Part shown: positions 1 to 61,354 of the stretch, piece by piece
How the letters are laid out: each line of letters starts with the position of its first letter
Position numbering within the stretch: the stretch's first letter is position 1
From: Actinomycetota bacterium
Lineage (GTDB): Bacteria > Actinomycetota > Actinomycetes > Nanopelagicales > Nanopelagicaceae
Direction of reading: 5' to 3'
NCBI GenBank assembly: GCA_009698445.1
Contig: WLQG01000003.1
Location: 1-61,354 of the forward strand
Length of the DNA stretch: 61,354 nt
Translations under genes and position numbers: made by a program
Notes under the pieces: generated by a model
Database searches by the model: none
What the model saw: the letters and a program-made list of their open reading frames with translations, nothing else
Told to the model about the DNA's origin: nothing

Positions 1-36
1 TATGTGTCGGTAGACTTAGCATTCACGACCCTACAG

Positions 37-110
37 GCGCCTGTAGCTCAGTCGGATAGAGCACCCGCCTTCTAAGCGGGTTGTCGCAGGTTCGATTCCT
101 GCCAGGCGCG
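37..110 (+). tRNA. tRNA-Arg (anticodon UCU)
   Basis: A complete cloverleaf folds by eye. The seven-base acceptor GCGCCTG (37-43) pairs with CAGGCGC (103-109). The anticodon stem CCCGC/GCGGG encloses a seven-base loop with TCT at 71-73, and the T arm has a TTCGATT loop. The discriminator is G110. CCA is not encoded: the next bases are CAT, and the ATG of orn starts at 112. It reads AGA codons. Confidence 0.97.
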
Positions 111-111
111 C

Positions 112-672
112 ATGGCCAATGAACAACCGAACCTGATCTGGATCGACTGCGAAATGACGGGGCTTTCTCTTGAGAAAGATGTCCTCGTCGAAATCGCCGT
201 CCTTGTAACCGACTCTGAACTCAATGTCATTGGCGATGGCGTCGATGTTGTTATAAAAGCGAGCGCCGATGCATTAGCCGGCATGAATGAATTTGTCACA
301 GCGATGCACACGACCTCAGGATTAATCACCGAGATTCCAAATGGTGTTTCTGTGACAGAGGCAGAAGATGCGATTATTAAATATTTGGAGAGCGCTAATA
401 CTGCGCCCGGAAAATCACCGTTGGCTGGTAACTCTGTCTCGGTCGATCGCTCATTTATTGCACGCGATATGCCACGGCTCAATGAATACCTGCACTATCG
501 CACCATCGATGTCTCATCTATAAAAGAGTTAGCCCGTCGCTGGTATCCCAAGGCCTACTTCAACGCCCCGGCAAAAACGGGCAATCACCGCGCCTTAGGC
601 GATATTCAAGATTCAATTGCCGAATTAGCGTATTACCGCAGCGCAGTATTTGTTCCGGGCACATCGGTGTAA
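112..672 (+). CDS. orn: Oligoribonuclease (DEDDh 3'-5' exoribonuclease)
   Basis: Orn degrades 2-5 nt RNA fragments and linear dinucleotides such as pGpG to mononucleotides in the cytoplasm, the last step of RNA turnover. The 186-residue length is typical. The first exonuclease motif is WIDCEMTGL with D12 and E14, and the C-terminal HRALGDIQDS segment carries the His and Asp of the DEDDh set. The ATG lies two bases after the mature 3' end of tRNA-Arg, so there is no room for a separate ribosome-binding site; initiation must use a leaderless message released by tRNA processing, or the unprocessed tRNA precursor. tRNA-His follows directly, an arrangement shared with other actinobacteria. The N-terminus matches the family, so the start is well supported. 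Confidence 0.96.
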   Translation: MANEQPNLIWIDCEMTGLSLEKDVLVEIAVLVTDSELNVIGDGVDVVIKASADALAGMNEFVTAMHTTSGLITEIPNGVSVTEAEDAIIKYLESANTAPGKSPLAGNSVSVDRSFIARDMPRLNEYLHYRTIDVSSIKELARRWYPKAYFNAPAKTGNHRALGDIQDSIAELAYYRSAVFVPGTSV

Positions 673-693
673 CAGGTAGACTTTGGCACTCAT

Positions 694-770
694 GGTGGAC
701 GTAGCTCAGCTGGTAGAGCACCCGGTTGTGGTCCGGGATGTCGCGGGTTCGAGCCCCGTCGTTCACCCCA
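694..770 (+). tRNA. tRNA-His (anticodon GUG), CCA encoded
   Basis: The acceptor GTGGACG (695-701) pairs with CGTTCAC (760-766), with one G-T wobble. G694 is the extra G-1 typical of tRNA-His and faces discriminator C767. CCA is encoded at 768-770, unlike the other tRNAs in the window. The anticodon stem CCCGG/CCGGG encloses GTG at 728-730. It lies just downstream of orn. Confidence 0.97.
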
Positions 771-806
771 CTTTTACTGCACGACACACTAGAGAGTTGG
801 GCGAAA

Positions 807-1292
807 ATGATTTTTGACGTAGTCGTAGAAATCCCAGCAGGTTCTAGAAACAAATACGAAATCGATCACAACACCGGCGAAGTTCGCTTAGACCGCATGC
901 TCTTTACCGCAACACGTTTTCCGCATGATTATGGCTTTGTTAAAAACACACTCTCATTAGATGGCGATCCACTTGATGCACTTGTCATGCTTGATGAACC
1001 AACTTTTCCGGGCTGCGTAGTTTCATGTCGCGTAATTGGCATGTTCCGTATGACTGATGAAAAAGGCGGAGATGACAAGCTTTTATGCGTTCCCGCTGGT
1101 GATATTCGCAAAGCAAGCCTGCAAGATATCGATAACGTTCCTAGTTATGAACTCGATGAAATTAAGCACTTCTTTGAAGTCTATAAAACTCTAGAGCCAG
1201 GCAAAGAAGTTCATGGCGGTGCATGGGTTGGTCATGAAGCAGCTGAAGAAGAGATCAAGAATTCATACAACCGATATAACGGTTCGCATTAA
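807..1292 (+). CDS. ppa: Inorganic pyrophosphatase (soluble, family I)
   Basis: Hydrolyses pyrophosphate to two phosphates in the cytosol, pulling biosynthetic reactions forward. The 161-residue product has the family I signature DGDPLDAL at about residues 52-59, with metal-binding Asp residues, and the early segments [13 protein letters not shown] and FPHDYGF that line the active site. The start at 807 gives the usual N-terminus [12 protein letters not shown]; an in-frame extension upstream would run into tRNA-His, so it was rejected. No strong Shine-Dalgarno is visible. The stop codon overlaps by four bases with that of the convergent nuclease gene. The gene sits 37 bp behind tRNA-His and may be co-transcribed with it. 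Confidence 0.95.
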
Positions 1293-1936
1293 TTACTTGG
1301 TATCAACTGTTTTGGGCACGTTGTAATAATCTTTTCAATCGCAGCTTTTTCAGGCGCCGTTAACCACAAGCCATATTTAGCTTTGACTGCTACTTGGCGA
1401 GCTACGTAGGCGCACCGATAACTCTTCTTCGGTGGCAACCAGGTTGCTGCATCTCCATCACCTTTTTGAGAGTTCAGTACACCTTTAACTGCCAATAAAT
1501 TCAGTGGGTCATTTGCAAAAGCTGTACGCTTTTCAACTGTTAATTTAAAAGCCCCGGTCTGCCACGCGTTAGAAAGCGCAACAACGTGATCTATCTGCAC
1601 AGCATTGCTAGTGCCCACTCCCCTTACAAAATCTATATTTTCTCCAGAGTATGGGTCAGGCAAAGTCCCCGAGGTTATGACGCAGCGATCCTTAAATACT
1701 TGATCCAATAAATCGCGCTTTAAAATATCGTTGCGGGTATCGCAGCTATTTCCATCTACATCTTTCCAAGCAGTTCCAAACTGATCTCTTGTGTAACCAG
1801 TCTTTGGCGCACGGCCCTTAACCGCCAACGTTGCAATCACGTCAGTAACAGTTGGCGCCGCCGCATTAGAAACCTCTGGAGCCCCTGCCAGAAACAGGGT
1901 CAGAACAAGGGCAATCCGTATTTCCCAGTGACTCAT
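1289..1936 (-). CDS. Secreted HNH-type nuclease (GmrSD/DUF1524-like)
   Basis: The 215-residue protein begins with a hydrophobic signal segment (about residues 5-27, ending SNAAA), so it is probably exported. The core contains [11 protein letters not shown] (His117), then NDPLNLLAV and [15 protein letters not shown]. This pattern is typical of the actinobacterial secreted HNH endonuclease family related to DUF1524/GmrSD C-terminal domains. Four Cys (about 65, 85, 175, 207) could form two disulfides, fitting an extracellular protein. A role in digesting external DNA for nutrients is inferred from the family and the signal, not shown. It converges on ppa with a palindromic shared stop. Assignment to the fold is fairly secure; substrate specificity is unknown. 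Confidence 0.85.
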
Positions 1937-2031
1937 ATGACCATTTTGGCGGTGTCGCGCGTGTGCGACAAGGCCGTAGATGCTGATAGGTTTCCACCTG
2001 CATTCAAGCGTTTCCGGCGCCTGGATGCTTC

Positions 2032-2104
2032 GGGTTGTTAGCTCAGTTGGTAGAGCAAGGCACTCTTAATGCCTGGGTCGGGGGTTCGAGTCCCTCACAA
2101 CCCA
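2032..2104 (+). tRNA. tRNA-Lys (anticodon CUU)
   Basis: The acceptor GGGTTGT (2032-2038) pairs with ACAACCC (2097-2103); the discriminator is A2104. The anticodon stem AGGCA/TGCCT holds CTT at 2065-2067. CCA is not encoded. It marks the left edge of the surface-protein region. No tRNA fragment repeat or integrase gene was found that would make it an attachment site. Confidence 0.97.
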
Positions 2105-2120
2105 CTTACAAGCGTAAGTG
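2103..2120 (+). terminator. Possible hairpin after tRNA-Lys
   Basis: A perfect 7-bp stem CACTTAC/GTAAGTG with loop AAGC starts on the last bases of tRNA-Lys. It lacks a U tract, so it may be a weak terminator or a 3'-processing element rather than an intrinsic terminator. Confidence 0.35.
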
Positions 2121-2183
2121 TTCCTGAGATGTAGTTCAAAAGGTCTTACTGATCTAGTCGCAGCAATTCATCTATCTCACTTT

Positions 2184-3200
2184 TTAATTTACGTTAAATC
2201 GTCCCCACCCTGTTGGCAATGGACCATTCCATTCATAGGGTGCGAAGTTAGTGATTATTCCAAGATCACCTTGGTAAACAGCATCGGGGTTACTGCTGGT
2301 GTTATTAAAGATATGGCGATTGTTGATCGTTCCGTTACTCAAAACTTGTCCACGGTTGTTAAATACTCCACCAAAATTGTTGTTGATAGTGCCAGTGGGC
2401 GAGTTAGAGTATGAATTATTGAAGTAGGGCCCATTGTTATTTATGGTGCCGTTATTGGTTATAGCGCCACTGCTATCTATGGTCCCATTATTAGTTATGG
2501 TCCCATTATTAGTTATGGTTACGTTTGGATCGCTAATTCTCAATGTGTATCGCTTAGGTATTAAGAGAGAAGAGGAACCCAGCGTGACGCCAGAATTAAC
2601 CGTGCAAACCAGTAAGTTGAGTGTTCCGTTCAATGTATTGCAAAAAGCTGGTTCCACATCAATATGATCATTGCTTTCTATCGTGAGGCTGAATACCTGT
2701 GTGGAGAGTGCAACAGGCGATGTGAAAGTGAAGGTGAAAGTTCCTGAGTCACTTGTAATTGAAGCACCCGTGCTACCTGTCCAAATTTCAAATGTTCCCG
2801 AATTGTTATAGACCACGGCGGAAGTAGAAGTTGTATTAAAGAGTTCAAGTGGTGAATTGCCCGAGTTTCCATAAGCCTTGATGGTGAAATCTTTGTCATA
2901 ACAAGAAATAGGAATATTGGAAACTGTTACTGATGTGAAGTAAAAAGCTCCACCTCCAGTAGCATTTGTAAATTCTGCATTAGGGGTGATCGTTAGCTCG
3001 GTTGTGCCCGAGCAGTCGACTGTCTGGGCAACGCCTTGTCCGAATTCAACGGGCTGCGAACCATTCAAATCTATATTTGCTGCCAGCGTCGACCCAAGAA
3101 CTAGTGATCCTGCAAGAGCTGCAATACCAAGAAATATTTTTAGGCTCTTCTTTTTACCTCTCGGCGCAGGGCCCGATGATTCAAAGTTGAGCAAAGACAT
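2184..3200 (-). CDS. EFGQG-family surface protein 1, Asn-rich repeat tail
   Basis: A 338-residue exported protein of a family present seven times in this window; no named family was recognised. A basic N-terminus (RGKKKS) and hydrophobic segment (about residues 19-41) end at STLAAN. They are followed by IDLNGSQPVEFGQG (EFGQG at 52-56), then Cys63 and a second Cys in ISCYDKDF. The module ends at FSLTIES. The C-terminal third is built from short NNGTI-type units (TITNNGTITNNGTI, then AITNNGTINNN), which suggests a beta-helix or fibre-like stack. The gene is transcribed towards tRNA-Lys and is separated from its neighbour kdgK by 84 bp. Surface location is inferred from the signal and composition. 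Confidence 0.75.
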   Translation of the reverse strand: MSLLNFESSGPAPRGKKKSLKIFLGIAALAGSLVLGSTLAANIDLNGSQPVEFGQGVAQTVDCSGTTELTITPNAEFTNATGGGAFYFTSVTVSNIPISCYDKDFTIKAYGNSGNSPLELFNTTSTSAVVYNNSGTFEIWTGSTGASITSDSGTFTFTFTSPVALSTQVFSLTIESNDHIDVEPAFCNTLNGTLNLLVCTVNSGVTLGSSSLLIPKRYTLRISDPNVTITNNGTITNNGTIDSSGAITNNGTINNNGPYFNNSYSNSPTGTINNNFGGVFNNRGQVLSNGTINNRHIFNNTSSNPDAVYQGDLGIITNFAPYEWNGPLPTGWGRFNVN

Positions 3201-3284
3201 GGTGAGAAGGTTAGGCCATAACCGCCAGATATATAACTAGAAGCAGCAAACATTCCCGATTACTAGAAGAACTTGTCGGTGAAT

Positions 3285-4376
3285 TTAACGGATAACTCGC
3301 GCACTTCCGCCGCCAGCAAGTTTTGCAACTTCAGCCAATGTGACCATCGTTGTATCCCCTGGAGTTGTCATAGCTAATGCCCCATGTGCTGCGCCGTATT
3401 CAACTGCGCTTTTCAGATCTCCGATTTCTAGGAGACCGTAAATCAAACCAGATGCAAATGAATCTCCACCTCCAACGCGGTCCATGATTTCAAGATCTTT
3501 GCGTGCGGTCGATTCAGCAAAGCCGATTTCTTTAGACCAAGCAATTGCTGCCCAATCATTGCGACTTGCAGAAGTAACGCCGCGAAGAGTTGTGGCAATT
3601 ACTTGGAAATTAGGAAATTCCTTGCTGGCCTTTTCAATCATCTTCTTGAAGCCAGAGGTATCAAGGTCAGTAAGGTTTTCATTAGCACCTTCAACTTCAA
3701 GGCCAAGGGAAGCGGTGAAATCTTCCTCGTTGCCAATCATGACATCGACGTATTGAGCTAATTGGCGATTAACTTGTTGCGCACGCTCTACTCCTCCAAT
3801 TCCGCTCCACAGAGAAGGACGGTAATTGAGGTCGTATGAAACGATGGTGCCGTGTTTGTGAGCGGCTTTCATAGCAGTTTCAGCAACTTTTGCCGACGAT
3901 TCTGAAAGCCCCGCAAATATTCCACCAGTGTGGAACCAGCGCACGCCTTGAGAAAATAATGCATCCCAATCAATATCGTCAGGTTGCATCTGTGCGATTG
4001 CAGTATTGCCACGATCACTAACGCCGACTGCACCGCGAACACCAAATCCACGTTCGGTAAAATTTAAACCATTACGGACTGTGCGGCCAATGCCATCGTA
4101 TTTTTTCCAGGTTACGTATTGGAGATCAAGTCCTCCTGTAAGCATTAAATCTTCAACAAGTCGACCAACTTCATTATCAGCTAAGGATGTAACAATCGCC
4201 CCGCGTAGACCGAAACAACGGCGCAATCCACGAGCAACGTTGTATTCACCGCCGCCTTCCCAGACAGCAAATGAACGAGCCGTTCGAACACGGCCTTCGC
4301 CTGGATCAAGACGCAACATCACTTCACCCAGTGAAACGATGTCGTAGCGAGTTTCTTTAGCCGATTTGATTTTCAC
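3285..4376 (-). CDS. kdgK: PfkB-family sugar kinase, probably 2-keto-3-deoxygluconate kinase
   Basis: Predicted to phosphorylate 2-keto-3-deoxygluconate with ATP in the cytosol, feeding the lower Entner-Doudoroff branch. The 363-residue sequence opens with DIVSLGEVMLRLDP, has a sugar-binding GGGEYNVARGL region near residue 42, and carries the C-terminal PfkB signature DRVGGGDSFASG at about residues 299-310 with the catalytic Asp. The start is GTG at 4376; no clear Shine-Dalgarno precedes it. It is the only evident central-metabolism enzyme inside the surface-protein region, and no kdgA/aldolase is next to it. PfkB family membership is certain. KDG rather than fructose or ribose specificity rests on overall resemblance. 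Confidence 0.8.
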   Translation of the reverse strand: MKIKSAKETRYDIVSLGEVMLRLDPGEGRVRTARSFAVWEGGGEYNVARGLRRCFGLRGAIVTSLADNEVGRLVEDLMLTGGLDLQYVTWKKYDGIGRTVRNGLNFTERGFGVRGAVGVSDRGNTAIAQMQPDDIDWDALFSQGVRWFHTGGIFAGLSESSAKVAETAMKAAHKHGTIVSYDLNYRPSLWSGIGGVERAQQVNRQLAQYVDVMIGNEEDFTASLGLEVEGANENLTDLDTSGFKKMIEKASKEFPNFQVIATTLRGVTSASRNDWAAIAWSKEIGFAESTARKDLEIMDRVGGGDSFASGLIYGLLEIGDLKSAVEYGAAHGALAMTTPGDTTMVTLAEVAKLAGGGSARVIR

Positions 4377-4553
4377 AGTTTCACTTTAGACAACTTTGCC
4401 GTATAGGACAATTGCAGTGCCTTATTCGAGCAAAGGCTACTTTCTGAGCGCCTGAACTTCAAAGATTCAACTATCTGGCTGATTTCGACAAGCCAAATCC
4501 GTTGTTTTTGAACCCATGCGCCCAAACCCTTGACAGTATTGATTGACACCAGC

Positions 4554-4572
4554 CACCAGGTTGCGCCAGGTG
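4554..4572 (-). terminator. Weak hairpin downstream of the metallopeptidase operon
   Basis: On the minus strand CACCTGG and CCTGGTG form a seven-pair stem with one mismatch around the loop CGCAA, eight bases after the last stop codon of the five-gene operon. There is no U tract. The rest of the 203-bp gap (4377-4579) shows nothing else recognisable. Confidence 0.3.
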
Positions 4573-4579
4573 CTTGTCA

Positions 4580-5911
4580 TCATTTCACATTGATATTTGA
4601 CTGCAGATAGTCCATTGAAATCACTTGAGCCAAAATCAGTTGTGCTTTAGCCCAGGGAATTCCATAAACGAGTTCAAATGCTTGGGAAAAGTTATTACCC
4701 CTGGCCTCTAGTGCATTCAGCGCCATACACGATTGCACCCCGCCAATTGCGGTTAAAGCTTCTACCGCTAACATTCCAGTTGCGTATCCCCAGTGGTAAT
4801 AGGTGTCATAGCGTCCTACGGTGCTTAAGGATAGGTAATCAGAGATCTTTGAAACTTCTGTCGGTGGTGTTTCACCTTGTCCATTTGTTCGATGAAGTGC
4901 CTCGCCATTACGCTGAATTAAATAGTCGTTAAAAGTCGCTGAGGCGAGTGTTTTCGCAGCAAAGTGTGCAAGACCTTCGTGTATCCATGGTGGGTTAACT
5001 GCGAACAAACTATCTTCATACGCATTTGAAACACCTTTCCATTGTGATGCTTGTACAAGGTGTGTGTACTCATGAATGTCTAGTCCACCAGCTCTGTAGG
5101 GATCTAATCTCGTCGAGGGATCTATAGGAATTCCAAACATCATTAGTCCGATATTGCGTGAGTAATCGATAATTCTTGCTGCGCCAGATTTACAGTCTTC
5201 TAAGGTGGTAACCGAGTCATAATTGGTAGGGAAACCCTTACTACCAAAGTCATAACATGAAAGTCGTAACGATGAGGGAGAACCGCCAGTTGTAATTTTT
5301 TCCTTCGTTCTCCACTCAGCATAGGCTCGCTCCGCCAGAGGTTCATCTTGAGTGTTATAGAAAAAAGCCCCAAATACACTTGGCTGAACGAAACCTTGCC
5401 ACAGTCTCATAGCTTTTTTGACATGATCGCTGTCAGAGATTGTCCCGATTGGCACTGTATTTGGACCAATCCAGAAAGTTGAAGTCATCCCGTTTGGGGC
5501 TGTGTTTTCTGCATAAGTTTTTTGCACGTTCTCATATGCAACTTGAGCAATTTTTCCCACATTATCAAGAATGTTGGCAAAAGTTATTGCCCCTTGGGCA
5601 ACTGGAAGTGTTATAGGAATAGGTGCAACAAAAGGCGTCGTGGTCTTGGTTGGCGTTGGTGTTGGAGTGGGAGTTGCAGAAGCCGTTGGTGTTGGTGTTG
5701 CAGAAGCCGTTGGTATTGGAGTAGCAGCACCTTTATTCCACACTAACTTCTTGCCCGATTTAATGCATGTGAACTTAATCCCTTTAACAACTGATGTTGC
5801 ACCAGCCTTGGCGCAGATTGCACCAGCCTTGGCGGTAGCAGCACCTGCTTGAGGTAGAACAAGAATTGAAGCCAGAAGGATCAGTGACGTGAAGAATGAA
5901 AGTTTGCGCAT
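4580..5911 (-). CDS. Secreted HExxH metallopeptidase-like protein (paralogue 4)
   Basis: A 443-residue exported protein, last gene of a five-gene operon. A signal segment (residues about 5-24, ending QAGAATA) is followed by a two-Cys mini-module ending CIKSGKKLVWNKG and a Thr/Pro/Ala linker. The catalytic half has HEYTH at residues 280-284 and a downstream WIHEGLAHF, the His-His-Glu zinc set of gluzincin peptidases. Later segments WGYATGMLAVEALTAIGG and YGIPWAKAQ recur in all four paralogues. Substrate is unknown; digestion or maturation of external or surface proteins is inference. The gene follows its paralogue by 33 bp and has the leader motif CTACGGAGAG at 5922-5931. Peptidase activity is supported only by the zinc motif. 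Confidence 0.75.
   Translation of the reverse strand: MRKLSFFTSLILLASILVLPQAGAATAKAGAICAKAGATSVVKGIKFTCIKSGKKLVWNKGAATPIPTASATPTPTASATPTPTPTPTKTTTPFVAPIPITLPVAQGAITFANILDNVGKIAQVAYENVQKTYAENTAPNGMTSTFWIGPNTVPIGTISDSDHVKKAMRLWQGFVQPSVFGAFFYNTQDEPLAERAYAEWRTKEKITTGGSPSSLRLSCYDFGSKGFPTNYDSVTTLEDCKSGAARIIDYSRNIGLMMFGIPIDPSTRLDPYRAGGLDIHEYTHLVQASQWKGVSNAYEDSLFAVNPPWIHEGLAHFAAKTLASATFNDYLIQRNGEALHRTNGQGETPPTEVSKISDYLSLSTVGRYDTYYHWGYATGMLAVEALTAIGGVQSCMALNALEARGNNFSQAFELVYGIPWAKAQLILAQVISMDYLQSNINVK
5658..5771. repeat. 114-bp near-identical repeat, copy A
   Basis: This stretch encodes the CIKSGKKLVWNKG module and the following Ala/Thr/Pro linker of paralogue 4. It matches 7374-7487 at all but three of 114 positions, while the flanking protein sequences differ widely. 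That points to recent local gene conversion or duplication. Confidence 0.85.
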
Positions 5912-5921
5912 GAAATTCTAT

Positions 5922-5931
5922 CTCTCCGTAG
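5922..5931 (-). promoter_or_regulatory. Leader motif CTACGGAGAG with ribosome-binding site
   Basis: GGAGAG lies ten bases upstream of the ATG of paralogue 4 and can act as ribosome-binding site. The whole ten-mer also precedes the genes starting at 12327 and 20512, and the similarity to the 12327 leader continues up to the ATG. Confidence 0.5.
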
Positions 5932-5944
5932 TTGTAATCACGTT

Positions 5945-7636
5945 TTATGGTTTAGTTTGATAGGTCAGAGCTTGACTAGAAAAGGACTTAGTTATTTTTT
6001 CAGCAACTACCTCAGATAAAATTGGGACGGCGGCATCCCAAGTGATTCCATAAACATCACTAAATGCCTCATTTATTGATTGTCCCGCACTCAATCTCTC
6101 ATCGAGAGCAAAGACGGATTCACTTCCACCAAGTGCGACAAGAGCTTCAACGGTTGCAGCTCCTAAGGAGTAAGAATATGCCCAATTATCTCTTTTCTGG
6201 CATGTACTTACATCGGCAGAGTCTTTTAGATAGGTTTCAATTTCCTGACGAGTCCAGATGAGTTGATTTGAGTCTGTCGGATTTAATCCACCTTGTCCTA
6301 TTGTGTAGGGACGAAAATGTTGTAATAAAAGGTAGGTGTTGAAATCATCAGCGACAACAGCTTGTGACCATTCGGGTTCACCTTCGGTCATCCAACACGG
6401 TTGAGTGTTATGGATGTTGCCCCCAGGATGGAAAGCTACTTGGATGGTATGTACGTACTCATGTGCTGCGATGTGAACAGCAACCCTTTCGTCATCTGCA
6501 TTGAGTGGGCAAACACTTACGGTGATAACTGAAGTAGTTATAGAGGGTGAACTATTGGTTGGTTGGCTGAATGCATTTCGCTCAAAGTCTGATCGGTCGC
6601 ATCGGGTTTGAATAAAGACTGAGCCTGCTACTACTCCATCGCCGACATCGATGCCGTAAATACTATTTAAACTCCGAGTGAGAGCTAATAATGCATCTGG
6701 ATAGCTTTTTTCTATTTTGGCCAGAGTCGCAACTTGCTCTTCAATCGTTGTTGCAACGAAATAGACATTCTTCGCACGAACAACATTTGCGTAAAGTGCC
6801 ATAGTTCTCTTTATAAGAACGGCGGCTTTGCCTATAAGTGGATCTGTACTCAAAGCACCAGGACTTAAATATGATGCAAATCCTTTGTAAACGTCAGGAA
6901 TACTCTGATTACGGGCCAGAGTGTTTTGCGCATCTGTCCAGGCAGCTGCAGAGATATCTTTTATTCGGCTGGTGATATTGCTCCATGTTATTCCGTAATC
7001 TCCAGTAACAGGATGTGCCTGAAGGATTTGGGCATTACTGAATTCGAAAGGCGCTCCGACACCATTGCCTTGAGCGTCACGACCAAGGATGTTGACGGGG
7101 CCGATAAATTTCCATCGCAAAGTCAGATTACTTTCTAACCTAGCTTTGGCATATGCTAAATAACTATTCATAGGTAGATCAAGGCGATTGCACGTCTTCT
7201 TCCACCCAATCTCAACAGTCTTAACATCAAGCCAGACTTTATTTACAAGTGCTTGTAAAATTGGTGTCGTAACTTGCGTTCCATTTGAATCAAACCCAAC
7301 CGCACAGCCCTCAATGTCATTAATAGTTGAAATCGCTACTGAATCTGGCGCCTTGTAAAAAACTTGTTTAACTGGTGTTGGAGTGGGAGTTGCAGAAGCT
7401 GTTGGTGTTGGTGTCGCAGAAGCCGTTGGTATTGGAGTAGCAGCGCCTTTATTCCACACTAACTTCTTGCCCGATTTAATGCATGTGTAACTTCGATTTG
7501 AATACGCAATCTTTTGGTTCAAAACCTTGCAGGTGCTTCCAGGAGTAATTTTCTGAGCCGAATTTGCTGAAACGGGAATCAGGGTAAGTGTCAGGGCAAA
7601 GAGAACGCCCTTGGCGATTATTCTCCTAATTCGCAT
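5945..7636 (-). CDS. Secreted HExxH metallopeptidase-like protein (paralogue 3)
   Basis: The largest of the four tandem paralogues, 563 residues. Start ATG 7636 was chosen over an upstream TTG because it gives a normal signal peptide (MRIRRIIAKG, then a hydrophobic stretch ending SANSA). The two-Cys module with CIKSGKKLVWNKG and a Pro/Thr linker follow. HEYVH lies at residues 392-396 and CWMTEGEPEW, with the third zinc ligand Glu, about 27 residues later. An extra region of roughly 100 residues precedes the peptidase half relative to the siblings. It starts 17 bp after the stop of the preceding operon gene. Export and zinc-peptidase fold are inferred from motifs; the substrate is not known. 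Confidence 0.75.
   Translation of the reverse strand: MRIRRIIAKGVLFALTLTLIPVSANSAQKITPGSTCKVLNQKIAYSNRSYTCIKSGKKLVWNKGAATPIPTASATPTPTASATPTPTPVKQVFYKAPDSVAISTINDIEGCAVGFDSNGTQVTTPILQALVNKVWLDVKTVEIGWKKTCNRLDLPMNSYLAYAKARLESNLTLRWKFIGPVNILGRDAQGNGVGAPFEFSNAQILQAHPVTGDYGITWSNITSRIKDISAAAWTDAQNTLARNQSIPDVYKGFASYLSPGALSTDPLIGKAAVLIKRTMALYANVVRAKNVYFVATTIEEQVATLAKIEKSYPDALLALTRSLNSIYGIDVGDGVVAGSVFIQTRCDRSDFERNAFSQPTNSSPSITTSVITVSVCPLNADDERVAVHIAAHEYVHTIQVAFHPGGNIHNTQPCWMTEGEPEWSQAVVADDFNTYLLLQHFRPYTIGQGGLNPTDSNQLIWTRQEIETYLKDSADVSTCQKRDNWAYSYSLGAATVEALVALGGSESVFALDERLSAGQSINEAFSDVYGITWDAAVPILSEVVAEKITKSFSSQALTYQTKP
7374..7487. repeat. 114-bp near-identical repeat, copy B
   Basis: Partner of 5658-5771, with 111 of 114 bases identical. 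It encodes the CIKSGKKLVWNKG module and linker of paralogue 3. Confidence 0.85.
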
Positions 7637-7653
7637 TGCAGAAGGGTAACGGG

Positions 7654-8934
7654 TCAATTAGGCGTTGGCGTTTTCTGAGCGTATTCCATTGCAATTACTT
7701 GGCCCAAAATTTCCGCCGCTTTTTTCCATGAGGTTCCGTAGACTTTTTCAAAAGCGACATCCAGAGAATTTCCTCGGGCTTCTAATACAGACAAGGCGAT
7801 TACAGACTGTGGTCCACCTATAGCAACCAGACACTCAACTGCCATTGATCCTGTTGAGTTTCCTATTTCCCAAATTGGATTTGGTGGATATGCCGAACCA
7901 TTAACTTTATTTCCATTTATATCTATGCTCTCCTCTAATGAGCTGTAGAGCAAATAGTTTGTGATGCTTTGAGCAGTTAAATTCTTAAATCCGCTGTTGC
8001 GTAGATTAAAACCTTGATTATTTCTCGCTTCTAGATATCCATTTAAAGTTCCAGTGGAGATTGTCCAAGCGGGCTGTGTCACGCTACCTTGGAAAAGCCA
8101 GCCTGTATAAGCCTTGTTTTTAAGCGCACCAACATCTTTAATTTTAGTACCGTCCCATTGCGCAGATTGCACAGTATGTCCGTAAGAGTGTGCCAGCGTG
8201 CCACTTTCCAGGAACCAATGTTTTCCGTTATCAATTGGGATATTTAAATAGGCTTCATTTGTTCCTGGAACTGATCCGCTTTGACTGCCATTGCAATCTC
8301 CATCATTACACGCGCCTTTTGCTGACCTTATATACCCGTCATAATAGTTGGCGAAAGAAGCGTATTTTCTAGTTTTTGCGACTTGCTGGTATTGATCGTT
8401 AGCCCAAGCAATAGTTGAATAATCATAAATATAAACATCATAATAAGCACTCTGCTGAAAACCTGCGTAATATTTCATAGCACGATCCAGAACTTTCTCA
8501 ATACCGACCTTCGTAACAATAGATTCAAGCCCAGGCGCAATATAGATTGCATGAGCTGTAGCAGGTGATGTATTTGTTTGAATTAATGCTTCTGCTTTGG
8601 TGAAGGCAGCACTCGGAATATCTGATATTCGACTTGTGATGTTTGAAAATGTAATTGCATTTGATTCTGTTGATTCAGGTACCGGTAGCGTGATTGGAAT
8701 CGGTGGAATAAAAGCGTTTGGGGTTTGTTTTGGAGTGGCAGTTGGTGTTGGAGTGGCAGTTGGTGCAACCTTTACGCCTTCATTCCATACCAATTTCTTG
8801 CCAGATTTAACGCAGGTATAAACCTTATTTTGGTAAGTCACCTTTTGTTTGTAAACCTTGCATGCGGCTCCAGGACTTATCTTAGAAGCTGAAAAAGCTC
8901 CAACTGGAATGAGGACAAGGACTAAGGCAAGCAA
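7654..8934 (-). CDS. Secreted metallopeptidase paralogue 2 with destroyed active site
   Basis: Clear sibling of its operon neighbours (CVKSGKKLVWNEG module, Thr/Pro linker, same C-terminal VECLVAIGG and YGTSWKKAAE segments), but the zinc site is gone. HExxH reads HSYGH (about residue 249) and the WxxEG segment reads WLFQG. It cannot be a normal gluzincin. The first usual start codon is TTG 8934, which leaves a signal peptide without its basic part. Reading continues upstream in frame through IKGNLAKG to an ATT at 8961 that overlaps the TAA of the previous gene. That resembles the start region of paralogue 3, so a non-canonical ATT start is possible. The frame is otherwise open over 426 residues, so the protein may be kept for a binding role. 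Confidence 0.7.
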   Translation of the reverse strand: MLALVLVLIPVGAFSASKISPGAACKVYKQKVTYQNKVYTCVKSGKKLVWNEGVKVAPTATPTPTATPKQTPNAFIPPIPITLPVPESTESNAITFSNITSRISDIPSAAFTKAEALIQTNTSPATAHAIYIAPGLESIVTKVGIEKVLDRAMKYYAGFQQSAYYDVYIYDYSTIAWANDQYQQVAKTRKYASFANYYDGYIRSAKGACNDGDCNGSQSGSVPGTNEAYLNIPIDNGKHWFLESGTLAHSYGHTVQSAQWDGTKIKDVGALKNKAYTGWLFQGSVTQPAWTISTGTLNGYLEARNNQGFNLRNSGFKNLTAQSITNYLLYSSLEESIDINGNKVNGSAYPPNPIWEIGNSTGSMAVECLVAIGGPQSVIALSVLEARGNSLDVAFEKVYGTSWKKAAEILGQVIAMEYAQKTPTPN

Positions 8935-8956
8935 AATCCCTTTTGCTAAGTTCCCC

Positions 8957-10237
8957 TTAATTTGAATACTCCGCTGCTAAGACTTTGGAAAGTATTGTTG
9001 AAGCATCACTCCAACTTATTCCATATACATTTTTGAATGCAGTTGGAAAATCTTGACCTTCAGCGCCAAGAGCAAAGAGTGCCATAGTCGCTTGCGGACC
9101 ACCTATTGCAACTAATGCTTCAATAGCCTTGGCCCCCAAATCAAATCCAAGTTGATAGAGAGGTCCATTTCGATAACACGTTGTAGGGCTTTGGTTATAC
9201 AAATAATCTCTAATGGAACCCGCAGAATAATCAGTAACATTCTGCCCTGGATCCTTACCGAAAGATCTACTTGAGAAATAAGAAGAAAAATCTGAGTTCG
9301 CAACCATCGTGTTTATTCCATTTGGCTGACCTTCATTTATCCAACATGGGGTAAAGTCATGAGCTAGTCCCGTGCGGAAACAGTTATTACCTTCGTTATG
9401 GCAATTTGCATTTCCAATCCACTGTGCTGACTGAACTGTATGTGTGAATTCATGAACTAATTTACTTCCATTTGTATCAGGACGTTCTATGTCCCCTTCT
9501 GCCATCTGAATAAAACTGTTATCTGAATTTGTCACAGCGCCCGCATCGCCTCCACGGCAAAATCCAAGTGCAGCTCCACCAACACCTGGTGCGCTTTGAC
9601 TTTGGCAACTTATACTTAAAGCATTTAAAGCAGAGCCTATTGTGTCTGATCCATATCCATTAACTTTCCAAATATCTTGCGTTTTTTGTTCTGCCCATTT
9701 TTCATCGGTTATGTTGTAATAAACTACAGAATAATATTTAGACATGGTAAAACCTGCCCAGAGTTTTGTAGCTTTTTCAAGAATGGAATCTATGCCTGCT
9801 TTTCCGCCAGTAATTGTTAATTGAGTATTAGGTCCGACGTATGTGTCGTGCTTTATGGTGCCGGCACTATTTGAAGCAATCACATCTTGAACTTTCTGCC
9901 AGGCCGTTTTTGGAATGTCAGAAATATGGGACATCACATTTTCAAATGTGATTTCACCAGTTTGTGCGACTGGAAGAGTAATTGGAATTTTTGCTACGAA
10001 AGGTGCCGCAGTTTTAGTTGGGGTTGGAGTGGCCGTTGGCGTTGAACTAACTGCAACACCTTTATTCCATACGGTCTTCTTACCTGATTTAACACATGTA
10101 TAAACCTTTTTTGAGTAAGTAACTTTCTGTCCTAAAGCTTTGCACGAACCTCCAGCGCTCACTTTTTGCGCAGAAATTGCCGACACTGGCATTAGCACTA
10201 GAACTAAGGCCATAAAGATTACTTTTACTTTATTCAT
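8957..10237 (-). CDS. Secreted HExxH metallopeptidase-like protein (paralogue 1)
   Basis: A 426-residue exported protein. The ATG at 10237 overlaps the TGA of the Kelch gene (ATGA), which fixes the start and implies translational coupling. The signal peptide MNKVKVIFMALVLVLMPVSAISA is followed by a two-Cys module ending CVKSGKKTVWNKG and a short Thr/Pro linker. HEFTH is at residues 262-266, and CWINEGQPNG supplies the expected Glu ligand. Several additional Cys between the two motifs (HNEGNNC region) could stabilise an extracellular fold. First of four tandem paralogues; it probably arose from the same ancestor as the three downstream genes. Catalysis is inferred from the intact zinc motif. 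Confidence 0.75.
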   Translation of the reverse strand: MNKVKVIFMALVLVLMPVSAISAQKVSAGGSCKALGQKVTYSKKVYTCVKSGKKTVWNKGVAVSSTPTATPTPTKTAAPFVAKIPITLPVAQTGEITFENVMSHISDIPKTAWQKVQDVIASNSAGTIKHDTYVGPNTQLTITGGKAGIDSILEKATKLWAGFTMSKYYSVVYYNITDEKWAEQKTQDIWKVNGYGSDTIGSALNALSISCQSQSAPGVGGAALGFCRGGDAGAVTNSDNSFIQMAEGDIERPDTNGSKLVHEFTHTVQSAQWIGNANCHNEGNNCFRTGLAHDFTPCWINEGQPNGINTMVANSDFSSYFSSRSFGKDPGQNVTDYSAGSIRDYLYNQSPTTCYRNGPLYQLGFDLGAKAIEALVAIGGPQATMALFALGAEGQDFPTAFKNVYGISWSDASTILSKVLAAEYSN

Positions 10238-12327
10238 TTCTTTTTGTATCCAATCGGACAAACAGGTTTGAGGGAAGTTACCTTCTTTGTGTTTTTCCCT
10301 TTAACGCAAGTAATCGTTGTCTTTTTAGGAGCAACGGCTTTATCTGCCGTTGCCTTAGCTTCGGCATCTTGTTTAGCTTTAAGTTCTGCAGCTGCTTTAT
10401 CAGAAACTACTTTGTCGGCCGCAACCTTGTCATATCCACCTGAAATCGTGACATCAACGGGAGCAGATGCAATTCCATTGGCAACTACATACATTTTTGA
10501 AGGGCCATTTTCGAAATTTGATCCGATTGTGAAATCGAATGTAGAAGGCACCATTGGAGCTATTGAAGTGGTGCTGAAATTCGAAGTAGTGGCATAAAAG
10601 ACATGGTGTGAAGAGTTATTAACGACTCTCACTAAGGGATAGTTTGTGGCTGATTCAAACTCATCTCCAAATGTAGCGCCTTGAGTCAGTCCGGATAACT
10701 GCTTACCTGAAACGCTAAAACTCTTTCCTGGAGTTAAAGCTGCGTCAGATATTTTATCGACGACTGGCGCCCATGATGAATTAGGTGATCCTTTAGAAGT
10801 ATAAAACGCAATTCCACCAGAGCCAGGGTTTGCTCTCATATTAATAACCATGACTTGTCCATTAGGCAAGGGAAGCATTTTCATATAGACCGAACTGCTG
10901 CTTGATGGTGGAAGCATTAAATCATCAATAACTGGTAGCCACGCATTTGAAGAAACGTCATACTCGAAATATCTAGCTGGTCCCATTATGTCCATGTTGC
11001 CAGTATCTCGAGCAATGTAACTAGTTACCGTGAGCAAATTTCCATTAGGCAAGATCGCAGTGGGATTATCGGGAGCACTTAACTGCATTCCATTATTTAG
11101 TTTTGGAAAATTCGGTGCAGCTGCCCATGTATTTGTTACCGGATCATAGAGAGCGTTGGCACCAGTAGCACCTTGGGCCAAGGTTTTTCCGCTAGGCAAT
11201 GCAAGCGCTGGGCCAATTTCGCCATTGGATAATGCCACAGGCAATGCTCCTGTTTTACTCCAAAGACCAGTAGCAGGGTCATAGATTTCGGCGGTAATAC
11301 CGCCCCCATCCGTATTAACTGTTAGCACTTTGTCATTTGGAAGTAATGAAAATCCAGCTTCAGAGTTCATTCCGGTTTTATTAGTGCCCGTAATGGTCCA
11401 TTTCATTGTTGTTTCATCAAAAAGCATGGACTCATGGCTTGAACTCGGATCTCTATCAGAGAAATTACCAATCATGATTCTTCCGTCTGCCAACTTCACA
11501 AAAGGAGGAGCGGCGATATGTGCCCAAATTCCCTGTCCATTATTGGGTGGTGCTACTTCAGTCCAGGTATTACTAGAAACGTTATATATATAACTCTTAT
11601 TGTTATTTTCTTCAAATACCTTCGCATCAGAGAAATTAACTTCGCCACCTGTCACAAAGAAATTTCCACTATGAAGGACTGCACCGTTATAAGCCCAGGG
11701 ATTGTAATTAGGAATGCGAGCAACTTGAGTCCAAGTTCCATCATAATAATTTCCATCAATATCTGGTGTGATCGTCCACCAATTGGCAATCTCACTATCG
11801 TTTGTCGTTTGAACTAAAATTTTTCCATTTGTTAGCAGCCAAGCCATTCGCGCTATGTTGCTCGCCACGTTTGGTTTTGTAGTCATTAACTGCCAAGGAT
11901 CATTCCCAACAGCCTTGCGCACTTGTTGAGTGGTAAGCATCCAATTACCACTGGCATCCTTTGTTACTGGCGCCCCATCGGCTGATAAAACTTCCACACT
12001 GCTATCACTTTTTGCGATCACTAAATAATCCGTAATATATTGCCCGGTATAACAGCTGCCGCAATATCCACCTAGGGTGTACTGCTGTGCTTTGATTGCA
12101 AAAGTTACTACTCCATTATTATCGGTTCGGCCTCCTGGTGGATCGCCTCCATCGCGATTGACCGCGCGAACACTGACACCGTTTCCAGCTCCAGCGTTTG
12201 AACCCGTCGCGGGATTTATCAAAACAAAGCTGACATTTAACGTCGAATCAGCATGGGCACTGGGAGAAATGAATGAAGAAAGCAAAACTAAAGTCGAAAT
12301 CAGAACAGATATTTTTTTAGTCCGCAT
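10234..12327 (-). CDS. Secreted Kelch-repeat / galactose-oxidase-like beta-propeller protein
   Basis: First gene of the five-gene operon, 697 residues. A signal peptide (MRTKKISVLISTLVLL, cleaved after SAHA) is followed by a beta-sandwich region of about 100 residues and then Kelch-like blades. These have recurring tracts such as ILVQTTND, VLTVNTDGGG, NLLTVTSYIARD and VMVINMRANPG, each followed by ATGLWSKTG- or VSSNAWLPV-like sequence. A C-terminal Ig-like domain of the galactose-oxidase type (residues about 520-630) precedes an Ala/Lys-rich coil and a short Cys-x(n)-Cys tail CVKGKNTKKV...CPIGYKKK. The copper ligands of true galactose oxidases were not identified, so binding rather than oxidation is possible. 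The leader motif CTACGGAGAG lies ten bases before the ATG. Confidence 0.75.
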   Translation of the reverse strand: MRTKKISVLISTLVLLSSFISPSAHADSTLNVSFVLINPATGSNAGAGNGVSVRAVNRDGGDPPGGRTDNNGVVTFAIKAQQYTLGGYCGSCYTGQYITDYLVIAKSDSSVEVLSADGAPVTKDASGNWMLTTQQVRKAVGNDPWQLMTTKPNVASNIARMAWLLTNGKILVQTTNDSEIANWWTITPDIDGNYYDGTWTQVARIPNYNPWAYNGAVLHSGNFFVTGGEVNFSDAKVFEENNNKSYIYNVSSNTWTEVAPPNNGQGIWAHIAAPPFVKLADGRIMIGNFSDRDPSSSHESMLFDETTMKWTITGTNKTGMNSEAGFSLLPNDKVLTVNTDGGGITAEIYDPATGLWSKTGALPVALSNGEIGPALALPSGKTLAQGATGANALYDPVTNTWAAAPNFPKLNNGMQLSAPDNPTAILPNGNLLTVTSYIARDTGNMDIMGPARYFEYDVSSNAWLPVIDDLMLPPSSSSSVYMKMLPLPNGQVMVINMRANPGSGGIAFYTSKGSPNSSWAPVVDKISDAALTPGKSFSVSGKQLSGLTQGATFGDEFESATNYPLVRVVNNSSHHVFYATTSNFSTTSIAPMVPSTFDFTIGSNFENGPSKMYVVANGIASAPVDVTISGGYDKVAADKVVSDKAAAELKAKQDAEAKATADKAVAPKKTTITCVKGKNTKKVTSLKPVCPIGYKKK

Positions 12328-12337
12328 GAAAATCTAC

Positions 12338-12347
12338 CTCTCCGTAG
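12338..12347 (-). promoter_or_regulatory. Leader motif CTACGGAGAG upstream of the Kelch gene
   Basis: Same ten-mer and same ten-base spacing to the ATG as at 5922-5931. The bases between motif and start also match closely (TAGA-TTTC before ATG). GGAGAG is the likely ribosome-binding site. Confidence 0.5.
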
Positions 12348-12392
12348 ATATATGTGAATCAATAATTGAGTACTCGTATGGGACGCACTTAT

Positions 12393-13655
12393 TTAGAAAG
12401 ATCGAATTGGTCTGACATGATAAGGGGCCCCTTTTGCAGCCCCATTGTTGGTACTTCCATTTATAAACCAAAGTGACTGCCCTGCATCTGAGGCTAATTC
12501 AGTGGAATTCCAATAATAATCATTATCTTCAAAACCTTTTGTAATTGTATTGCCGCCCTGAGGGTGCTCTTCACCCAACCAGATACCGTCACCAATACAT
12601 TTTCCATTAGCATCAACACCTAGTCCTTGTACATAAATACATAACTGGTTTAACTCATCGCGCGAAGGTAAGTACCAATCTTCCTTGCCGCCACCTTTAT
12701 ATTCTCTGGAAGCACCCGCAGCTGTTTCAATACCGTTGCCTTGATCAACAATTGCCTTACTGTTGGCAAAGCCCGAACCAATGCTTGTGTGCTGAGCACC
12801 AGAGCCAACTTCCGTACCCTGAAGCTCTGATTCAGCCCATTTAATACCTGGTTCGTAACCGTTTGCTCCCTTCCAATTTTTATCGCGCGCGTATTCCAGA
12901 TAGTGACACCTTAGTAAAAGAGTTGAGCCACATGAAAAGCCGATTTCATCGTAGTAATAGACAATTCCTCCACCAGGTCCGATATCGCCTAGTGCGTAGG
13001 TGATTGCATCGCCACCTTTTGTTTCAACTGTAATTCTCTTTACGTCTTCAGCTGATGCAAGTGGGGTTCTAGAAATTGTGTAGGGAACGGTACTTGCGCT
13101 TGTAAGGCTTAATGTAAATGAAGTATCGGTTAAATCTCTTGTGGGATCTCCAACGTTTGCATCGTTTGTGACGTCATCAACATCTGTACCACCACTTGAC
13201 CAAGTAAATACTCCGGCGTTATCAGAAATTTCTATCAAGTCATAATCAGTTGTTTCAATGATGGAATTATCAAGGTTGGATGTCACTGTGTAATTGAACA
13301 AATCGAGTTGGCCAGTATCGCTATATGCCTTAATCACGAAAATCTTTCCGGAACACTTATCTGCTCGGCTATCTATTCCACTAATTTTTATCGACGTGAG
13401 TTTATGTGAGCCTGCACCTTGCTCATTGATAAAAGTTGAGTAGGGCGTTATGGTGATCTGATCATCACAGGCTGTAGTTGCAGCAACTCCCTGTCCGAAT
13501 TCAACATTGCCTCCACCATTGAGATTGATATTGGCGGCAAGGGTTGAACTAAGTGCAAGCACGCTAGCTAAAGCTGCGATACCGAGGATGAGTTTTAAAG
13601 GTTTGCCAATCCGGTTCGGCGAAGGCTGAAAATCGCCAAATTTAAGAGTGGGCAT
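12393..13655 (-). CDS. EFGQG-family surface protein 2 with Lcl_C/DUF1566-like domain
   Basis: A 420-residue member of the seven-copy family. The hydrophobic segment (about 20-40) ends STLAAN and is followed by INLNGGGNVEFGQG, TTACD and a second Cys in DKCSGKIF, closing with KRITVET. The C-terminal half starts with LGDIGPGGGIVYY and contains EDWYLPSRDELNQL, YYWNSTE and HVRPIRSF. These match the Lcl_C/DUF1566 fold, a carbohydrate- or glycosaminoglycan-binding domain first seen in the Legionella collagen-like protein. No Shine-Dalgarno precedes the ATG (the upstream bases are CCCTCC), so a leaderless message is possible. A role as adhesin is inferred from the domain. It diverges from the YHYH gene across 67 bp. 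Confidence 0.78.
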   Translation of the reverse strand: MPTLKFGDFQPSPNRIGKPLKLILGIAALASVLALSSTLAANINLNGGGNVEFGQGVAATTACDDQITITPYSTFINEQGAGSHKLTSIKISGIDSRADKCSGKIFVIKAYSDTGQLDLFNYTVTSNLDNSIIETTDYDLIEISDNAGVFTWSSGGTDVDDVTNDANVGDPTRDLTDTSFTLSLTSASTVPYTISRTPLASAEDVKRITVETKGGDAITYALGDIGPGGGIVYYYDEIGFSCGSTLLLRCHYLEYARDKNWKGANGYEPGIKWAESELQGTEVGSGAQHTSIGSGFANSKAIVDQGNGIETAAGASREYKGGGKEDWYLPSRDELNQLCIYVQGLGVDANGKCIGDGIWLGEEHPQGGNTITKGFEDNDYYWNSTELASDAGQSLWFINGSTNNGAAKGAPYHVRPIRSF

Positions 13656-13722
13656 GTATGGAGGGTACCCCTATTAATCGAAATGGAGAATGCGCTGAAG
13701 CAAGTTAGAAGGACCGAATTGG

Positions 13723-14652
13723 ATGGCAGAGAAATATGCCAAGCCAAATGCCGGTGTAGTTGTGCCACTCAGTGCCAGTGATGTGACTCTTGATTATTCC
13801 AGCAAGTTAGTAACTGCACAGAATTTGAATTACACCTTGACTTTGAACCCAACCAAGGCAGCTTCAGTTACATCAACATCTCTTGGACCAATTGGGATAT
13901 TGGCAAATGGAGCGGTTATTTATAATCCGTATGAAGGTGATGGAAAGACTGTTGCTGTCACTGGAAATGTGTATTTAACTGATTCCAATGGGGTTAAGTG
14001 GGGTTTTCTTGATGTGTGCAACGGCCATCCAGGAATGGGCGGCATGTACCACTATCACGGTATGCCACCGTGTGTAACTTCAGTAATTGATAAGGTCGGA
14101 GGGCCATCACACATTTTGGGATTAGCCTTTGATGGTTTCCTTATCTATGGCAACAAAGACATCAATGGAAAGCTTGTAACGTCCGCACAATTGGATGCAT
14201 GCAATGGAATTACAAGTCCAACGCCAGAGTTTCCAGCCGGCATCTATCACTATGTTTTAACTGAAGAAAAAAGTAATCGATCAACAATTAACTGCTTCGC
14301 AGGAACACCAACTTTAACTAAGGGTGGTGGACCACAACCTGGTGGTATGGGACCAATGCCAGGAATGGGTGGACCACAACCTGGTGGTATGGGACCAATG
14401 CCAGGAATGGGTGGACCACAACCTGGTGGTATGGGACCAATGGCTAGCTCAACTCCAGAAGTAAAACCCGCTGCGTCGCCTACACCAAGTTATACAACTT
14501 TATATAAAGCCGTAAAAGCCACACAACTCGTCTGTCAAAAAGGTAAAGTTAAAAAGACTGTCATTTCAAAATCTTGTCCTTCTGGATCAAAGAAAATCAG
14601 CTCAAAGACTGTTACAACATTTGTAGAAACAAAGGTTTTAGTTAACCCTTGA
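13723..14652 (+). CDS. YHYH-domain protein with Gly/Pro/Met repeats, no signal peptide
   Basis: A 309-residue protein whose first 200 residues match the YHYH domain family: GPIGILANGAVIYNPYEGDG, VCNGHPGMGG, then YHYHG, and AFDGFLIYG. Function of this family is not established; related proteins are usually secreted. AGAAGGA at 13707-13713 sits nine bases before the ATG, supporting this start. The frame closes upstream with TGA at 13696, so no signal peptide can be added. The gene is therefore either cytoplasmic or 5'-truncated. Residues about 202-240 are three copies of a GGPQPGGMGPMPGM unit. The C-terminus carries the same tail type as the Kelch protein (LVCQKGKVKKTV...SCPSGSKK), elsewhere found on secreted proteins. 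Confidence 0.8.
   Translation: MAEKYAKPNAGVVVPLSASDVTLDYSSKLVTAQNLNYTLTLNPTKAASVTSTSLGPIGILANGAVIYNPYEGDGKTVAVTGNVYLTDSNGVKWGFLDVCNGHPGMGGMYHYHGMPPCVTSVIDKVGGPSHILGLAFDGFLIYGNKDINGKLVTSAQLDACNGITSPTPEFPAGIYHYVLTEEKSNRSTINCFAGTPTLTKGGGPQPGGMGPMPGMGGPQPGGMGPMPGMGGPQPGGMGPMASSTPEVKPAASPTPSYTTLYKAVKATQLVCQKGKVKKTVISKSCPSGSKKISSKTVTTFVETKVLVNP
14326..14442 (+). repeat. 42-bp tandem repeat, 2.8 copies
   Basis: The unit begins GGTGGACCACAACCTGGTGG and starts at 14326, 14368 and 14410 (the last partial). It encodes GGPQPGGMGPMPGM in the YHYH protein. Copies are essentially identical, so copy number probably varies by slippage. Confidence 0.9.
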
Positions 14653-14663
14653 AGAGAACTTTG

Positions 14664-15860
14664 CTACCAACCGACCGCGGCATGATCTGTAGAACAATCA
14701 CCATTTCCTTGATTAGCTAAGCACGTTACGTCATAGCCACTTCCGTTATCTCTAGTTTCGAGCGTGAAGTAATTAACGGCAGCCAAAGGAAGGCCGCGTT
14801 GGGTCACTGAATCCCATGCGTTGTGTCTAATTAGATATAGCGAAGCGTTCTTTAAATTCGAATATGAAATATCTGTAATTTCCAAAGCTTCCCACTGAGA
14901 TGACCTACCAAGAACCTTCAATACACCCTGTGGAGAGGTTGAGATGGCAAAACCCCAAGCAGTGTTATACGCGTCTGTGAAATTGAATACAGGGTTACTG
15001 TTAAAAACTAAGTACAATGGAGATGTTATATCAGCACCAACTGTTAGATAAGCAAAATCTGTCGAAGATGTAAAGGCACGCAGAATCACTGCCTTTTTCT
15101 CACACGTTGGTACCCAAATATTGATTGAACTATCCCAGTACTCCCCTGGGTGGTTATCAATTTCAGATTGTGACTTACCGGTATTAGAAGGGTCACCCGC
15201 TGGCGTTAAATCCAAATTACTAATAACTACACGCTCCATCGAGTAATATCCATCTATAAGAGTTGAATACGGCGTAACAGTTATTTGGCTATCGCAGCTT
15301 GTTGACATTGAAATTGGTTGTCCCGAAATTACACTCTGATTCTCAATGCTCTCGATAGTAATTCGCTCAACATCACTTGCAGCAATATCAGGCGAAGTGA
15401 AAGTTAGAGTTATCGAACTATTGGTTGAATTTAAATCGCTTTGCTCTATGCTGCCATCAGGGCTGCTAAAAGATGTCGGGCTTACATATATTGAATATGA
15501 AGGTGAAAGTAATTCGCCATTTTTCTTATATGCCTTAATGGTAAAGGTCTTAAAAGCACACCCTGGATCACCAGATTCTTCCTGTATTGTGGAATCTACG
15601 TTGGATAAAGAAATGCTTGAGAACTTAAATTCCCCAACACCCGAATTATCGAAAGTTGAGTATGGCGCTAAGACAATTGAATTATCACAAGCAGTGGTTT
15701 GCGCCACCCCTTGGCCAAATTCAATTGAGTTATCAGTATTAAGGGTGATCAAAGAAGCGACAGCGATTCCAATTGTTGAGATAAAAAATGCAACAGAAAT
15801 GCCAATCAATAATGCAGGAGATTTCTTCTTTGGTGGTTCCTCGAAATTCAGAATGCTCAT
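14664..15860 (-). CDS. EFGQG-family surface protein 3, duplicated two-Cys module
   Basis: Start ATG 15860 gives MSILNFEEP, matching MSLLNF and MPTLKF of the paralogues; longer in-frame starts were rejected. The 398-residue protein has a hydrophobic segment ending SLITLNTDNSIEFGQG, then TTACD, a second Cys in DPGCAFKTFTIKAY, and DVERITIES. A second copy of the module follows immediately (STSCDSQITVTPYSTL, then PTCEKKAVILRAF), so this member holds the domain twice in tandem but the signal only once. The last 100 residues are distinct (CLANQGNGDC) and unrecognised. It diverges from surface protein 4 over a 174-bp shared upstream region, which suggests common control. Surface anchoring is inferred. 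Confidence 0.75.
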   Translation of the reverse strand: MSILNFEEPPKKKSPALLIGISVAFFISTIGIAVASLITLNTDNSIEFGQGVAQTTACDNSIVLAPYSTFDNSGVGEFKFSSISLSNVDSTIQEESGDPGCAFKTFTIKAYKKNGELLSPSYSIYVSPTSFSSPDGSIEQSDLNSTNSSITLTFTSPDIAASDVERITIESIENQSVISGQPISMSTSCDSQITVTPYSTLIDGYYSMERVVISNLDLTPAGDPSNTGKSQSEIDNHPGEYWDSSINIWVPTCEKKAVILRAFTSSTDFAYLTVGADITSPLYLVFNSNPVFNFTDAYNTAWGFAISTSPQGVLKVLGRSSQWEALEITDISYSNLKNASLYLIRHNAWDSVTQRGLPLAAVNYFTLETRDNGSGYDVTCLANQGNGDCSTDHAAVGW

Positions 15861-16034
15861 AGATTCCCACGTCCCATTTGGGCATGAAGGTACGACGAAT
15901 CGCCGTAATACTTCTTCGAAGAAATCACGGGCGAATTGTCTCACCGCTGGGGCAATTCGCCAGACCCCCAAGCGGCTTAATGGCGGGTGAACTTCCTCGG
16001 TTCACGCTCAAATGCCATACTTGGAAATGTGAGT

Positions 16035-17276
16035 ATGTTCAATTTCGGCCCAGGAGGCTCAACAACGCCCACCCGAAAGATCTCGAGAAAGCTTTTTTCC
16101 CGCATAGCCCTAATTGCTGCCTCTTGCGCAGTCATAGCTAGTTTGAGTTCAACGTTTGCTGCCAATATAAATATTAATTCAGGCCCAATTGAATTTGGAC
16201 AAGGTATAGCACAAACAACTGCATGTTCTGGTGAAACTCCAATCGTGATTACTCCCCAGGCAAGTTTTATCAACCAAGAATCTGGCGGAGGCTTCGAATT
16301 TTCCTCTGTAAAAGTTTCTAACATTCCAGATTCATGTGATGGTAAAGATTTCATAATAAAAGCTTGGGGGGCGAGCGGAGACCCATTGTCCCTAGTAGGT
16401 AGTTGTGCTTATCCTGGAGCAGATGACAGAGCACTAGTTTATTTTGATGGATCTGTAGTGGATGATAATTCTGAAGTGCCCCCTCAAATACTTGCAATCG
16501 TCACCGGTGCACCATGGAATGTCGCACGATTTGGAGCAGGCAGCCCAGCAGGTTTTGCAGCAACTTATCGCGCTGACAATGCAACAGGATTGTCGGAAGT
16601 CACCGGCGATAGCTTCACATTAAAAATTCATGACTTTTTTTACTGTTCACCAACAGATGGTGCTGAAGCACGAAGTATTTCAAGAATCACGATTGAGACT
16701 GCTGAGGGCATGAGCCAGTTGCTCTCCTGTGCCGATGGCGGAGCTTGCACCATCGGAGACACAGGTCCTGGGGGTGGGTATATCTTCTACATAGATGAAC
16801 CTGATGATTTTGATTGGAATTACTTGGAAGTTGCACCAACAAATTTCGATGGTAATGGAATTAATTTCTGTACCTACAAGGATGGTTTTCCATTAACGGA
16901 CAGTGGTCCAACTGACGATAATCCTGCATCAAACCCATTTGCCACTGCCATAGGAACGGGTTTTGAAAATACAAACAAATTAGTCAATAACTGTGATGGC
17001 GGCGCGGGAGTACAAGCGGCCAATTACACGAGTCCAAATGGCGTAGATGATTGGTTCCTGCCATCTAACGATGAATTAGAACTATTGCTTCCATTAAAAA
17101 CTATTTTGGGAATAGATTCATCAAACTATTGGTCATCTAGTGAAATGTCGAAGTTAGTTGCACCTAGCCAAGCTGCACATACATATGGGCGCCAATGTTG
17201 GTTTGGAACTGGGCAAGTTTGTGGACTTGGTTCGATGGCCGGTGCCTATAAAGTTCGACCAATTAGATCCTTCTGA
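16035..17276 (+). CDS. EFGQG-family surface protein 4 with Lcl_C/DUF1566-like domain
   Basis: Start ATG 16035 (MFNFGPGGS) was chosen because it places the basic stretch and hydrophobic segment as in the paralogues. The 413-residue protein has STFAANININSGPIEFGQG, TTACSG, a second Cys at DSCDGKDFIIKAW and closes the module with SRITIET. A two-Cys insertion (GSCAYPGAD to FYCSPTDG) is unique to this copy. The C-terminal domain starts IGDTGPGGGYIFYID and carries DDWFLPSNDELELL, NYWSSSE and YKVRPIRSF, the Lcl_C/DUF1566 pattern shared with surface protein 2. It is the only family member on the plus strand. A glycan-binding surface role is inferred from the domain. Confidence 0.77.
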   Translation: MFNFGPGGSTTPTRKISRKLFSRIALIAASCAVIASLSSTFAANININSGPIEFGQGIAQTTACSGETPIVITPQASFINQESGGGFEFSSVKVSNIPDSCDGKDFIIKAWGASGDPLSLVGSCAYPGADDRALVYFDGSVVDDNSEVPPQILAIVTGAPWNVARFGAGSPAGFAATYRADNATGLSEVTGDSFTLKIHDFFYCSPTDGAEARSISRITIETAEGMSQLLSCADGGACTIGDTGPGGGYIFYIDEPDDFDWNYLEVAPTNFDGNGINFCTYKDGFPLTDSGPTDDNPASNPFATAIGTGFENTNKLVNNCDGGAGVQAANYTSPNGVDDWFLPSNDELELLLPLKTILGIDSSNYWSSSEMSKLVAPSQAAHTYGRQCWFGTGQVCGLGSMAGAYKVRPIRSF

Positions 17277-17286
17277 TTTCAATTGG

Positions 17287-18633
17287 CTATCGGTTGAGAA
17301 GTTCTCGAATTCTTACGCAAGAAATTCTGTCTGTCGTTGGCTCATACAATTGATACGAATCCTGATTGTTGGGTGGCCAATTTGGTGAGAACTTCACCCG
17401 CGCTTCGGTCACAAGCTCATCTTCGCAAGTTTGTTTTAAGGTCAGCAATTCACTCTTCCAAGATGGGGGGCTTACACGATAAGCAGATGCCGCAAAAGTA
17501 TTCACTCCATTTGCAACTATCAATAGGAGCAAGATAATCCGTGTAATCCTGCGATTTCGATTTCCAAAATAATCGGCAAGCCCGGCAATGACTCCAATAA
17601 CAAGTAGAGTTGAGAGAAATAGGTAACGCCATGGTGAACCGTTGGTTGCTATAGAAATTGCGAGGAAACTTAGCAGGCTAAAAAATGGGACTACAATTTC
17701 CTTTCGAAACAATGAGAAATTCTGCTTTTGCATTTCTCTTTTTTTTACTTTAAAAACTAAAAGAACTAGAACAATTAGAAGGACTGCAATTTGACCAAGT
17801 GTGGGGATTGGGACCTTGTAAGTAAGTTCTCTATCACCAATTAGATAGATCGACTTCCATAAATCACCTAACAATTTGCTAAAGATACCTCCCGGTTCGA
17901 AATTTGCATTCCGATGACTAAATGTCATTAGAACATATATCGCTTGGATGAAGTTACCGATACCTGAGGTGAATAAAAGCACAAGGTAGGATTTTGAATT
18001 CCTTCTACCTTGAAGATAAGAAATTAGAATAATTGTAAATGGGATAACTCCAAGAGGTGTCGAAATGGCGTGAATGAAAATGAGTCCACTCAAGATATAT
18101 CTTTGCTTATTATTCTCTTGCTTCGTCTTATTGTCGAAAGTGAGAATCAATATCAAATAGAATGTCATCGTTAAATAGAAGTTAGTCATTACTCCAATTG
18201 TTTCAATTCCTGCAATATTTATGATTGATGGTGCGATTGTCACTAAAAAAGCTAAGTAGAAATCTCTGCGATTGTGATAGATAAAGTGAAATGTTATGGC
18301 TGAAAACACGAATATCAGAAGTAGAATTAGAAAATTCATGACAGTTGCCCATTCTTGCATTGGGAAACGAGAAACTATCAAAGCCATAAAGCGCGGTAAG
18401 CCCGCAAAATAGCCGGCATTTCCATCAAACAGACAAGAAAAACTTGATGCCTTAACGTTGCATAAAGTGAACAGCCCATCTTCAGCCCACAATACTTTTG
18501 TGAAGTATCCATGGTCAGCAAAATACAGACGAAAGAAAACAATTACAGTTGAAAACATTGCAACGCAAGCAGTGAGAAACGCGGAGGGCAGCCTGGGCAT
18601 ACGTTTTAAGTGATCAAAATTCAACGCTCTCAC
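17287..18633 (-). CDS. Polytopic membrane protein, GT-C glycosyltransferase-like
   Basis: A 448-residue protein with about ten hydrophobic segments. The first outside loop after TM1 contains VLWAEDGLFTLC. An acidic pair in this position, in a WAEDG context, is typical of GT-C-fold lipid-linked sugar transferases and related actinobacterial membrane proteins. The C-terminal 70 residues are soluble. A role in glycosylating surface proteins or envelope glycans would fit the neighbourhood but is inference. Start is GTG 18633 or ATG 18600; neither has a convincing ribosome-binding site. It converges with surface protein 4 (10-bp gap) and diverges from the coiled-coil protein at 18766. Confidence 0.65.
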   Translation of the reverse strand: MRALNFDHLKRMPRLPSAFLTACVAMFSTVIVFFRLYFADHGYFTKVLWAEDGLFTLCNVKASSFSCLFDGNAGYFAGLPRFMALIVSRFPMQEWATVMNFLILLLIFVFSAITFHFIYHNRRDFYLAFLVTIAPSIINIAGIETIGVMTNFYLTMTFYLILILTFDNKTKQENNKQRYILSGLIFIHAISTPLGVIPFTIILISYLQGRRNSKSYLVLLFTSGIGNFIQAIYVLMTFSHRNANFEPGGIFSKLLGDLWKSIYLIGDRELTYKVPIPTLGQIAVLLIVLVLLVFKVKKREMQKQNFSLFRKEIVVPFFSLLSFLAISIATNGSPWRYLFLSTLLVIGVIAGLADYFGNRNRRITRIILLLLIVANGVNTFAASAYRVSPPSWKSELLTLKQTCEDELVTEARVKFSPNWPPNNQDSYQLYEPTTDRISCVRIRELLNR

Positions 18634-18765
18634 CGGGGAAGTTTAACTGTGAACCCTATAAAAGTTAACTGTTCCTGCGGATTGACTGTGAAAATGAGCC
18701 TAAGGGTCGCCCTTACTAATTAACTAAGTTAGAATTCGGGTTCAAACAATAGGGGTGCAAAAGGG

Positions 18766-20154
18766 ATGAAACTTAAAGGCTTTAAGTTCACTATGGCGTT
18801 ATTAACGTCAATGATTTTGCTTGCACCTATTCTTATTAGTCAACAAAGTTTTGCCGCGTCGCCTTCACCTTCACCTTCTGCAAGCTCTTCAGGTGGACAA
18901 GGAACAGCTCCGATTCAAACTATCGCCCCCGTTTATCCAGATACAAATGTTCCTCAGATTATTTCTCTTTCAACCTCTGGAGAAAAAACTGACAACCTCT
19001 ACACACTAACTGTCCAGCTTGGCGTTCGAGTACATCGCAATACTTTGTCATCGGTGACCATCACACTTCTTCCCCGAATTGATGCTGGAGCCTTAGTTGA
19101 CCCGATTTTTCAGGCCCCATGTACAAAGCTTGGGCAAATTTCCTCCACAACGCTTGCACCAACTGGTGAACTGGCAAGCCTTCAGACCCGTTCGGCTGAT
19201 GGAGATTGGTATAAAGAAAGCTATGTATTTTCATCTCAAACTAAACTACCTGCAGGCCAAAACATCTGCCTAGGCAAATATGTAATTACTGCAATTAATA
19301 TTGTTGATGCTGCAAAACATACACTTGTTATTACAGCAAATCAGGCATCAACTACATCGGCCAAATCTACTTTCAATGATGTTGCGACTCAGAGTTCGAA
19401 TATCTGGGCTTCACACCTGGAACTAGCTAAGTGCCCCCAGGCAGTAAACGCTAACCCTGTAACCACTACTTCAGGCGGTAAAACAACTACTACAACTCCG
19501 GTAACTTCTGCCTCACTTCGCACAACTTGTGATCACACCATCAACTTTGCAAATGTTTATTTAACGGCAGTAGCAGATACTTCAATTGGTGGCACCGGAG
19601 CTACTACGTCAACTGGCACATCCACATTACCCATTGTTGATTATGTTTCCCAGGTAAAGTCAGCTCTTGCAGAGAATGTAAGAATGAAAAGCCAGCAAGA
19701 CCAGATGACTAAACAAATTGAATCACTACAAAAGCGCATTGAAATTTATCAGGGCGGCGGAAAACCAACTCCCGATCCATCTTCGTCAGGTTCATCTTCA
19801 GCCCTACCAATTGTTGATTACCAAAAGCAGGCCAAAGAGTTGCAAGCACAAGTTGATGCACTGAGTAAGCAGTTGGCTGCATTCATGGGTAAGCCCACAG
19901 CTAAGGCAACTTCAAAAACTGTGGTCAAAAAGCCCACAGCTAAGGCAACTTCAAAAACTGTGGTCAAAAAGCCGACAACTAAAGTAACTGCAAAACCTAC
20001 GTCAAAACCAACAGCAAAGAGCACTGCCAAATCTTCAGTTAGTGGATCGAATAGAAATGGTCAGGGATCAAATGGTTCCGGTCAGGGTTCAAATAGAAAC
20101 CGCAATAACCGTCAGTCCAGATCTCCATCACCTGCTGCAACGATTAAGAAATAA
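18766..20154 (+). CDS. Secreted stalk-like protein with coiled coil and Lys-rich tail
   Basis: Unrecognised 462-residue protein. Signal peptide residues about 1-30 (MKLKGFKFTMALL...SFAAS) lead into a Ser/Pro spacer. A beta-rich domain of about 200 residues follows, with single Cys residues in QAPCTKLG, QNICLGKY, LAKCPQ and RTTCDHT. A Thr-rich linker then leads to two IVDY-containing segments (LPIVDYVSQVK, LPIVDYQKQAK), each followed by heptad-like coiled coil (EQ-rich, KQIESLQKRIE). The C-terminus is basic: repeated KPTAKATSKTVVK units and a Gly/Asn/Ser-rich end. Such tails may bind anionic wall polymers or glycans, which is inference. AAAAGGG before the ATG is a plausible ribosome-binding site. 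Its stop lies one base from the stop of the convergent operon. Confidence 0.65.
   Translation: MKLKGFKFTMALLTSMILLAPILISQQSFAASPSPSPSASSSGGQGTAPIQTIAPVYPDTNVPQIISLSTSGEKTDNLYTLTVQLGVRVHRNTLSSVTITLLPRIDAGALVDPIFQAPCTKLGQISSTTLAPTGELASLQTRSADGDWYKESYVFSSQTKLPAGQNICLGKYVITAINIVDAAKHTLVITANQASTTSAKSTFNDVATQSSNIWASHLELAKCPQAVNANPVTTTSGGKTTTTTPVTSASLRTTCDHTINFANVYLTAVADTSIGGTGATTSTGTSTLPIVDYVSQVKSALAENVRMKSQQDQMTKQIESLQKRIEIYQGGGKPTPDPSSSGSSSALPIVDYQKQAKELQAQVDALSKQLAAFMGKPTAKATSKTVVKKPTAKATSKTVVKKPTTKVTAKPTSKPTAKSTAKSSVSGSNRNGQGSNGSGQGSNRNRNNRQSRSPSPAATIKK
19891..19968 (+). repeat. 39-bp tandem repeat, two exact copies
   Basis: The unit starts AAGCCCACAGCTAAGGCAAC at 19891 and again at 19930; a degenerate third begins at 19969. 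It encodes the KPTAKATSKTVVK segment of the Lys-rich tail. Confidence 0.9.
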
Positions 20155-20155
20155 C

Positions 20156-20512
20156 TTATAAACCTACTACGTTAAGAATTAAACCTACAAAGGGCAATAC
20201 TAAAATAAGTTTGCCCTGAACATTTTTGGTATCCACTCGCTGCAGCGTTGTTCCTGCTTGAATATCAACTGAAGTTTTATCAGCGTTGATGACAATTGCT
20301 AAGGCAGGGTCGCTATCTTTAATTCCAGTCGTGACAACAATTTTGTCACTCTTTGCAACTTTAGAAGTGTGACGGTAAACGGCAACGCTGGATGAAGCGG
20401 ATCCGAGTGCACTCTTTAAACCAGATTGTGGATGAGAAACACGCAGCCCAAAAGCTGATAGAAGAAGGCAGGCAAGGACAACGAGGATGGCTGGGCGAAT
20501 AATTTTGCTCAT
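20156..20512 (-). CDS. Signal-peptidase-like membrane protein without catalytic residues
   Basis: Last gene of the operon led by the SipW-type peptidase, 118 residues. It has a signal-anchor (residues about 6-24), a beta-rich outside segment and a hydrophobic end. The pattern KSDKIVVTTG near the middle and VDTKNVQGKLILVLPFVG at the end resemble KKGDVVAYTG and ITGVVIYTIPFIG of the operon's own signal peptidase. The catalytic SMSP and SHR motifs are both absent. It could be an inactive S26-type partner or chaperone; this rests on short similarities only. The start is ATG 20512. The leader motif CTACGGAGAG lies 17 bases upstream. Confidence 0.5.
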   Translation of the reverse strand: MSKIIRPAILVVLACLLLSAFGLRVSHPQSGLKSALGSASSSVAVYRHTSKVAKSDKIVVTTGIKDSDPALAIVINADKTSVDIQAGTTLQRVDTKNVQGKLILVLPFVGLILNVVGL

Positions 20513-20529
20513 AACTATGCTCTCTCGTT

Positions 20530-20539
20530 CTCTCCGTAG
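20530..20539 (-). promoter_or_regulatory. Leader motif CTACGGAGAG, third copy
   Basis: Identical ten-mer as before two metallopeptidase-operon genes, here 17 bases from the ATG at 20512. The spacing is too wide for a standard ribosome-binding site, so a binding-site or mRNA role is more likely here. Confidence 0.35.
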
Positions 20540-20543
20540 GGGA

Positions 20544-20570
20544 AAAGTCTAGCGTGAAGGTTTAGACTTT
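20544..20570. other. Inverted repeat AAAGTCTA / TAGACTTT
   Basis: Two perfect 8-bp arms (20544-20551 and 20563-20570) around an 11-base loop overlap the stop codon of the Lys-rich protein gene inside the operon. It may form an mRNA hairpin that separates expression of the last gene, or protect a 3' end. Confidence 0.4.
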
Positions 20571-21346
20571 ACGCTCTTCTTGCCTGTTTTAGAGGCAGAG
20601 ATTTTCTTAGGGGCAGGCTTTCTTGTGGGACTCTTGGCAATTTTTGACTTGGTGACCACACCTTTGTCCCCTGTTTGAATTGAAGCCGGCTGATCATTTT
20701 TGTCAGATTTGGGGCCCGCCCCAAATCCTACAGATTTTTTAGAATTTTTATTGAGAATCTGATTGAGCCATTCATCAACTTCGCTATCAATATCGTCTTC
20801 TATTTTTGCCGCAGCTTTAATTTTCTTCGCAGGTATAAATTTTTTAAGATTAACTCTGGGCATAACTTTTGAGAAAGGATTTGATTTAGTCTCTTGTGAG
20901 TTTGAAACGGTTGAATCATCTGCGCTGCTATATACCGACGAAGTTGTAACCTGCTTTTGATCCTTTTTTCCAGCCTGGCCTTTAAAGTCAAATAGCCACT
21001 TGAATCCGTAAACAATCTTAGGAACGATGGTCTTTAACAAAGCACCTGGGTCTTTAATCAGATCAATGATCGATTTTTCTTCAGCCGCAGCAGTTGCCTT
21101 GAACTCTTCTGTAACAGTTGCTTCTAATTCGGCATTAGTCATTCCCAACATCATTCGATTGGTTCGAGAATCTGGGCGACCAGTTCCACGCCAAGTAGCA
21201 ACTTCAATTACCGTTCCATGAGTCATCTTTCCTACAACCAGCTTTTGCCCATCTGGAAGGTCGATAACAAGCGCAGAGTCTGAAACAGGAACTGGAATCC
21301 TAGAGACGACAGGGGCAGCAGGTGCCTCGTTCTTCTTTTTAGCCAC
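20549..21346 (-). CDS. Lys/Ser-rich protein of unknown function in the signal-peptidase operon
   Basis: 265 residues, no recognised family and no signal peptide or transmembrane segment. The first 60 residues form a beta-type pattern (ALVIDLPDGQKLVVGKMTHG) slightly like the N-terminal cytosolic part of the operon's signal peptidase (VLITISNVIGEKTVFI). The middle is acidic and helical (EVDEWLNQIL), and the last 60 residues are Lys/Ser/Pro-rich and probably disordered (KPAPKKISASKTGKK). Start is GTG 21346, 18 bp after the collagen-like gene, so it is almost certainly co-transcribed. A cytoplasmic adaptor for the export or assembly of its neighbours is possible but unsupported by any motif. Confidence 0.6.
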   Translation of the reverse strand: MAKKKNEAPAAPVVSRIPVPVSDSALVIDLPDGQKLVVGKMTHGTVIEVATWRGTGRPDSRTNRMMLGMTNAELEATVTEEFKATAAAEEKSIIDLIKDPGALLKTIVPKIVYGFKWLFDFKGQAGKKDQKQVTTSSVYSSADDSTVSNSQETKSNPFSKVMPRVNLKKFIPAKKIKAAAKIEDDIDSEVDEWLNQILNKNSKKSVGFGAGPKSDKNDQPASIQTGDKGVVTKSKIAKSPTRKPAPKKISASKTGKKSVKSKPSR

Positions 21347-21364
21347 TTAGTTCATCTGCTTTCT

Positions 21365-22516
21365 TTAGGGTTTCACAAATTCAAAAGCGATGGAATCGGC
21401 AAGGTCTCTGGTACTGACCGATGACACGTCTTCCAGGCTTAATTCTGGCCAATTCATGATTAAAGAATAATCAGTACCATTTGAAAGCTTGCAAGATACT
21501 CGTGAGTTCCATTCTCCATCGCCAAGGACGTAATTCACATTTAAATGATTACCAATCTTTAGATCGATAACTTTTTTATTATCTCGAGTGGATCCAGCAA
21601 AAGTTACCGCCACACGATCTATATTGGCTACATCAGTTGAGTCATAAATTCTTGAACAGACAATTGACTGACCCCCCGCATAGCCCCCATTACTATAAAA
21701 GATCGGTGACGCTTTAATTGCGAGGTAAATGGTAAATTTCATACCTTCCTTTAAGCAATCAGTATTTACGTTCAATAACGTCACACTATCTAGGAAAAAT
21801 TCTTTACGCTTATTGTCATAGTGATGCTGCAAAGTCGTCGTAACTGGATCTGAACAACCATTTACGGCTACTGCAGATTGTCCTTCAGCTGCCGTGCCAC
21901 CACCTGAGCCATCTGCACCATTGCAGACATATTCAATTACTTTTTGATCCCCGTCACCTGACTCAAGTTTCTGGCCCCCATTTGCAGGACATGCTTTGAC
22001 GCCTGGACTTTTTTCAACAGTCTCATCAATTTGTGTAATCGTCACACCAGGGCCTCGTGGACCAGTTCCGCCTGAAGGTCCTGTTGCACCGTTACATGCA
22101 AAGGTTGAATTTCCATCGGCAGTAACAAATTTTGCGCCGCCATTTGGGCATGACACATCACCACTAGCAAGTATTACTGAAGCAACTCCAGCACCTGCAG
22201 GTCCGGCAACTCCTGCAACACCTTGAATTCCTTGTGGTCCTTGTGGTCCAACTGGACCAGGTGCTCCTGGCAATCCATCTTTTCCGGCAACTCCATTCAT
22301 GCCAACAAAACCATCTTTACCAGCAACGCCAGCTACACCCGGTTTGCCTTGTGGTCCAACAAGTAATGCGAGTACCTGATTAACGTTTACATTATTTACG
22401 GAAGACCCAAGAAAGAAGTTCTGAATATCTAAACCTTTGGTTGTATCAGGAGATGCATACGTTGTTCCAACGCGCGTCAGTAGTAGGACGATTAAAAAGA
22501 ATGAAAACTTCTTCAT
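21365..22516 (-). CDS. Secreted collagen-like (Gly-X-Y) protein
   Basis: 383 residues. A signal peptide ([17 protein letters not shown], cleaved near TYAS) is followed by a short helical region. An uninterrupted Gly-X-Y tract of about 50 residues begins [17 protein letters not shown] second shorter Gly-rich stretch ([15 protein letters not shown]) and a GSGGG hinge separate small two-Cys units of the type CPNGGAKF...FACNG and CPANGGQK...VCNG. A C-terminal beta-rich head domain of about 170 residues holds four or more Cys. Collagen-like tracts in bacteria form triple-helical stalks at the cell surface. The ATG overlaps the stop of the membrane-protein gene (ATGA) behind a strong AGGAGGTGG, giving a secure start. 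Confidence 0.82.
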
Positions 22517-24090
22517 TTCGCACCCACCTCCTGGCTCTCGGAGACATCATAAAGGCTACTGAGCACAGAGTGAAATAAGAGCGGCAGAAAACCTAGAGCA
22601 AGCAATATTTCTGACTTATGTATGACCTCGTTGGGAGTCTTGGACACGATCCAGTGGGCTCCAAATGAAATCACGGTGACCACTACAGCTTCAAGGTAAA
22701 TATGGCGTCGCCATTTTGCGAGAGCAGCAATTTGTGGGCTTGAGAATCGAAAGACTAATAAAGCAAATGGAACAGTCAATATTGCACCTGGAATTAATGC
22801 ACTGGACAAGGACTGTGTCCAAACAAAAATCACGCTGGTAATAAAGACAGCCATTACCGCCACAACAATGGGAGAGATCAATGAAACTACTTGGAATTCT
22901 TCGGTTATGTAATGTGAATCTTCTTTTGTGAGTAGTTTTTGATCTTGCCTTTCCCAGAGAATTTCTTTGGCTATAAATAGCAGGGCAACTCCTGCTGAGA
23001 CAAGAAGCAGTTGTACTGTGTTGGAGCGAATTTCAGTAGTTAAACTGTCGGCTAAACGTTGCATAAAGAAGAAGAATGCGCCTGCAACAAATGCACTTGG
23101 AATTATTAGCGCCTTAGTCTTAGTTGGGTTATTCGCTCTATTGGCATCAGGAGTGATGTCATGGCGTGAAGCTAGAAGGAAAAACTCTGCAAGCAATGCC
23201 GAAAATGCCCAAGCTGTGCCTAGACAAATTAAAATCAGTACTGATCTAACGTTTGTAATATTTCCAATCATTATTTGTGCAGAGGCAAATGCAAAAACTG
23301 CAAATAATCCGGAATAAGAATCTAGTAAGCCAATAACTGCCAATACTATGACTGCGTACATTGGAACTACAGATGGCCCATCTCCTGAAACAAATCCACA
23401 GATAAATCCAACAGCAATTCCAATTGCAGGTAGCAAGGCCCACAAGACCGGTGAGAGTCTATGAGTGAAGTTTCCATCACGCTTAACTAGATAATTAAAA
23501 AGTCGCGGCTTTTGTTCCTGAAAACCTGCATCGCGAAGCTTATAGATTTTATACAAAATGGAAGGGAATCGGGTATCGGCTACAAGTGACTCTGTCTCAA
23601 CAAGGTTTTTCTCGCGAATAAATCTCAACTTTGAATACTTCTTTGATCTCGCCACAGAAAATGCAGTAATAATAAAAGTTAGCCACAATAAAAGGCTCTT
23701 TAAATCAGAAGGTATCTGCGTAATTGAATAGACCGTCATGGCAGTTACATTCACACCTGCTACTACTGATCCACCATCGGCCCCTTCACCGAATACTTCT
23801 ATCGTGTAATAGCCAACTGGAAAATCAGCTGGTATCGGCACGGAATAGACTACGTATCCGGTTGTACTAACCGTACTTCGCTTAAAAGTTAATGGTGCGG
23901 TGTCTTTGCTCAGTAATTGAATAGACCAAGTTGGAGGAATTGAATTTCCTCCCAAAACGATGTTTTGTTCTTTACCGCGCTCCCACGTCAAGAAGGGAAT
24001 ATCAGCAGCCGTTGCTGCCGGTACTGAAAAAATTAGGAAAATGGCGGCCAGTAGCGAGCCGATTAGTTTTTTACTCACCTTTGAGCGCAT
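22513..24090 (-). CDS. Signal-peptide-bearing polytopic membrane protein, unknown function
   Basis: About 525 residues. A cleavable-looking signal (KKLIGSLLAAIFLIFSVPAATA) precedes an extracytoplasmic beta domain of about 100 residues (LTWERGKEQNIVLGG ... GYYTIEVFGEG). Roughly ten to eleven membrane spans follow, with a cytoplasmic loop (RFIREKNLVETESL) between spans 1 and 2. The order outer sensor or scaffold domain plus channel-like membrane part suggests an assembly or export component; no family was recognised. Start may be ATG 24090 or GTG 24078; both overlap the end of the signal peptidase gene. Translation is coupled downstream to the collagen-like gene. Its fixed position between peptidase and collagen gene argues for a shared pathway. 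Confidence 0.6.
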   Translation of the reverse strand: MRSKVSKKLIGSLLAAIFLIFSVPAATAADIPFLTWERGKEQNIVLGGNSIPPTWSIQLLSKDTAPLTFKRSTVSTTGYVVYSVPIPADFPVGYYTIEVFGEGADGGSVVAGVNVTAMTVYSITQIPSDLKSLLLWLTFIITAFSVARSKKYSKLRFIREKNLVETESLVADTRFPSILYKIYKLRDAGFQEQKPRLFNYLVKRDGNFTHRLSPVLWALLPAIGIAVGFICGFVSGDGPSVVPMYAVIVLAVIGLLDSYSGLFAVFAFASAQIMIGNITNVRSVLILICLGTAWAFSALLAEFFLLASRHDITPDANRANNPTKTKALIIPSAFVAGAFFFFMQRLADSLTTEIRSNTVQLLLVSAGVALLFIAKEILWERQDQKLLTKEDSHYITEEFQVVSLISPIVVAVMAVFITSVIFVWTQSLSSALIPGAILTVPFALLVFRFSSPQIAALAKWRRHIYLEAVVVTVISFGAHWIVSKTPNEVIHKSEILLALGFLPLLFHSVLSSLYDVSESQEVGAK

Positions 24091-24784
24091 CCAAGACAAG
24101 CCAAAAACCAAAGATGAGTGGAACCAAAACAATTAATGCGCGGGGAGTAAGAATCTTTCCTATAAATGGAATTGTGTAAATAACAACGCCAGTGATGTCA
24201 GGAATCTTCGGATGCTGGACGTCTGGGGTTGGGTTTGCATCACCTTTTACGATGAAACCAGTTTGTGCATCTCCACCGATAATTCTGTGCGAGAAGATTC
24301 CAACAGAACCGCCATCAAATCGGCGTCCGGTATAGGCGACCACATCACCTTTTTTCGGGGTCATCTTTGCTGGAGGAACTGTCAAAATAATGTCACCTGG
24401 ATTAATAGTTGGTGACATAGAACCAGTCAATACAATTCTGGCTTTGATTACACCGCTTACACTCATTGCAGAAAAAGTAAGCAATACAGCTGCCAAGACA
24501 TATCCAGTTATCTTGACGGCAGAATTTACTCTTGTGTACCAAATTTTATTTCCAGCAACCACGCGCTCTGGTGGGGCTTCTACAAAAAGGCTTGCCTTGC
24601 TTTCAACGATCCTATTAGGTGTTATAAAAACTGTTTTTTCGCCAATTACATTAGAAATAGTGATCAGAACATTCGCGTCAGTAAAATCAGGAACCCCATC
24701 AATCCACATATCCTCAGATTCTGAGCCCGGGAAAAGCGCTCGAGCATTCTCGGATGGCACCATCGCATCCTTATCTTCATTCAT
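24071..24784 (-). CDS. ER/SipW-type signal peptidase I
   Basis: Membrane serine peptidase that removes signal peptides on the outer face of the membrane. The 237-residue sequence has an unusual cytosolic N-terminal part of about 90 residues and TM1 (about 91-110). The box TGSMSPTINPGD follows, with Ser122 as nucleophile. GDVVAYTGRR and SHRIIGG carry His166 in place of the bacterial general-base Lys, so it is of the archaeal/eukaryotic SipW class; FIVKGDAN supplies the Asp and IYTIPFIG the end of the fold. A C-terminal TM closes the chain. In Bacillus, SipW matures the fibre protein TasA. Here it heads a five-gene operon with a collagen-like protein and lies among seven EFGQG-family genes, which are candidate substrates (inference). 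Confidence 0.88.
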   Translation of the reverse strand: MNEDKDAMVPSENARALFPGSESEDMWIDGVPDFTDANVLITISNVIGEKTVFITPNRIVESKASLFVEAPPERVVAGNKIWYTRVNSAVKITGYVLAAVLLTFSAMSVSGVIKARIVLTGSMSPTINPGDIILTVPPAKMTPKKGDVVAYTGRRFDGGSVGIFSHRIIGGDAQTGFIVKGDANPTPDVQHPKIPDITGVVIYTIPFIGKILTPRALIVLVPLIFGFWLVLDALKGE

Positions 24785-24861
24785 TTTGATGTGCGCGCCA
24801 ATCTATCGGAATGCCCTGAATTAGTAAGTGGGAGTCTACCAAAGCGAATCTAAAGCGATAT

Positions 24862-26790
24862 TTAAGGGGTAACGGTTATCCGACCTGAAGTTGCTGAGCC
24901 GGCCGAGTTTGTGACAGTTGCAGAACTAGTTACTGCCCCTACAGGGATAGTAAATCTAATTTGAGTGTCACTAACGACAGTAAATATTGGCGCATTGACA
25001 GTACCTAATTTGACTGACTTAGTTCCGGTAAACCCGCTTCCAGTCAAAGTTATTTGTGCACCAATAGCTGCAGAGGCAGGAGATGGCGAACCTGTAATTC
25101 TTGGAGCACGAGTAGCCGCAACTTTAAACGTCGGTGTCGGTGTCGGTGTTGCAGAGGGGCGTGGTTGCGGAGTAGCCACAGACTTTGTTACCACAACAGC
25201 TTTAGTTACCAAGACAGTGTAATTCTTGATGGTTGTTCCATTTTGAGCAGTAACTTTAAAGTTAAAAGTGTTTAACCCCGATACCAGAGTCTCATTTCGA
25301 AGCGAACCACTGCTAATCGAAGTATAGGTTCTGATGCTTGCATTACAACAAAAAGTAATTGATGCATTTGCACTTGCAGTGGGCGTGAAATTTATTGAAC
25401 TTACAGTTTCAGAGACTGAAACTTTAATAGTCGTCGTATCTAAAGCCGTTACCGGGGCAGAGACAGTTCCAGGAGAAATTACAAATGTTAATCCCGCTTC
25501 AGCAGATCTGGGGGGCGCAAGTGGAGAAGATAAAGCACTTGGCGCAGAATCTGTGAAATAGATCCCATCGCCAATTGCAAGTAATTGAACTTTATATTCC
25601 GTGCCTGCTTCTAAACCAGATATGGTATCTCCGGATTGAAAGTCTTCGATGTCTGATCCAATTTGCGTGATGCCATCTGATGCTAAATAAACTTTTGCTG
25701 TATACGTCGCTGCATTTGGATCTGCAGTAAATGCTGCTGTTAATGAAGTTGATGATCCAGTCACTACTGACAAAGTTGGTGCTGAAGGTGTGGGTAAAGT
25801 AGGTGTTACATAACTAATATAGACAACTCCGCTAAATCCATTTCCACCTGCAGATGCATATGTAAGCGCGTTTGAGTGACCTCCGCCGCCGCCGCCGCCG
25901 CCGTAAGAGATCGCATCTCTATTGTTGCCAGCTATTCTGGATTGACCCTCACCGCCGCCACCTGATCCACCAGAACCGCCAGTTAAAGAGTTGCCGGTGG
26001 TTGTACTAGTCATACCACCACCGCCGCCGCCGCCATAAATTACATTGCTTCCAGTTATATCCGATGTAAAACCAGAACCGCCATTACCTCCTGAGCCACC
26101 AAGATTTGGAGCATCAACTCCATCGGATCCATTTCCCCCAGCGCCGGCACCACCGCCAGCGGCATCGTATGCATTTAATCCGACGGTGGTATTTGTTTGC
26201 GATCCGTTGACGATGTTTCCGGATAATCCGCCATCTCCAGAACAACTTGCAGATGGTGCCGAGAGGCATTGTGCGGTTCCAACTCCACCACCACCACCAC
26301 CTGGTGCGGTGTAGGTATCAGTAATCACAATTGTTGTCGTACCACCAGAGGTTCCAGGAGAAGTTTGATATTGACCAGTTGCAATTACTGCAGCACTACC
26401 AGATCCTGCAGATCCTGCAGTAACCGTAATTTTTCTGTCAGTAGGAACACTTGTTTCTGTGGTTCGGCTCCAAACATAACCGCCACCGCCACCGCCACCA
26501 GGTGCGCCTCTTTTAAGAGATGTCGTTCCACTGTTATTTCCTAGCGAGGCTCCACCGCCACCGCCACCGCCACCGACCATTAATATTTTTGAAATTGCTG
26601 TAACACCGTCTGGAATCGACCATGTGCATGCTGTGGTATTTACAAACTTAACTACCGTTTTTCCTGCGCCATCTCTAAATAAATCTGGGGTACATGTGGG
26701 GAGCATCGGTGCAGCAGATGCGCTTGTGGTTACTGAGAACAATGAAGTCACCAAAACACTAATAAGGAGTGTGTGAAAAATTCTTTTCAT
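24862..26790 (-). CDS. Secreted glycine-rich protein with fibronectin-like, cadherin-like and IPT/TIG domains
   Basis: 642 residues from ATG 26790; an in-frame TTG 15 bases upstream is less likely. A signal peptide (MKRIFHTLLISVLVTSLFSV...ASA) leads to a short Cys-containing domain (TCTPDLF ... TACTWSIPDGV). A glycine-rich region of about 240 residues follows, with many runs of five to eight Gly (MVGGGGGGGG), as in fibre-type Gly-rich domains. Then come a fibronectin type III-like domain (TPSAPTLSVVTGSSTSL), a cadherin-like beta-sandwich ending NYTVLVTK, a Pro/Thr linker and a C-terminal IPT/TIG domain (PRITGSPSPASAAIGAQITL). This is an adhesin or matrix architecture. Its stop is 77 bp upstream of the signal-peptidase start, in the same direction, so co-transcription is possible. 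Confidence 0.78.
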   Translation of the reverse strand: MKRIFHTLLISVLVTSLFSVTTSASAAPMLPTCTPDLFRDGAGKTVVKFVNTTACTWSIPDGVTAISKILMVGGGGGGGGASLGNNSGTTSLKRGAPGGGGGGGYVWSRTTETSVPTDRKITVTAGSAGSGSAAVIATGQYQTSPGTSGGTTTIVITDTYTAPGGGGGGVGTAQCLSAPSASCSGDGGLSGNIVNGSQTNTTVGLNAYDAAGGGAGAGGNGSDGVDAPNLGGSGGNGGSGFTSDITGSNVIYGGGGGGGMTSTTTGNSLTGGSGGSGGGGEGQSRIAGNNRDAISYGGGGGGGGHSNALTYASAGGNGFSGVVYISYVTPTLPTPSAPTLSVVTGSSTSLTAAFTADPNAATYTAKVYLASDGITQIGSDIEDFQSGDTISGLEAGTEYKVQLLAIGDGIYFTDSAPSALSSPLAPPRSAEAGLTFVISPGTVSAPVTALDTTTIKVSVSETVSSINFTPTASANASITFCCNASIRTYTSISSGSLRNETLVSGLNTFNFKVTAQNGTTIKNYTVLVTKAVVVTKSVATPQPRPSATPTPTPTFKVAATRAPRITGSPSPASAAIGAQITLTGSGFTGTKSVKLGTVNAPIFTVVSDTQIRFTIPVGAVTSSATVTNSAGSATSGRITVTP

Positions 26791-26952
26791 TAAATTAGTT
26801 CGCAAGCTTTTTTAGATGGCGCAGAAAATCTAAGGTTTCCAGACTCTTGCTCTGCCATTAGCCTCTCCATGCCTCTCACCCTAACAGGGGGCAAGAACCC
26901 CGTCTATTTTCACAACTCTTAAGACAATAATACGGCGCAAGTTAGTTGAGTT

Positions 26953-27564
26953 TTAGCCTTCAGAAGCGGCCACATTGTTTGGCCCTGATTCAATAGTAAG
27001 GCTGTACAAGTCGGGCCAATGCGATTGGGGGTACAAACTGAAGTCAACGGTGATACGTCGAGTATCTGGGTCGATGCTAAAGGCGATTGGAGCTCCTGGG
27101 ATTGGAGCACCGAATTCATCTAATGACTCCTCAATTGGTGTTCCATTGTCATCTACCAGCTGAATCGAGCCGTACTCATCGACGTTTAAAGAAACTTGAA
27201 AAAAAGTTGTTTCCGGGGTTGCTGGATCCGTGGAAGAAAACAGAGGGATCGGTTCACTCGATAAGTTTGAAAACGCCTTGAAGTGCAACAACGTTGATCT
27301 ACATTGGTCTGGGTCGACGCCATCAATTAAAAATCCGGTTATGGGAGAGTATCCAGAGGCATCAGGTGACACGGTAGGAATTTGAATCTGTACCCAACCA
27401 TTACATGCTTCTACTGCGTAAACACCTTGACCAAATTCAATTCTATTGCTGCCATTAATTGAGATATTTGAAGCATATGTTGCACCCACTGCGACCAGCG
27501 CAATTATTAATAGGCCGATCCTTAAAGGAATGGGCTTTTTCTCCGGCTCTGAAAAATAACTCAT
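26953..27564 (-). CDS. EFGQG-family surface protein 5 (short form)
   Basis: 203 residues, only the basic family module. A short cytosolic start (MSYFSEPEKKPIPLR) and hydrophobic segment end GATYAS. NISINGSNRIEFGQG, then EACNG and a second Cys in DPDQCRSTLLHFKAF follow, and the module ends LYSLTIESG. No extra C-terminal domain is present. Lying 20 bp behind surface protein 6, it forms a two-gene unit with it. The 147-bp gap downstream towards 26806 shows only a GGGG/CCCC mini-hairpin. Its simplicity makes it a candidate for the polymerising or structural subunit of the family (inference). Confidence 0.72.
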   Translation of the reverse strand: MSYFSEPEKKPIPLRIGLLIIALVAVGATYASNISINGSNRIEFGQGVYAVEACNGWVQIQIPTVSPDASGYSPITGFLIDGVDPDQCRSTLLHFKAFSNLSSEPIPLFSSTDPATPETTFFQVSLNVDEYGSIQLVDDNGTPIEESLDEFGAPIPGAPIAFSIDPDTRRITVDFSLYPQSHWPDLYSLTIESGPNNVAASEG

Positions 27565-27584
27565 AAGAGCTGGGGTTTGTTAAA

Positions 27585-28283
27585 TTATCGAGTTGGGTTG
27601 TTAACAGTTTCAACCGTTGTGCGGCCAACAATCTGACCATCGATATTAACTATGAGACCAGTTGGGTCAAGATAGAACGTTACATCTGCAGAATCAGATG
27701 CTAGATCAGAACCGTCATAAACAGAAGTGCCCGAAGTATTCAGTGAAACGGCAGCATCCATGTTAGATGAAATAAAAGTTCCATCTCCGGTTAAGTAAGT
27801 AAGTGCAAGTCCAGCAGCATCTGAAGTACTAACAGGTGATTCGGTATCTGGCAATGAAATTTGCAGAACGTGGGGCATTGTTGTCTCATCAGCAGATGCA
27901 CCGATAGGAATTTCAACACCGTTGGTATCAATTAAACGAATACGTAATTTTTTGCCCTTGCAACTAATTAAATCCAAATTCGATACGGTCACTGATTTGA
28001 CGCGAAAGAATCCCGCAGATGAATCAGTTTCAGTAGGCGCTGAATGCCACTCTTCGCTAATGGCTGCAAATACATTTGGATCACATGCAACCGCTTGCTG
28101 TGAACCTTGACCAAATTCAAGAGCACCATTTCCAACAGTGACGCTAGCTGCAAATGTTGAAAGAACAAATGGCACAATGCCAATCATGAGAGTTCCAACA
28201 ACAATTTTGTTTTTATAACGCCCGGAGCCGCCAAAGCCAGCTCTCACTTTGCCACTTAAAGGTGAATTCAAGTTACTTGCCAC
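27585..28283 (-). CDS. EFGQG-family surface protein 6 (short form)
   Basis: 232 residues from GTG 28283, which is preceded by AAAGGAG at suitable distance. The cytosolic start (SGKVRAGFGGSGRYKNK) is longer than in siblings. The hydrophobic segment ends STFAAS, followed by VTVGNGALEFGQG, VACDP and a second Cys in LISCKGKKLRIRL. The module closes with TGLIVNIDGQIVGRTTVETVN, a diverged version of the RITIES end. It is the most divergent copy (LEFGQGSQQAVACD). Co-transcribed with surface protein 5. The gene has 55 bp before the stalk-protein gene upstream, which runs in the same direction, so a three-gene unit is possible. Confidence 0.72.
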   Translation of the reverse strand: MASNLNSPLSGKVRAGFGGSGRYKNKIVVGTLMIGIVPFVLSTFAASVTVGNGALEFGQGSQQAVACDPNVFAAISEEWHSAPTETDSSAGFFRVKSVTVSNLDLISCKGKKLRIRLIDTNGVEIPIGASADETTMPHVLQISLPDTESPVSTSDAAGLALTYLTGDGTFISSNMDAAVSLNTSGTSVYDGSDLASDSADVTFYLDPTGLIVNIDGQIVGRTTVETVNNPTR

Positions 28284-28338
28284 TGGTGCTCCTTTCTTTT
28301 CGCAAACGATGCTTTTATAGGTCTCGCGGAATGATATC

Positions 28339-29166
28339 TCAGCGCTTAAGCTTTATGTCACCTTTCTTCAAATCTAATGTCACACCAAGGGGGCGAAGGA
28401 CGGTCGTGCGGGCATTTTTAGGCTGGCCCTGGGTACAAAAATCCGCCCTTAAGGTTGGCATTGACACAGCCACGAAACGCCAGGCGACTTCCGCCCCCGC
28501 AGCTGAGCCGGTTAGTGAATATGTGGCCAATCCTCCTCCGCCATTGATGATGGCGGCAACTTGCTCAGCACTTCCGGTGATGGATACAGCATGCGTTAAA
28601 TCTCCCGAGACCATAATGTCTCCGGCAAAACTAGAGTCGATAATTCCACGTGCATAAACATCGAGTAATAATTTATCGCTAGTGATACATGCCAGTACAA
28701 GAGCAGGTGAAGTCATAATAATAGGTGGGAAATAAAGTCGAGTTGCCCTGGGATCAAGATTTAAACTCGCAGGAATATTAAGTTTGAAATTTTGGGCAGA
28801 GACCGGAAGCACTTTAGGGGTCGGAGATGGTGATGGTGAGGCAGATGTAGATGCAGATGATGAAGCCGTGGCAGATGAAGTTGGGACTGGGGCATTTGAA
28901 GTTGGGGCCGGATCTGATGGAATCGGTGACAACGTAGGCGTCGGGGTTGGTGAAGCTGACGGCGATGCTTCGACAGTCGGTGTGCCTGTTGGCGTAGGAG
29001 TACTAGTAGCAGATGCGGATGCAACTGGGATTTCTGGGGAAGGAGAGTTTTCTTCAGCCAAAGTTGGAGCAATTTTTGAAAAAATAAGCGCCACGACAAT
29101 CAAAGCACCAAAGCGCATCGCCAAATTAAAGCGGCGGCTTTGTGAGCGGGAGTTGAGCGGAGACAT
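28339..29166 (-). CDS. Secreted Ser/Thr/Pro-rich stalk protein
   Basis: 275 residues, no recognised family. A basic start (NSRSQSRRFNLAMR) and hydrophobic segment (FGALIVVALIFSKIAPTLA) form a signal or anchor. Residues about 40-120 are almost only Ser, Thr, Pro and Ala (PTPTGTPTVEASPS), a likely extended and possibly glycosylated stalk. A C-terminal domain of about 150 residues contains LYFPPIIMTSPALVLACITSDK, GDIMVSGDLTHAVSITG and a second Cys in LRADFCTQG. It diverges over 74 bp from the MotB-like pair, so the two units may share regulation. Surface display is inferred from composition. Confidence 0.65.
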   Translation of the reverse strand: MSPLNSRSQSRRFNLAMRFGALIVVALIFSKIAPTLAEENSPSPEIPVASASATSTPTPTGTPTVEASPSASPTPTPTLSPIPSDPAPTSNAPVPTSSATASSSASTSASPSPSPTPKVLPVSAQNFKLNIPASLNLDPRATRLYFPPIIMTSPALVLACITSDKLLLDVYARGIIDSSFAGDIMVSGDLTHAVSITGSAEQVAAIINGGGGLATYSLTGSAAGAEVAWRFVAVSMPTLRADFCTQGQPKNARTTVLRPLGVTLDLKKGDIKLKR

Positions 29167-29240
29167 ATGCCAATCGTAGCCGCAATGCCTAAAACTCTGG
29201 CAATCCCCAAAATTGCAGATAATGAGGTACTTTTTCGCCC

Positions 29241-30005
29241 ATGGCTAGAGCGAAAAAGAACCAAGAGCACATCGAACACCATGCGGCTTTGCAAGCGTGG
29301 GCAACTAAATACAAGGTGCTCAGTGACCCTTACGTGTCAGGATTGTTGGACGCCCTTGAAAATCGCCGCAATCTATCTATGTGGGCAACTCTTTCGCCAC
29401 TGGAATATCTGCCTCAACCATCTTTGCATGGTGAAAAATCGAGAGTTTTATTTTGGTTCACCCTTTTGCGCAATACTTTAATTTTCGCCCCTGTTGCTTT
29501 GACGTGGGCCGCCGTTGGAAATGCCACAACTGCCTTTGGAATCTATGTTGGGCAAAATGCTGGTGCAGTGGTTAACTTCCTCGAGTTCTGGCAAAACGGT
29601 TATGGTGTTTTGTCAAAAAATTGGACTATCGGACATATTGCAACTCTCGACTTCATCATGATCGCAATGGTAATTGTCTTAATTGTTTTTCTGCACTTTG
29701 CAAATGAGCGCGAACACCTGCGCTTTCGTAGTGTTGAAAATGCCGCTGATACCGAGCGGATTAAAATCGCTATTGAGCTTCATGCATATCTTTTCGATAA
29801 GCGTGCAACATCAAATGTTAAAATGAATGAAAATTTAGCAACTGCAACACAGGACTTACTTCGCACATCCTCATCTCTTGAAAAAACGGCAAAAGTAATT
29901 GAGAAGTCAACGAGAGAGACTCCTACAAATAAGCAGATTATGGCTGATCTAAAAAACCTGATTAAAGCTAAAAAACCAACGCGGTGGGATTCATTTCTAG
30001 AATGA
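29241..30005 (+). CDS. Membrane protein with two spans and cytoplasmic coiled tail, partner of a MotB-like protein
   Basis: 254 residues. The N-terminal 60 residues are cytosolic. Hydrophobic spans lie at about 66-90 (LLRNTLIFAPVALTWAAVG) and 137-160 (LDFIMIAMVIVLIVFLHF). They are separated by an amphipathic loop with Gly/Asn/Trp, and a helical, charged C-terminal tail of 90 residues follows. The next gene starts inside its stop codon and encodes a MotB/ExbD-type single-span protein, so this gene occupies the place of MotA, TolQ, ExbB or ZorA. It has fewer spans than MotA, and no direct family match was recognised. It is proposed, as inference, as the stator-ring partner of an ion-driven two-component motor. 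The ATG has no strong ribosome-binding site. Confidence 0.6.
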   Translation: MARAKKNQEHIEHHAALQAWATKYKVLSDPYVSGLLDALENRRNLSMWATLSPLEYLPQPSLHGEKSRVLFWFTLLRNTLIFAPVALTWAAVGNATTAFGIYVGQNAGAVVNFLEFWQNGYGVLSKNWTIGHIATLDFIMIAMVIVLIVFLHFANEREHLRFRSVENAADTERIKIAIELHAYLFDKRATSNVKMNENLATATQDLLRTSSSLEKTAKVIEKSTRETPTNKQIMADLKNLIKAKKPTRWDSFLE

Positions 30006-30517
30006 GATCTAGGCGCATTGAAAGAGTAATTGAAGATGACATGGTCGACAAGGCGGGTTGGATGTATGCCGATCTCTTTCTCGGCCTTATGGTGATTTTT
30101 CTTGCAACTATTTCATTTGTGCCTGAAATTCGTGATAATTCAAATGCAAATGCGGGAAATCGCGTAAGTAGCAACACAATTAGGCAAAGCACAAGTTTTA
30201 ATTTCGATAAAGGCTTAACCATTGTTATAAATACACCTGATGTACTTTTAATTGAAACACGTATCAAATCTTTCCTGGCTGGCGAAAGACTGCCACTGGA
30301 TTCTCAGATAGTTTTTGTGAAATTCATCGGCGGATATGACCCAATAAATGAACGAGTCTCCGATGGCGCAACACGTGCACTCGAATTTGGACTCAAACTA
30401 CGCGCGGATAACCCAAAGTTATTTGCTAATGCTACGAATAGCGCAGATGCCAGCCCTGATATTGCCTCAGGACAAGTTGCGGTAGTGCTTACTTTCTCGT
30501 CCCCGCTTAAAAAATAA
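30002..30517 (+). CDS. MotB/ExbD-like single-span protein
   Basis: 171 residues from ATG 30002, which overlaps the previous stop as ATGA. Residues 20-40 (WMYADLFLGLMVIFLATISF) repeat the hallmark of MotB, W-x-YAD-L followed by a hydrophobic span, with Asp24 in the place of the proton-carrying Asp. A linker of about 35 residues follows, then a short periplasmic-type domain with IVFVKFIGGYDPINERVSDGATRALEFG. This vaguely recalls the OmpA/MotB fold but is shorter and lacks the usual peptidoglycan-binding signature. No flagellar gene is present in the window. Possible roles are energising a surface apparatus or a Zorya-like defence pair. The Asp-containing motif is seen directly; motor function is inference. 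Confidence 0.65.
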   Translation: MRSRRIERVIEDDMVDKAGWMYADLFLGLMVIFLATISFVPEIRDNSNANAGNRVSSNTIRQSTSFNFDKGLTIVINTPDVLLIETRIKSFLAGERLPLDSQIVFVKFIGGYDPINERVSDGATRALEFGLKLRADNPKLFANATNSADASPDIASGQVAVVLTFSSPLKK

Positions 30518-30520
30518 TCT

Positions 30521-31651
30521 TTAAAGGTCAGCTAGTGGAGTACAGATCGCTCCAAGACTGTCGATGCCTGCACCCTTGCGTCCATAAACACCAGTCATCC
30601 AGCTACCGGTCGGACACCATGAGTGTGCAGCCGTTGCCGTGCTTCCAGCCACGTTTTTATTGGACTGGTTAGCACCCGATGAGTAAGTTGCACATCTGAT
30701 TCCTACTCCAGAAATGTAATCTCCTTCTACTACGTTTAAGCCAACTCCTGCAGCACCTGCCTGGCACTCTGATGAAGAGTGCCCCGTTAGATACGTAAAG
30801 TCTTCCACTCCGAGTAACTTAGTTTGGGAATCAACAACTTCAATATCGTTAAGGATTCCGTTAACGTCAGCTACTTCAACACAATCGACATGCATATATC
30901 CGTAAAAACCATAATTTGGGTGCGGAGAATCAGCAAACGTTACGGACTTAATTATCTGTCCTGGGTCACACGATGTCGAAAATTCTCCGCCACCAGTACC
31001 GCCATAAAGTGTTGCCCGCCCTGATACTTCTAGAGCTTCACGCAGGTATGAAGATTCATGTGATTCAATCGTAATCCGATCAACATCATTTGCAGAGATT
31101 GCGTCAACTCCATTTGAAGTTATTCCATTAATGGTTAAATCTGACTTTCCAAGATTGCCATCTAATCCGTTATCAGTCATCTCAATATGTGCACTCACCA
31201 TGTCACCATTTGAAACATTAATGACTGCGCCATTATCCCAATATCCATCTGTGTAGTTATTTCCATCAACAGAATCTGAAGCAAAATTAACAATAACCGG
31301 TTCGTTATTTAATGGAGTCGAATCACCATTGGTATAAAAATCAAGGACGAAGAGAGCGCCAATACAGCTCGTGGCAATATCACTCATTGCTATCTGATCT
31401 AAGACGAAAGCATTGATTGAAGTGTCAAAGGTGGAAGTTGGGGTAACAATTACCGAGCTGTCACATGAAGTTGTCTGTGCCACACCTTGACCAAATTCAA
31501 TAGATTCATTTGAATTAAGCGAGATATTGGAGGCCAGTGTGCTTCCGAGAAATGCAACCGTTGCGAGCGCGGCAATCCAGCCAATTGCGGTGACCTTTTT
31601 TCCGTAGCTAACCCCGGGTGTTTTTGAAGGGCGCATGAAAACTAGTTGCAT
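30521..31651 (-). CDS. EFGQG-family surface protein 7 with Cys-rich repeat domain
   Basis: 376 residues; ATG 31651 has AGGAT eight bases upstream, while ATG 31636 is an alternative. The hydrophobic segment ends STLASN and is followed by ISLNSNESIEFGQG, TTSCD, a second Cys at TSCIGALFVLDFY, and DVDRITIES. The C-terminal 170 residues contain a different domain. It has paired units such as SCDPGQIIKSVTF...YMHVDCVEV, and it ends CPTGSWMTGVYGRKGAGIDSLGAIC, matching a C-x-G-x-GIxGRxG-x-x-IDxLGxxC pattern seen in bacterial lectin-like repeats. It probably binds glycans or other ligands (inference). The 107-bp divergent spacer to the esterase gene marks the right end of the surface region. Confidence 0.75.
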   Translation of the reverse strand: MQLVFMRPSKTPGVSYGKKVTAIGWIAALATVAFLGSTLASNISLNSNESIEFGQGVAQTTSCDSSVIVTPTSTFDTSINAFVLDQIAMSDIATSCIGALFVLDFYTNGDSTPLNNEPVIVNFASDSVDGNNYTDGYWDNGAVINVSNGDMVSAHIEMTDNGLDGNLGKSDLTINGITSNGVDAISANDVDRITIESHESSYLREALEVSGRATLYGGTGGGEFSTSCDPGQIIKSVTFADSPHPNYGFYGYMHVDCVEVADVNGILNDIEVVDSQTKLLGVEDFTYLTGHSSSECQAGAAGVGLNVVEGDYISGVGIRCATYSSGANQSNKNVAGSTATAAHSWCPTGSWMTGVYGRKGAGIDSLGAICTPLADL

Positions 31652-31758
31652 ATGGCTATCCTACATACGGTCGGTGATCGGAACCAAGCAATGCCTGGAA
31701 GTCCTGAACTAGGTCGCTTAGCCTCAGTTTGGGCTCGTTTTAGATTATTCTCTGCCTC

Positions 31759-32685
31759 ATGACTATGCACCCTCAAGCCCAAGCATTTCTGGACTACACC
31801 GCAAAGAACAATGTTCTGCCAGAGAATCCAACCCTTGAGGACCTTCGGGCCGATGCGGCAGATTATCTGAAGTATGCCGGTCCTCTATCTGATGATGTTC
31901 ACACTGAAAATACATATTTCACTTCGCCCACAGCCGATCTTCATGCCGTGATTTATCGTCCAAAAAATGTTAAGCCAAATGCTCCAGCATTAGTTTATTT
32001 TCACGGTGGTGGTTGGGTATTTAGTTGGACACTTCGATATGCGGCACAGATGAGCACTATTGCGGCCGAAACTGGTTTTGTTGTTATTGGTATCAACTAT
32101 CAAAAAGCACCTGAACATCCATTCCCTACGCCTTTTGATGATTGCTATGCAGGCCTGCTGTGGGTTGCAAAAAATGCAGAGCGTTTTGGTATCGATCCAA
32201 CAAAGATTGGCGTGGGAGGCGATAGCGCTGGAGGCAATTTAGCTGCAGCCGTGGCGCTCAAAGCTGCTGATACCCAGGATGTGACGTTGGCATATCAAAT
32301 GCTTATTTATCCTTGTTTAGATACTGATTTTCAATCTCAGTCCTACCGTGCACATGAAACCGGTTTTGGTTTAGACAGTGTGGGTATGCAGTGGTGTTGG
32401 GGGCAATATGTGCCTGATGCACACCTAAGTAATAAATATGCAGTACCTGCACGTGCTACGGCTTTTAATAATGTTGCTCCCGCAATCATTGCTTTGGCCG
32501 AACATGATGTGTTGCGCGATGACGGCGCAAACTACGCAGTTGCTCTAGAAAAGGCTGGTATCCCAGTAATCATGAAAGAGTATCCAGGGATGATTCATGG
32601 ATTCTTTGGTCACGGTTTTATGGTCGAGGATGCTTACAATCTCCGTAAATGGCTAGGTCAGCAGATATCTAAAGCAGTTCAGTAG
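31759..32685 (+). CDS. Alpha/beta-hydrolase, hormone-sensitive-lipase family esterase
   Basis: A 308-residue cytosolic carboxylesterase, predicted to hydrolyse short-chain acyl esters. The oxyanion-hole motif HGGGWVF (residue about 76), the nucleophile elbow GDSAGG with Ser156, acid Asp250 (EHDVLRDD) and His280 (MIHGFFGHG) form the complete triad of the HSL/family IV group. TAGATT followed by only about 15 bases precedes the ATG, which would suit a promoter with a leaderless or very short leader message (weak evidence). It overlaps the TauE gene by one base and the two form an operon. The physiological ester is unknown. Confidence 0.9.
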   Translation: MTMHPQAQAFLDYTAKNNVLPENPTLEDLRADAADYLKYAGPLSDDVHTENTYFTSPTADLHAVIYRPKNVKPNAPALVYFHGGGWVFSWTLRYAAQMSTIAAETGFVVIGINYQKAPEHPFPTPFDDCYAGLLWVAKNAERFGIDPTKIGVGGDSAGGNLAAAVALKAADTQDVTLAYQMLIYPCLDTDFQSQSYRAHETGFGLDSVGMQWCWGQYVPDAHLSNKYAVPARATAFNNVAPAIIALAEHDVLRDDGANYAVALEKAGIPVIMKEYPGMIHGFFGHGFMVEDAYNLRKWLGQQISKAVQ

Positions 32686-33422
32686 TGTTTGAAGCACACA
32701 CTCTCTTAATTGCGGGTTGTTTATTTGCCGGGGCAATTCTTTATACATCAGTGGGTCATGCTGGTGCTTCGGCATATATAGCGGTTATGACCCTTTTTGA
32801 TCTTCCTCCATTAGTAATTAAACCAACGGCGCTGACTCTCAACATCTTTGTTTCTTCCTATACATCTTTTCGCTACATCAAAAGTAATTTTTTTAATAAA
32901 ACCCTCTTTCTTTTTCTGAGCATTGGATCAGTGCCGGCGGCCTACATTGGTGGTCACATCAATCTACCCAGCCATATTTATAAGCCAATCATTGGTGTGC
33001 TCTTACTGCTATCTGGAGTTCGCTTTCTCGTGCACGCGCTGCAAACTGATCAAGCACACCGCGAAGTAAATAAAATATTAGCTGTCTTTATCGGCGCCTG
33101 TGTGGGTTTACTTTCAGGAATTACCGGTACTGGGGGCGGGATCTTCTTATCCCCCTTAATTATTTGGTTGGGTTGGGTCAGTGTTAAGCAAGCAAGTGGC
33201 ACTGTTGCCGCTTTTATCTTGCTTAACTCAATGGCTGGACTACTGGGGAATCTGCAATCAACTTCATCGCTGCCAACTGAGCTTCCAGTGTTCTTGGTAG
33301 CAGTATTACTTGGTGCATTTATAGGAACACGGTTTGGAATTAAGAGATTCTCAACCGTTGGGGTTAAGCGCGCGCTGGGCTTTGTTTTACTAATTGCAGG
33401 AGCTAAATTCCTTCTGGCATAA
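32685..33422 (+). CDS. TauE/SafE-family membrane transporter (sulfite/organosulfonate exporter type)
   Basis: 245 residues with about seven to eight hydrophobic spans in two repeats. The family-typical motifs are GHAGASAYIAVMTLFDLPP in the first repeat and GITGTGGGIFLSPLI in the second (residues about 145-159). The start is GTG 32685, within the stop of the esterase gene. Family members export small organic acids or sulfur compounds such as sulfite or sulfoacetate; which one applies here is not readable. Coupling to an esterase hints at export of an acid released from an ester, but that is inference. The gene ends in a strong bidirectional terminator. Confidence 0.88.
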   Translation: MFEAHTLLIAGCLFAGAILYTSVGHAGASAYIAVMTLFDLPPLVIKPTALTLNIFVSSYTSFRYIKSNFFNKTLFLFLSIGSVPAAYIGGHINLPSHIYKPIIGVLLLLSGVRFLVHALQTDQAHREVNKILAVFIGACVGLLSGITGTGGGIFLSPLIIWLGWVSVKQASGTVAAFILLNSMAGLLGNLQSTSSLPTELPVFLVAVLLGAFIGTRFGIKRFSTVGVKRALGFVLLIAGAKFLLA

Positions 33423-33461
33423 ATAAACCCTCCCGTCGGGAAAATCGGGAGGGTTTATTTT
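33422..33461. terminator. Bidirectional intrinsic terminator
   Basis: A perfect 15-bp inverted repeat: AAATAAACCCTCCCG (33422-33436) and CGGGAGGGTTTATTT (33447-33461) around a ten-base loop. The GC-rich core is flanked by A on one side and T on the other, so it can terminate both TauE (plus) and, in reverse, the cytochrome operon (minus), whose last stop is at 33470. Confidence 0.95.
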
Positions 33462-33469
33462 GTTCTTAT

Positions 33470-34450
33470 CTACTTCTTACGGCGTTTTATTCCATTTGCG
33501 TCGTAATACTGGCGCCAGATACCGCGATGAATCGGAATACGCATTGGCAGAGATTTAATTCCAGGAATTACTGGAATCAAGATCAATCCCAATGAGAGAA
33601 GACCCATGAGAACCATGATGTATGCATCAGCATTTGCGCCAATTGGCTTTGATTCTTCATTATTAAATGGCGGAATTTGATACCAGAATGAATACAGCCA
33701 TAACCAGGCTTGTCCTGGATAACGACCAGTTTCATTCATCATGCCCCATGTTCCACCCTGCAAATTAGCTGTAGTACCAGCATCATCTAGATAAGAGCCA
33801 TCACCAAAGAATAAAATCTGTTTGGTGTTATCAGTTTGAAAGAACCCACCTTGTGACAAGAGTGCGGCATCAAGTGCTCCACCTTTTGCCATATCGGTTA
33901 ATCCTTGTGCTAACGCTGGAACAGGTCCATATGCACCCGCGGCAACATCGGCTAATTTTCCATCAGCCTTAGTAATTGCATCATCGTATGTAGCAGCCCA
34001 CGTTTGCTTTTGTGAATCACTTGCTGCCTTCCATGTTGCCAAAGCACTGGCAATTTCAGTCGACATTACTTGGGTACTCAACGGTGCGATGACAAATTCA
34101 TTAACAGTATCTATCGGGTGTGTAACTCCTGCCCACTTTTGCAGCCAGAAAGGTCCCACGTTAAGACCATCTGAGGCTTTGTTGTAAGGGCCACCGTATG
34201 TGGCAGATCCACTAGTCCCAGCAATCTCTTGAACTGCAGTTACATAGAAGTTGTCTGCATTACTAACTGCCCACCCTTTAAAGGTTAAAGGTTTTTCATC
34301 AGGAGATCCCATGACAAGTGAAAGAACTATCGCTGCAATTGCAACCAATGCAACGGCAATGCTTCCCTCTTTTACGATGTCATAGCGTTTTGTTTTTCCG
34401 GCCCAAGGGGCAGCATCAAATGCGTGTTTGGCCTCTTTTGAAAACGTCAT
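33470..34450 (-). CDS. Cytochrome b C-terminal/subunit IV-like membrane protein with large extracytoplasmic insertion
   Basis: 326 residues. One span near residues 29-48 and a C-terminal hairpin region (AYIMVLMGLLSLGLILIPVIPGI) flank a soluble segment of about 200 residues. PGQAWLWLYSFWYQIPPF just before the last spans recalls the PEWY-like quinol-site helix of cytochrome b/subunit IV proteins, in altered form. Its start overlaps the stop of the b-type cytochrome gene (ATGA), so the two are made together. No Rieske protein or cytochrome c gene is adjacent. Probably a quinol-oxidising membrane complex subunit; assignment rests mainly on the neighbour and the C-terminal pattern. Confidence 0.6.
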   Translation of the reverse strand: MTFSKEAKHAFDAAPWAGKTKRYDIVKEGSIAVALVAIAAIVLSLVMGSPDEKPLTFKGWAVSNADNFYVTAVQEIAGTSGSATYGGPYNKASDGLNVGPFWLQKWAGVTHPIDTVNEFVIAPLSTQVMSTEIASALATWKAASDSQKQTWAATYDDAITKADGKLADVAAGAYGPVPALAQGLTDMAKGGALDAALLSQGGFFQTDNTKQILFFGDGSYLDDAGTTANLQGGTWGMMNETGRYPGQAWLWLYSFWYQIPPFNNEESKPIGANADAYIMVLMGLLSLGLILIPVIPGIKSLPMRIPIHRGIWRQYYDANGIKRRKK

Positions 34451-35067
34451 CTCTCAACTCCGCTCAATAAAGGTTCGGCATCAATAGGTGGGACAACCCC
34501 ACGACGACGTACCATCAGTACGTGAATAACGGTAATAACTCCCAAAAGAAGTGGGAGGAATGCCACGTGAAGTAGCAACATCTGCCCAAGATTGGTCACA
34601 TTAAAAAATGCACCAATTCCCATTGCATTAAACCCATCTTTAGCTTCAAAAGAGATCCACTGTGAATCGAAGTTTGTTTGGACTAAGTAGCCAGTAAAAG
34701 CTGTGGCGATGGATGCAACGAATGCAACTGCGCCAGTTGCCCATGTTCTAAAACGATTACCGCGCCATGCAGCCATCCAGTACTTACCCCATAGGTGAAC
34801 CACCATAAAGACAAAGAACATTTGCACTGACCAAAAGTGCAAGCTATTAACAAACAGACCAGTATCTGAAATGTGATACCAAGCCGGGCCTTCAAAGGCC
34901 AAGATAATTCCAGATAAAATAATCATGGCTAAAGCTGCAAGTGTGAGAACACCAAATACATAAATCCAGGAAACAACATATGCAGGTTGATCATCTGGAA
35001 GAAGTTTTTCAATTGGAAGATTCTTTTGCCACTTATTACGAAGTTTGGCTGTCCACATTTCACTCAT
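34447..35067 (-). CDS. b6-type cytochrome b N-terminal domain protein
   Basis: 206 residues, four transmembrane helices, which transfers electrons from quinol across the membrane through two b haems. Helix B has His-x13-His (HFWSVQM...VVHLW) and helix D has His-x14-His (HVAFLPL...TVIHVLM). The one-residue longer spacing in helix D is the cytochrome b6 hallmark, rather than bc1. AFTGYLVQTN before helix C region and the short chain also match a split b6/subunit IV layout. It is flanked by a 58-residue membrane microprotein upstream and the subunit IV-like gene downstream, each with ATGA overlap. The partner oxidant is not visible here. Confidence 0.82.
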   Translation of the reverse strand: MSEMWTAKLRNKWQKNLPIEKLLPDDQPAYVVSWIYVFGVLTLAALAMIILSGIILAFEGPAWYHISDTGLFVNSLHFWSVQMFFVFMVVHLWGKYWMAAWRGNRFRTWATGAVAFVASIATAFTGYLVQTNFDSQWISFEAKDGFNAMGIGAFFNVTNLGQMLLLHVAFLPLLLGVITVIHVLMVRRRGVVPPIDAEPLLSGVER

Positions 35068-35240
35068 TTGTGATCCTCTTTGTCTTTAGGAAAAGGGACA
35101 AAGACTGCGAGAGCGAAAATTGTTAGCATCAAAATAATAACAATTAAATTTGATACTGAAATCTGCAGCCAACCTGATTTGAGATAAGTTGCAGGATGAT
35201 TCATAAAATCTGAAATCCAGCCTGTCATTAAATTGTCCAT
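35064..35240 (-). CDS. 58-residue membrane microprotein of the cytochrome b operon
   Basis: A short open frame from ATG 35240 to TGA 35064, sequence beginning MDNLMTGWISDFMNHPATYL, with one span (VSNLIVIILMLTIFALAVFV) and a charged Pro/Lys/Asp end (PFPKDKEDHK). Its stop overlaps the ATG of the cytochrome b gene, the same coupling used between the next two genes, so it is very likely expressed. The size and topology resemble small single-helix subunits of b6f-type complexes. No ribosome-binding site is evident. Function in complex stability is inference. Confidence 0.7.
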   Translation of the reverse strand: MDNLMTGWISDFMNHPATYLKSGWLQISVSNLIVIILMLTIFALAVFVPFPKDKEDHK

Positions 35241-35342
35241 TCGTTCGAATCGAGTGCTCTCGAATTCGTTATGGTCACGATAGAACTGTTAAGAAAATTC
35301 ACCTATGAGGATAGTGAGCGCTGACACTCTCTAAGCAGTTAA

Positions 35343-35747
35343 TTAAGTGTTAAGAAGTTCCTTGAGTAAGGCTTCTACGCGTGCTTTAATCTCATCACGT
35401 ATAACTCGCACAGATTCAATACCTTGACCTGCTGGATCCTCTAGAACCCAATCTTCATAGCGCTTACCTGGATAAAACGGGCACGCATCTCCGCAACCCA
35501 TTGTTACCACTGCATCAGATGCTTGGACCGCTTCAGGTGTTAACACTTTAGGAACATTATTAGCAATATCAATACCAAGTTCTGCCATTGCTGCAATTGC
35601 GACTGGGTTAATTGAATCCTTTGGCGCAGATCCTGCAGAAAGTACTTCGACTTTATCCCCGCCAAGTGATTTCATAAAACCTGCTGCCATCTGTGAACGG
35701 CCAGCGTTGTGAACGCAAACAAAAAGTACGGTTGGTTTATTTGTCAT
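35343..35747 (-). CDS. arsC: Arsenate reductase, low-molecular-weight phosphatase type
   Basis: 134-residue cytosolic enzyme that reduces arsenate to arsenite through Cys chemistry. The CX5R phosphate loop CVHNAGRS (Cys11, Arg17) opens the protein, DAVVTMGCGDACP supplies further Cys, and DWVLEDPAG carries the general-acid Asp. Actinobacterial relatives use mycothiol/mycoredoxin or thioredoxin; which cannot be decided here. The ATG lies 11 bp inside the end of an aquaporin-like channel gene, a pairing known from ArsC-AqpS systems in which arsenite leaves through the channel. Last of eight tightly spaced minus-strand genes. No ArsR repressor gene is next to it. Confidence 0.9.
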   Translation of the reverse strand: MTNKPTVLFVCVHNAGRSQMAAGFMKSLGGDKVEVLSAGSAPKDSINPVAIAAMAELGIDIANNVPKVLTPEAVQASDAVVTMGCGDACPFYPGKRYEDWVLEDPAGQGIESVRVIRDEIKARVEALLKELLNT

Positions 35748-36384
35748 GTGTGAGCACCTTTGTTAGGCCTAGGCCAATGAAGGCACCGAGTATTTGAGCA
35801 GCAATGAATTTTGTGACACTTCCTGGAGCTATACCGGCAAATGAATCAGTGAAAGCTCGACCGATTGTGACGGCCGGGTTAGCAAAGGAAGTTGAACTCG
35901 TAAAAAAGTAGGCGCTGCCAATCCATGACGCAACAATCACAGGAATCATGGTCAATTTTTCCTGGGTAATGAGCACGTTAATAATCAAAATTAAACCTGC
36001 AGTGGCAACAATTTCTCCGATATAAAGATTGCCGCCAGAACGCACTTTTGTTGCCGTTTCAAGGAGTGGCTGGCTAAACATCGCATTTGCTAGTGCGGCT
36101 CCAGAAATTGCTCCTGCAATTTGCGCCACAACATATTGAATGAAAACTACTAACGTTGTGCGTTTTTGAATCAAGTCAATCAGAGTGACAACGGGATTGA
36201 AATTGGCACCGCTGATAGGCGCCAGGATCTGAATCAAAACCATTAAGCCAAATACAGTTGAAATTGTATTAATTAGAAGCTGAACACCAATATCCTGTGA
36301 AAGATTTGTGGCCATAATGCCTGAACCAACAACAACTGCAACTAAAAGGGCCGTGCCCAGAAATTCGGCAAAGACCTTTTTCAT
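35737..36384 (-). CDS. MIP-family channel (aquaglyceroporin), probable arsenite exit route
   Basis: 215 residues, six spans. Two half-helix motifs are present: NFNPVVTLID (NPV near 63-65) and SFANPAVTIGRAF (NPA near residue 173). The first motif deviates at the third position, as in many aquaglyceroporins. The gene starts one base after the FKBP stop and overlaps arsC, so channel and reductase are co-produced. Downhill efflux of arsenite made by ArsC, as in rhizobial AqpS, is the most economical role, but glycerol or water passage cannot be excluded. Confidence 0.88.
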   Translation of the reverse strand: MKKVFAEFLGTALLVAVVVGSGIMATNLSQDIGVQLLINTISTVFGLMVLIQILAPISGANFNPVVTLIDLIQKRTTLVVFIQYVVAQIAGAISGAALANAMFSQPLLETATKVRSGGNLYIGEIVATAGLILIINVLITQEKLTMIPVIVASWIGSAYFFTSSTSFANPAVTIGRAFTDSFAGIAPGSVTKFIAAQILGAFIGLGLTKVLTHDK

Positions 36385-36885
36385 TTATGAAACAGCGATG
36401 ATGTCTACGACGAAAATTAGCGTTTCATTTGGGCCGATAGGGCCAGAGCCATTAGGGCCATAACCAAGATCTGCTGGAATAACTAGCAAGCGGCGTCCAC
36501 CAACTTTTGCACCAGGCAAACCCTGTTGCCATCCTGCAATCACACCTGCAAGTGGGAATGTTGCTGGCTGCCCACCATTCCATGATGATTCAACGATTGC
36601 ACCATTTGACCACGTCATCAATGTGTAATGAACGGTCAAAGTAGAAGTTGCAACAACTTCTGTACCTGTTCCAACAATGATGTCCCGTGTTTGCAAGGCT
36701 GTTGGAGCGGTACCAGTTGGCGGTGTAATTATTGGTGCTTCACCTGCATTAGCAGTTACTGCCGGCAAACCTTGAGATGCTGTATCTGACACTTTATCTT
36801 TTCCTCCACATGCTGACAGGGATGTAATTGCTACTGCAAATATTGCTGCGATTGCTAAATTTCTAACCTTTGAGTTCATTTTCAT
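36385..36885 (-). CDS. FKBP-type peptidyl-prolyl isomerase, lipoprotein
   Basis: 166 residues. A signal peptide with lipobox LSAC (lipidated Cys26) places it on the outer face of the membrane. The catalytic domain (about residues 60-166) has the FKBP pattern TLTVHYTLMTWSNGAIVESSW, VIAGWQQGLPGAKVGGRRLLVIP, LGYG and LIFVVDIIAV. It speeds proline cis-trans isomerisation in exported proteins. The gene sits three bases after argG and directly before the channel gene. That appears to be operon packing rather than pathway logic, although it might fold surface proteins made elsewhere in this window. Confidence 0.92.
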   Translation of the reverse strand: MKMNSKVRNLAIAAIFAVAITSLSACGGKDKVSDTASQGLPAVTANAGEAPIITPPTGTAPTALQTRDIIVGTGTEVVATSTLTVHYTLMTWSNGAIVESSWNGGQPATFPLAGVIAGWQQGLPGAKVGGRRLLVIPADLGYGPNGSGPIGPNETLIFVVDIIAVS

Positions 36886-36888
36886 CCT

Positions 36889-38223
<1,335 letters not shown>

Positions 38224-39417
38224 CTAACCGATAGTGAAGGTGGGAATTTTCTTTGACAGGGCAGGAACGATGCCCCATTGTGAGGTGATTTCACGATATC
38301 TATCGATATCTATCGCATCTGGTTGTGCTCCGGTCTTCACCGCACGAATCATGATGTTTCGAGGTGTGTGTTCTCCCCCAATAAATTCAATTACTTCGAC
38401 GCGATATCCAACTATGCGCAAAATCTGTGCGCGCAATGCATCAGTGAGCAAATCACCCATCCGTTCTTTCATAACGCCGAACTTAGTTAATGCGCCCCAT
38501 GGTTCTGGGATTTGATCCATCTGCTTTTGAATATCGTGGTGGCAACATGGAGCAATCAATAAAAGTTTGGCTCCGCCATTTACTGCCCAGGCAATCGCGT
38601 CATCGGTTGCGGTATCGCATGCATGCAATGCAATAGCAATATCGGCTTGCTGCGCCGTTGTCGTAGCAATTTCTTCAGCTTTAAATGTGATTGTTTGTGA
38701 GATTCCAAGCGAAGTTGCGATTGCATTATTTCGATCACGTGATGCTGGGCGAATATCAATTCCAGTTACATGAACATTCATGCCAACACTGCGAAGATAC
38801 TGGTGGGCTGCAAAAGTTAAATAAGCATGGCCGCATCCAAGGTCTACGATAGAAAGAGGTTTTTCCTTAGTTGGCTTTTCTATCTGCCCAGCTTCTATTG
38901 CTGAATTAAGTGTTGGAGCCAACAACCGTAAGAACTCTTCCACTTGCTTATATTTATCGTTTTTAGAGGGCTTAATCTGACCTTTATGATCGGTGATACC
39001 AACTTCAAGAAGAAATGGGTCGGAAGGATCTAACAATCTTTCCTTCTTTTTATCGTGAGCGAAATCTTGAACCAGCGTTTTCTTTTCATAGTGGACTTGG
39101 GCATCACCACTCTTTGTTACACGAACACTCATAGATCCATCCAAGCTATCCACAGTGATATTTGCATAGCCGCTAGTAAGAAGTTCCAGTATTGTTTTAG
39201 TTTCTGCATTGATATTTTTTGTTGTCGTAGCACGTCCATCACTATGAGTAAGTTGCAAAAGAATTGAGCCTTTAATTTCTACAGGACGGATATCGATTCG
39301 CTCATGCTGGGTTTGCATGTTGCGTCTGCGCCCAGATAAAACAACCCGAACTAACGTGCTGGTATCAGCGATTAGCATGCAGGCTTCTTCTAACGCTTGC
39401 TCGAGTGAAAGAGGCAT
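38224..39417 (-). CDS. SAM-dependent methyltransferase (Methyltransf_32-like)
   Basis: 397 residues. The central Rossmann core has motif I IVDLGCGHAYLTFAAHQYL (about residues 192-210), TGIDIRP at the following strand, and ADIAIALHACDTATDDAI with a downstream LLIAPCCHHDIQ. This is the pattern of the DUF/Methyltransf_32 group (GSTCD-like), often linked to RNA modification; the substrate is unknown. The first 120 residues form a separate beta-rich domain. The start is ATG 39417. It follows the other methyltransferase by one base and precedes argG by nine. Confidence 0.82.
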   Translation of the reverse strand: MPLSLEQALEEACMLIADTSTLVRVVLSGRRRNMQTQHERIDIRPVEIKGSILLQLTHSDGRATTTKNINAETKTILELLTSGYANITVDSLDGSMSVRVTKSGDAQVHYEKKTLVQDFAHDKKKERLLDPSDPFLLEVGITDHKGQIKPSKNDKYKQVEEFLRLLAPTLNSAIEAGQIEKPTKEKPLSIVDLGCGHAYLTFAAHQYLRSVGMNVHVTGIDIRPASRDRNNAIATSLGISQTITFKAEEIATTTAQQADIAIALHACDTATDDAIAWAVNGGAKLLLIAPCCHHDIQKQMDQIPEPWGALTKFGVMKERMGDLLTDALRAQILRIVGYRVEVIEFIGGEHTPRNIMIRAVKTGAQPDAIDIDRYREITSQWGIVPALSKKIPTFTIG

Positions 39418-39418
39418 C

Positions 39419-40174
39419 TTATTTAGGCGAAATTACCGCTGTGCCCTTTTCGTGGGGATAGATAGTTAAGACATGGCTCGGAAGCGCTTTAGCAAAGTTT
39501 TCGGCCAATTGCCGTTCGCCTTCTCGATTTACATCATCTACGACAATGACTGCATTTGGTGAAAGTTTTGCAATTAACTCAGCACAAGCAGGCATACGTG
39601 CCTGCGGATTTTTAGAGCCCGGAGGGCCATCAACTATGAGTAAATCAATTCGCTTTAAGTCTTTTAGCATTGCAGTGTCATACCAATCAGAGCCTGATTT
39701 GTGAGCCTTAAGTTTTGCGACACGGACTTCAACACCGCGAACTTTATGCTCTTTAAGCATCTCGCGAGTTTTTTCGGCAAATTCGGCAGAGTGATCAATG
39801 CTAATTATCTTTTTTGCTCCAGCTTTTGCTACTACTAATGTTGAAACTCCAGAGCCTAGTTCAACAACTAATTTTGGATTGTGCGTGCGTACTAGCTGGG
39901 CCAAAGTCAGCAGTAAATCCGGTGATGCTGCCCAGCTGCGTGTTGGAGGAATGGGAGAAGTAAATTTCAATAGCGTCATCAATTGCTGCATCGCTTCACT
40001 TTGGCGATAGGACTGCCACACCTGCGCTTTGATCTCTTTCGTTGAGGCTGCAATCTCACGAGTTGTTCGTTCAGATCTAGCGCTAACTTTCTGATGCAAA
40101 CCACGCAGTAATCGGATGCAATAAAGCAGGCTTACCGCAATGACAATTAACAGAACAAAGGAAAGTGTTTTCAC
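39419..40174 (-). CDS. Membrane-anchored class I SAM methyltransferase (Methyltransf_24-like)
   Basis: 251 residues. A single N-terminal span (residues about 3-24) and a basic helical stretch anchor a catalytic domain with LVVELGSGVSTLVVAKAG (motif I), ISIDHSAEFA and IDLLIVDGPPGSKNPQ. A DGPPG sequence after the fourth strand is usual in this methyltransferase group acting on small molecules or sugars. The target is not readable. Tight spacing to the histidine kinase gene upstream (9 bp) suggests the gene belongs to the same transcript. Confidence 0.8.
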   Translation of the reverse strand: MKTLSFVLLIVIAVSLLYCIRLLRGLHQKVSARSERTTREIAASTKEIKAQVWQSYRQSEAMQQLMTLLKFTSPIPPTRSWAASPDLLLTLAQLVRTHNPKLVVELGSGVSTLVVAKAGAKKIISIDHSAEFAEKTREMLKEHKVRGVEVRVAKLKAHKSGSDWYDTAMLKDLKRIDLLIVDGPPGSKNPQARMPACAELIAKLSPNAVIVVDDVNREGERQLAENFAKALPSHVLTIYPHEKGTAVISPK

Positions 40175-40183
40175 CTAGTAAGT

Positions 40184-41332
40184 CTAAGCGCGAGGCAGTT
40201 GAACTTCAATTGCCAAACCGCCGAGTTCGCTTTTGCGCAGAGTAAATACGCCTTTATGTCTTTCAATGACAGCATTCATGATGCTCATCCCAAGACCTGT
40301 GCCTCCTGTATCCCGAGAACGAGATCGATCAAATCGCTTGAGCCCGCGGATTTTCTCACCGTATGAGGCCGTAGGTAATCCCGGACCGCTATCTTCAATC
40401 ACAATCACAATCTGCTTTTCAGCTCTTACGGTGACCCTTACCGATGAACTTGGTGGCGTGTGTAATCGGATATTTGTCAGGGCATTTTGAATAAAGCGCT
40501 GTAAGTATTTTTGTGACCCCACTAATACCGCACTTTCATCAATGTGTGACGTAACAGGATGGGTTGGAGATATCTCTTGAAAATCCAAAACATTTTCGCG
40601 CATTAACTCTGCTATATCTATCTCTTCAAAATCTATGTTGCCTTCTTCACCCAATTGGGCCAACATCAATAGATCGCCAATCAAAAAATCCATTCGTTTT
40701 AACTCACTATTAAGTCGATCAAAGGCAGCGCTTTCACGTTCTGGATCTAGCTGTTTGCCTTTAAGTAATTCTGCATATCCTTTCACGACCGTCATTGGTG
40801 TTCGAAGTTCATGGGCAGCATCGCCCAAAAACTCTTGCATTTTCTGCCTTTGAGCACGCTCTTGTGCCAAGGCGTTGGAACGAGAAAGTAATGAATAAAC
40901 TATAGAGGCGAAAATATTTGCAAAAATAATGAAAATCAGTAGTTTCCAGAGGTTTCTATTGAGTGCACGATTTATGTCAACGATAGAACTTGCCAGAATT
41001 AATTCATCACCTTCTGGAATTGCGATATGGCGAACTCGTAAATCTTCACCCTCTAATAACGTCCCTGATGATTCACGCAAGATAGTGACTTCACCATTTG
41101 GGGTAGAGAAAGCCAATGTAAAGTCAAAATTATTTTGTTCAATGCTCAATAAAGCAATACTTACTGCGTCTAATGGGTTGGTGCGAATATCGTTCTCTAC
41201 TCGATCAAGGCGTTTATCCACCATGGAGATTTCACTTTGGTGTGATCCCCAGACAGCAAAACCTCCAATAAGAATGGAAAGGGTGGATGTTACGAGCCCG
41301 GTCGTGACTAATTGCCGTGTCCTATTCTTCAT
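40184..41332 (-). CDS. Sensor histidine kinase (two-component system)
   Basis: 382 residues: TM1 (about 10-29), an extracytoplasmic sensor of about 90 residues, TM2 (about 130-150), then a dimerisation domain with DAAHELRTPM (phospho-acceptor His174) and a HATPase domain with EDSGPGLP and GGTGLGMSIMNAV. No HAMP domain is evident between TM2 and the His box. It pairs with the response regulator encoded five bases upstream. The sensor sequence (VDKRLDRVENDIRTN; TPNGEVTILRES) gives no ligand. The genes downstream in the same run include two methyltransferases and argG, which probably reflects packing. Confidence 0.93.
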   Translation of the reverse strand: MKNRTRQLVTTGLVTSTLSILIGGFAVWGSHQSEISMVDKRLDRVENDIRTNPLDAVSIALLSIEQNNFDFTLAFSTPNGEVTILRESSGTLLEGEDLRVRHIAIPEGDELILASSIVDINRALNRNLWKLLIFIIFANIFASIVYSLLSRSNALAQERAQRQKMQEFLGDAAHELRTPMTVVKGYAELLKGKQLDPERESAAFDRLNSELKRMDFLIGDLLMLAQLGEEGNIDFEEIDIAELMRENVLDFQEISPTHPVTSHIDESAVLVGSQKYLQRFIQNALTNIRLHTPPSSSVRVTVRAEKQIVIVIEDSGPGLPTASYGEKIRGLKRFDRSRSRDTGGTGLGMSIMNAVIERHKGVFTLRKSELGGLAIEVQLPRA

Positions 41333-41337
41333 GAAAC

Positions 41338-42021
41338 TTACTTTGGCTCCTGAATTTGGAATCCAACTCCGCGAACAGTTTTAATCCCCTCAAATCCATC
41401 TCGGTGAAGTTTCTTTCGCAAATAAGAGATATAGGTGTCAACTACCGTGCTCTCAGATTCAAAAGTTATCCCCCAGACTTCATCCAAAAGGAGGTTTTTA
41501 CTCAAAACGCGCCCCTTTTTCTCAATAAGAATTTGTAACAAACGATATTCAGTAGGTGACAAATCAACTTCTTCACCATTAAATGTAACAAGATGTTGAT
41601 TATCATCAATTGAAATAGGACCGCAGGAAAGTAATGTCGGAATATCACTATTTTTTGTGGAGCGACGTAAAATTGCTTTAATTCTTAATACCAATTCTTC
41701 AATTCCAAAAGGTTTTACGACATAGTCGTCGGCACCTATTTTCAAGCCGCGGGTAATGTCTGCTTTATCCTCTCGAGCAGTAAGCATCAATACGGGCGTA
41801 AAATCATTAGTACTACGCAAACGTTCTACTAGTTCAAATCCATCCATGAGTGGCATATTGATATCAATGACTAATAGATCTGGCTTATGAGTGCGCAATA
41901 GCGTTAGTGCTGACATCCCGTCGGTTGCTTCCAGAGTTTCAAAGCCAGCAATTCGCAAGGTGTCATTTAACAGGGCCCGAACGCCTGGCTCATCATCAAC
42001 AATCATAATTATCTCGGCCAT
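41338..42021 (-). CDS. OmpR/PhoB-family response regulator
   Basis: 227 residues. The receiver domain has acidic pair D9/D10, phospho-acceptor D53 (VIDINMPLMDG), Thr in LMLTARED and Lys in VVKPFG. The C-terminal winged helix carries LSPTEYRLLQILIEKKGRV and TYISYLRKKLHRDGFEGIKTVRGVGFQ. It is the cognate regulator of the adjacent kinase. It reads away from the small secreted-protein gene at 42121; the 99-bp spacer holds a 13-bp direct repeat pair that could be its operator. Confidence 0.94.
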   Translation of the reverse strand: MAEIIMIVDDEPGVRALLNDTLRIAGFETLEATDGMSALTLLRTHKPDLLVIDINMPLMDGFELVERLRSTNDFTPVLMLTAREDKADITRGLKIGADDYVVKPFGIEELVLRIKAILRRSTKNSDIPTLLSCGPISIDDNQHLVTFNGEEVDLSPTEYRLLQILIEKKGRVLSKNLLLDEVWGITFESESTVVDTYISYLRKKLHRDGFEGIKTVRGVGFQIQEPK

Positions 42022-42033
42022 AGGTTCACTCTT

Positions 42034-42120
42034 GCATGATGTGTGCCTAAATCCAATAAATATCCTTGAAGTAGAGTCATTTCACAGAAAAATCACAACT
42101 GAAAGCTGCATGATTTGCGC
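42034..42120. promoter_or_regulatory. Divergent spacer with 13-bp imperfect direct repeats
   Basis: GCATGATGTGTGC (42034-42046) and GCATGATTTGCGC (42108-42120) differ at two positions and bracket the intergenic region between the response regulator and the secreted-protein gene. OmpR-type regulators often bind direct repeats, so this is a candidate site; the 61-bp separation is wide. Confidence 0.3.
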
Positions 42121-42588
42121 ATGAAACAAAAAGGGCTTGGAGTTTTGCTGATGGCATGGGTGCTGGTCTTCTCCTCAGCAAATTTTGCCGTTGCAGATGC
42201 GTCACCCTCTCCTAGTTCTACCCCAGAGATTAAAATTTTGATGAACCAGTACAAGTTGGCAATGGATAAATATCGAGTATTGATTAAAAATCGCGATGAA
42301 GTACGTACTCAGATAAACCGCACATTTATAGTCGCAGTCGAATCTGCTAATCGTGAAGCACGCATGTCAATGAGGTTGGCAATCACGGCTTCGGAAAAAA
42401 CTGATGTGATTGTCAAACAGAAAACCGCGATTGCCTCAGCAAGTGATGCGCGGGATGCGGCAATTGCTGCTCTTGGAATCTTGCCAACGCCACCGGTAAA
42501 ACCGGTTAAGCAAGGCGAAGTAGCGCCTACGAACAAAATGAAATCTCAAAAACCATCGCCAACCTCAACTCGTAAATCTAAGAATTGA
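42121..42588 (+). CDS. Small secreted helical protein, unknown function
   Basis: 155 residues from ATG 42121; a TTG six bases upstream is less likely. A signal peptide (MKQKGLGVLLMAWVLVFSSANFAVADA) is followed by a Ser/Pro stretch and a helical segment of about 80 residues rich in Ala, Arg and Lys (MNQYKLAMDKYRVLIKNRDEV). A Pro/Lys/Ser tail closes the chain. No family was recognised. It diverges from the two-component system, which makes it a possible target gene of that regulator (inference). The next gene starts 13 bp later on the same strand. Confidence 0.6.
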   Translation: MKQKGLGVLLMAWVLVFSSANFAVADASPSPSSTPEIKILMNQYKLAMDKYRVLIKNRDEVRTQINRTFIVAVESANREARMSMRLAITASEKTDVIVKQKTAIASASDARDAAIAALGILPTPPVKPVKQGEVAPTNKMKSQKPSPTSTRKSKN

Positions 42589-42601
42589 CTATCGTTAGGC
42601 C

Positions 42602-42979
42602 ATGAAGAAATTCAATTTATGGCTAGCTGGTAAAATTACTGATGGTGTTGCAACTATGTGGTGCGCATATTTATTCGCAGCAATCGCACTCATTTCTCTG
42701 CCAAAGGCAATTAGCTCTGGTGATTCAATTGTTATCGTTTCCTGGGTTGCTCAAACTTTTCTGCAGCTAGTTTTGCTCTCTATCATCATGGTTGGGCAAA
42801 AGGTTCAATCTCAGAGCGTTGAAGAAACTATCAACGAGACACATGCTGCCTCCCTTGCCGAATTTGAATTAGCAAAAGAGGCGCGGGGCATTGCCCACAG
42901 CGAACTTGCTGAACTGCATCAGCTATCGAAAGATATGCACAAACTGATGAGAGAAGTCGAATCTAGATTAAAGAGTTAA
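42602..42979 (+). CDS. Small two-span membrane protein with coiled C-terminus
   Basis: 125 residues. Two spans (about 18-36 and 48-68; SWVAQTFLQLVLLSIIMVGQ) are followed by a helical, Glu/His-rich coil (INETHAASLAEFELAKEARG). The FLQLVLL-x-MVGQ-x-Q segment and the TH-x-AS helix occur in conserved actinobacterial small membrane proteins without assigned function. It follows the secreted helical protein and ends 85 bp before the TerC gene. Confidence is in the gene, not in any function. Confidence 0.65.
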   Translation: MKKFNLWLAGKITDGVATMWCAYLFAAIALISLPKAISSGDSIVIVSWVAQTFLQLVLLSIIMVGQKVQSQSVEETINETHAASLAEFELAKEARGIAHSELAELHQLSKDMHKLMREVESRLKS

Positions 42980-43064
42980 TTCGTTCTAAAAGTGCGCTCA
43001 ACATGCTCGTCCTTTCGTTCTACGTCCGGTGCGAGGTTCATCCACTAACTGGCAGAATAACGGC

Positions 43065-43970
43065 ATGGAATCTACGTCGACCTGGATCATCACAATTGGA
43101 GTTCTAGCAGGGATCATTTTATTTGACCTAGGAATCGCCGTTATCCGTCGCAATAAAGCAACCTCCATGTTTGAATCATCATTTTGGACAGTTTTCTATA
43201 TCGGAACTGCAATTGCATTCGGAGCGCTCCTGCCCCACTGGGCTAGCGAGCAAGGCCAAAAAGAGTTCTTTGCAGGATGGCTTACAGAATATGCATTATC
43301 GGTCGATAACATCTTCGTGTTTATTATTATTCTGGCCAGCTTAAAAGTACAAAAAGAGATGCAACAGTTAGTGCTACTTCTTGGAATCATGCTCACTATC
43401 GCTATTCGTGGACTTCTTATTCCGCTCGGCGCCGCACTCATCTCACGCTTTGCAAGTGTTTTCTTCCTATTCGGAATTTTCCTCATTTATACCGCTTGGC
43501 AGTTGGCCAAGGAAAGCGAAGATGATGAGTGGAAAGAAGGCAAAGTTATTGCCCTGCTAAAAAAACGTGGATTTAGTACCTTTGCCATCGCCCTAGTTGC
43601 CCTGGGTTTAACTAACTTAGTCTTTTCTCTAGATTCAATCCCAGCTATTTTTGGTTTGACGAAGGATCCTTACATTGTTACAACGGCAAATGTCTTTGCC
43701 TTAATGGGATTACGTCAACTCTATTTTTTGCTTGAAGGACTTCTTGCCCGCCTTGTCTATCTCTCAAAAGGTCTTTCATTTATCTTGGGCTTCATCGGAG
43801 TGAAAATGATTATGGAAGCCTTTCACGGAATTGGGATTGATGAACTTGCTGGAGTCCATATTCCAGAAGTCAGTTTGGAAGTTAGTCTGGGCGTAATTAT
43901 TGCAAGCTTAGCCATCACGACAGTAGCTAGCCTGACCGCTACCCGTAATGATGGCAGTGAAATTATTTAA
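43065..43970 (+). CDS. TerC-family integral membrane protein
   Basis: 301 residues from ATG 43065 (MESTSTWIITIG); an in-frame upstream start would lengthen the hydrophilic N-terminus without support. About eight to nine spans. The conserved acidic motifs EYALSVDNIFVF (first repeat) and LVFSLDSIPAIFGLTKDPYIV (second repeat) define TerC/Alx proteins, which export manganese or act in metal loading of secreted proteins. The end converges on hpf with a one-base gap. The physiological ion is inferred from the family. Confidence 0.92.
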   Translation: MESTSTWIITIGVLAGIILFDLGIAVIRRNKATSMFESSFWTVFYIGTAIAFGALLPHWASEQGQKEFFAGWLTEYALSVDNIFVFIIILASLKVQKEMQQLVLLLGIMLTIAIRGLLIPLGAALISRFASVFFLFGIFLIYTAWQLAKESEDDEWKEGKVIALLKKRGFSTFAIALVALGLTNLVFSLDSIPAIFGLTKDPYIVTTANVFALMGLRQLYFLLEGLLARLVYLSKGLSFILGFIGVKMIMEAFHGIGIDELAGVHIPEVSLEVSLGVIIASLAITTVASLTATRNDGSEII

Positions 43971-43971
43971 A

Positions 43972-44304
43972 TTATTTTTTATTCCGCAACGTTTCCCGGT
44001 TGTGCTCTTTACTCTTTTCATGAATTTTTCGTATCTGTATTTCAAAGGTTTTCATTGCAACATCAAAAGCTGCAACATCGTTAAATTCAGAGGCCTCTGC
44101 ACGAATTAACGGTCCAGATCCATGAGAGGTCAAAATAACCCTATGCGAATGTTTGCCCAATTTGGGATTTACTTCATGAATTACTTCAACTTCTACTCGA
44201 TCTATATCAACGCCAAAGCGCTCCATAGTAATTAGTTTGTCATTCGCGATATCTTTAAAGTCTGCGGCAAGTTCGCAATTACGAGTATGAATAAGGATCT
44301 TCAT
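43972..44304 (-). CDS. hpf: Ribosome hibernation-promoting factor / RaiA-like, short form
   Basis: 110-residue S30AE-domain protein that binds the decoding centre of idle ribosomes. The beta-alpha-beta-beta-beta-alpha order is visible, with ITMERFGVDIDRVEVEVIHEVNPKLGKHSHRVILTSH and FDVAMKTFEIQIRKIHEKSKEHN. The C-terminal dimerisation domain of long HPF is absent, so it would form no 100S dimers by itself. In many actinobacteria hpf lies between secA and comF. That site is empty here, and this gene stands next to terC instead. Confidence 0.88.
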   Translation of the reverse strand: MKILIHTRNCELAADFKDIANDKLITMERFGVDIDRVEVEVIHEVNPKLGKHSHRVILTSHGSGPLIRAEASEFNDVAAFDVAMKTFEIQIRKIHEKSKEHNRETLRNKK

Positions 44305-44306
44305 AC

Positions 44307-44690
44307 TTAGAAGGGTAGCGCTATAACCACCACAGTCGCTATCAATGCCAACATAAAAGATTTTCCTAGAATTTTAAGCGCAGTTGCACGATCTGCTGCT
44401 TTGTCTGACGCATCACTGACGCGAGACAAATCACCTAGCTTGCCAAAATTAAAAGTTCCAGCAAATCCATAGGCAAGACAGAATTTACTGCGCGATTGAA
44501 CATAACCCACAGCTGCAACCATGAGAGGAATAAAAATTCCAAGCCGTGCACCTCGTGGAGCGCTCGTTGAAATCATTGTTAGCAAAGAAATAGCTGAAAA
44601 AAATAATCCAACACCTGCAACAAATTGCCTACGGCGAATTTCCTTTTGCCCGATGTTGCACGTTCCTGCAATATATGTTGAATCAGACAT
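44307..44690 (-). CDS. Two- or three-span membrane protein, unknown function
   Basis: 127 residues from ATG 44690 (MSDSTYIAGTCNIGQ). The N-terminal C-N-I-G-x-x-E-I-R-R-R box is followed by two close hydrophobic segments (about 24-60), a central soluble part with Cys (KFCLAYGFAG) and a last span (about 105-125). The start overlaps the stop of the upstream microprotein (ATGTCTGA), which fixes it. I do not recognise the family. It is two bases from hpf and likely in one transcript with it. Confidence 0.65.
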   Translation of the reverse strand: MSDSTYIAGTCNIGQKEIRRRQFVAGVGLFFSAISLLTMISTSAPRGARLGIFIPLMVAAVGYVQSRSKFCLAYGFAGTFNFGKLGDLSRVSDASDKAADRATALKILGKSFMLALIATVVVIALPF

Positions 44691-44832
44691 CTTCGAATTC
44701 ATCTTCATCAATCCATGTCTCGGCAGTTGAATCTTCTTGATGCTCGATCCAAGACAGGAATGAGCCCACGGCACGGAATGCTAAAACCGCAACAGTGACT
44801 GCTGCAATTATTCGGCGAAAGGCTTTGACCAT
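44683..44832 (-). CDS. 49-residue membrane microprotein with acidic tail
   Basis: A short frame from ATG 44832 to TGA 44683, beginning MVKAFRRIIAAVTVAVLAF, with one hydrophobic helix and a strongly acidic end (ETWIDEDEFEDV). It overlaps the next gene by eight bases in another frame, the spacing expected for translational coupling. No homologue was recognised. The basic-hydrophobic-acidic design and the coupling support expression; function is unknown. Confidence 0.55.
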   Translation of the reverse strand: MVKAFRRIIAAVTVAVLAFRAVGSFLSWIEHQEDSTAETWIDEDEFEDV

Positions 44833-44866
44833 GAGATAAAAATACTCTCTATTATCCGTTCCCGCT

Positions 44867-45922
44867 TTAGATAGAAGCTAATGCCTTACTGATGTCGTCC
44901 CAAATATCATCAACATGCTCACAGCCAACCGATAAGCGGATCAACTGCTCTGGAACTGAAGGGCTTTCAATTGGCCAGCGGCGTCTGCGCTCCCACAGTG
45001 ATTCAACCCCACCCAGGCTAGTTGCATGCGCAATCAAGTTTGAAGAGTCACATACATGTTGGGTTTGTTCTGGTGTTCCATCTACTTCGAAGGAAATAAT
45101 TGCCCCAAAGCCGGGATAGCGAACTCGCGTAATTCTGGGATGGGCCTGCAATCTGATAACTAATTCTTTTGCATTCTCTTGCGACTTATTAAATCGCAAA
45201 GGGAATGTTCGCAAACCGCGAAGTGCTAGCCAGGCTTCAAATGGACCTGGGATTGAGCCGTTAAAACTTCGGGAATCCTGTAGGCGCTTTAATAAAGCTG
45301 CATCATTAGTTGAAAGGGATCCCATAAGCACATCACTGTGACCAGATAGGAACTTAGTTACTGAGTGCATAACGATGTCTGCGCCCATAGCTAATGGATT
45401 TTGAACTAGTGGAGTTGCAAAAGTGTTATCGACGGCTACTCCAATACCTAATTTCTTGGCAGCTGAAATAAGAGTAGGAAGGTCAGCAACATCTAGACAT
45501 GGGTTAGTTGGCGATTCGAGCCACACTAATGCTGCCCCTTTCATTGCTTCAATAACTTCTTGAGTATTTACTACATCTACAAATCTGACTTCTAAGCGAC
45601 CGCTAGCATGAAAAGAATTAAGCAAACTCATCACACCGCTATAACCTTGATTTGATGCAACTATCGGTGCACCGATAGGAAGAATTGAAAAGACTGCGCT
45701 GACTGCTGCCATCCCTGATGAGAAAGCAAGAGTTTGCCCACCTTCTAACGCACTTATTGCTTCCTCTAGTGCAGTCCATGTTTGGTTGCCGTAGCGCCCA
45801 TAACCAATTGGTCCACCTGAATGAAATGTCGAAGTTAAATCAATAGATGGGTTGAGTGGAGCATCGGGTTCAACCGGTGGGCGACCAGCGGTGATAGCTC
45901 TTGTTTCAAACTTTTTGCTCAT
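44867..45922 (-). CDS. Cys/Met-metabolism PLP enzyme (cystathionine gamma-synthase/lyase family)
   Basis: 351 residues, somewhat shorter than the usual 380-400. The PLP-lysine motif is HSVTKFLSGHSDVLMG. Upstream, GRYGNQTWTALEEAISALEGG and VWLESPTNPCLDVADL are family hallmarks, and CEHVDDIWDDISKAL ends the chain. Members interconvert cysteine, homocysteine and methionine precursors; whether this one is synthase or lyase cannot be told by eye. It begins 17 bp inside the end of the FAD oxidoreductase gene, which in turn abuts a MalY/PatB-type C-S lyase gene, so three enzymes share a transcript. Confidence 0.88.
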   Translation of the reverse strand: MSKKFETRAITAGRPPVEPDAPLNPSIDLTSTFHSGGPIGYGRYGNQTWTALEEAISALEGGQTLAFSSGMAAVSAVFSILPIGAPIVASNQGYSGVMSLLNSFHASGRLEVRFVDVVNTQEVIEAMKGAALVWLESPTNPCLDVADLPTLISAAKKLGIGVAVDNTFATPLVQNPLAMGADIVMHSVTKFLSGHSDVLMGSLSTNDAALLKRLQDSRSFNGSIPGPFEAWLALRGLRTFPLRFNKSQENAKELVIRLQAHPRITRVRYPGFGAIISFEVDGTPEQTQHVCDSSNLIAHATSLGGVESLWERRRRWPIESPSVPEQLIRLSVGCEHVDDIWDDISKALASI

Positions 45923-47447
45923 GCGCGCATCCTATGCCCCAAGCTTCAAGCACTGCCATCGCAGCGTTGTGACCAGGAATACCGCTTACACCGCCACCGC
46001 GAATTGCTCCTGCACCGCAGATAAAGATGCGGGGATCATCGGTTTCTACTCCCCAACGTATTTCTTGGTTATCTTCGCGAAAAGGAAAACTTAAATCCTT
46101 GTGGAAGATATTGCCACGGGGCAGGCCAACTTCACCTTCAATATCTAACGGTGATTTTACTTCAATGGCAGCAATTACGTTTTCAATTGGCTCAACTAGA
46201 TATTGATTCAGTGAAGCCAAAGCTGCTTTAAGTGCCACAGCTTTAGTGCTTTCGTTGTCAGCATCGAAAATCGCTGCTGGAGTGTGTAATCCAAAGAGTG
46301 TCAGAGTTTGATAACCCTGCGCCTGCAGTTCGGCGCTAAGAATCGAAGGATCGGTAAGGGTATGACAGTACATTTCTATCGGAAGCTTCTCTGGCACATT
46401 GCCAACCTGAGCATCCATATAACTTGATTCACACTCTGCAAAAGATTCATGGGCGTGAAATGTTCCTGCAAAAGCCAAACGTGGATCTATTCCAGATTTC
46501 AATTGAGGCAAGGACTTCAATAAAATATTTATCTTCATCTGTGAGCCTTCAAGACTCACAGGCGGATTTGTTCCGCGCAGTTTTGCTAGAACTTGTGGAG
46601 CGGCGTTGCTCAACACATAGCTAGAGGTTATCTCTGTGCCATTTTCAAGAGTGAGTGTTGCCTGGCTCGAGGAAGTTTTAACTGAATTAACGCGTGAATT
46701 AACTTTGATATGGACTCCCACTGCAGTTGCAACACGTACAAGCTCTTTGACCAGTGCGCCCATTCCGCCACGTGGAACTTTCCATTCGCCGGTTCCATTT
46801 CCAATCAAGTGGTAAAGAAAGCAGATATTTGCTTGCATCTGGAAAGCTGAAGCGAAAGTTCCAATGAGTGCATCAGTCAAAATAACACCACGGACTACAT
46901 CATCCTTAAAACGTGCTTCGATTTCCTCACCGATGGGGCGCTCCATTAAGTAATCCCAAACCTTTGGCATATTAATCTCTGCCTTTAACTGACTTCGTGA
47001 CTTCAAAGGTTGCAGCATTGATGGGGCAATTTTGATCGCAAACTCAGCAATTTCATTATAGAAATCCTGCCAAGCTGCCCACTCACTACCGGATGGATCT
47101 AACTCGTTAAAAGAATCTTCTGTTTCTTTATCCCACTTGCGCGCTACATACAGACCACAATCTTCACCGTTACGAGAGTAAGGCGTATAACTAGAAACCG
47201 TCCGTGAAATACGTTCGAAATTCAAACCAAGATCACTCACGATTTGATCTGGTAGCAGCGAAATCAAATAGGAATAGCGAGAAAGCATGGCATCGTATTC
47301 GGGAAATGCTCTCACACTCGTTGTTGCACCACCTACCTCTGCATTGGCTTCAAGGATGACTACCGATTTGCCAGCTTTTGCAAGATAACTCGCTGCAACA
47401 AGACCGTTATGGCCTCCTCCAATAATTGCAACATCGTAATGAATCAC
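45906..47447 (-). CDS. FAD-dependent oxidoreductase, phytoene-dehydrogenase/PYROXD2-like
   Basis: 513 residues. The N-terminal dinucleotide fold has IIGGGHNGLVAASYLAKAG and VILEANAEVGGATTS, and the C-terminal FAD motif is FICGAGAIRGGGVSGIPGHNAAMAVLE. The overall pattern is that of the CrtI-like flavoprotein amine-oxidase superfamily, nearest in feel to the PYROXD2 subgroup rather than to true carotenoid desaturases; no other carotenoid gene is nearby. The start ATG 47447 shares one base with the stop of the MalY-type gene. The substrate is unknown; association with two sulfur-amino-acid PLP enzymes is seen but unexplained. Confidence 0.82.
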   Translation of the reverse strand: MIHYDVAIIGGGHNGLVAASYLAKAGKSVVILEANAEVGGATTSVRAFPEYDAMLSRYSYLISLLPDQIVSDLGLNFERISRTVSSYTPYSRNGEDCGLYVARKWDKETEDSFNELDPSGSEWAAWQDFYNEIAEFAIKIAPSMLQPLKSRSQLKAEINMPKVWDYLMERPIGEEIEARFKDDVVRGVILTDALIGTFASAFQMQANICFLYHLIGNGTGEWKVPRGGMGALVKELVRVATAVGVHIKVNSRVNSVKTSSSQATLTLENGTEITSSYVLSNAAPQVLAKLRGTNPPVSLEGSQMKINILLKSLPQLKSGIDPRLAFAGTFHAHESFAECESSYMDAQVGNVPEKLPIEMYCHTLTDPSILSAELQAQGYQTLTLFGLHTPAAIFDADNESTKAVALKAALASLNQYLVEPIENVIAAIEVKSPLDIEGEVGLPRGNIFHKDLSFPFREDNQEIRWGVETDDPRIFICGAGAIRGGGVSGIPGHNAAMAVLEAWGIGCAHEQKV

Positions 47448-48613
47448 TACAAAGATTTCACAATTCGATCTATTGCCTCAGTCAGAATTGTTGGACTAGT
47501 CGCGTAATTTAAACGGACAAACTGTGTGCTTTGCGCTCCGTACATATATCCAGCATTAAAGGCTACCTTGCCGCGTTCTAATAAAGTTTGAGCAGGGTTC
47601 TCACCTAAATTAAGTGAGGTTAGATCCAACCAAGCAACATAACTGGACTGTGGCAAATGTGTCTTAACTGAAGGTAATTTGGCGCTGAGTAAATCTCGCA
47701 CCATGATGGAATTCTTTTCTAATGTATCAAGAACTGAATCGAGCCAGACTTCACCATCTTTAAATGCTGCTGCAGATGCAAATGCACCAAGGATTGAAGA
47801 TCGAAATTTAACCGCTGGTGGCATCAATTTTAGAACTTCATCGATGGACTCATTTTGCGAAACAATTAAAGCTGATTTAAGCCCAGCAATGTTCCAGCCC
47901 TTAGAGGCAGAAGTTACGGTAATGCCAACTTCTCGCGCAGCTTCACTGACAGTCAAGAATGGAACAAATTCATGTGATTTAAAGGTTAATGGTGAATGAA
48001 TCTCATCACTGATTACGATGACGCCGTACTTCTTGGCCATATCTGCGATTCGAGTTAGCTCTGCACGAGAATAGATTCGACCCAATGGATTATGCGGAGA
48101 ACACAAGAGATGGACTTTGATACCTGATGCATACGTTTTTTCAACTTCATCTAAATCTAATGTCCAGGGATTCACATCACTATCTGAACCCGTGTTAACA
48201 AAAGGAATATCTATTCTTTCTAATCTGACTTCATTGATCCAGTTAAAGAAGTTTTGATAAACTGGTGAATTGATAAGTATGCGATCCCCAGGCTGTGTGA
48301 AAACTCTCAATACTTCAACGCAGCCAACTCCAACATCTGCAGCAATTCTGACCTGTGACTTGTCTACTTCCCAATTCCAACGCTTGGCGCAAAATGCTGC
48401 GAAGCCATCAGCTAACTCAGGAACTGGCCCTAAATATCCAAGGTCGGATTGAGTAACCATGTCAATTAATACGTCGCGAATAGGTTGTGCAATTGGAAAG
48501 TCCATTTCCATAACTGGCAGCGGTAAAACATCTGCTGGAAAACCCCGCCACTTTTCAGAGCTATGGGTGAGAAGTTCGCTCAATGATGGCGCAACAACGT
48601 TGTGATCAGACAT
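47447..48613 (-). CDS. MalY/PatB-type PLP-dependent C-S lyase (aminotransferase fold)
   Basis: 388 residues from ATG 48613 (MSDHNVVAPSLSEL); a longer upstream reading was rejected because family proteins begin about here. Fold-type I features: LPVMEMDFPIA near the start, LCSPHNPLGRIYSRAEL, VISDEIHSPL and the Lys motif TSASKGWNIAGLKSALIV. Members cleave cystathionine or cysteine conjugates, releasing a thiol, pyruvate and ammonia. It leads a three-gene run with an FAD oxidoreductase and a Met/Cys-metabolism enzyme. Beta-cystathionase function in methionine synthesis is plausible. Confidence 0.87.
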   Translation of the reverse strand: MSDHNVVAPSLSELLTHSSEKWRGFPADVLPLPVMEMDFPIAQPIRDVLIDMVTQSDLGYLGPVPELADGFAAFCAKRWNWEVDKSQVRIAADVGVGCVEVLRVFTQPGDRILINSPVYQNFFNWINEVRLERIDIPFVNTGSDSDVNPWTLDLDEVEKTYASGIKVHLLCSPHNPLGRIYSRAELTRIADMAKKYGVIVISDEIHSPLTFKSHEFVPFLTVSEAAREVGITVTSASKGWNIAGLKSALIVSQNESIDEVLKLMPPAVKFRSSILGAFASAAAFKDGEVWLDSVLDTLEKNSIMVRDLLSAKLPSVKTHLPQSSYVAWLDLTSLNLGENPAQTLLERGKVAFNAGYMYGAQSTQFVRLNYATSPTILTEAIDRIVKSL

Positions 48614-48732
48614 AGCGGCAAGATTACCCTGCGCCGTTGAGTTATTGAAATAGGTCCGGGGCTCAGCAGTCTCCAGCGCTGCTCCCACTGCAACTTGCAA
48701 AAGCTAGGGGAAAAAAGGGTAAATTGGCTTCC

Positions 48733-49326
48733 ATGAGCAATCAAATTGAAACACAGGTCGATGTCACTCTCACTGAACGAAATCGCGTGACTGCATTATT
48801 TCGAATTATTCTTGTCGTACCTATGGCCATCTTTGTAGCTGCTTTTGCGCCACAACAATTTGATACCACTAACACCGTTTGGGCTGCAGGATTTTTCGTC
48901 TTGCCAGTTGCTTTGTCTATCGTTTTTCGCCAGGCATATCCATCGTATTTATTGGCATTTAATGAAGCCTTCTTATCGCTATCCACTCGCGTAGATGCAT
49001 ACATCCTTTTACTAACCGATGAATATCCTTCACTCGAAGAAAATGATGTCGTCAGTGTCACTTTCCCTGAAGTGGATCCAAAAGCTCTCAATCGTTATTT
49101 GCCATTGGTGAAGTGGTTGTTAGCAATACCTTTATACATCGTTGGTCTTGTTTATGGTATTTACGCATTCTTCTTAACGATTTTTGCTTGGGTAAGCGTT
49201 GTCCTTACAGGTAATTATCCTGAGTGGTGTGCGCAAGGCGTTGTAGGAACTATTGCTTTCTGGAACCGCGTTGTTGGATATGCGCTTCTTATGATTACAG
49301 ATGAATATCCAACTTTCTCACTCTAA
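48733..49326 (+). CDS. DUF4389-family membrane protein
   Basis: 197 residues from ATG 48733; an in-frame TTG nine bases earlier is possible but follows no better signal. AAAAGGG stands about 13 bases upstream. Two N-terminal spans (about 21-70) and two later ones (about 130-175) surround a soluble part with a repeated segment DAYILLLTDEYPSLE and YALLMITDEYPTFSL. This TDEYP motif and the NRVTALFRIILVVP start are typical of DUF4389 proteins, which are common in actinobacteria and uncharacterised. The glycosylase gene follows after four bases. Confidence 0.8.
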   Translation: MSNQIETQVDVTLTERNRVTALFRIILVVPMAIFVAAFAPQQFDTTNTVWAAGFFVLPVALSIVFRQAYPSYLLAFNEAFLSLSTRVDAYILLLTDEYPSLEENDVVSVTFPEVDPKALNRYLPLVKWLLAIPLYIVGLVYGIYAFFLTIFAWVSVVLTGNYPEWCAQGVVGTIAFWNRVVGYALLMITDEYPTFSL

Positions 49327-49330
49327 ATAA

Positions 49331-49975
49331 ATGGCGGTTCATTCTGCGCAAAAGATGCGGCGCATCGTCGCAGAAGTAGCCCAGATGGATCGCAAATTTG
49401 CACCACTTATTGAGCGTCGCCCGCTCTGCACACTTGGTCGCAGCGAGCCAACAGAATCTCATTTTGAATCGTTAGTAAGTTCGGTCATTTCTCAGCAGCT
49501 GGCAACTAAAGCTGCCGAGACGATTCATGGCCGACTCGTTGATCTATGCAAGGGAACTATTAACGCTAAAAAGTTAATCAAACTCGATGATCTCGCACTT
49601 CGTGAAATCGGCGTATCTGGGGCGAAGGCCCGCACAATTAAGGGCTTATCTATGGCAGTAGTTGATAAAACAATTCCCATCGATTCGATTGATGAAATTC
49701 ATGACGACCAAGAGATTTATGAAAAATTAACTTCGCTCTGGGGCATAGGCAGATGGACCGTTGAAATGTTTATGATGTTTCAATTAGGTCGCCTTGATGT
49801 CTGGCCTACTGGAGATTTAGCGGTTCGCCGTGGCTGGGATATTGTCCACAAAAACAAAGAAGAAACACTGGCAAAAGCTTTAGATAGCAAAGGTGAAAAA
49901 TTACATCCATACCGAAGTGTTGTTGCTTGGTACTGCTATCAAGCCGTTCATGAAAGCCGTGGGTTGGATTACTAA
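49331..49975 (+). CDS. alkA: DNA-3-methyladenine glycosylase II (HhH-GPD)
   Basis: 214 residues. Removes alkylated bases from DNA, starting base excision repair. It has the SSVISQQLATKAAETIHGR helix, the helix-hairpin-helix LTSLWGIGRWTVEMFMMF, and WPTGDLAVRRGW with the catalytic Asp. The family is AlkA-like without an N-terminal domain. The stop overlaps by four bases with that of convergent msrB. Expression together with the DUF4389 protein is likely given the four-base spacing. Confidence 0.9.
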   Translation: MAVHSAQKMRRIVAEVAQMDRKFAPLIERRPLCTLGRSEPTESHFESLVSSVISQQLATKAAETIHGRLVDLCKGTINAKKLIKLDDLALREIGVSGAKARTIKGLSMAVVDKTIPIDSIDEIHDDQEIYEKLTSLWGIGRWTVEMFMMFQLGRLDVWPTGDLAVRRGWDIVHKNKEETLAKALDSKGEKLHPYRSVVAWYCYQAVHESRGLDY

Positions 49976-50385
49976 TTATCCTCAAGGATGAGTGAGACAG
50001 AGTTAATACACCAGCGCTCATCAGTTGGAACATCGTAACCTTCACCTTTAAAAATATGTCCGAGGTGAGAACCACATGCTGCGCAGCGAACTTCGGTACG
50101 CACACGAGGAAACAATGATCGGTCCTCAATTAACTCAACTGCATCATCAGCTGTTGGTGCATAGAAAGATGGCCAACCACAACCAGAATGAAACTTTGTC
50201 TCACTTCTAAAAAGTTCTGCGCTGCACGCTTTGCATTTGTAAACGCCGATTTTATCCGTGTCGGTATATTCCCCAGTAAATGGTCGTTCAGTTGCGGCAT
50301 TACGCAACACATCATATGAAAGTGGATCTAACTTAGCTTTGAGTTCCGCTTCATTAATTGCTACTGGATACTCTTTTTCGCTCAT
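49972..50385 (-). CDS. msrB: Peptide-methionine (R)-S-oxide reductase
   Basis: 137 residues. Repairs methionine R-sulfoxide in proteins. Two CxxC pairs (CKACSAE and CAACGSH) bind structural zinc, SGCGWPSFY lies at the substrate site, and RWCINSVSL carries the catalytic Cys. Its ATG overlaps the msrA stop (ATGA), so the two stereospecific reductases are produced together. No signal peptide: cytosolic. Confidence 0.94.
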   Translation of the reverse strand: MSEKEYPVAINEAELKAKLDPLSYDVLRNAATERPFTGEYTDTDKIGVYKCKACSAELFRSETKFHSGCGWPSFYAPTADDAVELIEDRSLFPRVRTEVRCAACGSHLGHIFKGEGYDVPTDERWCINSVSLILEDN

Positions 50386-50909
50386 ACAGATAAACCTTGA
50401 CTGGGATAGGCAACGCCTGTACTTGAGTGACAGTCATAACCGTTGGGGTTTTTTTCTAAATATCTCTGGTGGTACTCCTCGGCCAAGTAATACTCGACTC
50501 CATCCGCGCTTTTGATTTCTGTAACAATCTGATCTAATCCTGCACTTGTGAGCACACCTTGATAAACATCGCGTGAATGTTGCGCAGTTACATACTGCTC
50601 TGGAGTAGAGGTGTAAATTGAACTTCGATATTGAGTGCCAATATCTCCACCCTGTTGATTGAGTGAGGTTGGATCATGCATTGTCCAAAACTCTTCCAAC
50701 AATCTCTGATAACTAACTTTGCTCTCATCAAAAACAACTTTGACCATTTCTGCATGGCCTGTAACCCCAGTGCATACTTGTTCATACGATGGATTAGCTC
50801 GTGTTCCACCCATGTAACCAACTGAAGTTTCTAGAACTCCATCGATCTGCCACAAACGGCGTTCGGCGCCCCAAAAACATCCTGTTGCAAAATATGCGAT
50901 TGAACTCAT
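50382..50909 (-). CDS. msrA: Peptide-methionine (S)-S-oxide reductase
   Basis: 175 residues from ATG 50909 (MSSIAYFATGCFWG), chosen because the catalytic GCFWG (Cys11) should lie near the N-terminus; starts further upstream add an unlikely Arg-rich extension. Further family motifs are GYMGGTRANPSYEQVCTG, GHAEMVKV and GTQYRSSIY. It reduces methionine S-sulfoxide and is translationally coupled to msrB. It lies upstream of the tRNA-Arg(CCG) gene in opposite orientation. Confidence 0.94.
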   Translation of the reverse strand: MSSIAYFATGCFWGAERRLWQIDGVLETSVGYMGGTRANPSYEQVCTGVTGHAEMVKVVFDESKVSYQRLLEEFWTMHDPTSLNQQGGDIGTQYRSSIYTSTPEQYVTAQHSRDVYQGVLTSAGLDQIVTEIKSADGVEYYLAEEYHQRYLEKNPNGYDCHSSTGVAYPSQGLSV

Positions 50910-50971
50910 GCGCATAATTCTGGCAGTAACACGCCAGAAGCGCACCCGCTGATAACCTACTCATCTCACGA

Positions 50972-51043
50972 GCCCCCGTAGCTCAGGGGATAGAGCACCG
51001 CCCTCCGGAGGCGGGTGCACAGGTTCGAATCCTGTCGGGGGCA
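50972..51043 (+). tRNA. tRNA-Arg (anticodon CCG)
   Basis: The acceptor GCCCCCG (50972-50978) pairs with CGGGGGC (51036-51042), with discriminator A51043. The anticodon stem CCGCC/GGCGG has CCG at 51005-51007. CCA is not encoded. It reads CGG codons. Confidence 0.97.
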
Positions 51044-51174
51044 CCCCGCGCGACGAATATCACCTTAATTTTCTCAATCTTTTTCGATTCATCCTTGTTT
51101 ATCAATGCCTGACAAGGGAGAATTAACTTCTTGCGCAACATCGAAGTGCGTATTACCACGTTCAGAATTACAGT

Positions 51175-51194
51175 GGTTTGGGTTTGCCCAAATC
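51175..51194 (+). promoter_or_regulatory. Inverted repeat in the whiB1 leader
   Basis: TTTGGG (51177-51182) and CCCAAA (51187-51192) with loop TTTG form a perfect palindrome, extended by a G-T and a G-C pair. It lies eight bases before the ribosome-binding site of whiB1. It could be an operator, perhaps autoregulatory, or an mRNA hairpin. The rest of 51044-51174 shows nothing else clear. Confidence 0.45.
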
Positions 51195-51215
51195 TTTCTA
51201 TAAAGGAGGTTCCCC

Positions 51216-51485
51216 ATGGATTGGCGACATCAATCTGCCTGCCGCGATGAAGATCCAGAACTCTTCTTTCCAGTTGGAAATACAGGGCCAGCATTAACAC
51301 AAATTGAAGAAGCGAAAAAAGTTTGTAACCGCTGCATTGTGAAAGAACCATGTCTTGCGTGGGCCTTAGAGAGCGGTCAAGATGCTGGTGTGTGGGGCGG
51401 ACTTTCAGAAGATGAGCGTCGTGCACTTAAACGTCGCGCAGCACGTAATCGTGCGCGCCTTTTGGAGCAGCAAAACCAATTCTAA
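51216..51485 (+). CDS. whiB1: WhiB-family iron-sulfur transcription factor, WhiB1 type
   Basis: 89 residues. A [4Fe-4S] cluster protein that responds to nitric oxide or redox change and works with the principal sigma factor. The four cluster Cys are C9, C37, C40 and C46, GVWGG is at 58-62, and a basic C-terminus (RRALKRRAARNRAR) binds DNA. The sequence is close to mycobacterial WhiB1 from the first residue (MDWRH, RDEDPELFFPVGN). AAAGGAGG at 51202-51209 is an excellent ribosome-binding site. Its stop overlaps that of the PdtaS-type kinase, the same neighbour as in mycobacteria. Confidence 0.95.
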   Translation: MDWRHQSACRDEDPELFFPVGNTGPALTQIEEAKKVCNRCIVKEPCLAWALESGQDAGVWGGLSEDERRALKRRAARNRARLLEQQNQF

Positions 51486-52951
51486 AGTGGGAATCTCAAG
51501 TTAGCTTGTGTTCCAGCATCTGTTGATTGTAACTTCAAAACACCTTTAAGCTCATTTTCTGTAAGAGTTCTAACAATCTGCAATCCAAGATTAGACGATG
51601 TTGCTAAATCAAAATCTTTGGGCAGACCGATTCCGTCATCAACAATATTAATTACGCACTCATTGCTATAGCGCGAGAGTTCAATTGAAAGTACTGAACC
51701 TTGCTCTGCTAAACCATGCTCTAAGGCATTATGCATCAGTTCGGTAACGACTAAAGATAATGGTGTTGCAAGACGGGATTCGAGGGAGCCTAGTTCACCC
51801 TTTCGTTCGATCCGAAGCTCACCCATACGTGGACTCAATTCAAGTGCGTGGGTAATCAAGCTGGTCAGTACTTCATCAAAGGCGACTGTATTTTCACTGC
51901 TGCTAGATAGAGTTTCGTGTACAAGGGCGATTGATGCAATTCGTCGAACCGCTTCATTGAGGGCAGAAGCTGCACTTGGATCTTCAATTCTGCGTGCTTG
52001 CATTCGAAGTAACGCCGAAACAGTCTGTAGGTTGTTCTTAACACGGTGATGAATTTCGCGAATAGTTGCATCTTTTGTAACTAAGTCTCGGTCGCGCCTT
52101 CTCAGTTCTGTAACATTTTGAAGTAAAACAATTGCTCCAATGCGATCTTCATCTTGGAGCAATGGCAGTACTAATAAATCAATAGTTGCGCCCTGATTAT
52201 CAATTTCAACTCGGCGCAATACTTTTCCATTGAGTCGAGTACGGATTCCTTCTTCGTGAGGGTTTAGAGAAATTCTGGCAACTTCTTCGGCAACTTCGCC
52301 TAAATTATAATTTTCAATCTCTTTTTTCCAGCCCATGCGACTAAATGCGGATCTGGCATTGGGACTGGCGTATGAAATAACACCATTAACATCAAGTCGG
52401 ATAAGTCCATCACCTACGCGTGGAACAGGTTCGAATAAAGATCCTGCGTCGCTATAAGGAAAAGTTCCTTGCGCCACCATTCGGTATAGACAGTGGGCAA
52501 TTTGGCGGTAATTTAACTCCAACTTACTTGGTGAGCGCATTAATTCTGCGTTGCGATGTCGAGTAATAACAGCGATCACCTGGTCATCAAAGACAACCGG
52601 TGTTGCTTCTTCCTTGATCATTAAATCACCGAATTGCTCGGCTTCAGAATCTATAACTATTTCACCACTAGATAAGGCACTATCAATTCGAGTTCTGCTG
52701 CCCCACATAACTTCATCGCCAATAACATCATTCGTAAAAACTGTAGCTGCAGTAGTTGGCCGAATATGTGCGACTGCTACATGACCAGTTGGCCACATTT
52801 TCATATCTTTGCGAATAGGTACCCATAGAATTAGGTCGGCGAATGAAAGATCAGATAGCAACTGCCAATCAGCTATTAGTTCACGTAATTTGTGGGCTTG
52901 ATCAATAGTTATCGAGCTACGTCCATGAATCAGGTTTTCAAACTGGGGCAC
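51482..52951 (-). CDS. pdtaS: PdtaS-type soluble sensor histidine kinase
   Basis: 489 residues, no transmembrane span. An N-terminal GAF-like domain (about 1-150; LSDLSFADLILWVP) and a PAS domain (about 170-285) precede a HisKA_2-type dimerisation box IHHRVKNNLQTVSALL with the phospho-acceptor at His301 or 302, and a HATPase domain with VTELMHNALEHG and DDGIGLP. It matches mycobacterial PdtaS in architecture and in position next to whiB1. PdtaS partners an ANTAR-type RNA-binding regulator (PdtaR), which is not in this window. The gene follows the DUF6912 gene by one base. Confidence 0.92.
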   Translation of the reverse strand: MPQFENLIHGRSSITIDQAHKLRELIADWQLLSDLSFADLILWVPIRKDMKMWPTGHVAVAHIRPTTAATVFTNDVIGDEVMWGSRTRIDSALSSGEIVIDSEAEQFGDLMIKEEATPVVFDDQVIAVITRHRNAELMRSPSKLELNYRQIAHCLYRMVAQGTFPYSDAGSLFEPVPRVGDGLIRLDVNGVISYASPNARSAFSRMGWKKEIENYNLGEVAEEVARISLNPHEEGIRTRLNGKVLRRVEIDNQGATIDLLVLPLLQDEDRIGAIVLLQNVTELRRRDRDLVTKDATIREIHHRVKNNLQTVSALLRMQARRIEDPSAASALNEAVRRIASIALVHETLSSSSENTVAFDEVLTSLITHALELSPRMGELRIERKGELGSLESRLATPLSLVVTELMHNALEHGLAEQGSVLSIELSRYSNECVINIVDDGIGLPKDFDLATSSNLGLQIVRTLTENELKGVLKLQSTDAGTQANLRFPL

Positions 52952-52952
52952 G

Positions 52953-53339
52953 TTACTTCCACTCCCCCAGATTTAAGGCAATCTCTTGGGTTGCAAACCA
53001 AATCAGCTCTTCATCATCAGGAAATAGCAGCAACGCACATTGAACTTGATCCCATGTCACATCTGAGTTTAAGGTCACTGATTTTTCATTTACTTGGTTA
53101 ACTTGGGTCGCTTCTAATTCAATAGCTAAAACAATCCCTGGCGCCTTATTTGATCCCCGAAGTTCTAAGGCATCTTGCGCAGCTTCTAGAGACAATAGGT
53201 ATTCGATCTCTTCTTCATCGAGATCATCATTTTCACCAACATAAAATGGAGTTGGCGCAAGAATTGATTCAAGGTTTTTATTGCCAGAATTAAGAAAGGT
53301 TGCGAGTTCATCATAAGATATTGGCAGATAGGCTCGCAT
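52953..53339 (-). CDS. DUF6912-family protein
   Basis: 128 residues, starting MRAYLPISYDELATFL, the characteristic start of DUF6912 proteins in this actinobacterial gene block. An acidic middle (ENDDLDEEEIEYLLSLEAA) and a C-terminal segment DDEELIWFATQEIALNL follow. Soluble, no known function. It lies between the ParA-like gene (19 bp) and the PdtaS-type gene (1 bp), all on the minus strand. Confidence 0.8.
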   Translation of the reverse strand: MRAYLPISYDELATFLNSGNKNLESILAPTPFYVGENDDLDEEEIEYLLSLEAAQDALELRGSNKAPGIVLAIELEATQVNQVNEKSVTLNSDVTWDQVQCALLLFPDDEELIWFATQEIALNLGEWK

Positions 53340-53358
53340 GCCTTAATAGTATTAGAAA

Positions 53359-54453
53359 TTATCGCTTGATCTCACTGGCGATTGCAGCGATTGATTTACG
53401 CAGGGAAGAGCGCATATTGACTTCAATAAGCGTGCATTTTTGCTCAAGAGCAGCGGTTGCAGCACGCAGATCACGGGCAATTACGCGGACAGACAATGGA
53501 CGCAACCGAGTGGTTGCTGCCAAAAAACGCCCTTCTTCATCTTCGCCTTTTTTGCCTTGTGAGCGCATATTCAAAGTAAAACTTATCTGCGATCTAATTG
53601 AAGTTTTTTCTAGCAAAGTGCAGACCTGCTCTAAACGATGGATCCCAAGAAGATCCGGGCGTGCAATCACCATGAGTTCATCTCCTTGATCGCAGCTCCA
53701 TGTAGTCATAGTTGATGTCCAGCGCCGATCAGTAAGTCGGTTGGATAAACCTGAAATTGAGCCAAGGTCTATAACTATATTGTCGAATTGCTGCGTGGCG
53801 CTTTCCATAAACTGATCAACCGAGCCAGCTTCTTCTTGAGTTATTTCGGCGATTGCTAATTTAGGTGCGATCGTGCGCCAACCAGAATCTGATTGAACAT
53901 TACGAATTGCAATTAAGGCTGCGATAGACGGTGCACGAAAGTTGGCATCAATGAGAAGAGTGGATTTCTCAAGCACGCTTAATTCCATCGCTAAATTGAG
54001 CGCAATGGTGCTGCATCCAGTATCACTTCCAGCAGAACCAACTGCGATTACATGAGCCTTGCGGTTCTGTCTATTAACCTGACTCAACTGACGAAGCATT
54101 GGTGCGCGAACGAAGCCTCTAACTATGCTGACTAAGTCTGTGGCAGTTGCCGGAACTGAGTGCAAGTTTTCAAAGGAAGAGTTTGGTTCACGAGAAAAAC
54201 CAACAACCTGTTTTACCTGGAGAGTCAGATTCCTAATCGCCTCGTGTGAAATTCCGGGAAGATCTGGAGCATATATGAGCAAAGAACTGGCAGCAGATTG
54301 CGGATTAACCAAACAATAGTTTTCAAGAGCCTCGGTATCTATTGCTCGAAAAATTACACTCCATCCTTGAGCAAACAGAGTGCCGGAAACAAAGCTCTCA
54401 AACTGGGCATCAGCGATTGCCGTGATTACAACGGGAAGTTCTTGATTAGACAT
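53359..54453 (-). CDS. CpaE/ParA-like protein with degenerate Walker A
   Basis: 364 residues. The N-terminal receiver-like domain (about 1-125) and MinD/ParA-type domain resemble CpaE-like proteins of Tad pili and septum-associated ATPases. The P-loop reads GSAGSDTGCSTIALNLA: both the deviant Lys and the phosphate-binding Lys of KGGVGKT are replaced (Ala and Cys). STLLIDANFRAPSIA in the Walker A' place and FDNIVIDLG in Walker B are kept. It may bind nucleotide weakly or serve as scaffold. It overlaps by eight bases with the SAF-domain gene, a CpaB-like partner. Confidence 0.78.
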   Translation of the reverse strand: MSNQELPVVITAIADAQFESFVSGTLFAQGWSVIFRAIDTEALENYCLVNPQSAASSLLIYAPDLPGISHEAIRNLTLQVKQVVGFSREPNSSFENLHSVPATATDLVSIVRGFVRAPMLRQLSQVNRQNRKAHVIAVGSAGSDTGCSTIALNLAMELSVLEKSTLLIDANFRAPSIAALIAIRNVQSDSGWRTIAPKLAIAEITQEEAGSVDQFMESATQQFDNIVIDLGSISGLSNRLTDRRWTSTMTTWSCDQGDELMVIARPDLLGIHRLEQVCTLLEKTSIRSQISFTLNMRSQGKKGEDEEGRFLAATTRLRPLSVRVIARDLRAATAALEQKCTLIEVNMRSSLRKSIAAIASEIKR

Positions 54454-55045
54454 TAGATCTAATCACCACCAAACGCCCAGCAGTTGTTGCCGCAAGTAAA
54501 CGCAAGACTTGAGTTTGACCAACTGAGACTGTGATTGCAGCATCTGTTCCAAAGTTTGCACTTTTGCCATCGGCGCTCATGACTAGAACATTTCCAAGAA
54601 TCAAGATTGGTTCTTGTGCAAATTCTCCGTTTTGAGTATCAATAACCCAATAGATATCTACGAGATCCCCTATCGCAATTCCAGCTGCTAAATCGACTGA
54701 GCGAATGCTTAGAGGTACAGCGCTGCTAGCTACTTTAACTGCCGTAGAACTTACCTTTTCGGTACTCATAATTTCACCTGAAAATACATTTTGAATCAGA
54801 ACTTGCCCAACTGGATCAAGCTCCTCTGAAAGGTAATTAAGTGAGCTCGATCTCAAATCAAATTCTCTTAGCTCTAGGTCGCCATTAGATATCTGGTGCC
54901 CACTTTGCAAATCAAAAGCTGCGACCCAATATTTTGAGGTTGAGTGCGAAAAACTTGCTAAAAAGAATGCTGAAAGAAATGATGCAGCAATTAAAGCGAT
55001 AGCCAATGGCATTCGTGTTTGTACATGTGATGTTCGTCTTTTCAT
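54446..55045 (-). CDS. SAF-domain protein, CpaB/RcpC-like
   Basis: 199 residues. A single N-terminal span (about 13-32) is followed by an SAF-like domain, KYWVAAFDLQSGHQISNGDLELREFDLRS ... QVLIQNVFSGEIMSTEKVSS, shared by CpaB of Tad/Flp pilus systems and antifreeze-like folds. The remaining part is beta-rich (GIAIGDLVDIYWVIDTQNGE). The pair with the CpaE-like gene recurs next to secA-region genes in actinobacteria. No pilin, secretin or CpaF gene is present in the window. Confidence 0.8.
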   Translation of the reverse strand: MKRRTSHVQTRMPLAIALIAASFLSAFFLASFSHSTSKYWVAAFDLQSGHQISNGDLELREFDLRSSSLNYLSEELDPVGQVLIQNVFSGEIMSTEKVSSTAVKVASSAVPLSIRSVDLAAGIAIGDLVDIYWVIDTQNGEFAQEPILILGNVLVMSADGKSANFGTDAAITVSVGQTQVLRLLAATTAGRLVVIRSNV

Positions 55046-55092
55046 GAATGCACCTAATAGCAGTTGGCGACAAAAAATGGCTTCTTATCCAC

Positions 55093-55112
55093 ACTCATCC
55101 TTTTTGATGAGT
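55093..55112. promoter_or_regulatory. Palindrome ACTCATC / GATGAGT in divergent spacer
   Basis: Perfect 7-bp arms (55093-55099 and 55106-55112) around CTTTTT lie in the 122-bp spacer between the SAF-domain gene and the Rv3235-like gene. Its position suits an operator for both directions. Confidence 0.4.
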
Positions 55113-55167
55113 CATATATGGCCGTTAAGTGGATTTGCGCGAGAACCATAGGTAGAAATCTTGCGCT

Positions 55168-55695
55168 ATGACAACCAACCGGGTAATAAGCGATGACATA
55201 TCACTACGCAGTTTTAGGATTGAAGCCTTGGATAGTCCTGACAATCAGGACTGGAAACATCCACTATTAGAGATTTTCACAATAGTTCCTGCTGCGCTGC
55301 AATCTACTCGCCCCAAGCTCTATCTAATTCCTTCACGCTTTGATGACGAGTTTGATCCTGATTTTGCGCCAGAACCTACCTCGGCTCTTGATTTACCTGA
55401 ACTACATCAATGGACGGAACGTTTTGCGCATTCAGTTGTTGAAATTTGGGCTGGGCGTAGATCACCTAGACAAATCCAAGCTCTATGTCACCATACAATC
55501 TTTTCAGAATTAGTCAGAAAATCTGGGTCTCAAAAAGAAATAGGTCACATACGAAAAATTCATATCCAGGAACCACTCGATGGAATATGCGAAGCAACAG
55601 TCACCGTTCGATATCAAGACCGACTTCGCTCAATGCTAATTCGATTCGAGGGCATTGATATGCGTTGGCTGTGTACAGCTCTTACCTTGCTTTAA
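55168..55695 (+). CDS. Rv3235-family protein (DUF6459-like)
   Basis: 175 residues, soluble. The C-terminal 100 residues carry the pattern of the Rv3235 family, with [26 protein letters not shown] and [31 protein letters not shown]. Its biochemical role is not known; it is linked to the secA neighbourhood throughout actinobacteria, as here. It converges on secA with overlapping stop codons. Confidence 0.85.
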
Positions 55696-58367
55696 GAACC
55701 GCCGTGGCAACGTTTGAATTTTTTACCTGAACCACATGGGCACGGAGCATTACGTGAAACTTCACTAGTAACACTTACCCCGTTTTCATCAGCCGCCGTG
55801 TACTGCAAACCAGTAGTCGGTAGCGCCTTGGCTTCAAGGCCTGCGCCAGTTACTTCATTACTTGAAGTTTCAACCGTGACTTCAATATTGAAAAGGAATC
55901 CCGCAATTTCTTCCTTGATTGCATCCATCATCGCAGAGAATAAATCGAAACCTTCACGCTGATACTCAACTAGTGGGTCACGCTGTGCCATTGCTCGCAA
56001 ACCAATTCCTTCTTGCAAGTAGTCCATTTCGTAAAGATGTTCACGCCATTTACGATCAAGAACTGAAAGTAGAACCTTGCGCTCTAGTTCGCGCATTGCT
56101 TCTGACCCCAAGGATTCTTCACGTTTTGCATATGCTGTTTTGCAGTCTTCGACTACTGCAGCGGTGAGGTATTCGGCATCTAAACCATCGCGAGAACCAA
56201 CCCGAGCTACAAGTTCTTCAATAGTAAATGAGATTGGATAAATTGTTTTTAGAGCATTCCACAGTGTTTCCAAGTCCCAGTCTTCAGAATAGCCCTGTGA
56301 AGTAGCCATGCTCACATATGCCGTCAAAGTATCGTCAACAAAAGTTGCGACCTGATCCTTAATATCTGCACCTTCTAGGACCATTCGGCGCTCACCATAA
56401 ACAACTTGACGCTGGCGGTTCATTACATCGTCATACTTCAAAACATTTTTACGCATTTCAAAGTTTTGTGATTCAACTTGAGTTTGTGCTGAACGAATTG
56501 CATTACTGACCATCTTGGATTCAATTGGTGCATCTTCCGGAATTCCAGCAGCTGTCAGGAAGCGCTCAACCATTCCAGAGTTGAAGCGACGCATGAGCTC
56601 ATCTTGAAGTGATAAATAGAAACGTGATTCACCAGGATCACCTTGTCGACCAGAACGACCACGCAGCTGATTATCAATACGTCGAGATTCATGACGCTCG
56701 GTACCTAGAACATAAAGTCCACCAAGTGCAATTACTTCTTCATGCCCAACCGCAACTGCTGCTTTTTGTCGAGCAATCTCATCAGGCCATGCCTTTTCAT
56801 ATTCTTCAGCGTTATCTACTGGAGAAATTCCACGACGCTGTAATTCAAAATCTGCCATGAATTCTGGATTTCCACCAAGCATGATGTCAGTTCCGCGTCC
56901 GGCCATATTTGTTGCAACTGTTACTGCGCCTTTAACACCTGCGCGGGCAATAATCGCAGCTTCACGTTCGTGGTGCTTTGCGTTAAGAACTTCGTGAGGA
57001 ACACCTGATTTGCGCAGGAATCCTGATAGTTCCTCTGACTTTTCAACACTAACGGTTCCTACAAGAACTGGTTGACCCTTGCGATGTTTTTCAACAATGT
57101 CGGCAGTTACTGCAAGGAACTTGCCGGCTTCTGATTTATAAACAAGGTCGGGTTGATCTATACGTACCATTCCGCGATTAGTTGGAATAGGAACAACACC
57201 CAGCTTATAAATCTGGTGAAATTCAGAAGCCTCAGTCATTGCAGTACCTGTCATGCCTGAGAGCTTTTCGTAGAGGCGGAAATAGTTCTGCAAAGTTATC
57301 GTTGCGAGAGTCTGGTTTTCATCCTTAATTTCAATACGTTCTTTGGCTTCAAGGGCTTGGTGCAAGCCTTCGCTATAACGACGTCCCGCAAGCATGCGGC
57401 CAGTGTGCTCATCAACAATTAAGAGTTCGCCATTCATCACAACGTAATCTTTATCGCGCTTAAAGAGTTCTTTGGCACGGACTGCGTTATTAAGATAACC
57501 AATCATTGGGGTATTAGCAGCTTCGTATAGGTTGCCAATCTGCAAAAGTTCTTCAACCTTTGTTACACCATCTTCAAGAATTCCAAGAGTTCGCTTCTTT
57601 TCGTCAATTTCATAGTGAACATCACGTTGTAGTTTGCCGACAAGGTTTGCAAATTCTACGTACCACTTAGTTGCTTTATCGGCAGGTCCGCTAATAATCA
57701 ATGGGGTACGGGCTTCATCAATCAAAATGGAGTCAACTTCATCTACCACTGCAAAGAAATGCTCACGTTGTACGCATTCTTCAAGCGACCAAGCCATGTT
57801 GTCGCGCAAATAGTCAAAACCAAATTCATTATTTGTTCCATAAGTAATATCAGTTAAATAAGCTTCGCGACGCTCTTCTGGTGTCATATTGGCAAGAATT
57901 ACACCAACCTTTAAACCAAGGAAACGATGAATGCGGCCCATCCATTCACTATCGCGCTCTGCTAAGTAATCATTGGTAGTAACAACATGAACGCCTTTGC
58001 CAGCAAGAGCGTTGAGATATGAAGGAAGTGTTGCAACAAGAGTTTTTCCTTCACCAGTTCGCATTTCGGCGATGTTTCCTTTATGAAGTGCGGCACCACC
58101 CATTATCTGCACGTCGTAATGGCGCTGGCCCAAAGTTCGCTTGGCTGCTTCACGCACAACTGCAAAGGCTTCAGGCATTAAATCATCGAGTGATTCACCC
58201 TTTGCATATCGTTCTTTAAAGATTTGCGTTTGAGCACGAAGCTCTGAATCTGACATCGCAGATATGCGTGATTCATGAGCATTAACGACAACGACGATCT
58301 TGCTTAGGTCGCGAAGGATGCGACCTTCACCCGCACGCAAAATCCTGTCAAAAAACGCTGGCATCAA
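55692..58367 (-). CDS. secA: Preprotein translocase ATPase SecA
   Basis: 891 residues. Drives post-translational export through SecYEG using ATP. Walker [10 protein letters not shown] (about residues 104-112), the DEAD-like box [17 protein letters not shown], the second nucleotide fold [25 protein letters not shown], and the C-terminal zinc motif [14 protein letters not shown] are all present. It is the housekeeping SecA1; the many exported proteins in this window depend on it. The start [15 protein letters not shown] matches the family. The usual hpf gene between secA and comF is missing. Confidence 0.98.
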
Positions 58368-58409
58368 TGCAACCTTTCAAACGCTCGCGAACCCGCTTAC
58401 TCAAGGCTC

Positions 58410-59045
58410 CTATCGTAGAGGTTGCGCCAGGCAAGCGGTAACTGAGGCCAACACGTGAAATCCATGAGAATTCAGGGCTCTTGCCGCCTCTGAGACCGTA
58501 GCACCCGTGGTCACAACATCATCGATGAGAATTAAATCACCCCGGGGATAAGCATTGGTGCTGATACTAAATGCCCCTCGCATATTTGTAAGTCGAGCTT
58601 TAGCGCTAAGAGAGCTTTGATCTTTCACCCTACGGTTAATAGTCAATGCAGGAACCACCGGTATCGAAGTTATGGCCGAAATTTGTTTACAGATTTCGGG
58701 AATAAAACTACGAGCGCGTCGCCTACGATTTGGAATCGAAGAAGGAATCGGGACAAGCCGAACGTTAAATGAATCAAAATTTGCCTTATCAAGCACATGA
58801 ACAATGGCATCAACAATTAATTTGTCAGCGCCTTTGAGACCATTTTCTTTTGCTGCCATTATTATTCGACTTGCAGTTGGGGTATAGATAATTGCTGAAT
58901 GAACTTTGATACCTTGTACATGGGTTGTATAAAAATGCGGGTGCCATTCACGTCGGCAATTTGAACAAATGGAAAGTCCAATCGCATGACAGCCATAACA
59001 CCTAGTTGGAAAAAGGAGTTGGCTTAATTCTTCGATTACAGACAC
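58410..59045 (-). CDS. comF: ComF-family phosphoribosyltransferase-like protein
   Basis: 211 residues. An N-terminal zinc-finger-type CYGC...ICSNC pair is followed by a phosphoribosyltransferase fold with LVPIPSSIPNRRRRARSF and the PRPP loop LILIDDVVTTGATVSEA. ComF proteins act in DNA uptake in competent bacteria; in actinobacteria the role is less clear. The gene sits between mtrB (48 bp) and secA (42 bp). In most relatives lpqB lies between mtrB and comF; here it is absent. Confidence 0.9.
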   Translation of the reverse strand: MSVIEELSQLLFPTRCYGCHAIGLSICSNCRREWHPHFYTTHVQGIKVHSAIIYTPTASRIIMAAKENGLKGADKLIVDAIVHVLDKANFDSFNVRLVPIPSSIPNRRRRARSFIPEICKQISAITSIPVVPALTINRRVKDQSSLSAKARLTNMRGAFSISTNAYPRGDLILIDDVVTTGATVSEAARALNSHGFHVLASVTACLAQPLR

Positions 59046-59093
59046 GAGTGGAAGTTAGTTTAAAAAACTCTGTTCTCAATTAGGCTGTGGAAA

Positions 59094-60644
59094 TTACGCC
59101 TGAAAATCATCTGGAGCCAGTTTAATGAGTCGAGATTCTATTCCGTGACTGGATTGCCGTGGAAGCGTTAAAACAAAATGAGCACCTTTTCCTGGACGAC
59201 CCCAAGCCTCAAGTTCACCATTATGTAAACGCGCATCCTCCAGTGCGATAGAAAGACCTAAACCAGTTCCACCGCGTGTGCGTGCGCGGGATGGATCTGC
59301 CCGCCAGAATCGGTCAAATACTCGTGTGAGCGCATTCTCATCTAAGCCAATTCCATGATCACGAACACCCACTGCCACATCATGATCACTCGCCAAAATT
59401 GTGATTGCAATTGGTTTTTCTTCAGCATGGTCAATGGCATTTGAGAATAAGTTGCGTAAAATTCGCTCTACACGTCGTATATCCGCCTTCACGCTGATGT
59501 TTTCAGCCATTGAATATATTCGAAGCTCGGTTGAGCGTTCCTTTGCTACCAAAGCTAAATCCTCTGCACAGCGATTAGCTAATGAAACAATGTCGAAATC
59601 AACTGCTTCAATGACTGCAACTTCGGCATCAAATCGGCTTACCTCAAGTAAATCTTCTAATAAGCGCTCAAATCGATCCAGTTGAGCTACTAGGAGTTCG
59701 GTGCTTCTGGCAACAATCGGATCAAAGCTATCTCGAGATGCGTTAATAACTTCAGATGCCATACGCAGAGTTGTAAGTGGTGTGCGAAGCTCGTGAGAAA
59801 CATCTGAAACAAACCGCTGCTGAACTCTAGAAAGATTCTCAAGGCGCGCAATTTGCTTCTCAAGAGATTCGGCCATCTCATTAAATGCGGTACCTAGCGT
59901 GGCAATTTCATCTTGTGAAACAACCTTCATGCGCTGACGAAAATCACCGGAAGTAAATTGAGTAGCAATCGCTGCGGCTTCCCGGACGGGACGAACTACT
60001 TGGCGGACTACGAGCCACACAATCAATGCAATAAGAAAAACTAAAATAGAGCCAGTGACCAATAGGAGGCGTGAAATCAAATCCAAAGTTGTATTTTGAT
60101 TAGCCAGTGAGAAGAGCATGTACATCTCATACTGTCCTGCACCAGGGATTTGTACTTTTTGGCCAAATGCTAACCCGGGAATACTTGATCCACCCGTGTA
60201 ACTAATATTGACGTAGGACCAGACTAAATCTATATTCTTGCGCACTCGTTTACTTAGGTATTCTGGAATTGAACGCGCATCAACTAAATTTGAGGTTGTC
60301 TCATAGTCATTATTACGCGTATTACCTGGACTACGAATAAATACAACTTCTCGAGCATTTTCATTGGAAGTTAATGATGTTGCTGAACTAATAACATCAT
60401 TAATAACTTTTCGGACAGCTTCTTCTTTTTCACCTTGAGCTAACAGAAATCGATATTCTGCACTAAAAATTGTTGAACGGGCTTCGATACGAGATGAATC
60501 AAGATTTACTTTCTTAATACCAGTTGATAATTGCGAGTTGAGGGCGGAACCAGTCAGGTAAACAACTCCTAGCGAGAGCAATACAGTGGAAATGATGACT
60601 CTTGTGGCCAGTGAATTGCGCAGGCGTAAGAAGATGCGGTTCAT
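59094..60644 (-). CDS. mtrB: MtrB-like sensor histidine kinase
   Basis: 516 residues: TM1 (about 15-35), an extracytoplasmic sensor of about 150 residues, TM2 (about 190-212), a HAMP domain (VRQVVRPVREAAAIATQFTSGD), DVSHELRTPLTTLRMA with phospho-acceptor His284, and HATPase motifs DHGIGLDE and GGTGLGLSIA. It pairs with MtrA, three bases upstream, to control cell-wall remodelling and division in actinobacteria. The usual third partner LpqB, a lipoprotein that modulates MtrB, is not encoded downstream. Confidence 0.94.
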   Translation of the reverse strand: MNRIFLRLRNSLATRVIISTVLLSLGVVYLTGSALNSQLSTGIKKVNLDSSRIEARSTIFSAEYRFLLAQGEKEEAVRKVINDVISSATSLTSNENAREVVFIRSPGNTRNNDYETTSNLVDARSIPEYLSKRVRKNIDLVWSYVNISYTGGSSIPGLAFGQKVQIPGAGQYEMYMLFSLANQNTTLDLISRLLLVTGSILVFLIALIVWLVVRQVVRPVREAAAIATQFTSGDFRQRMKVVSQDEIATLGTAFNEMAESLEKQIARLENLSRVQQRFVSDVSHELRTPLTTLRMASEVINASRDSFDPIVARSTELLVAQLDRFERLLEDLLEVSRFDAEVAVIEAVDFDIVSLANRCAEDLALVAKERSTELRIYSMAENISVKADIRRVERILRNLFSNAIDHAEEKPIAITILASDHDVAVGVRDHGIGLDENALTRVFDRFWRADPSRARTRGGTGLGLSIALEDARLHNGELEAWGRPGKGAHFVLTLPRQSSHGIESRLIKLAPDDFQA

Positions 60645-60647
60645 ATC

Positions 60648-61334
60648 TTAGGAAACGCCTATTACTCCAGCTTTATAACCGACTCCTCGTACAGTTATAA
60701 CAATCTCTGGACTTTCAGGATCATGTTCAATCTTGGAGCGAAGGCGTTGGACGTGAACATTTACTAGTCGCGTGTCTGTGGAATGTCTATAACCCCACAC
60801 TTCGCTGAGCAAGGCGTCACGAGTAAATACTCGACCTGGCTCTTTCGCAAGTGCAACTAATAAATCAAATTCAAGCCGAGTAAGTGAGATCTGCTTACCT
60901 GCGCGCAAAACTTGATGTGCTTGTACATCTATAGCTAAATCACCAATAGTTAATAGCCCAGCAATATCTACGTTGGTTCGACGCAAACGAGTACGGATTC
61001 GCGCAATGAGCTCAGATGGATGTCGAAAAGGCTTGACCATGTAGTCGTCTGCTCCTGCTTCAAGGCCACGTACAACATCATGTGTGTCACCCTTTGCGGT
61101 CAACATAATGATTGGAACCATTGATTCAGCTCGAATTAATTTGCATACTTCGATGCCATCAAGGCCAGGCAACATAACATCCAAAAGAACTAAATCTGGT
61201 GGATTGTTACGAAAGACATCTAGGACTTCATCCCCGCGACTTACGAGGTCTACATCAATACCTGCACCGGTTAAAACAATGCCGAGCATTTCGGCAAGGT
61301 CCTGGTCGTCATCGACGACCATAACCAATGTCAT
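60648..61334 (-). CDS. mtrA: MtrA-like OmpR-family response regulator
   Basis: 228 residues. The receiver has DDD (8-10), phospho-acceptor D52 (LLDVMLPGLDG), MLTAKGD and MVKPFRHPSELI. The winged helix has SLTRLEFDLLVALAKEPGRVFTRDALLSEVWGYRH and VNVHVQRLRSKIEHDPESPEIVITVRGVGYK, close to mycobacterial MtrA. Predicted targets elsewhere include wall hydrolases and division genes. The first codon is 20 bp from the window edge, so the promoter lies outside. Confidence 0.96.
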   Translation of the reverse strand: MTLVMVVDDDQDLAEMLGIVLTGAGIDVDLVSRGDEVLDVFRNNPPDLVLLDVMLPGLDGIEVCKLIRAESMVPIIMLTAKGDTHDVVRGLEAGADDYMVKPFRHPSELIARIRTRLRRTNVDIAGLLTIGDLAIDVQAHQVLRAGKQISLTRLEFDLLVALAKEPGRVFTRDALLSEVWGYRHSTDTRLVNVHVQRLRSKIEHDPESPEIVITVRGVGYKAGVIGVS

Positions 61335-61354
61335 TAGCTACCGTGCTCCCAAGA

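What the first reader, a model, noticed from the sequence alone, without database searches (positions are those of the whole stretch)
20156..24784. SipW-type signal peptidase operon with collagen-like protein and unknown membrane partner
Five minus-strand genes with overlaps or gaps of at most about 36 bp: ER-type signal peptidase (Ser122/His166), polytopic protein with outer beta domain, collagen-like protein, Lys-rich soluble protein and a signal-peptidase-like protein without catalytic residues. SipW peptidases elsewhere are dedicated to matrix-fibre subunits. Here the likely clients are the collagen-like protein, the Gly-rich protein just upstream and the EFGQG family. This looks like a self-contained extracellular-matrix assembly module in an actinobacterium.
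Basis: partly seen in the sequence, partly recalled or inferred. Interest (0 to 1): 0.8.

Follow-up and report, generated by a model that had tools for sequence, protein, structure and literature searches.

The report
Fibre-export gene cluster, lake Actinobacteria
A set of five genes, always in the same order and always next to genes for one family of secreted proteins, looks like a dedicated machine by which tiny freshwater bacteria export, trim and assemble surface fibres, a kind of structure not reported for them in the papers I could search.

Summary
The five genes are real and at the stated coordinates. Their order (SipW-type peptidase > polytopic protein > collagen-like > Lys-rich > small protein) is conserved across Nanopelagicaceae (acI freshwater Actinobacteria): of 37 named loci only one departs from it, and EFGQG-family genes sit directly upstream of the peptidase at all 34 with sequence there. 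In 251 genomes of the order, all 34 with the polytopic gene carry EFGQG genes, against 11 of 217 without.

Three findings give mechanism. (1) The predicted EFGQG domain is an Ig-like beta-sandwich whose most conserved part, the mature N-terminus, is left unfolded, as expected of a donor strand. (2) The collagen-like protein ends in an EFGQG-type domain. (3) The small protein has a signal-peptidase fold without catalytic residues; its structural matches include Streptococcus pyogenes SipA, a dead peptidase essential for pilus polymerisation.

Best reading: a SipW-type export and assembly module for donor-strand fibres, working like TasA but built from unrelated subunits. The Gly-rich client is not supported. 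EFGQG genes persist without the peptidase in some complete genomes, so dedication is not absolute. Fibre formation and cleavage are inferred, not shown.

The parts
24071..24784 (-). SipW/ER-type (S26B) signal peptidase with a conserved ~85-aa N-terminal cytoplasmic extension; Ser122, His166, Asp182
   Evidence: TIGR02228 over cut-off; SEC11A/C best PDB relatives; invariant catalytic residues
22513..24132 (-). Polytopic membrane partner: signal peptide, outer beta domain (TWERGKEQ motif), then about 10 TM segments; likely start GTG at 24078
   Evidence: 34 genomes of the order at E<1e-80
21365..22516 (-). Collagen-like protein: signal peptide, about 19-24 Gly-X-Y triplets, C-terminal EFGQG-type beta domain
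   Evidence: PF01391; hhalign to the EFGQG family prob 96.4, E 1e-9; triplet counts
20549..21346 (-). Soluble protein: strictly conserved 50-aa N-terminal domain (LVIDLPDGQK...VIEVATWRGTGRPDSR) and Lys-rich tail; cytoplasmic by inference
   Evidence: fused to the next gene's product in L106, L115, L127
20156..20512 (-). Pseudo-signal-peptidase: one TM plus a LexA/signal-peptidase-fold domain without catalytic residues
   Evidence: AF2 pLDDT 80; SEC11C Z 9.0, SipA 4n31 Z 8.2
27585..28283 (-). EFGQG-family secreted protein, the best conserved one (58-70% identity to its counterparts), next to 28339-29166 in the clusters; candidate anchor or first subunit
26953..27564 (-). EFGQG-family secreted protein, candidate fibre subunit
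28339..29166 (-). Secreted Pro/Ser/Thr-rich protein with conserved C-terminal domain, ahead of the EFGQG genes
29241..30005 (+). Two-TM protein with coiled coil, first gene of the divergent membrane pair
   Evidence: in 24 of 34 cluster genomes; outside these only in two genomes whose cluster is cut off by a contig end
29984..30517 (+). One-TM protein with invariant Asp in the TM segment (GWMYADLxLxLMVIFLATISFVP), weakly MotB/ZorB-like
2184..3200 (-). EFGQG-family protein elsewhere in the window; its core (2670-3080) was modelled
12393..13655 (-). EFGQG-family protein with C-terminal Lcl_C-like domain (sub-threshold)
14664..15971 (-). EFGQG-family protein
15987..17276 (+). EFGQG-family protein with C-terminal Lcl_C-like domain (sub-threshold)
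30521..31651 (-). EFGQG-family protein

Best explanation
This is a dedicated export, trimming and assembly module for surface fibres made of EFGQG-family subunits. EFGQG pre-proteins and the collagen-like protein are exported by Sec. The SipW/ER-type peptidase removes their signal peptides after a G-S-T-[FL]-A type site and so frees an N-terminal beta-strand (A-N-I-x-L-N...EFGQG). That strand inserts into the incomplete Ig-like sandwich of the next subunit (donor-strand complementation, as in TasA). The collagen-like protein, which carries the same domain behind a triple-helical stem, starts or caps the fibre; the well conserved EFGQG protein next to 28339-29166 is the likely anchor subunit. 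The catalytically dead peptidase-like protein holds clients at the membrane as SipA is thought to do in streptococcal pili, with its cytoplasmic partner (the Lys-rich protein) below it. The polytopic protein is the membrane platform. EFGQG proteins with extra C-terminal domains are displayed as binding heads. Shown here: gene order, families, predicted folds, co-occurrence. Inferred: cleavage by this peptidase, donor-strand polymerisation, roles of the accessory proteins.
For: Order conserved, EFGQG directly upstream of the peptidase in all 34 loci that reach that far. Co-occurrence 34/34 against 11/217; Lys-rich gene in 33 of 34 and in none of the cluster-negative complete genomes searched. 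AF2 model: sandwich mostly at pLDDT near 90 or above, but the mature N-terminus with the nearly invariant EFGQG motif is disordered (pLDDT <50), the expectation for a strand used by a neighbour; in TasA the donor strand is likewise at the mature N-terminus (PMC9674648). Collagen-like C-terminal domain homologous to EFGQG. Cleavage-region motif in 59/125 EFGQG and 15/33 collagen-like proteins against 2/136 other secreted proteins and 0/48 of the polytopic family; Phe/Leu/Tyr at -2 in 98 of 106, Thr at -3 in 85 of 106. Small protein: signal-peptidase fold, SipA among the best; SipA is essential for pilus polymerisation (PMC4049620). Lys-rich and small proteins fused in three loci.
Against: No experiment. 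EFGQG genes occur without this peptidase in good genomes: a closed one (G106, one gene), G133 (95% complete, eight), G123 (99%, two); their pre-proteins keep a similar cleavage region, so Lep, present in all six genomes tested, may process some. The Ig-like fold has no specific PDB match (best Z 6.3), and low pLDDT at a chain end is not proof of a donor strand. No EFGQG protein hits the curated TasA/camelysin or SipW-client models.
Confidence: 0.6

Rival explanations
1. A dedicated peptidase with a set of monomeric or wall-bound surface adhesins, without polymerisation: the module displays EFGQG proteins on the cell surface, held by the polytopic protein.
For: Relatives of the polytopic protein outside the cluster mostly overlap genes for giant fn3/Ig-repeat proteins or ice-binding-like proteins, so the family serves single surface proteins elsewhere. 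Many EFGQG proteins carry large extra C-terminal domains.
Against: The conserved N-terminal segment has no structural role in the monomer model; several EFGQG genes with only the core domain in tandem, a collagen/EFGQG hybrid and a SipA-like protein are more typical of a polymer.
Confidence: 0.25
2. The membrane pair 29241-30517 is an ion-driven motor of the MotAB/ZorAB kind that energises export or retraction of the fibre (an addition to the best explanation, not exclusive of it).
For: Linked to the cluster in 24 of 34 genomes and absent from the cluster-negative genomes listed; invariant Asp in the TM segment; weak hits to ZorB and MotB_plug at the same segment (PADLOC E 0.0098, Pfam 0.2, PDB 8qyd 0.69).
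Against: All hits are far from significance; the partner has only two evident TM segments and no MotA/ExbB match; ten cluster genomes lack the pair.
Confidence: 0.12
3. The conserved order is mere operon inheritance of unrelated secretion genes; the peptidase processes general secreted proteins.
For: The order is conserved inside one bacterial family only.
Against: The cluster is patchy (about 34 of 251 genomes), has several different flanks, and its genes come and go together with EFGQG genes; ordinary Lep is present in all six genomes tested.
Confidence: 0.05

Closest known systems
Bacillus subtilis tapA-sipW-tasA matrix operon (TasA fibres)
   Same: ER-type signal peptidase encoded with the fibre subunits it processes; signal peptides ending in small-Thr-aromatic-Ala (TasA: recalled); donor strand at the mature N-terminus (TasA shown by cryo-EM, PMC9674648; here predicted)
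   Different: Subunits not in the TasA/camelysin family, Ig-like rather than jelly-roll; extra genes: polytopic partner, collagen/EFGQG hybrid, Lys-rich protein, dead peptidase; about 15 subunit genes in this genome
Streptococcus pyogenes SipA (pilus operon)
   Same: Signal-peptidase fold without catalytic residues, encoded with surface-polymer genes (PMC4049620)
   Different: SipA serves sortase-built pili; no sortase or LPXTG pilin was found among the cluster proteins scanned
Sulfolobus threads (Saci_0406) and chaperone-usher pili
   Same: Ig-like or pilin-like subunits joined by N-terminal donor strands, as proposed here; threads also use a type I signal peptidase (PMC9715654)
   Different: No chaperone or usher was recognised; no sequence relation found
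Human signal peptidase complex SEC11A/C
   Same: Closest solved relatives of the peptidase by sequence (E 3e-7) and among the closest of the small protein by predicted fold (Z 9.0)
   Different: General secretory enzyme of the ER; here an additional peptidase beside Lep

Membership tests
S26B / SipW-type signal peptidase (TIGR02228) | Score above curated cut-off | tested here: met
   59.9 vs 51.85 bits
S26B / SipW-type signal peptidase (TIGR02228) | Ser-His-Asp catalytic residues | tested here: met
   Ser122, His166, Asp182 invariant in 11 relatives; 39 of 43 matched a strict pattern; in three of the rest the residues are there by eye, the fourth is a contig-end fragment
Bacillus SipW equivalog (NF046067) | Score above curated cut-off | tested here: not met
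   30.7 vs 190 bits
TasA-SipW fibre system | Subunits of the TasA/camelysin family | tested here: not met
   No such Pfam match in 82 EFGQG domains
TasA-SipW fibre system | SipW-class client signal peptide | tested here: inconclusive
   Motif enriched but no curated model hit
TasA-SipW fibre system | Donor-strand-linked fibre | tested here: inconclusive
   Conserved N-terminus disordered in the monomer model; multimers could not be predicted
SipA-like dead signal peptidase of pilus operons | Signal-peptidase fold | tested here: met
   SEC11C Z 9.0, SEC11A 8.4, SipA 8.2 over 85 residues, also LexA 9.2
SipA-like dead signal peptidase of pilus operons | Catalytic residues missing | tested here: met
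   Invariant columns are only H27, G31, G37, G100, P107, F108, G110; H27 lies ahead of the position of the catalytic Ser
SipA-like dead signal peptidase of pilus operons | Sortase and LPXTG pilins in the operon | tested here: not met
   No sortase or pilin family among the scanned cluster proteins
Collagen-like proteins (PF01391) | Gly-X-Y repeat over cut-off | tested here: met
   34.4 vs 27.2 bits
MotAB/ZorAB/ExbBD motors | Profile match of both subunits | tested here: inconclusive
   Only weak hits for one subunit, none for the other

The most novel reading that the evidence does not exclude
A previously undescribed class of bacterial extracellular fibre: Ig-like EFGQG subunits polymerised by donor strands set free by an ER-type peptidase, nucleated by a collagen/EFGQG hybrid, assembled on a platform made of a polytopic protein and a dead peptidase, and in most genomes coupled to a motor-like membrane pair, in planktonic acI bacteria.
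Probability: 0.3. Interest if true: 0.88.

Novelty: new variant of a known kind. Interest (0 to 1): 0.7.

Why it matters
[quoted passage not shown] A conserved fibre-export cluster with about 15 subunit or adhesin genes in a 1.3-Mb genome would mean that some species invest heavily in surfaces, contact or grazing defence. It would add a family of subunits unrelated to TasA to the SipW-linked fibres, and it joins an active and a dead signal peptidase in one operon, which makes the role of dead peptidases in fibre assembly testable outside streptococci.

Tried and rejected
Viral contigs searched with the polytopic protein: no relative. The Gly-rich protein (24862-26805) as a core member: rejected, not at that place in the other loci and Lep-like signal peptide. 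Homology between the peptidase's N-terminal extension and the Lys-rich domain: none by hhalign. PDB sequence searches with the EFGQG and polytopic profiles: only chance-level hits. EFGQG fold search: only generic Ig-like matches, no TasA listed; that is inconclusive. EFGQG family outside Nanopelagicaceae: none in the class survey, one faint E 1e-5 hit 3 kb from a SipW-type gene in another family. Reading the EFGQG-only genomes G006 and G049 as counter-examples: rejected, their clusters are cut off by contig ends. Promoter-like and terminator-like sites were no more frequent than, or close to, shuffled sequence, so no transcript ends are claimed. No paper on this cluster was found.
Full report
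OBSERVATION. The peptidase passes the curated cut-off for the archaeal/ER-type signal peptidase I model TIGR02228 but not the Bacillus SipW equivalog; its closest solved relatives are human SEC11A and SEC11C. Its Ser122, His166 and Asp182 are invariant in the relatives. The third gene has a true collagen repeat.

SETTING. The window is a contig of a 1.34-Mb, 84.7%-complete genome. Record titles of relatives place the group in Candidatus Nanopelagicaceae, with Candidatus Planktophila among the names; some related records carry names that look wrong (Streptomyces griseus, Bifidobacterium breve). The genus of the window itself is inferred, not read.

CONSERVED CLUSTER. In ten other species of the genus the peptidase and the polytopic gene are both present and adjacent; in one of them a contig break splits the polytopic gene. 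Nine of the ten show the collagen-like, Lys-rich and small genes downstream, in the tenth the contig ends. In 37 named loci the order EFGQG > peptidase > polytopic > collagen-like > Lys-rich > small recurs as far as the contigs reach, with one divergent exception, L106, where the polytopic gene lies apart. EFGQG genes lie directly upstream of the peptidase at all 34 loci with sequence there. Further recurrent neighbours are a Pro/Ser-rich secreted protein (window 28339-29166) ahead of the EFGQG genes, and a two-gene membrane pair (29241-30517) on either flank. The flanks beyond differ between lineages, and response-regulator or kinase-like genes adjoin some copies.

CO-OCCURRENCE. In an even draw of 251 genomes of the order, 34 have the polytopic gene at E<1e-80 and all 34 have EFGQG genes; of the 217 others 11 do (Fisher p about 1e-32, not corrected for shared ancestry). 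The Lys-rich gene is in 33 of the 34 and in none of the complete cluster-negative genomes listed. In two incomplete genomes with EFGQG only (G006, G049) the cluster runs off the contig. But G106 (closed), G133, G123, G204 and G217 have EFGQG genes and no such peptidase, with cleavage regions still alike. Ordinary Lep is present in all six genomes tested. So this peptidase has not been seen without EFGQG genes in the survey, while some EFGQG proteins can do without it.

EFGQG SUBUNITS. The family (82 domains aligned) has two invariant cysteines and a nearly invariant E-x-G-Q-G segment just behind the signal peptide. It matches no Pfam or NCBIfam family well. The AlphaFold2 model (pLDDT 82) is a confident beta-sandwich from about residue 24 on, but residues 9-20, the most conserved stretch, are below 50. 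The fold is Ig-like without a specific match. A strongly conserved but unplaced N-terminal strand is what donor-strand subunits would be expected to show as monomers; in TasA the donor strand is residues 28-38, at the N-terminus left after signal-peptide removal (PMC9674648). The residues before the predicted cut follow G/L-S-T-[LF]-A: Thr at -3 in 85 of 106, Leu/Phe/Tyr at -2 in 98 of 106. A motif of this kind is found in 59 of 125 EFGQG and 15 of 33 collagen-like proteins, against 2 of 136 other secreted proteins and none of 48 polytopic ones. The cut site itself is inferred. The genome holds about 15 EFGQG genes, seven of them in this window.

COLLAGEN-LIKE PROTEIN. Its C-terminal domain, including a GQG-like remnant, is homologous to the EFGQG core (hhalign prob 96.4, E 1e-9). 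This makes it a hybrid of a triple-helical stem and a fibre-subunit domain, a candidate for starting or capping fibres (inference).

SMALL PROTEIN. Sequence comparison with the peptidase is only suggestive. The AlphaFold2 model (pLDDT 80) matches the LexA/signal-peptidase superfamily: LexA Z 9.2, SEC11C 9.0 over 116 residues, SEC11A 8.4, and S. pyogenes SipA 8.2 over 85 residues at 2.9 A. No catalytic set is conserved. SipA is a dead signal peptidase essential for pilus polymerisation (PMC4049620). In L106, L115 and L127 the Lys-rich N-terminal domain and the small protein are one polypeptide with a TM segment between them, which suggests that the two act together across the membrane.

POLYTOPIC PROTEIN. 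Signal peptide, outer beta domain, about ten TM segments. More distant relatives elsewhere in the order mostly overlap or closely follow genes for giant fn3/Ig-repeat proteins or ice-binding-like proteins. The family therefore looks like a general membrane partner of surface proteins, recruited here for fibres (inference).

MEMBRANE PAIR. One partner has an invariant Asp in its TM segment and faint ZorB/MotB similarity; the other has no match. A motor role is a guess.

VERDICT. It works like TasA-SipW fibre systems, as far as can be inferred, but its subunits are not members of the TasA family.

Noticed in passing
L108-L114 (G101, G119, G053, G151, G269, G146): Relatives of the polytopic protein mostly lie immediately downstream of genes for giant fn3/Big/He_PIG-repeat proteins or PF11999 ice-binding-like proteins, often overlapping start to stop: a general surface-protein partner family.
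   Followed up: partly
L050:8806-10200 (another family of the class): A SipW-type signal peptidase fused to an EAL domain (PF00563 E 9e-26), about 3 kb from a protein with a faint EFGQG-core match.
   Followed up: partly
window 24862-26805: 647-aa secreted Gly_rich_2 protein between the EFGQG genes and the peptidase; not at this position in relatives, but Gly-rich domains recur in L106 and L124, once fused to the polytopic protein.
   Followed up: partly
window 13723-14652: YHYH-domain protein (PF14240, E 5e-27) between EFGQG genes.
   Followed up: no
window 18766-20154: Secreted coiled-coil protein with a Lys/Ser-rich repeat tail, convergent with the cluster and ending 1 bp from it.
   Followed up: no
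L053, L054, L055: A ~211-aa EFGQG-like protein in a shared neighbourhood without the cluster, a separate sub-family.
   Followed up: partly
L115 (G168:C17): A second, divergent copy of the cluster in a genome that also has the standard one; its collagen-like gene begins with a J-domain-like stretch (by eye).
   Followed up: partly
L071, L076, L102: Public MAG records labelled Streptomyces griseus or Bifidobacterium breve carry this acI cluster and look mislabelled.
   Followed up: no
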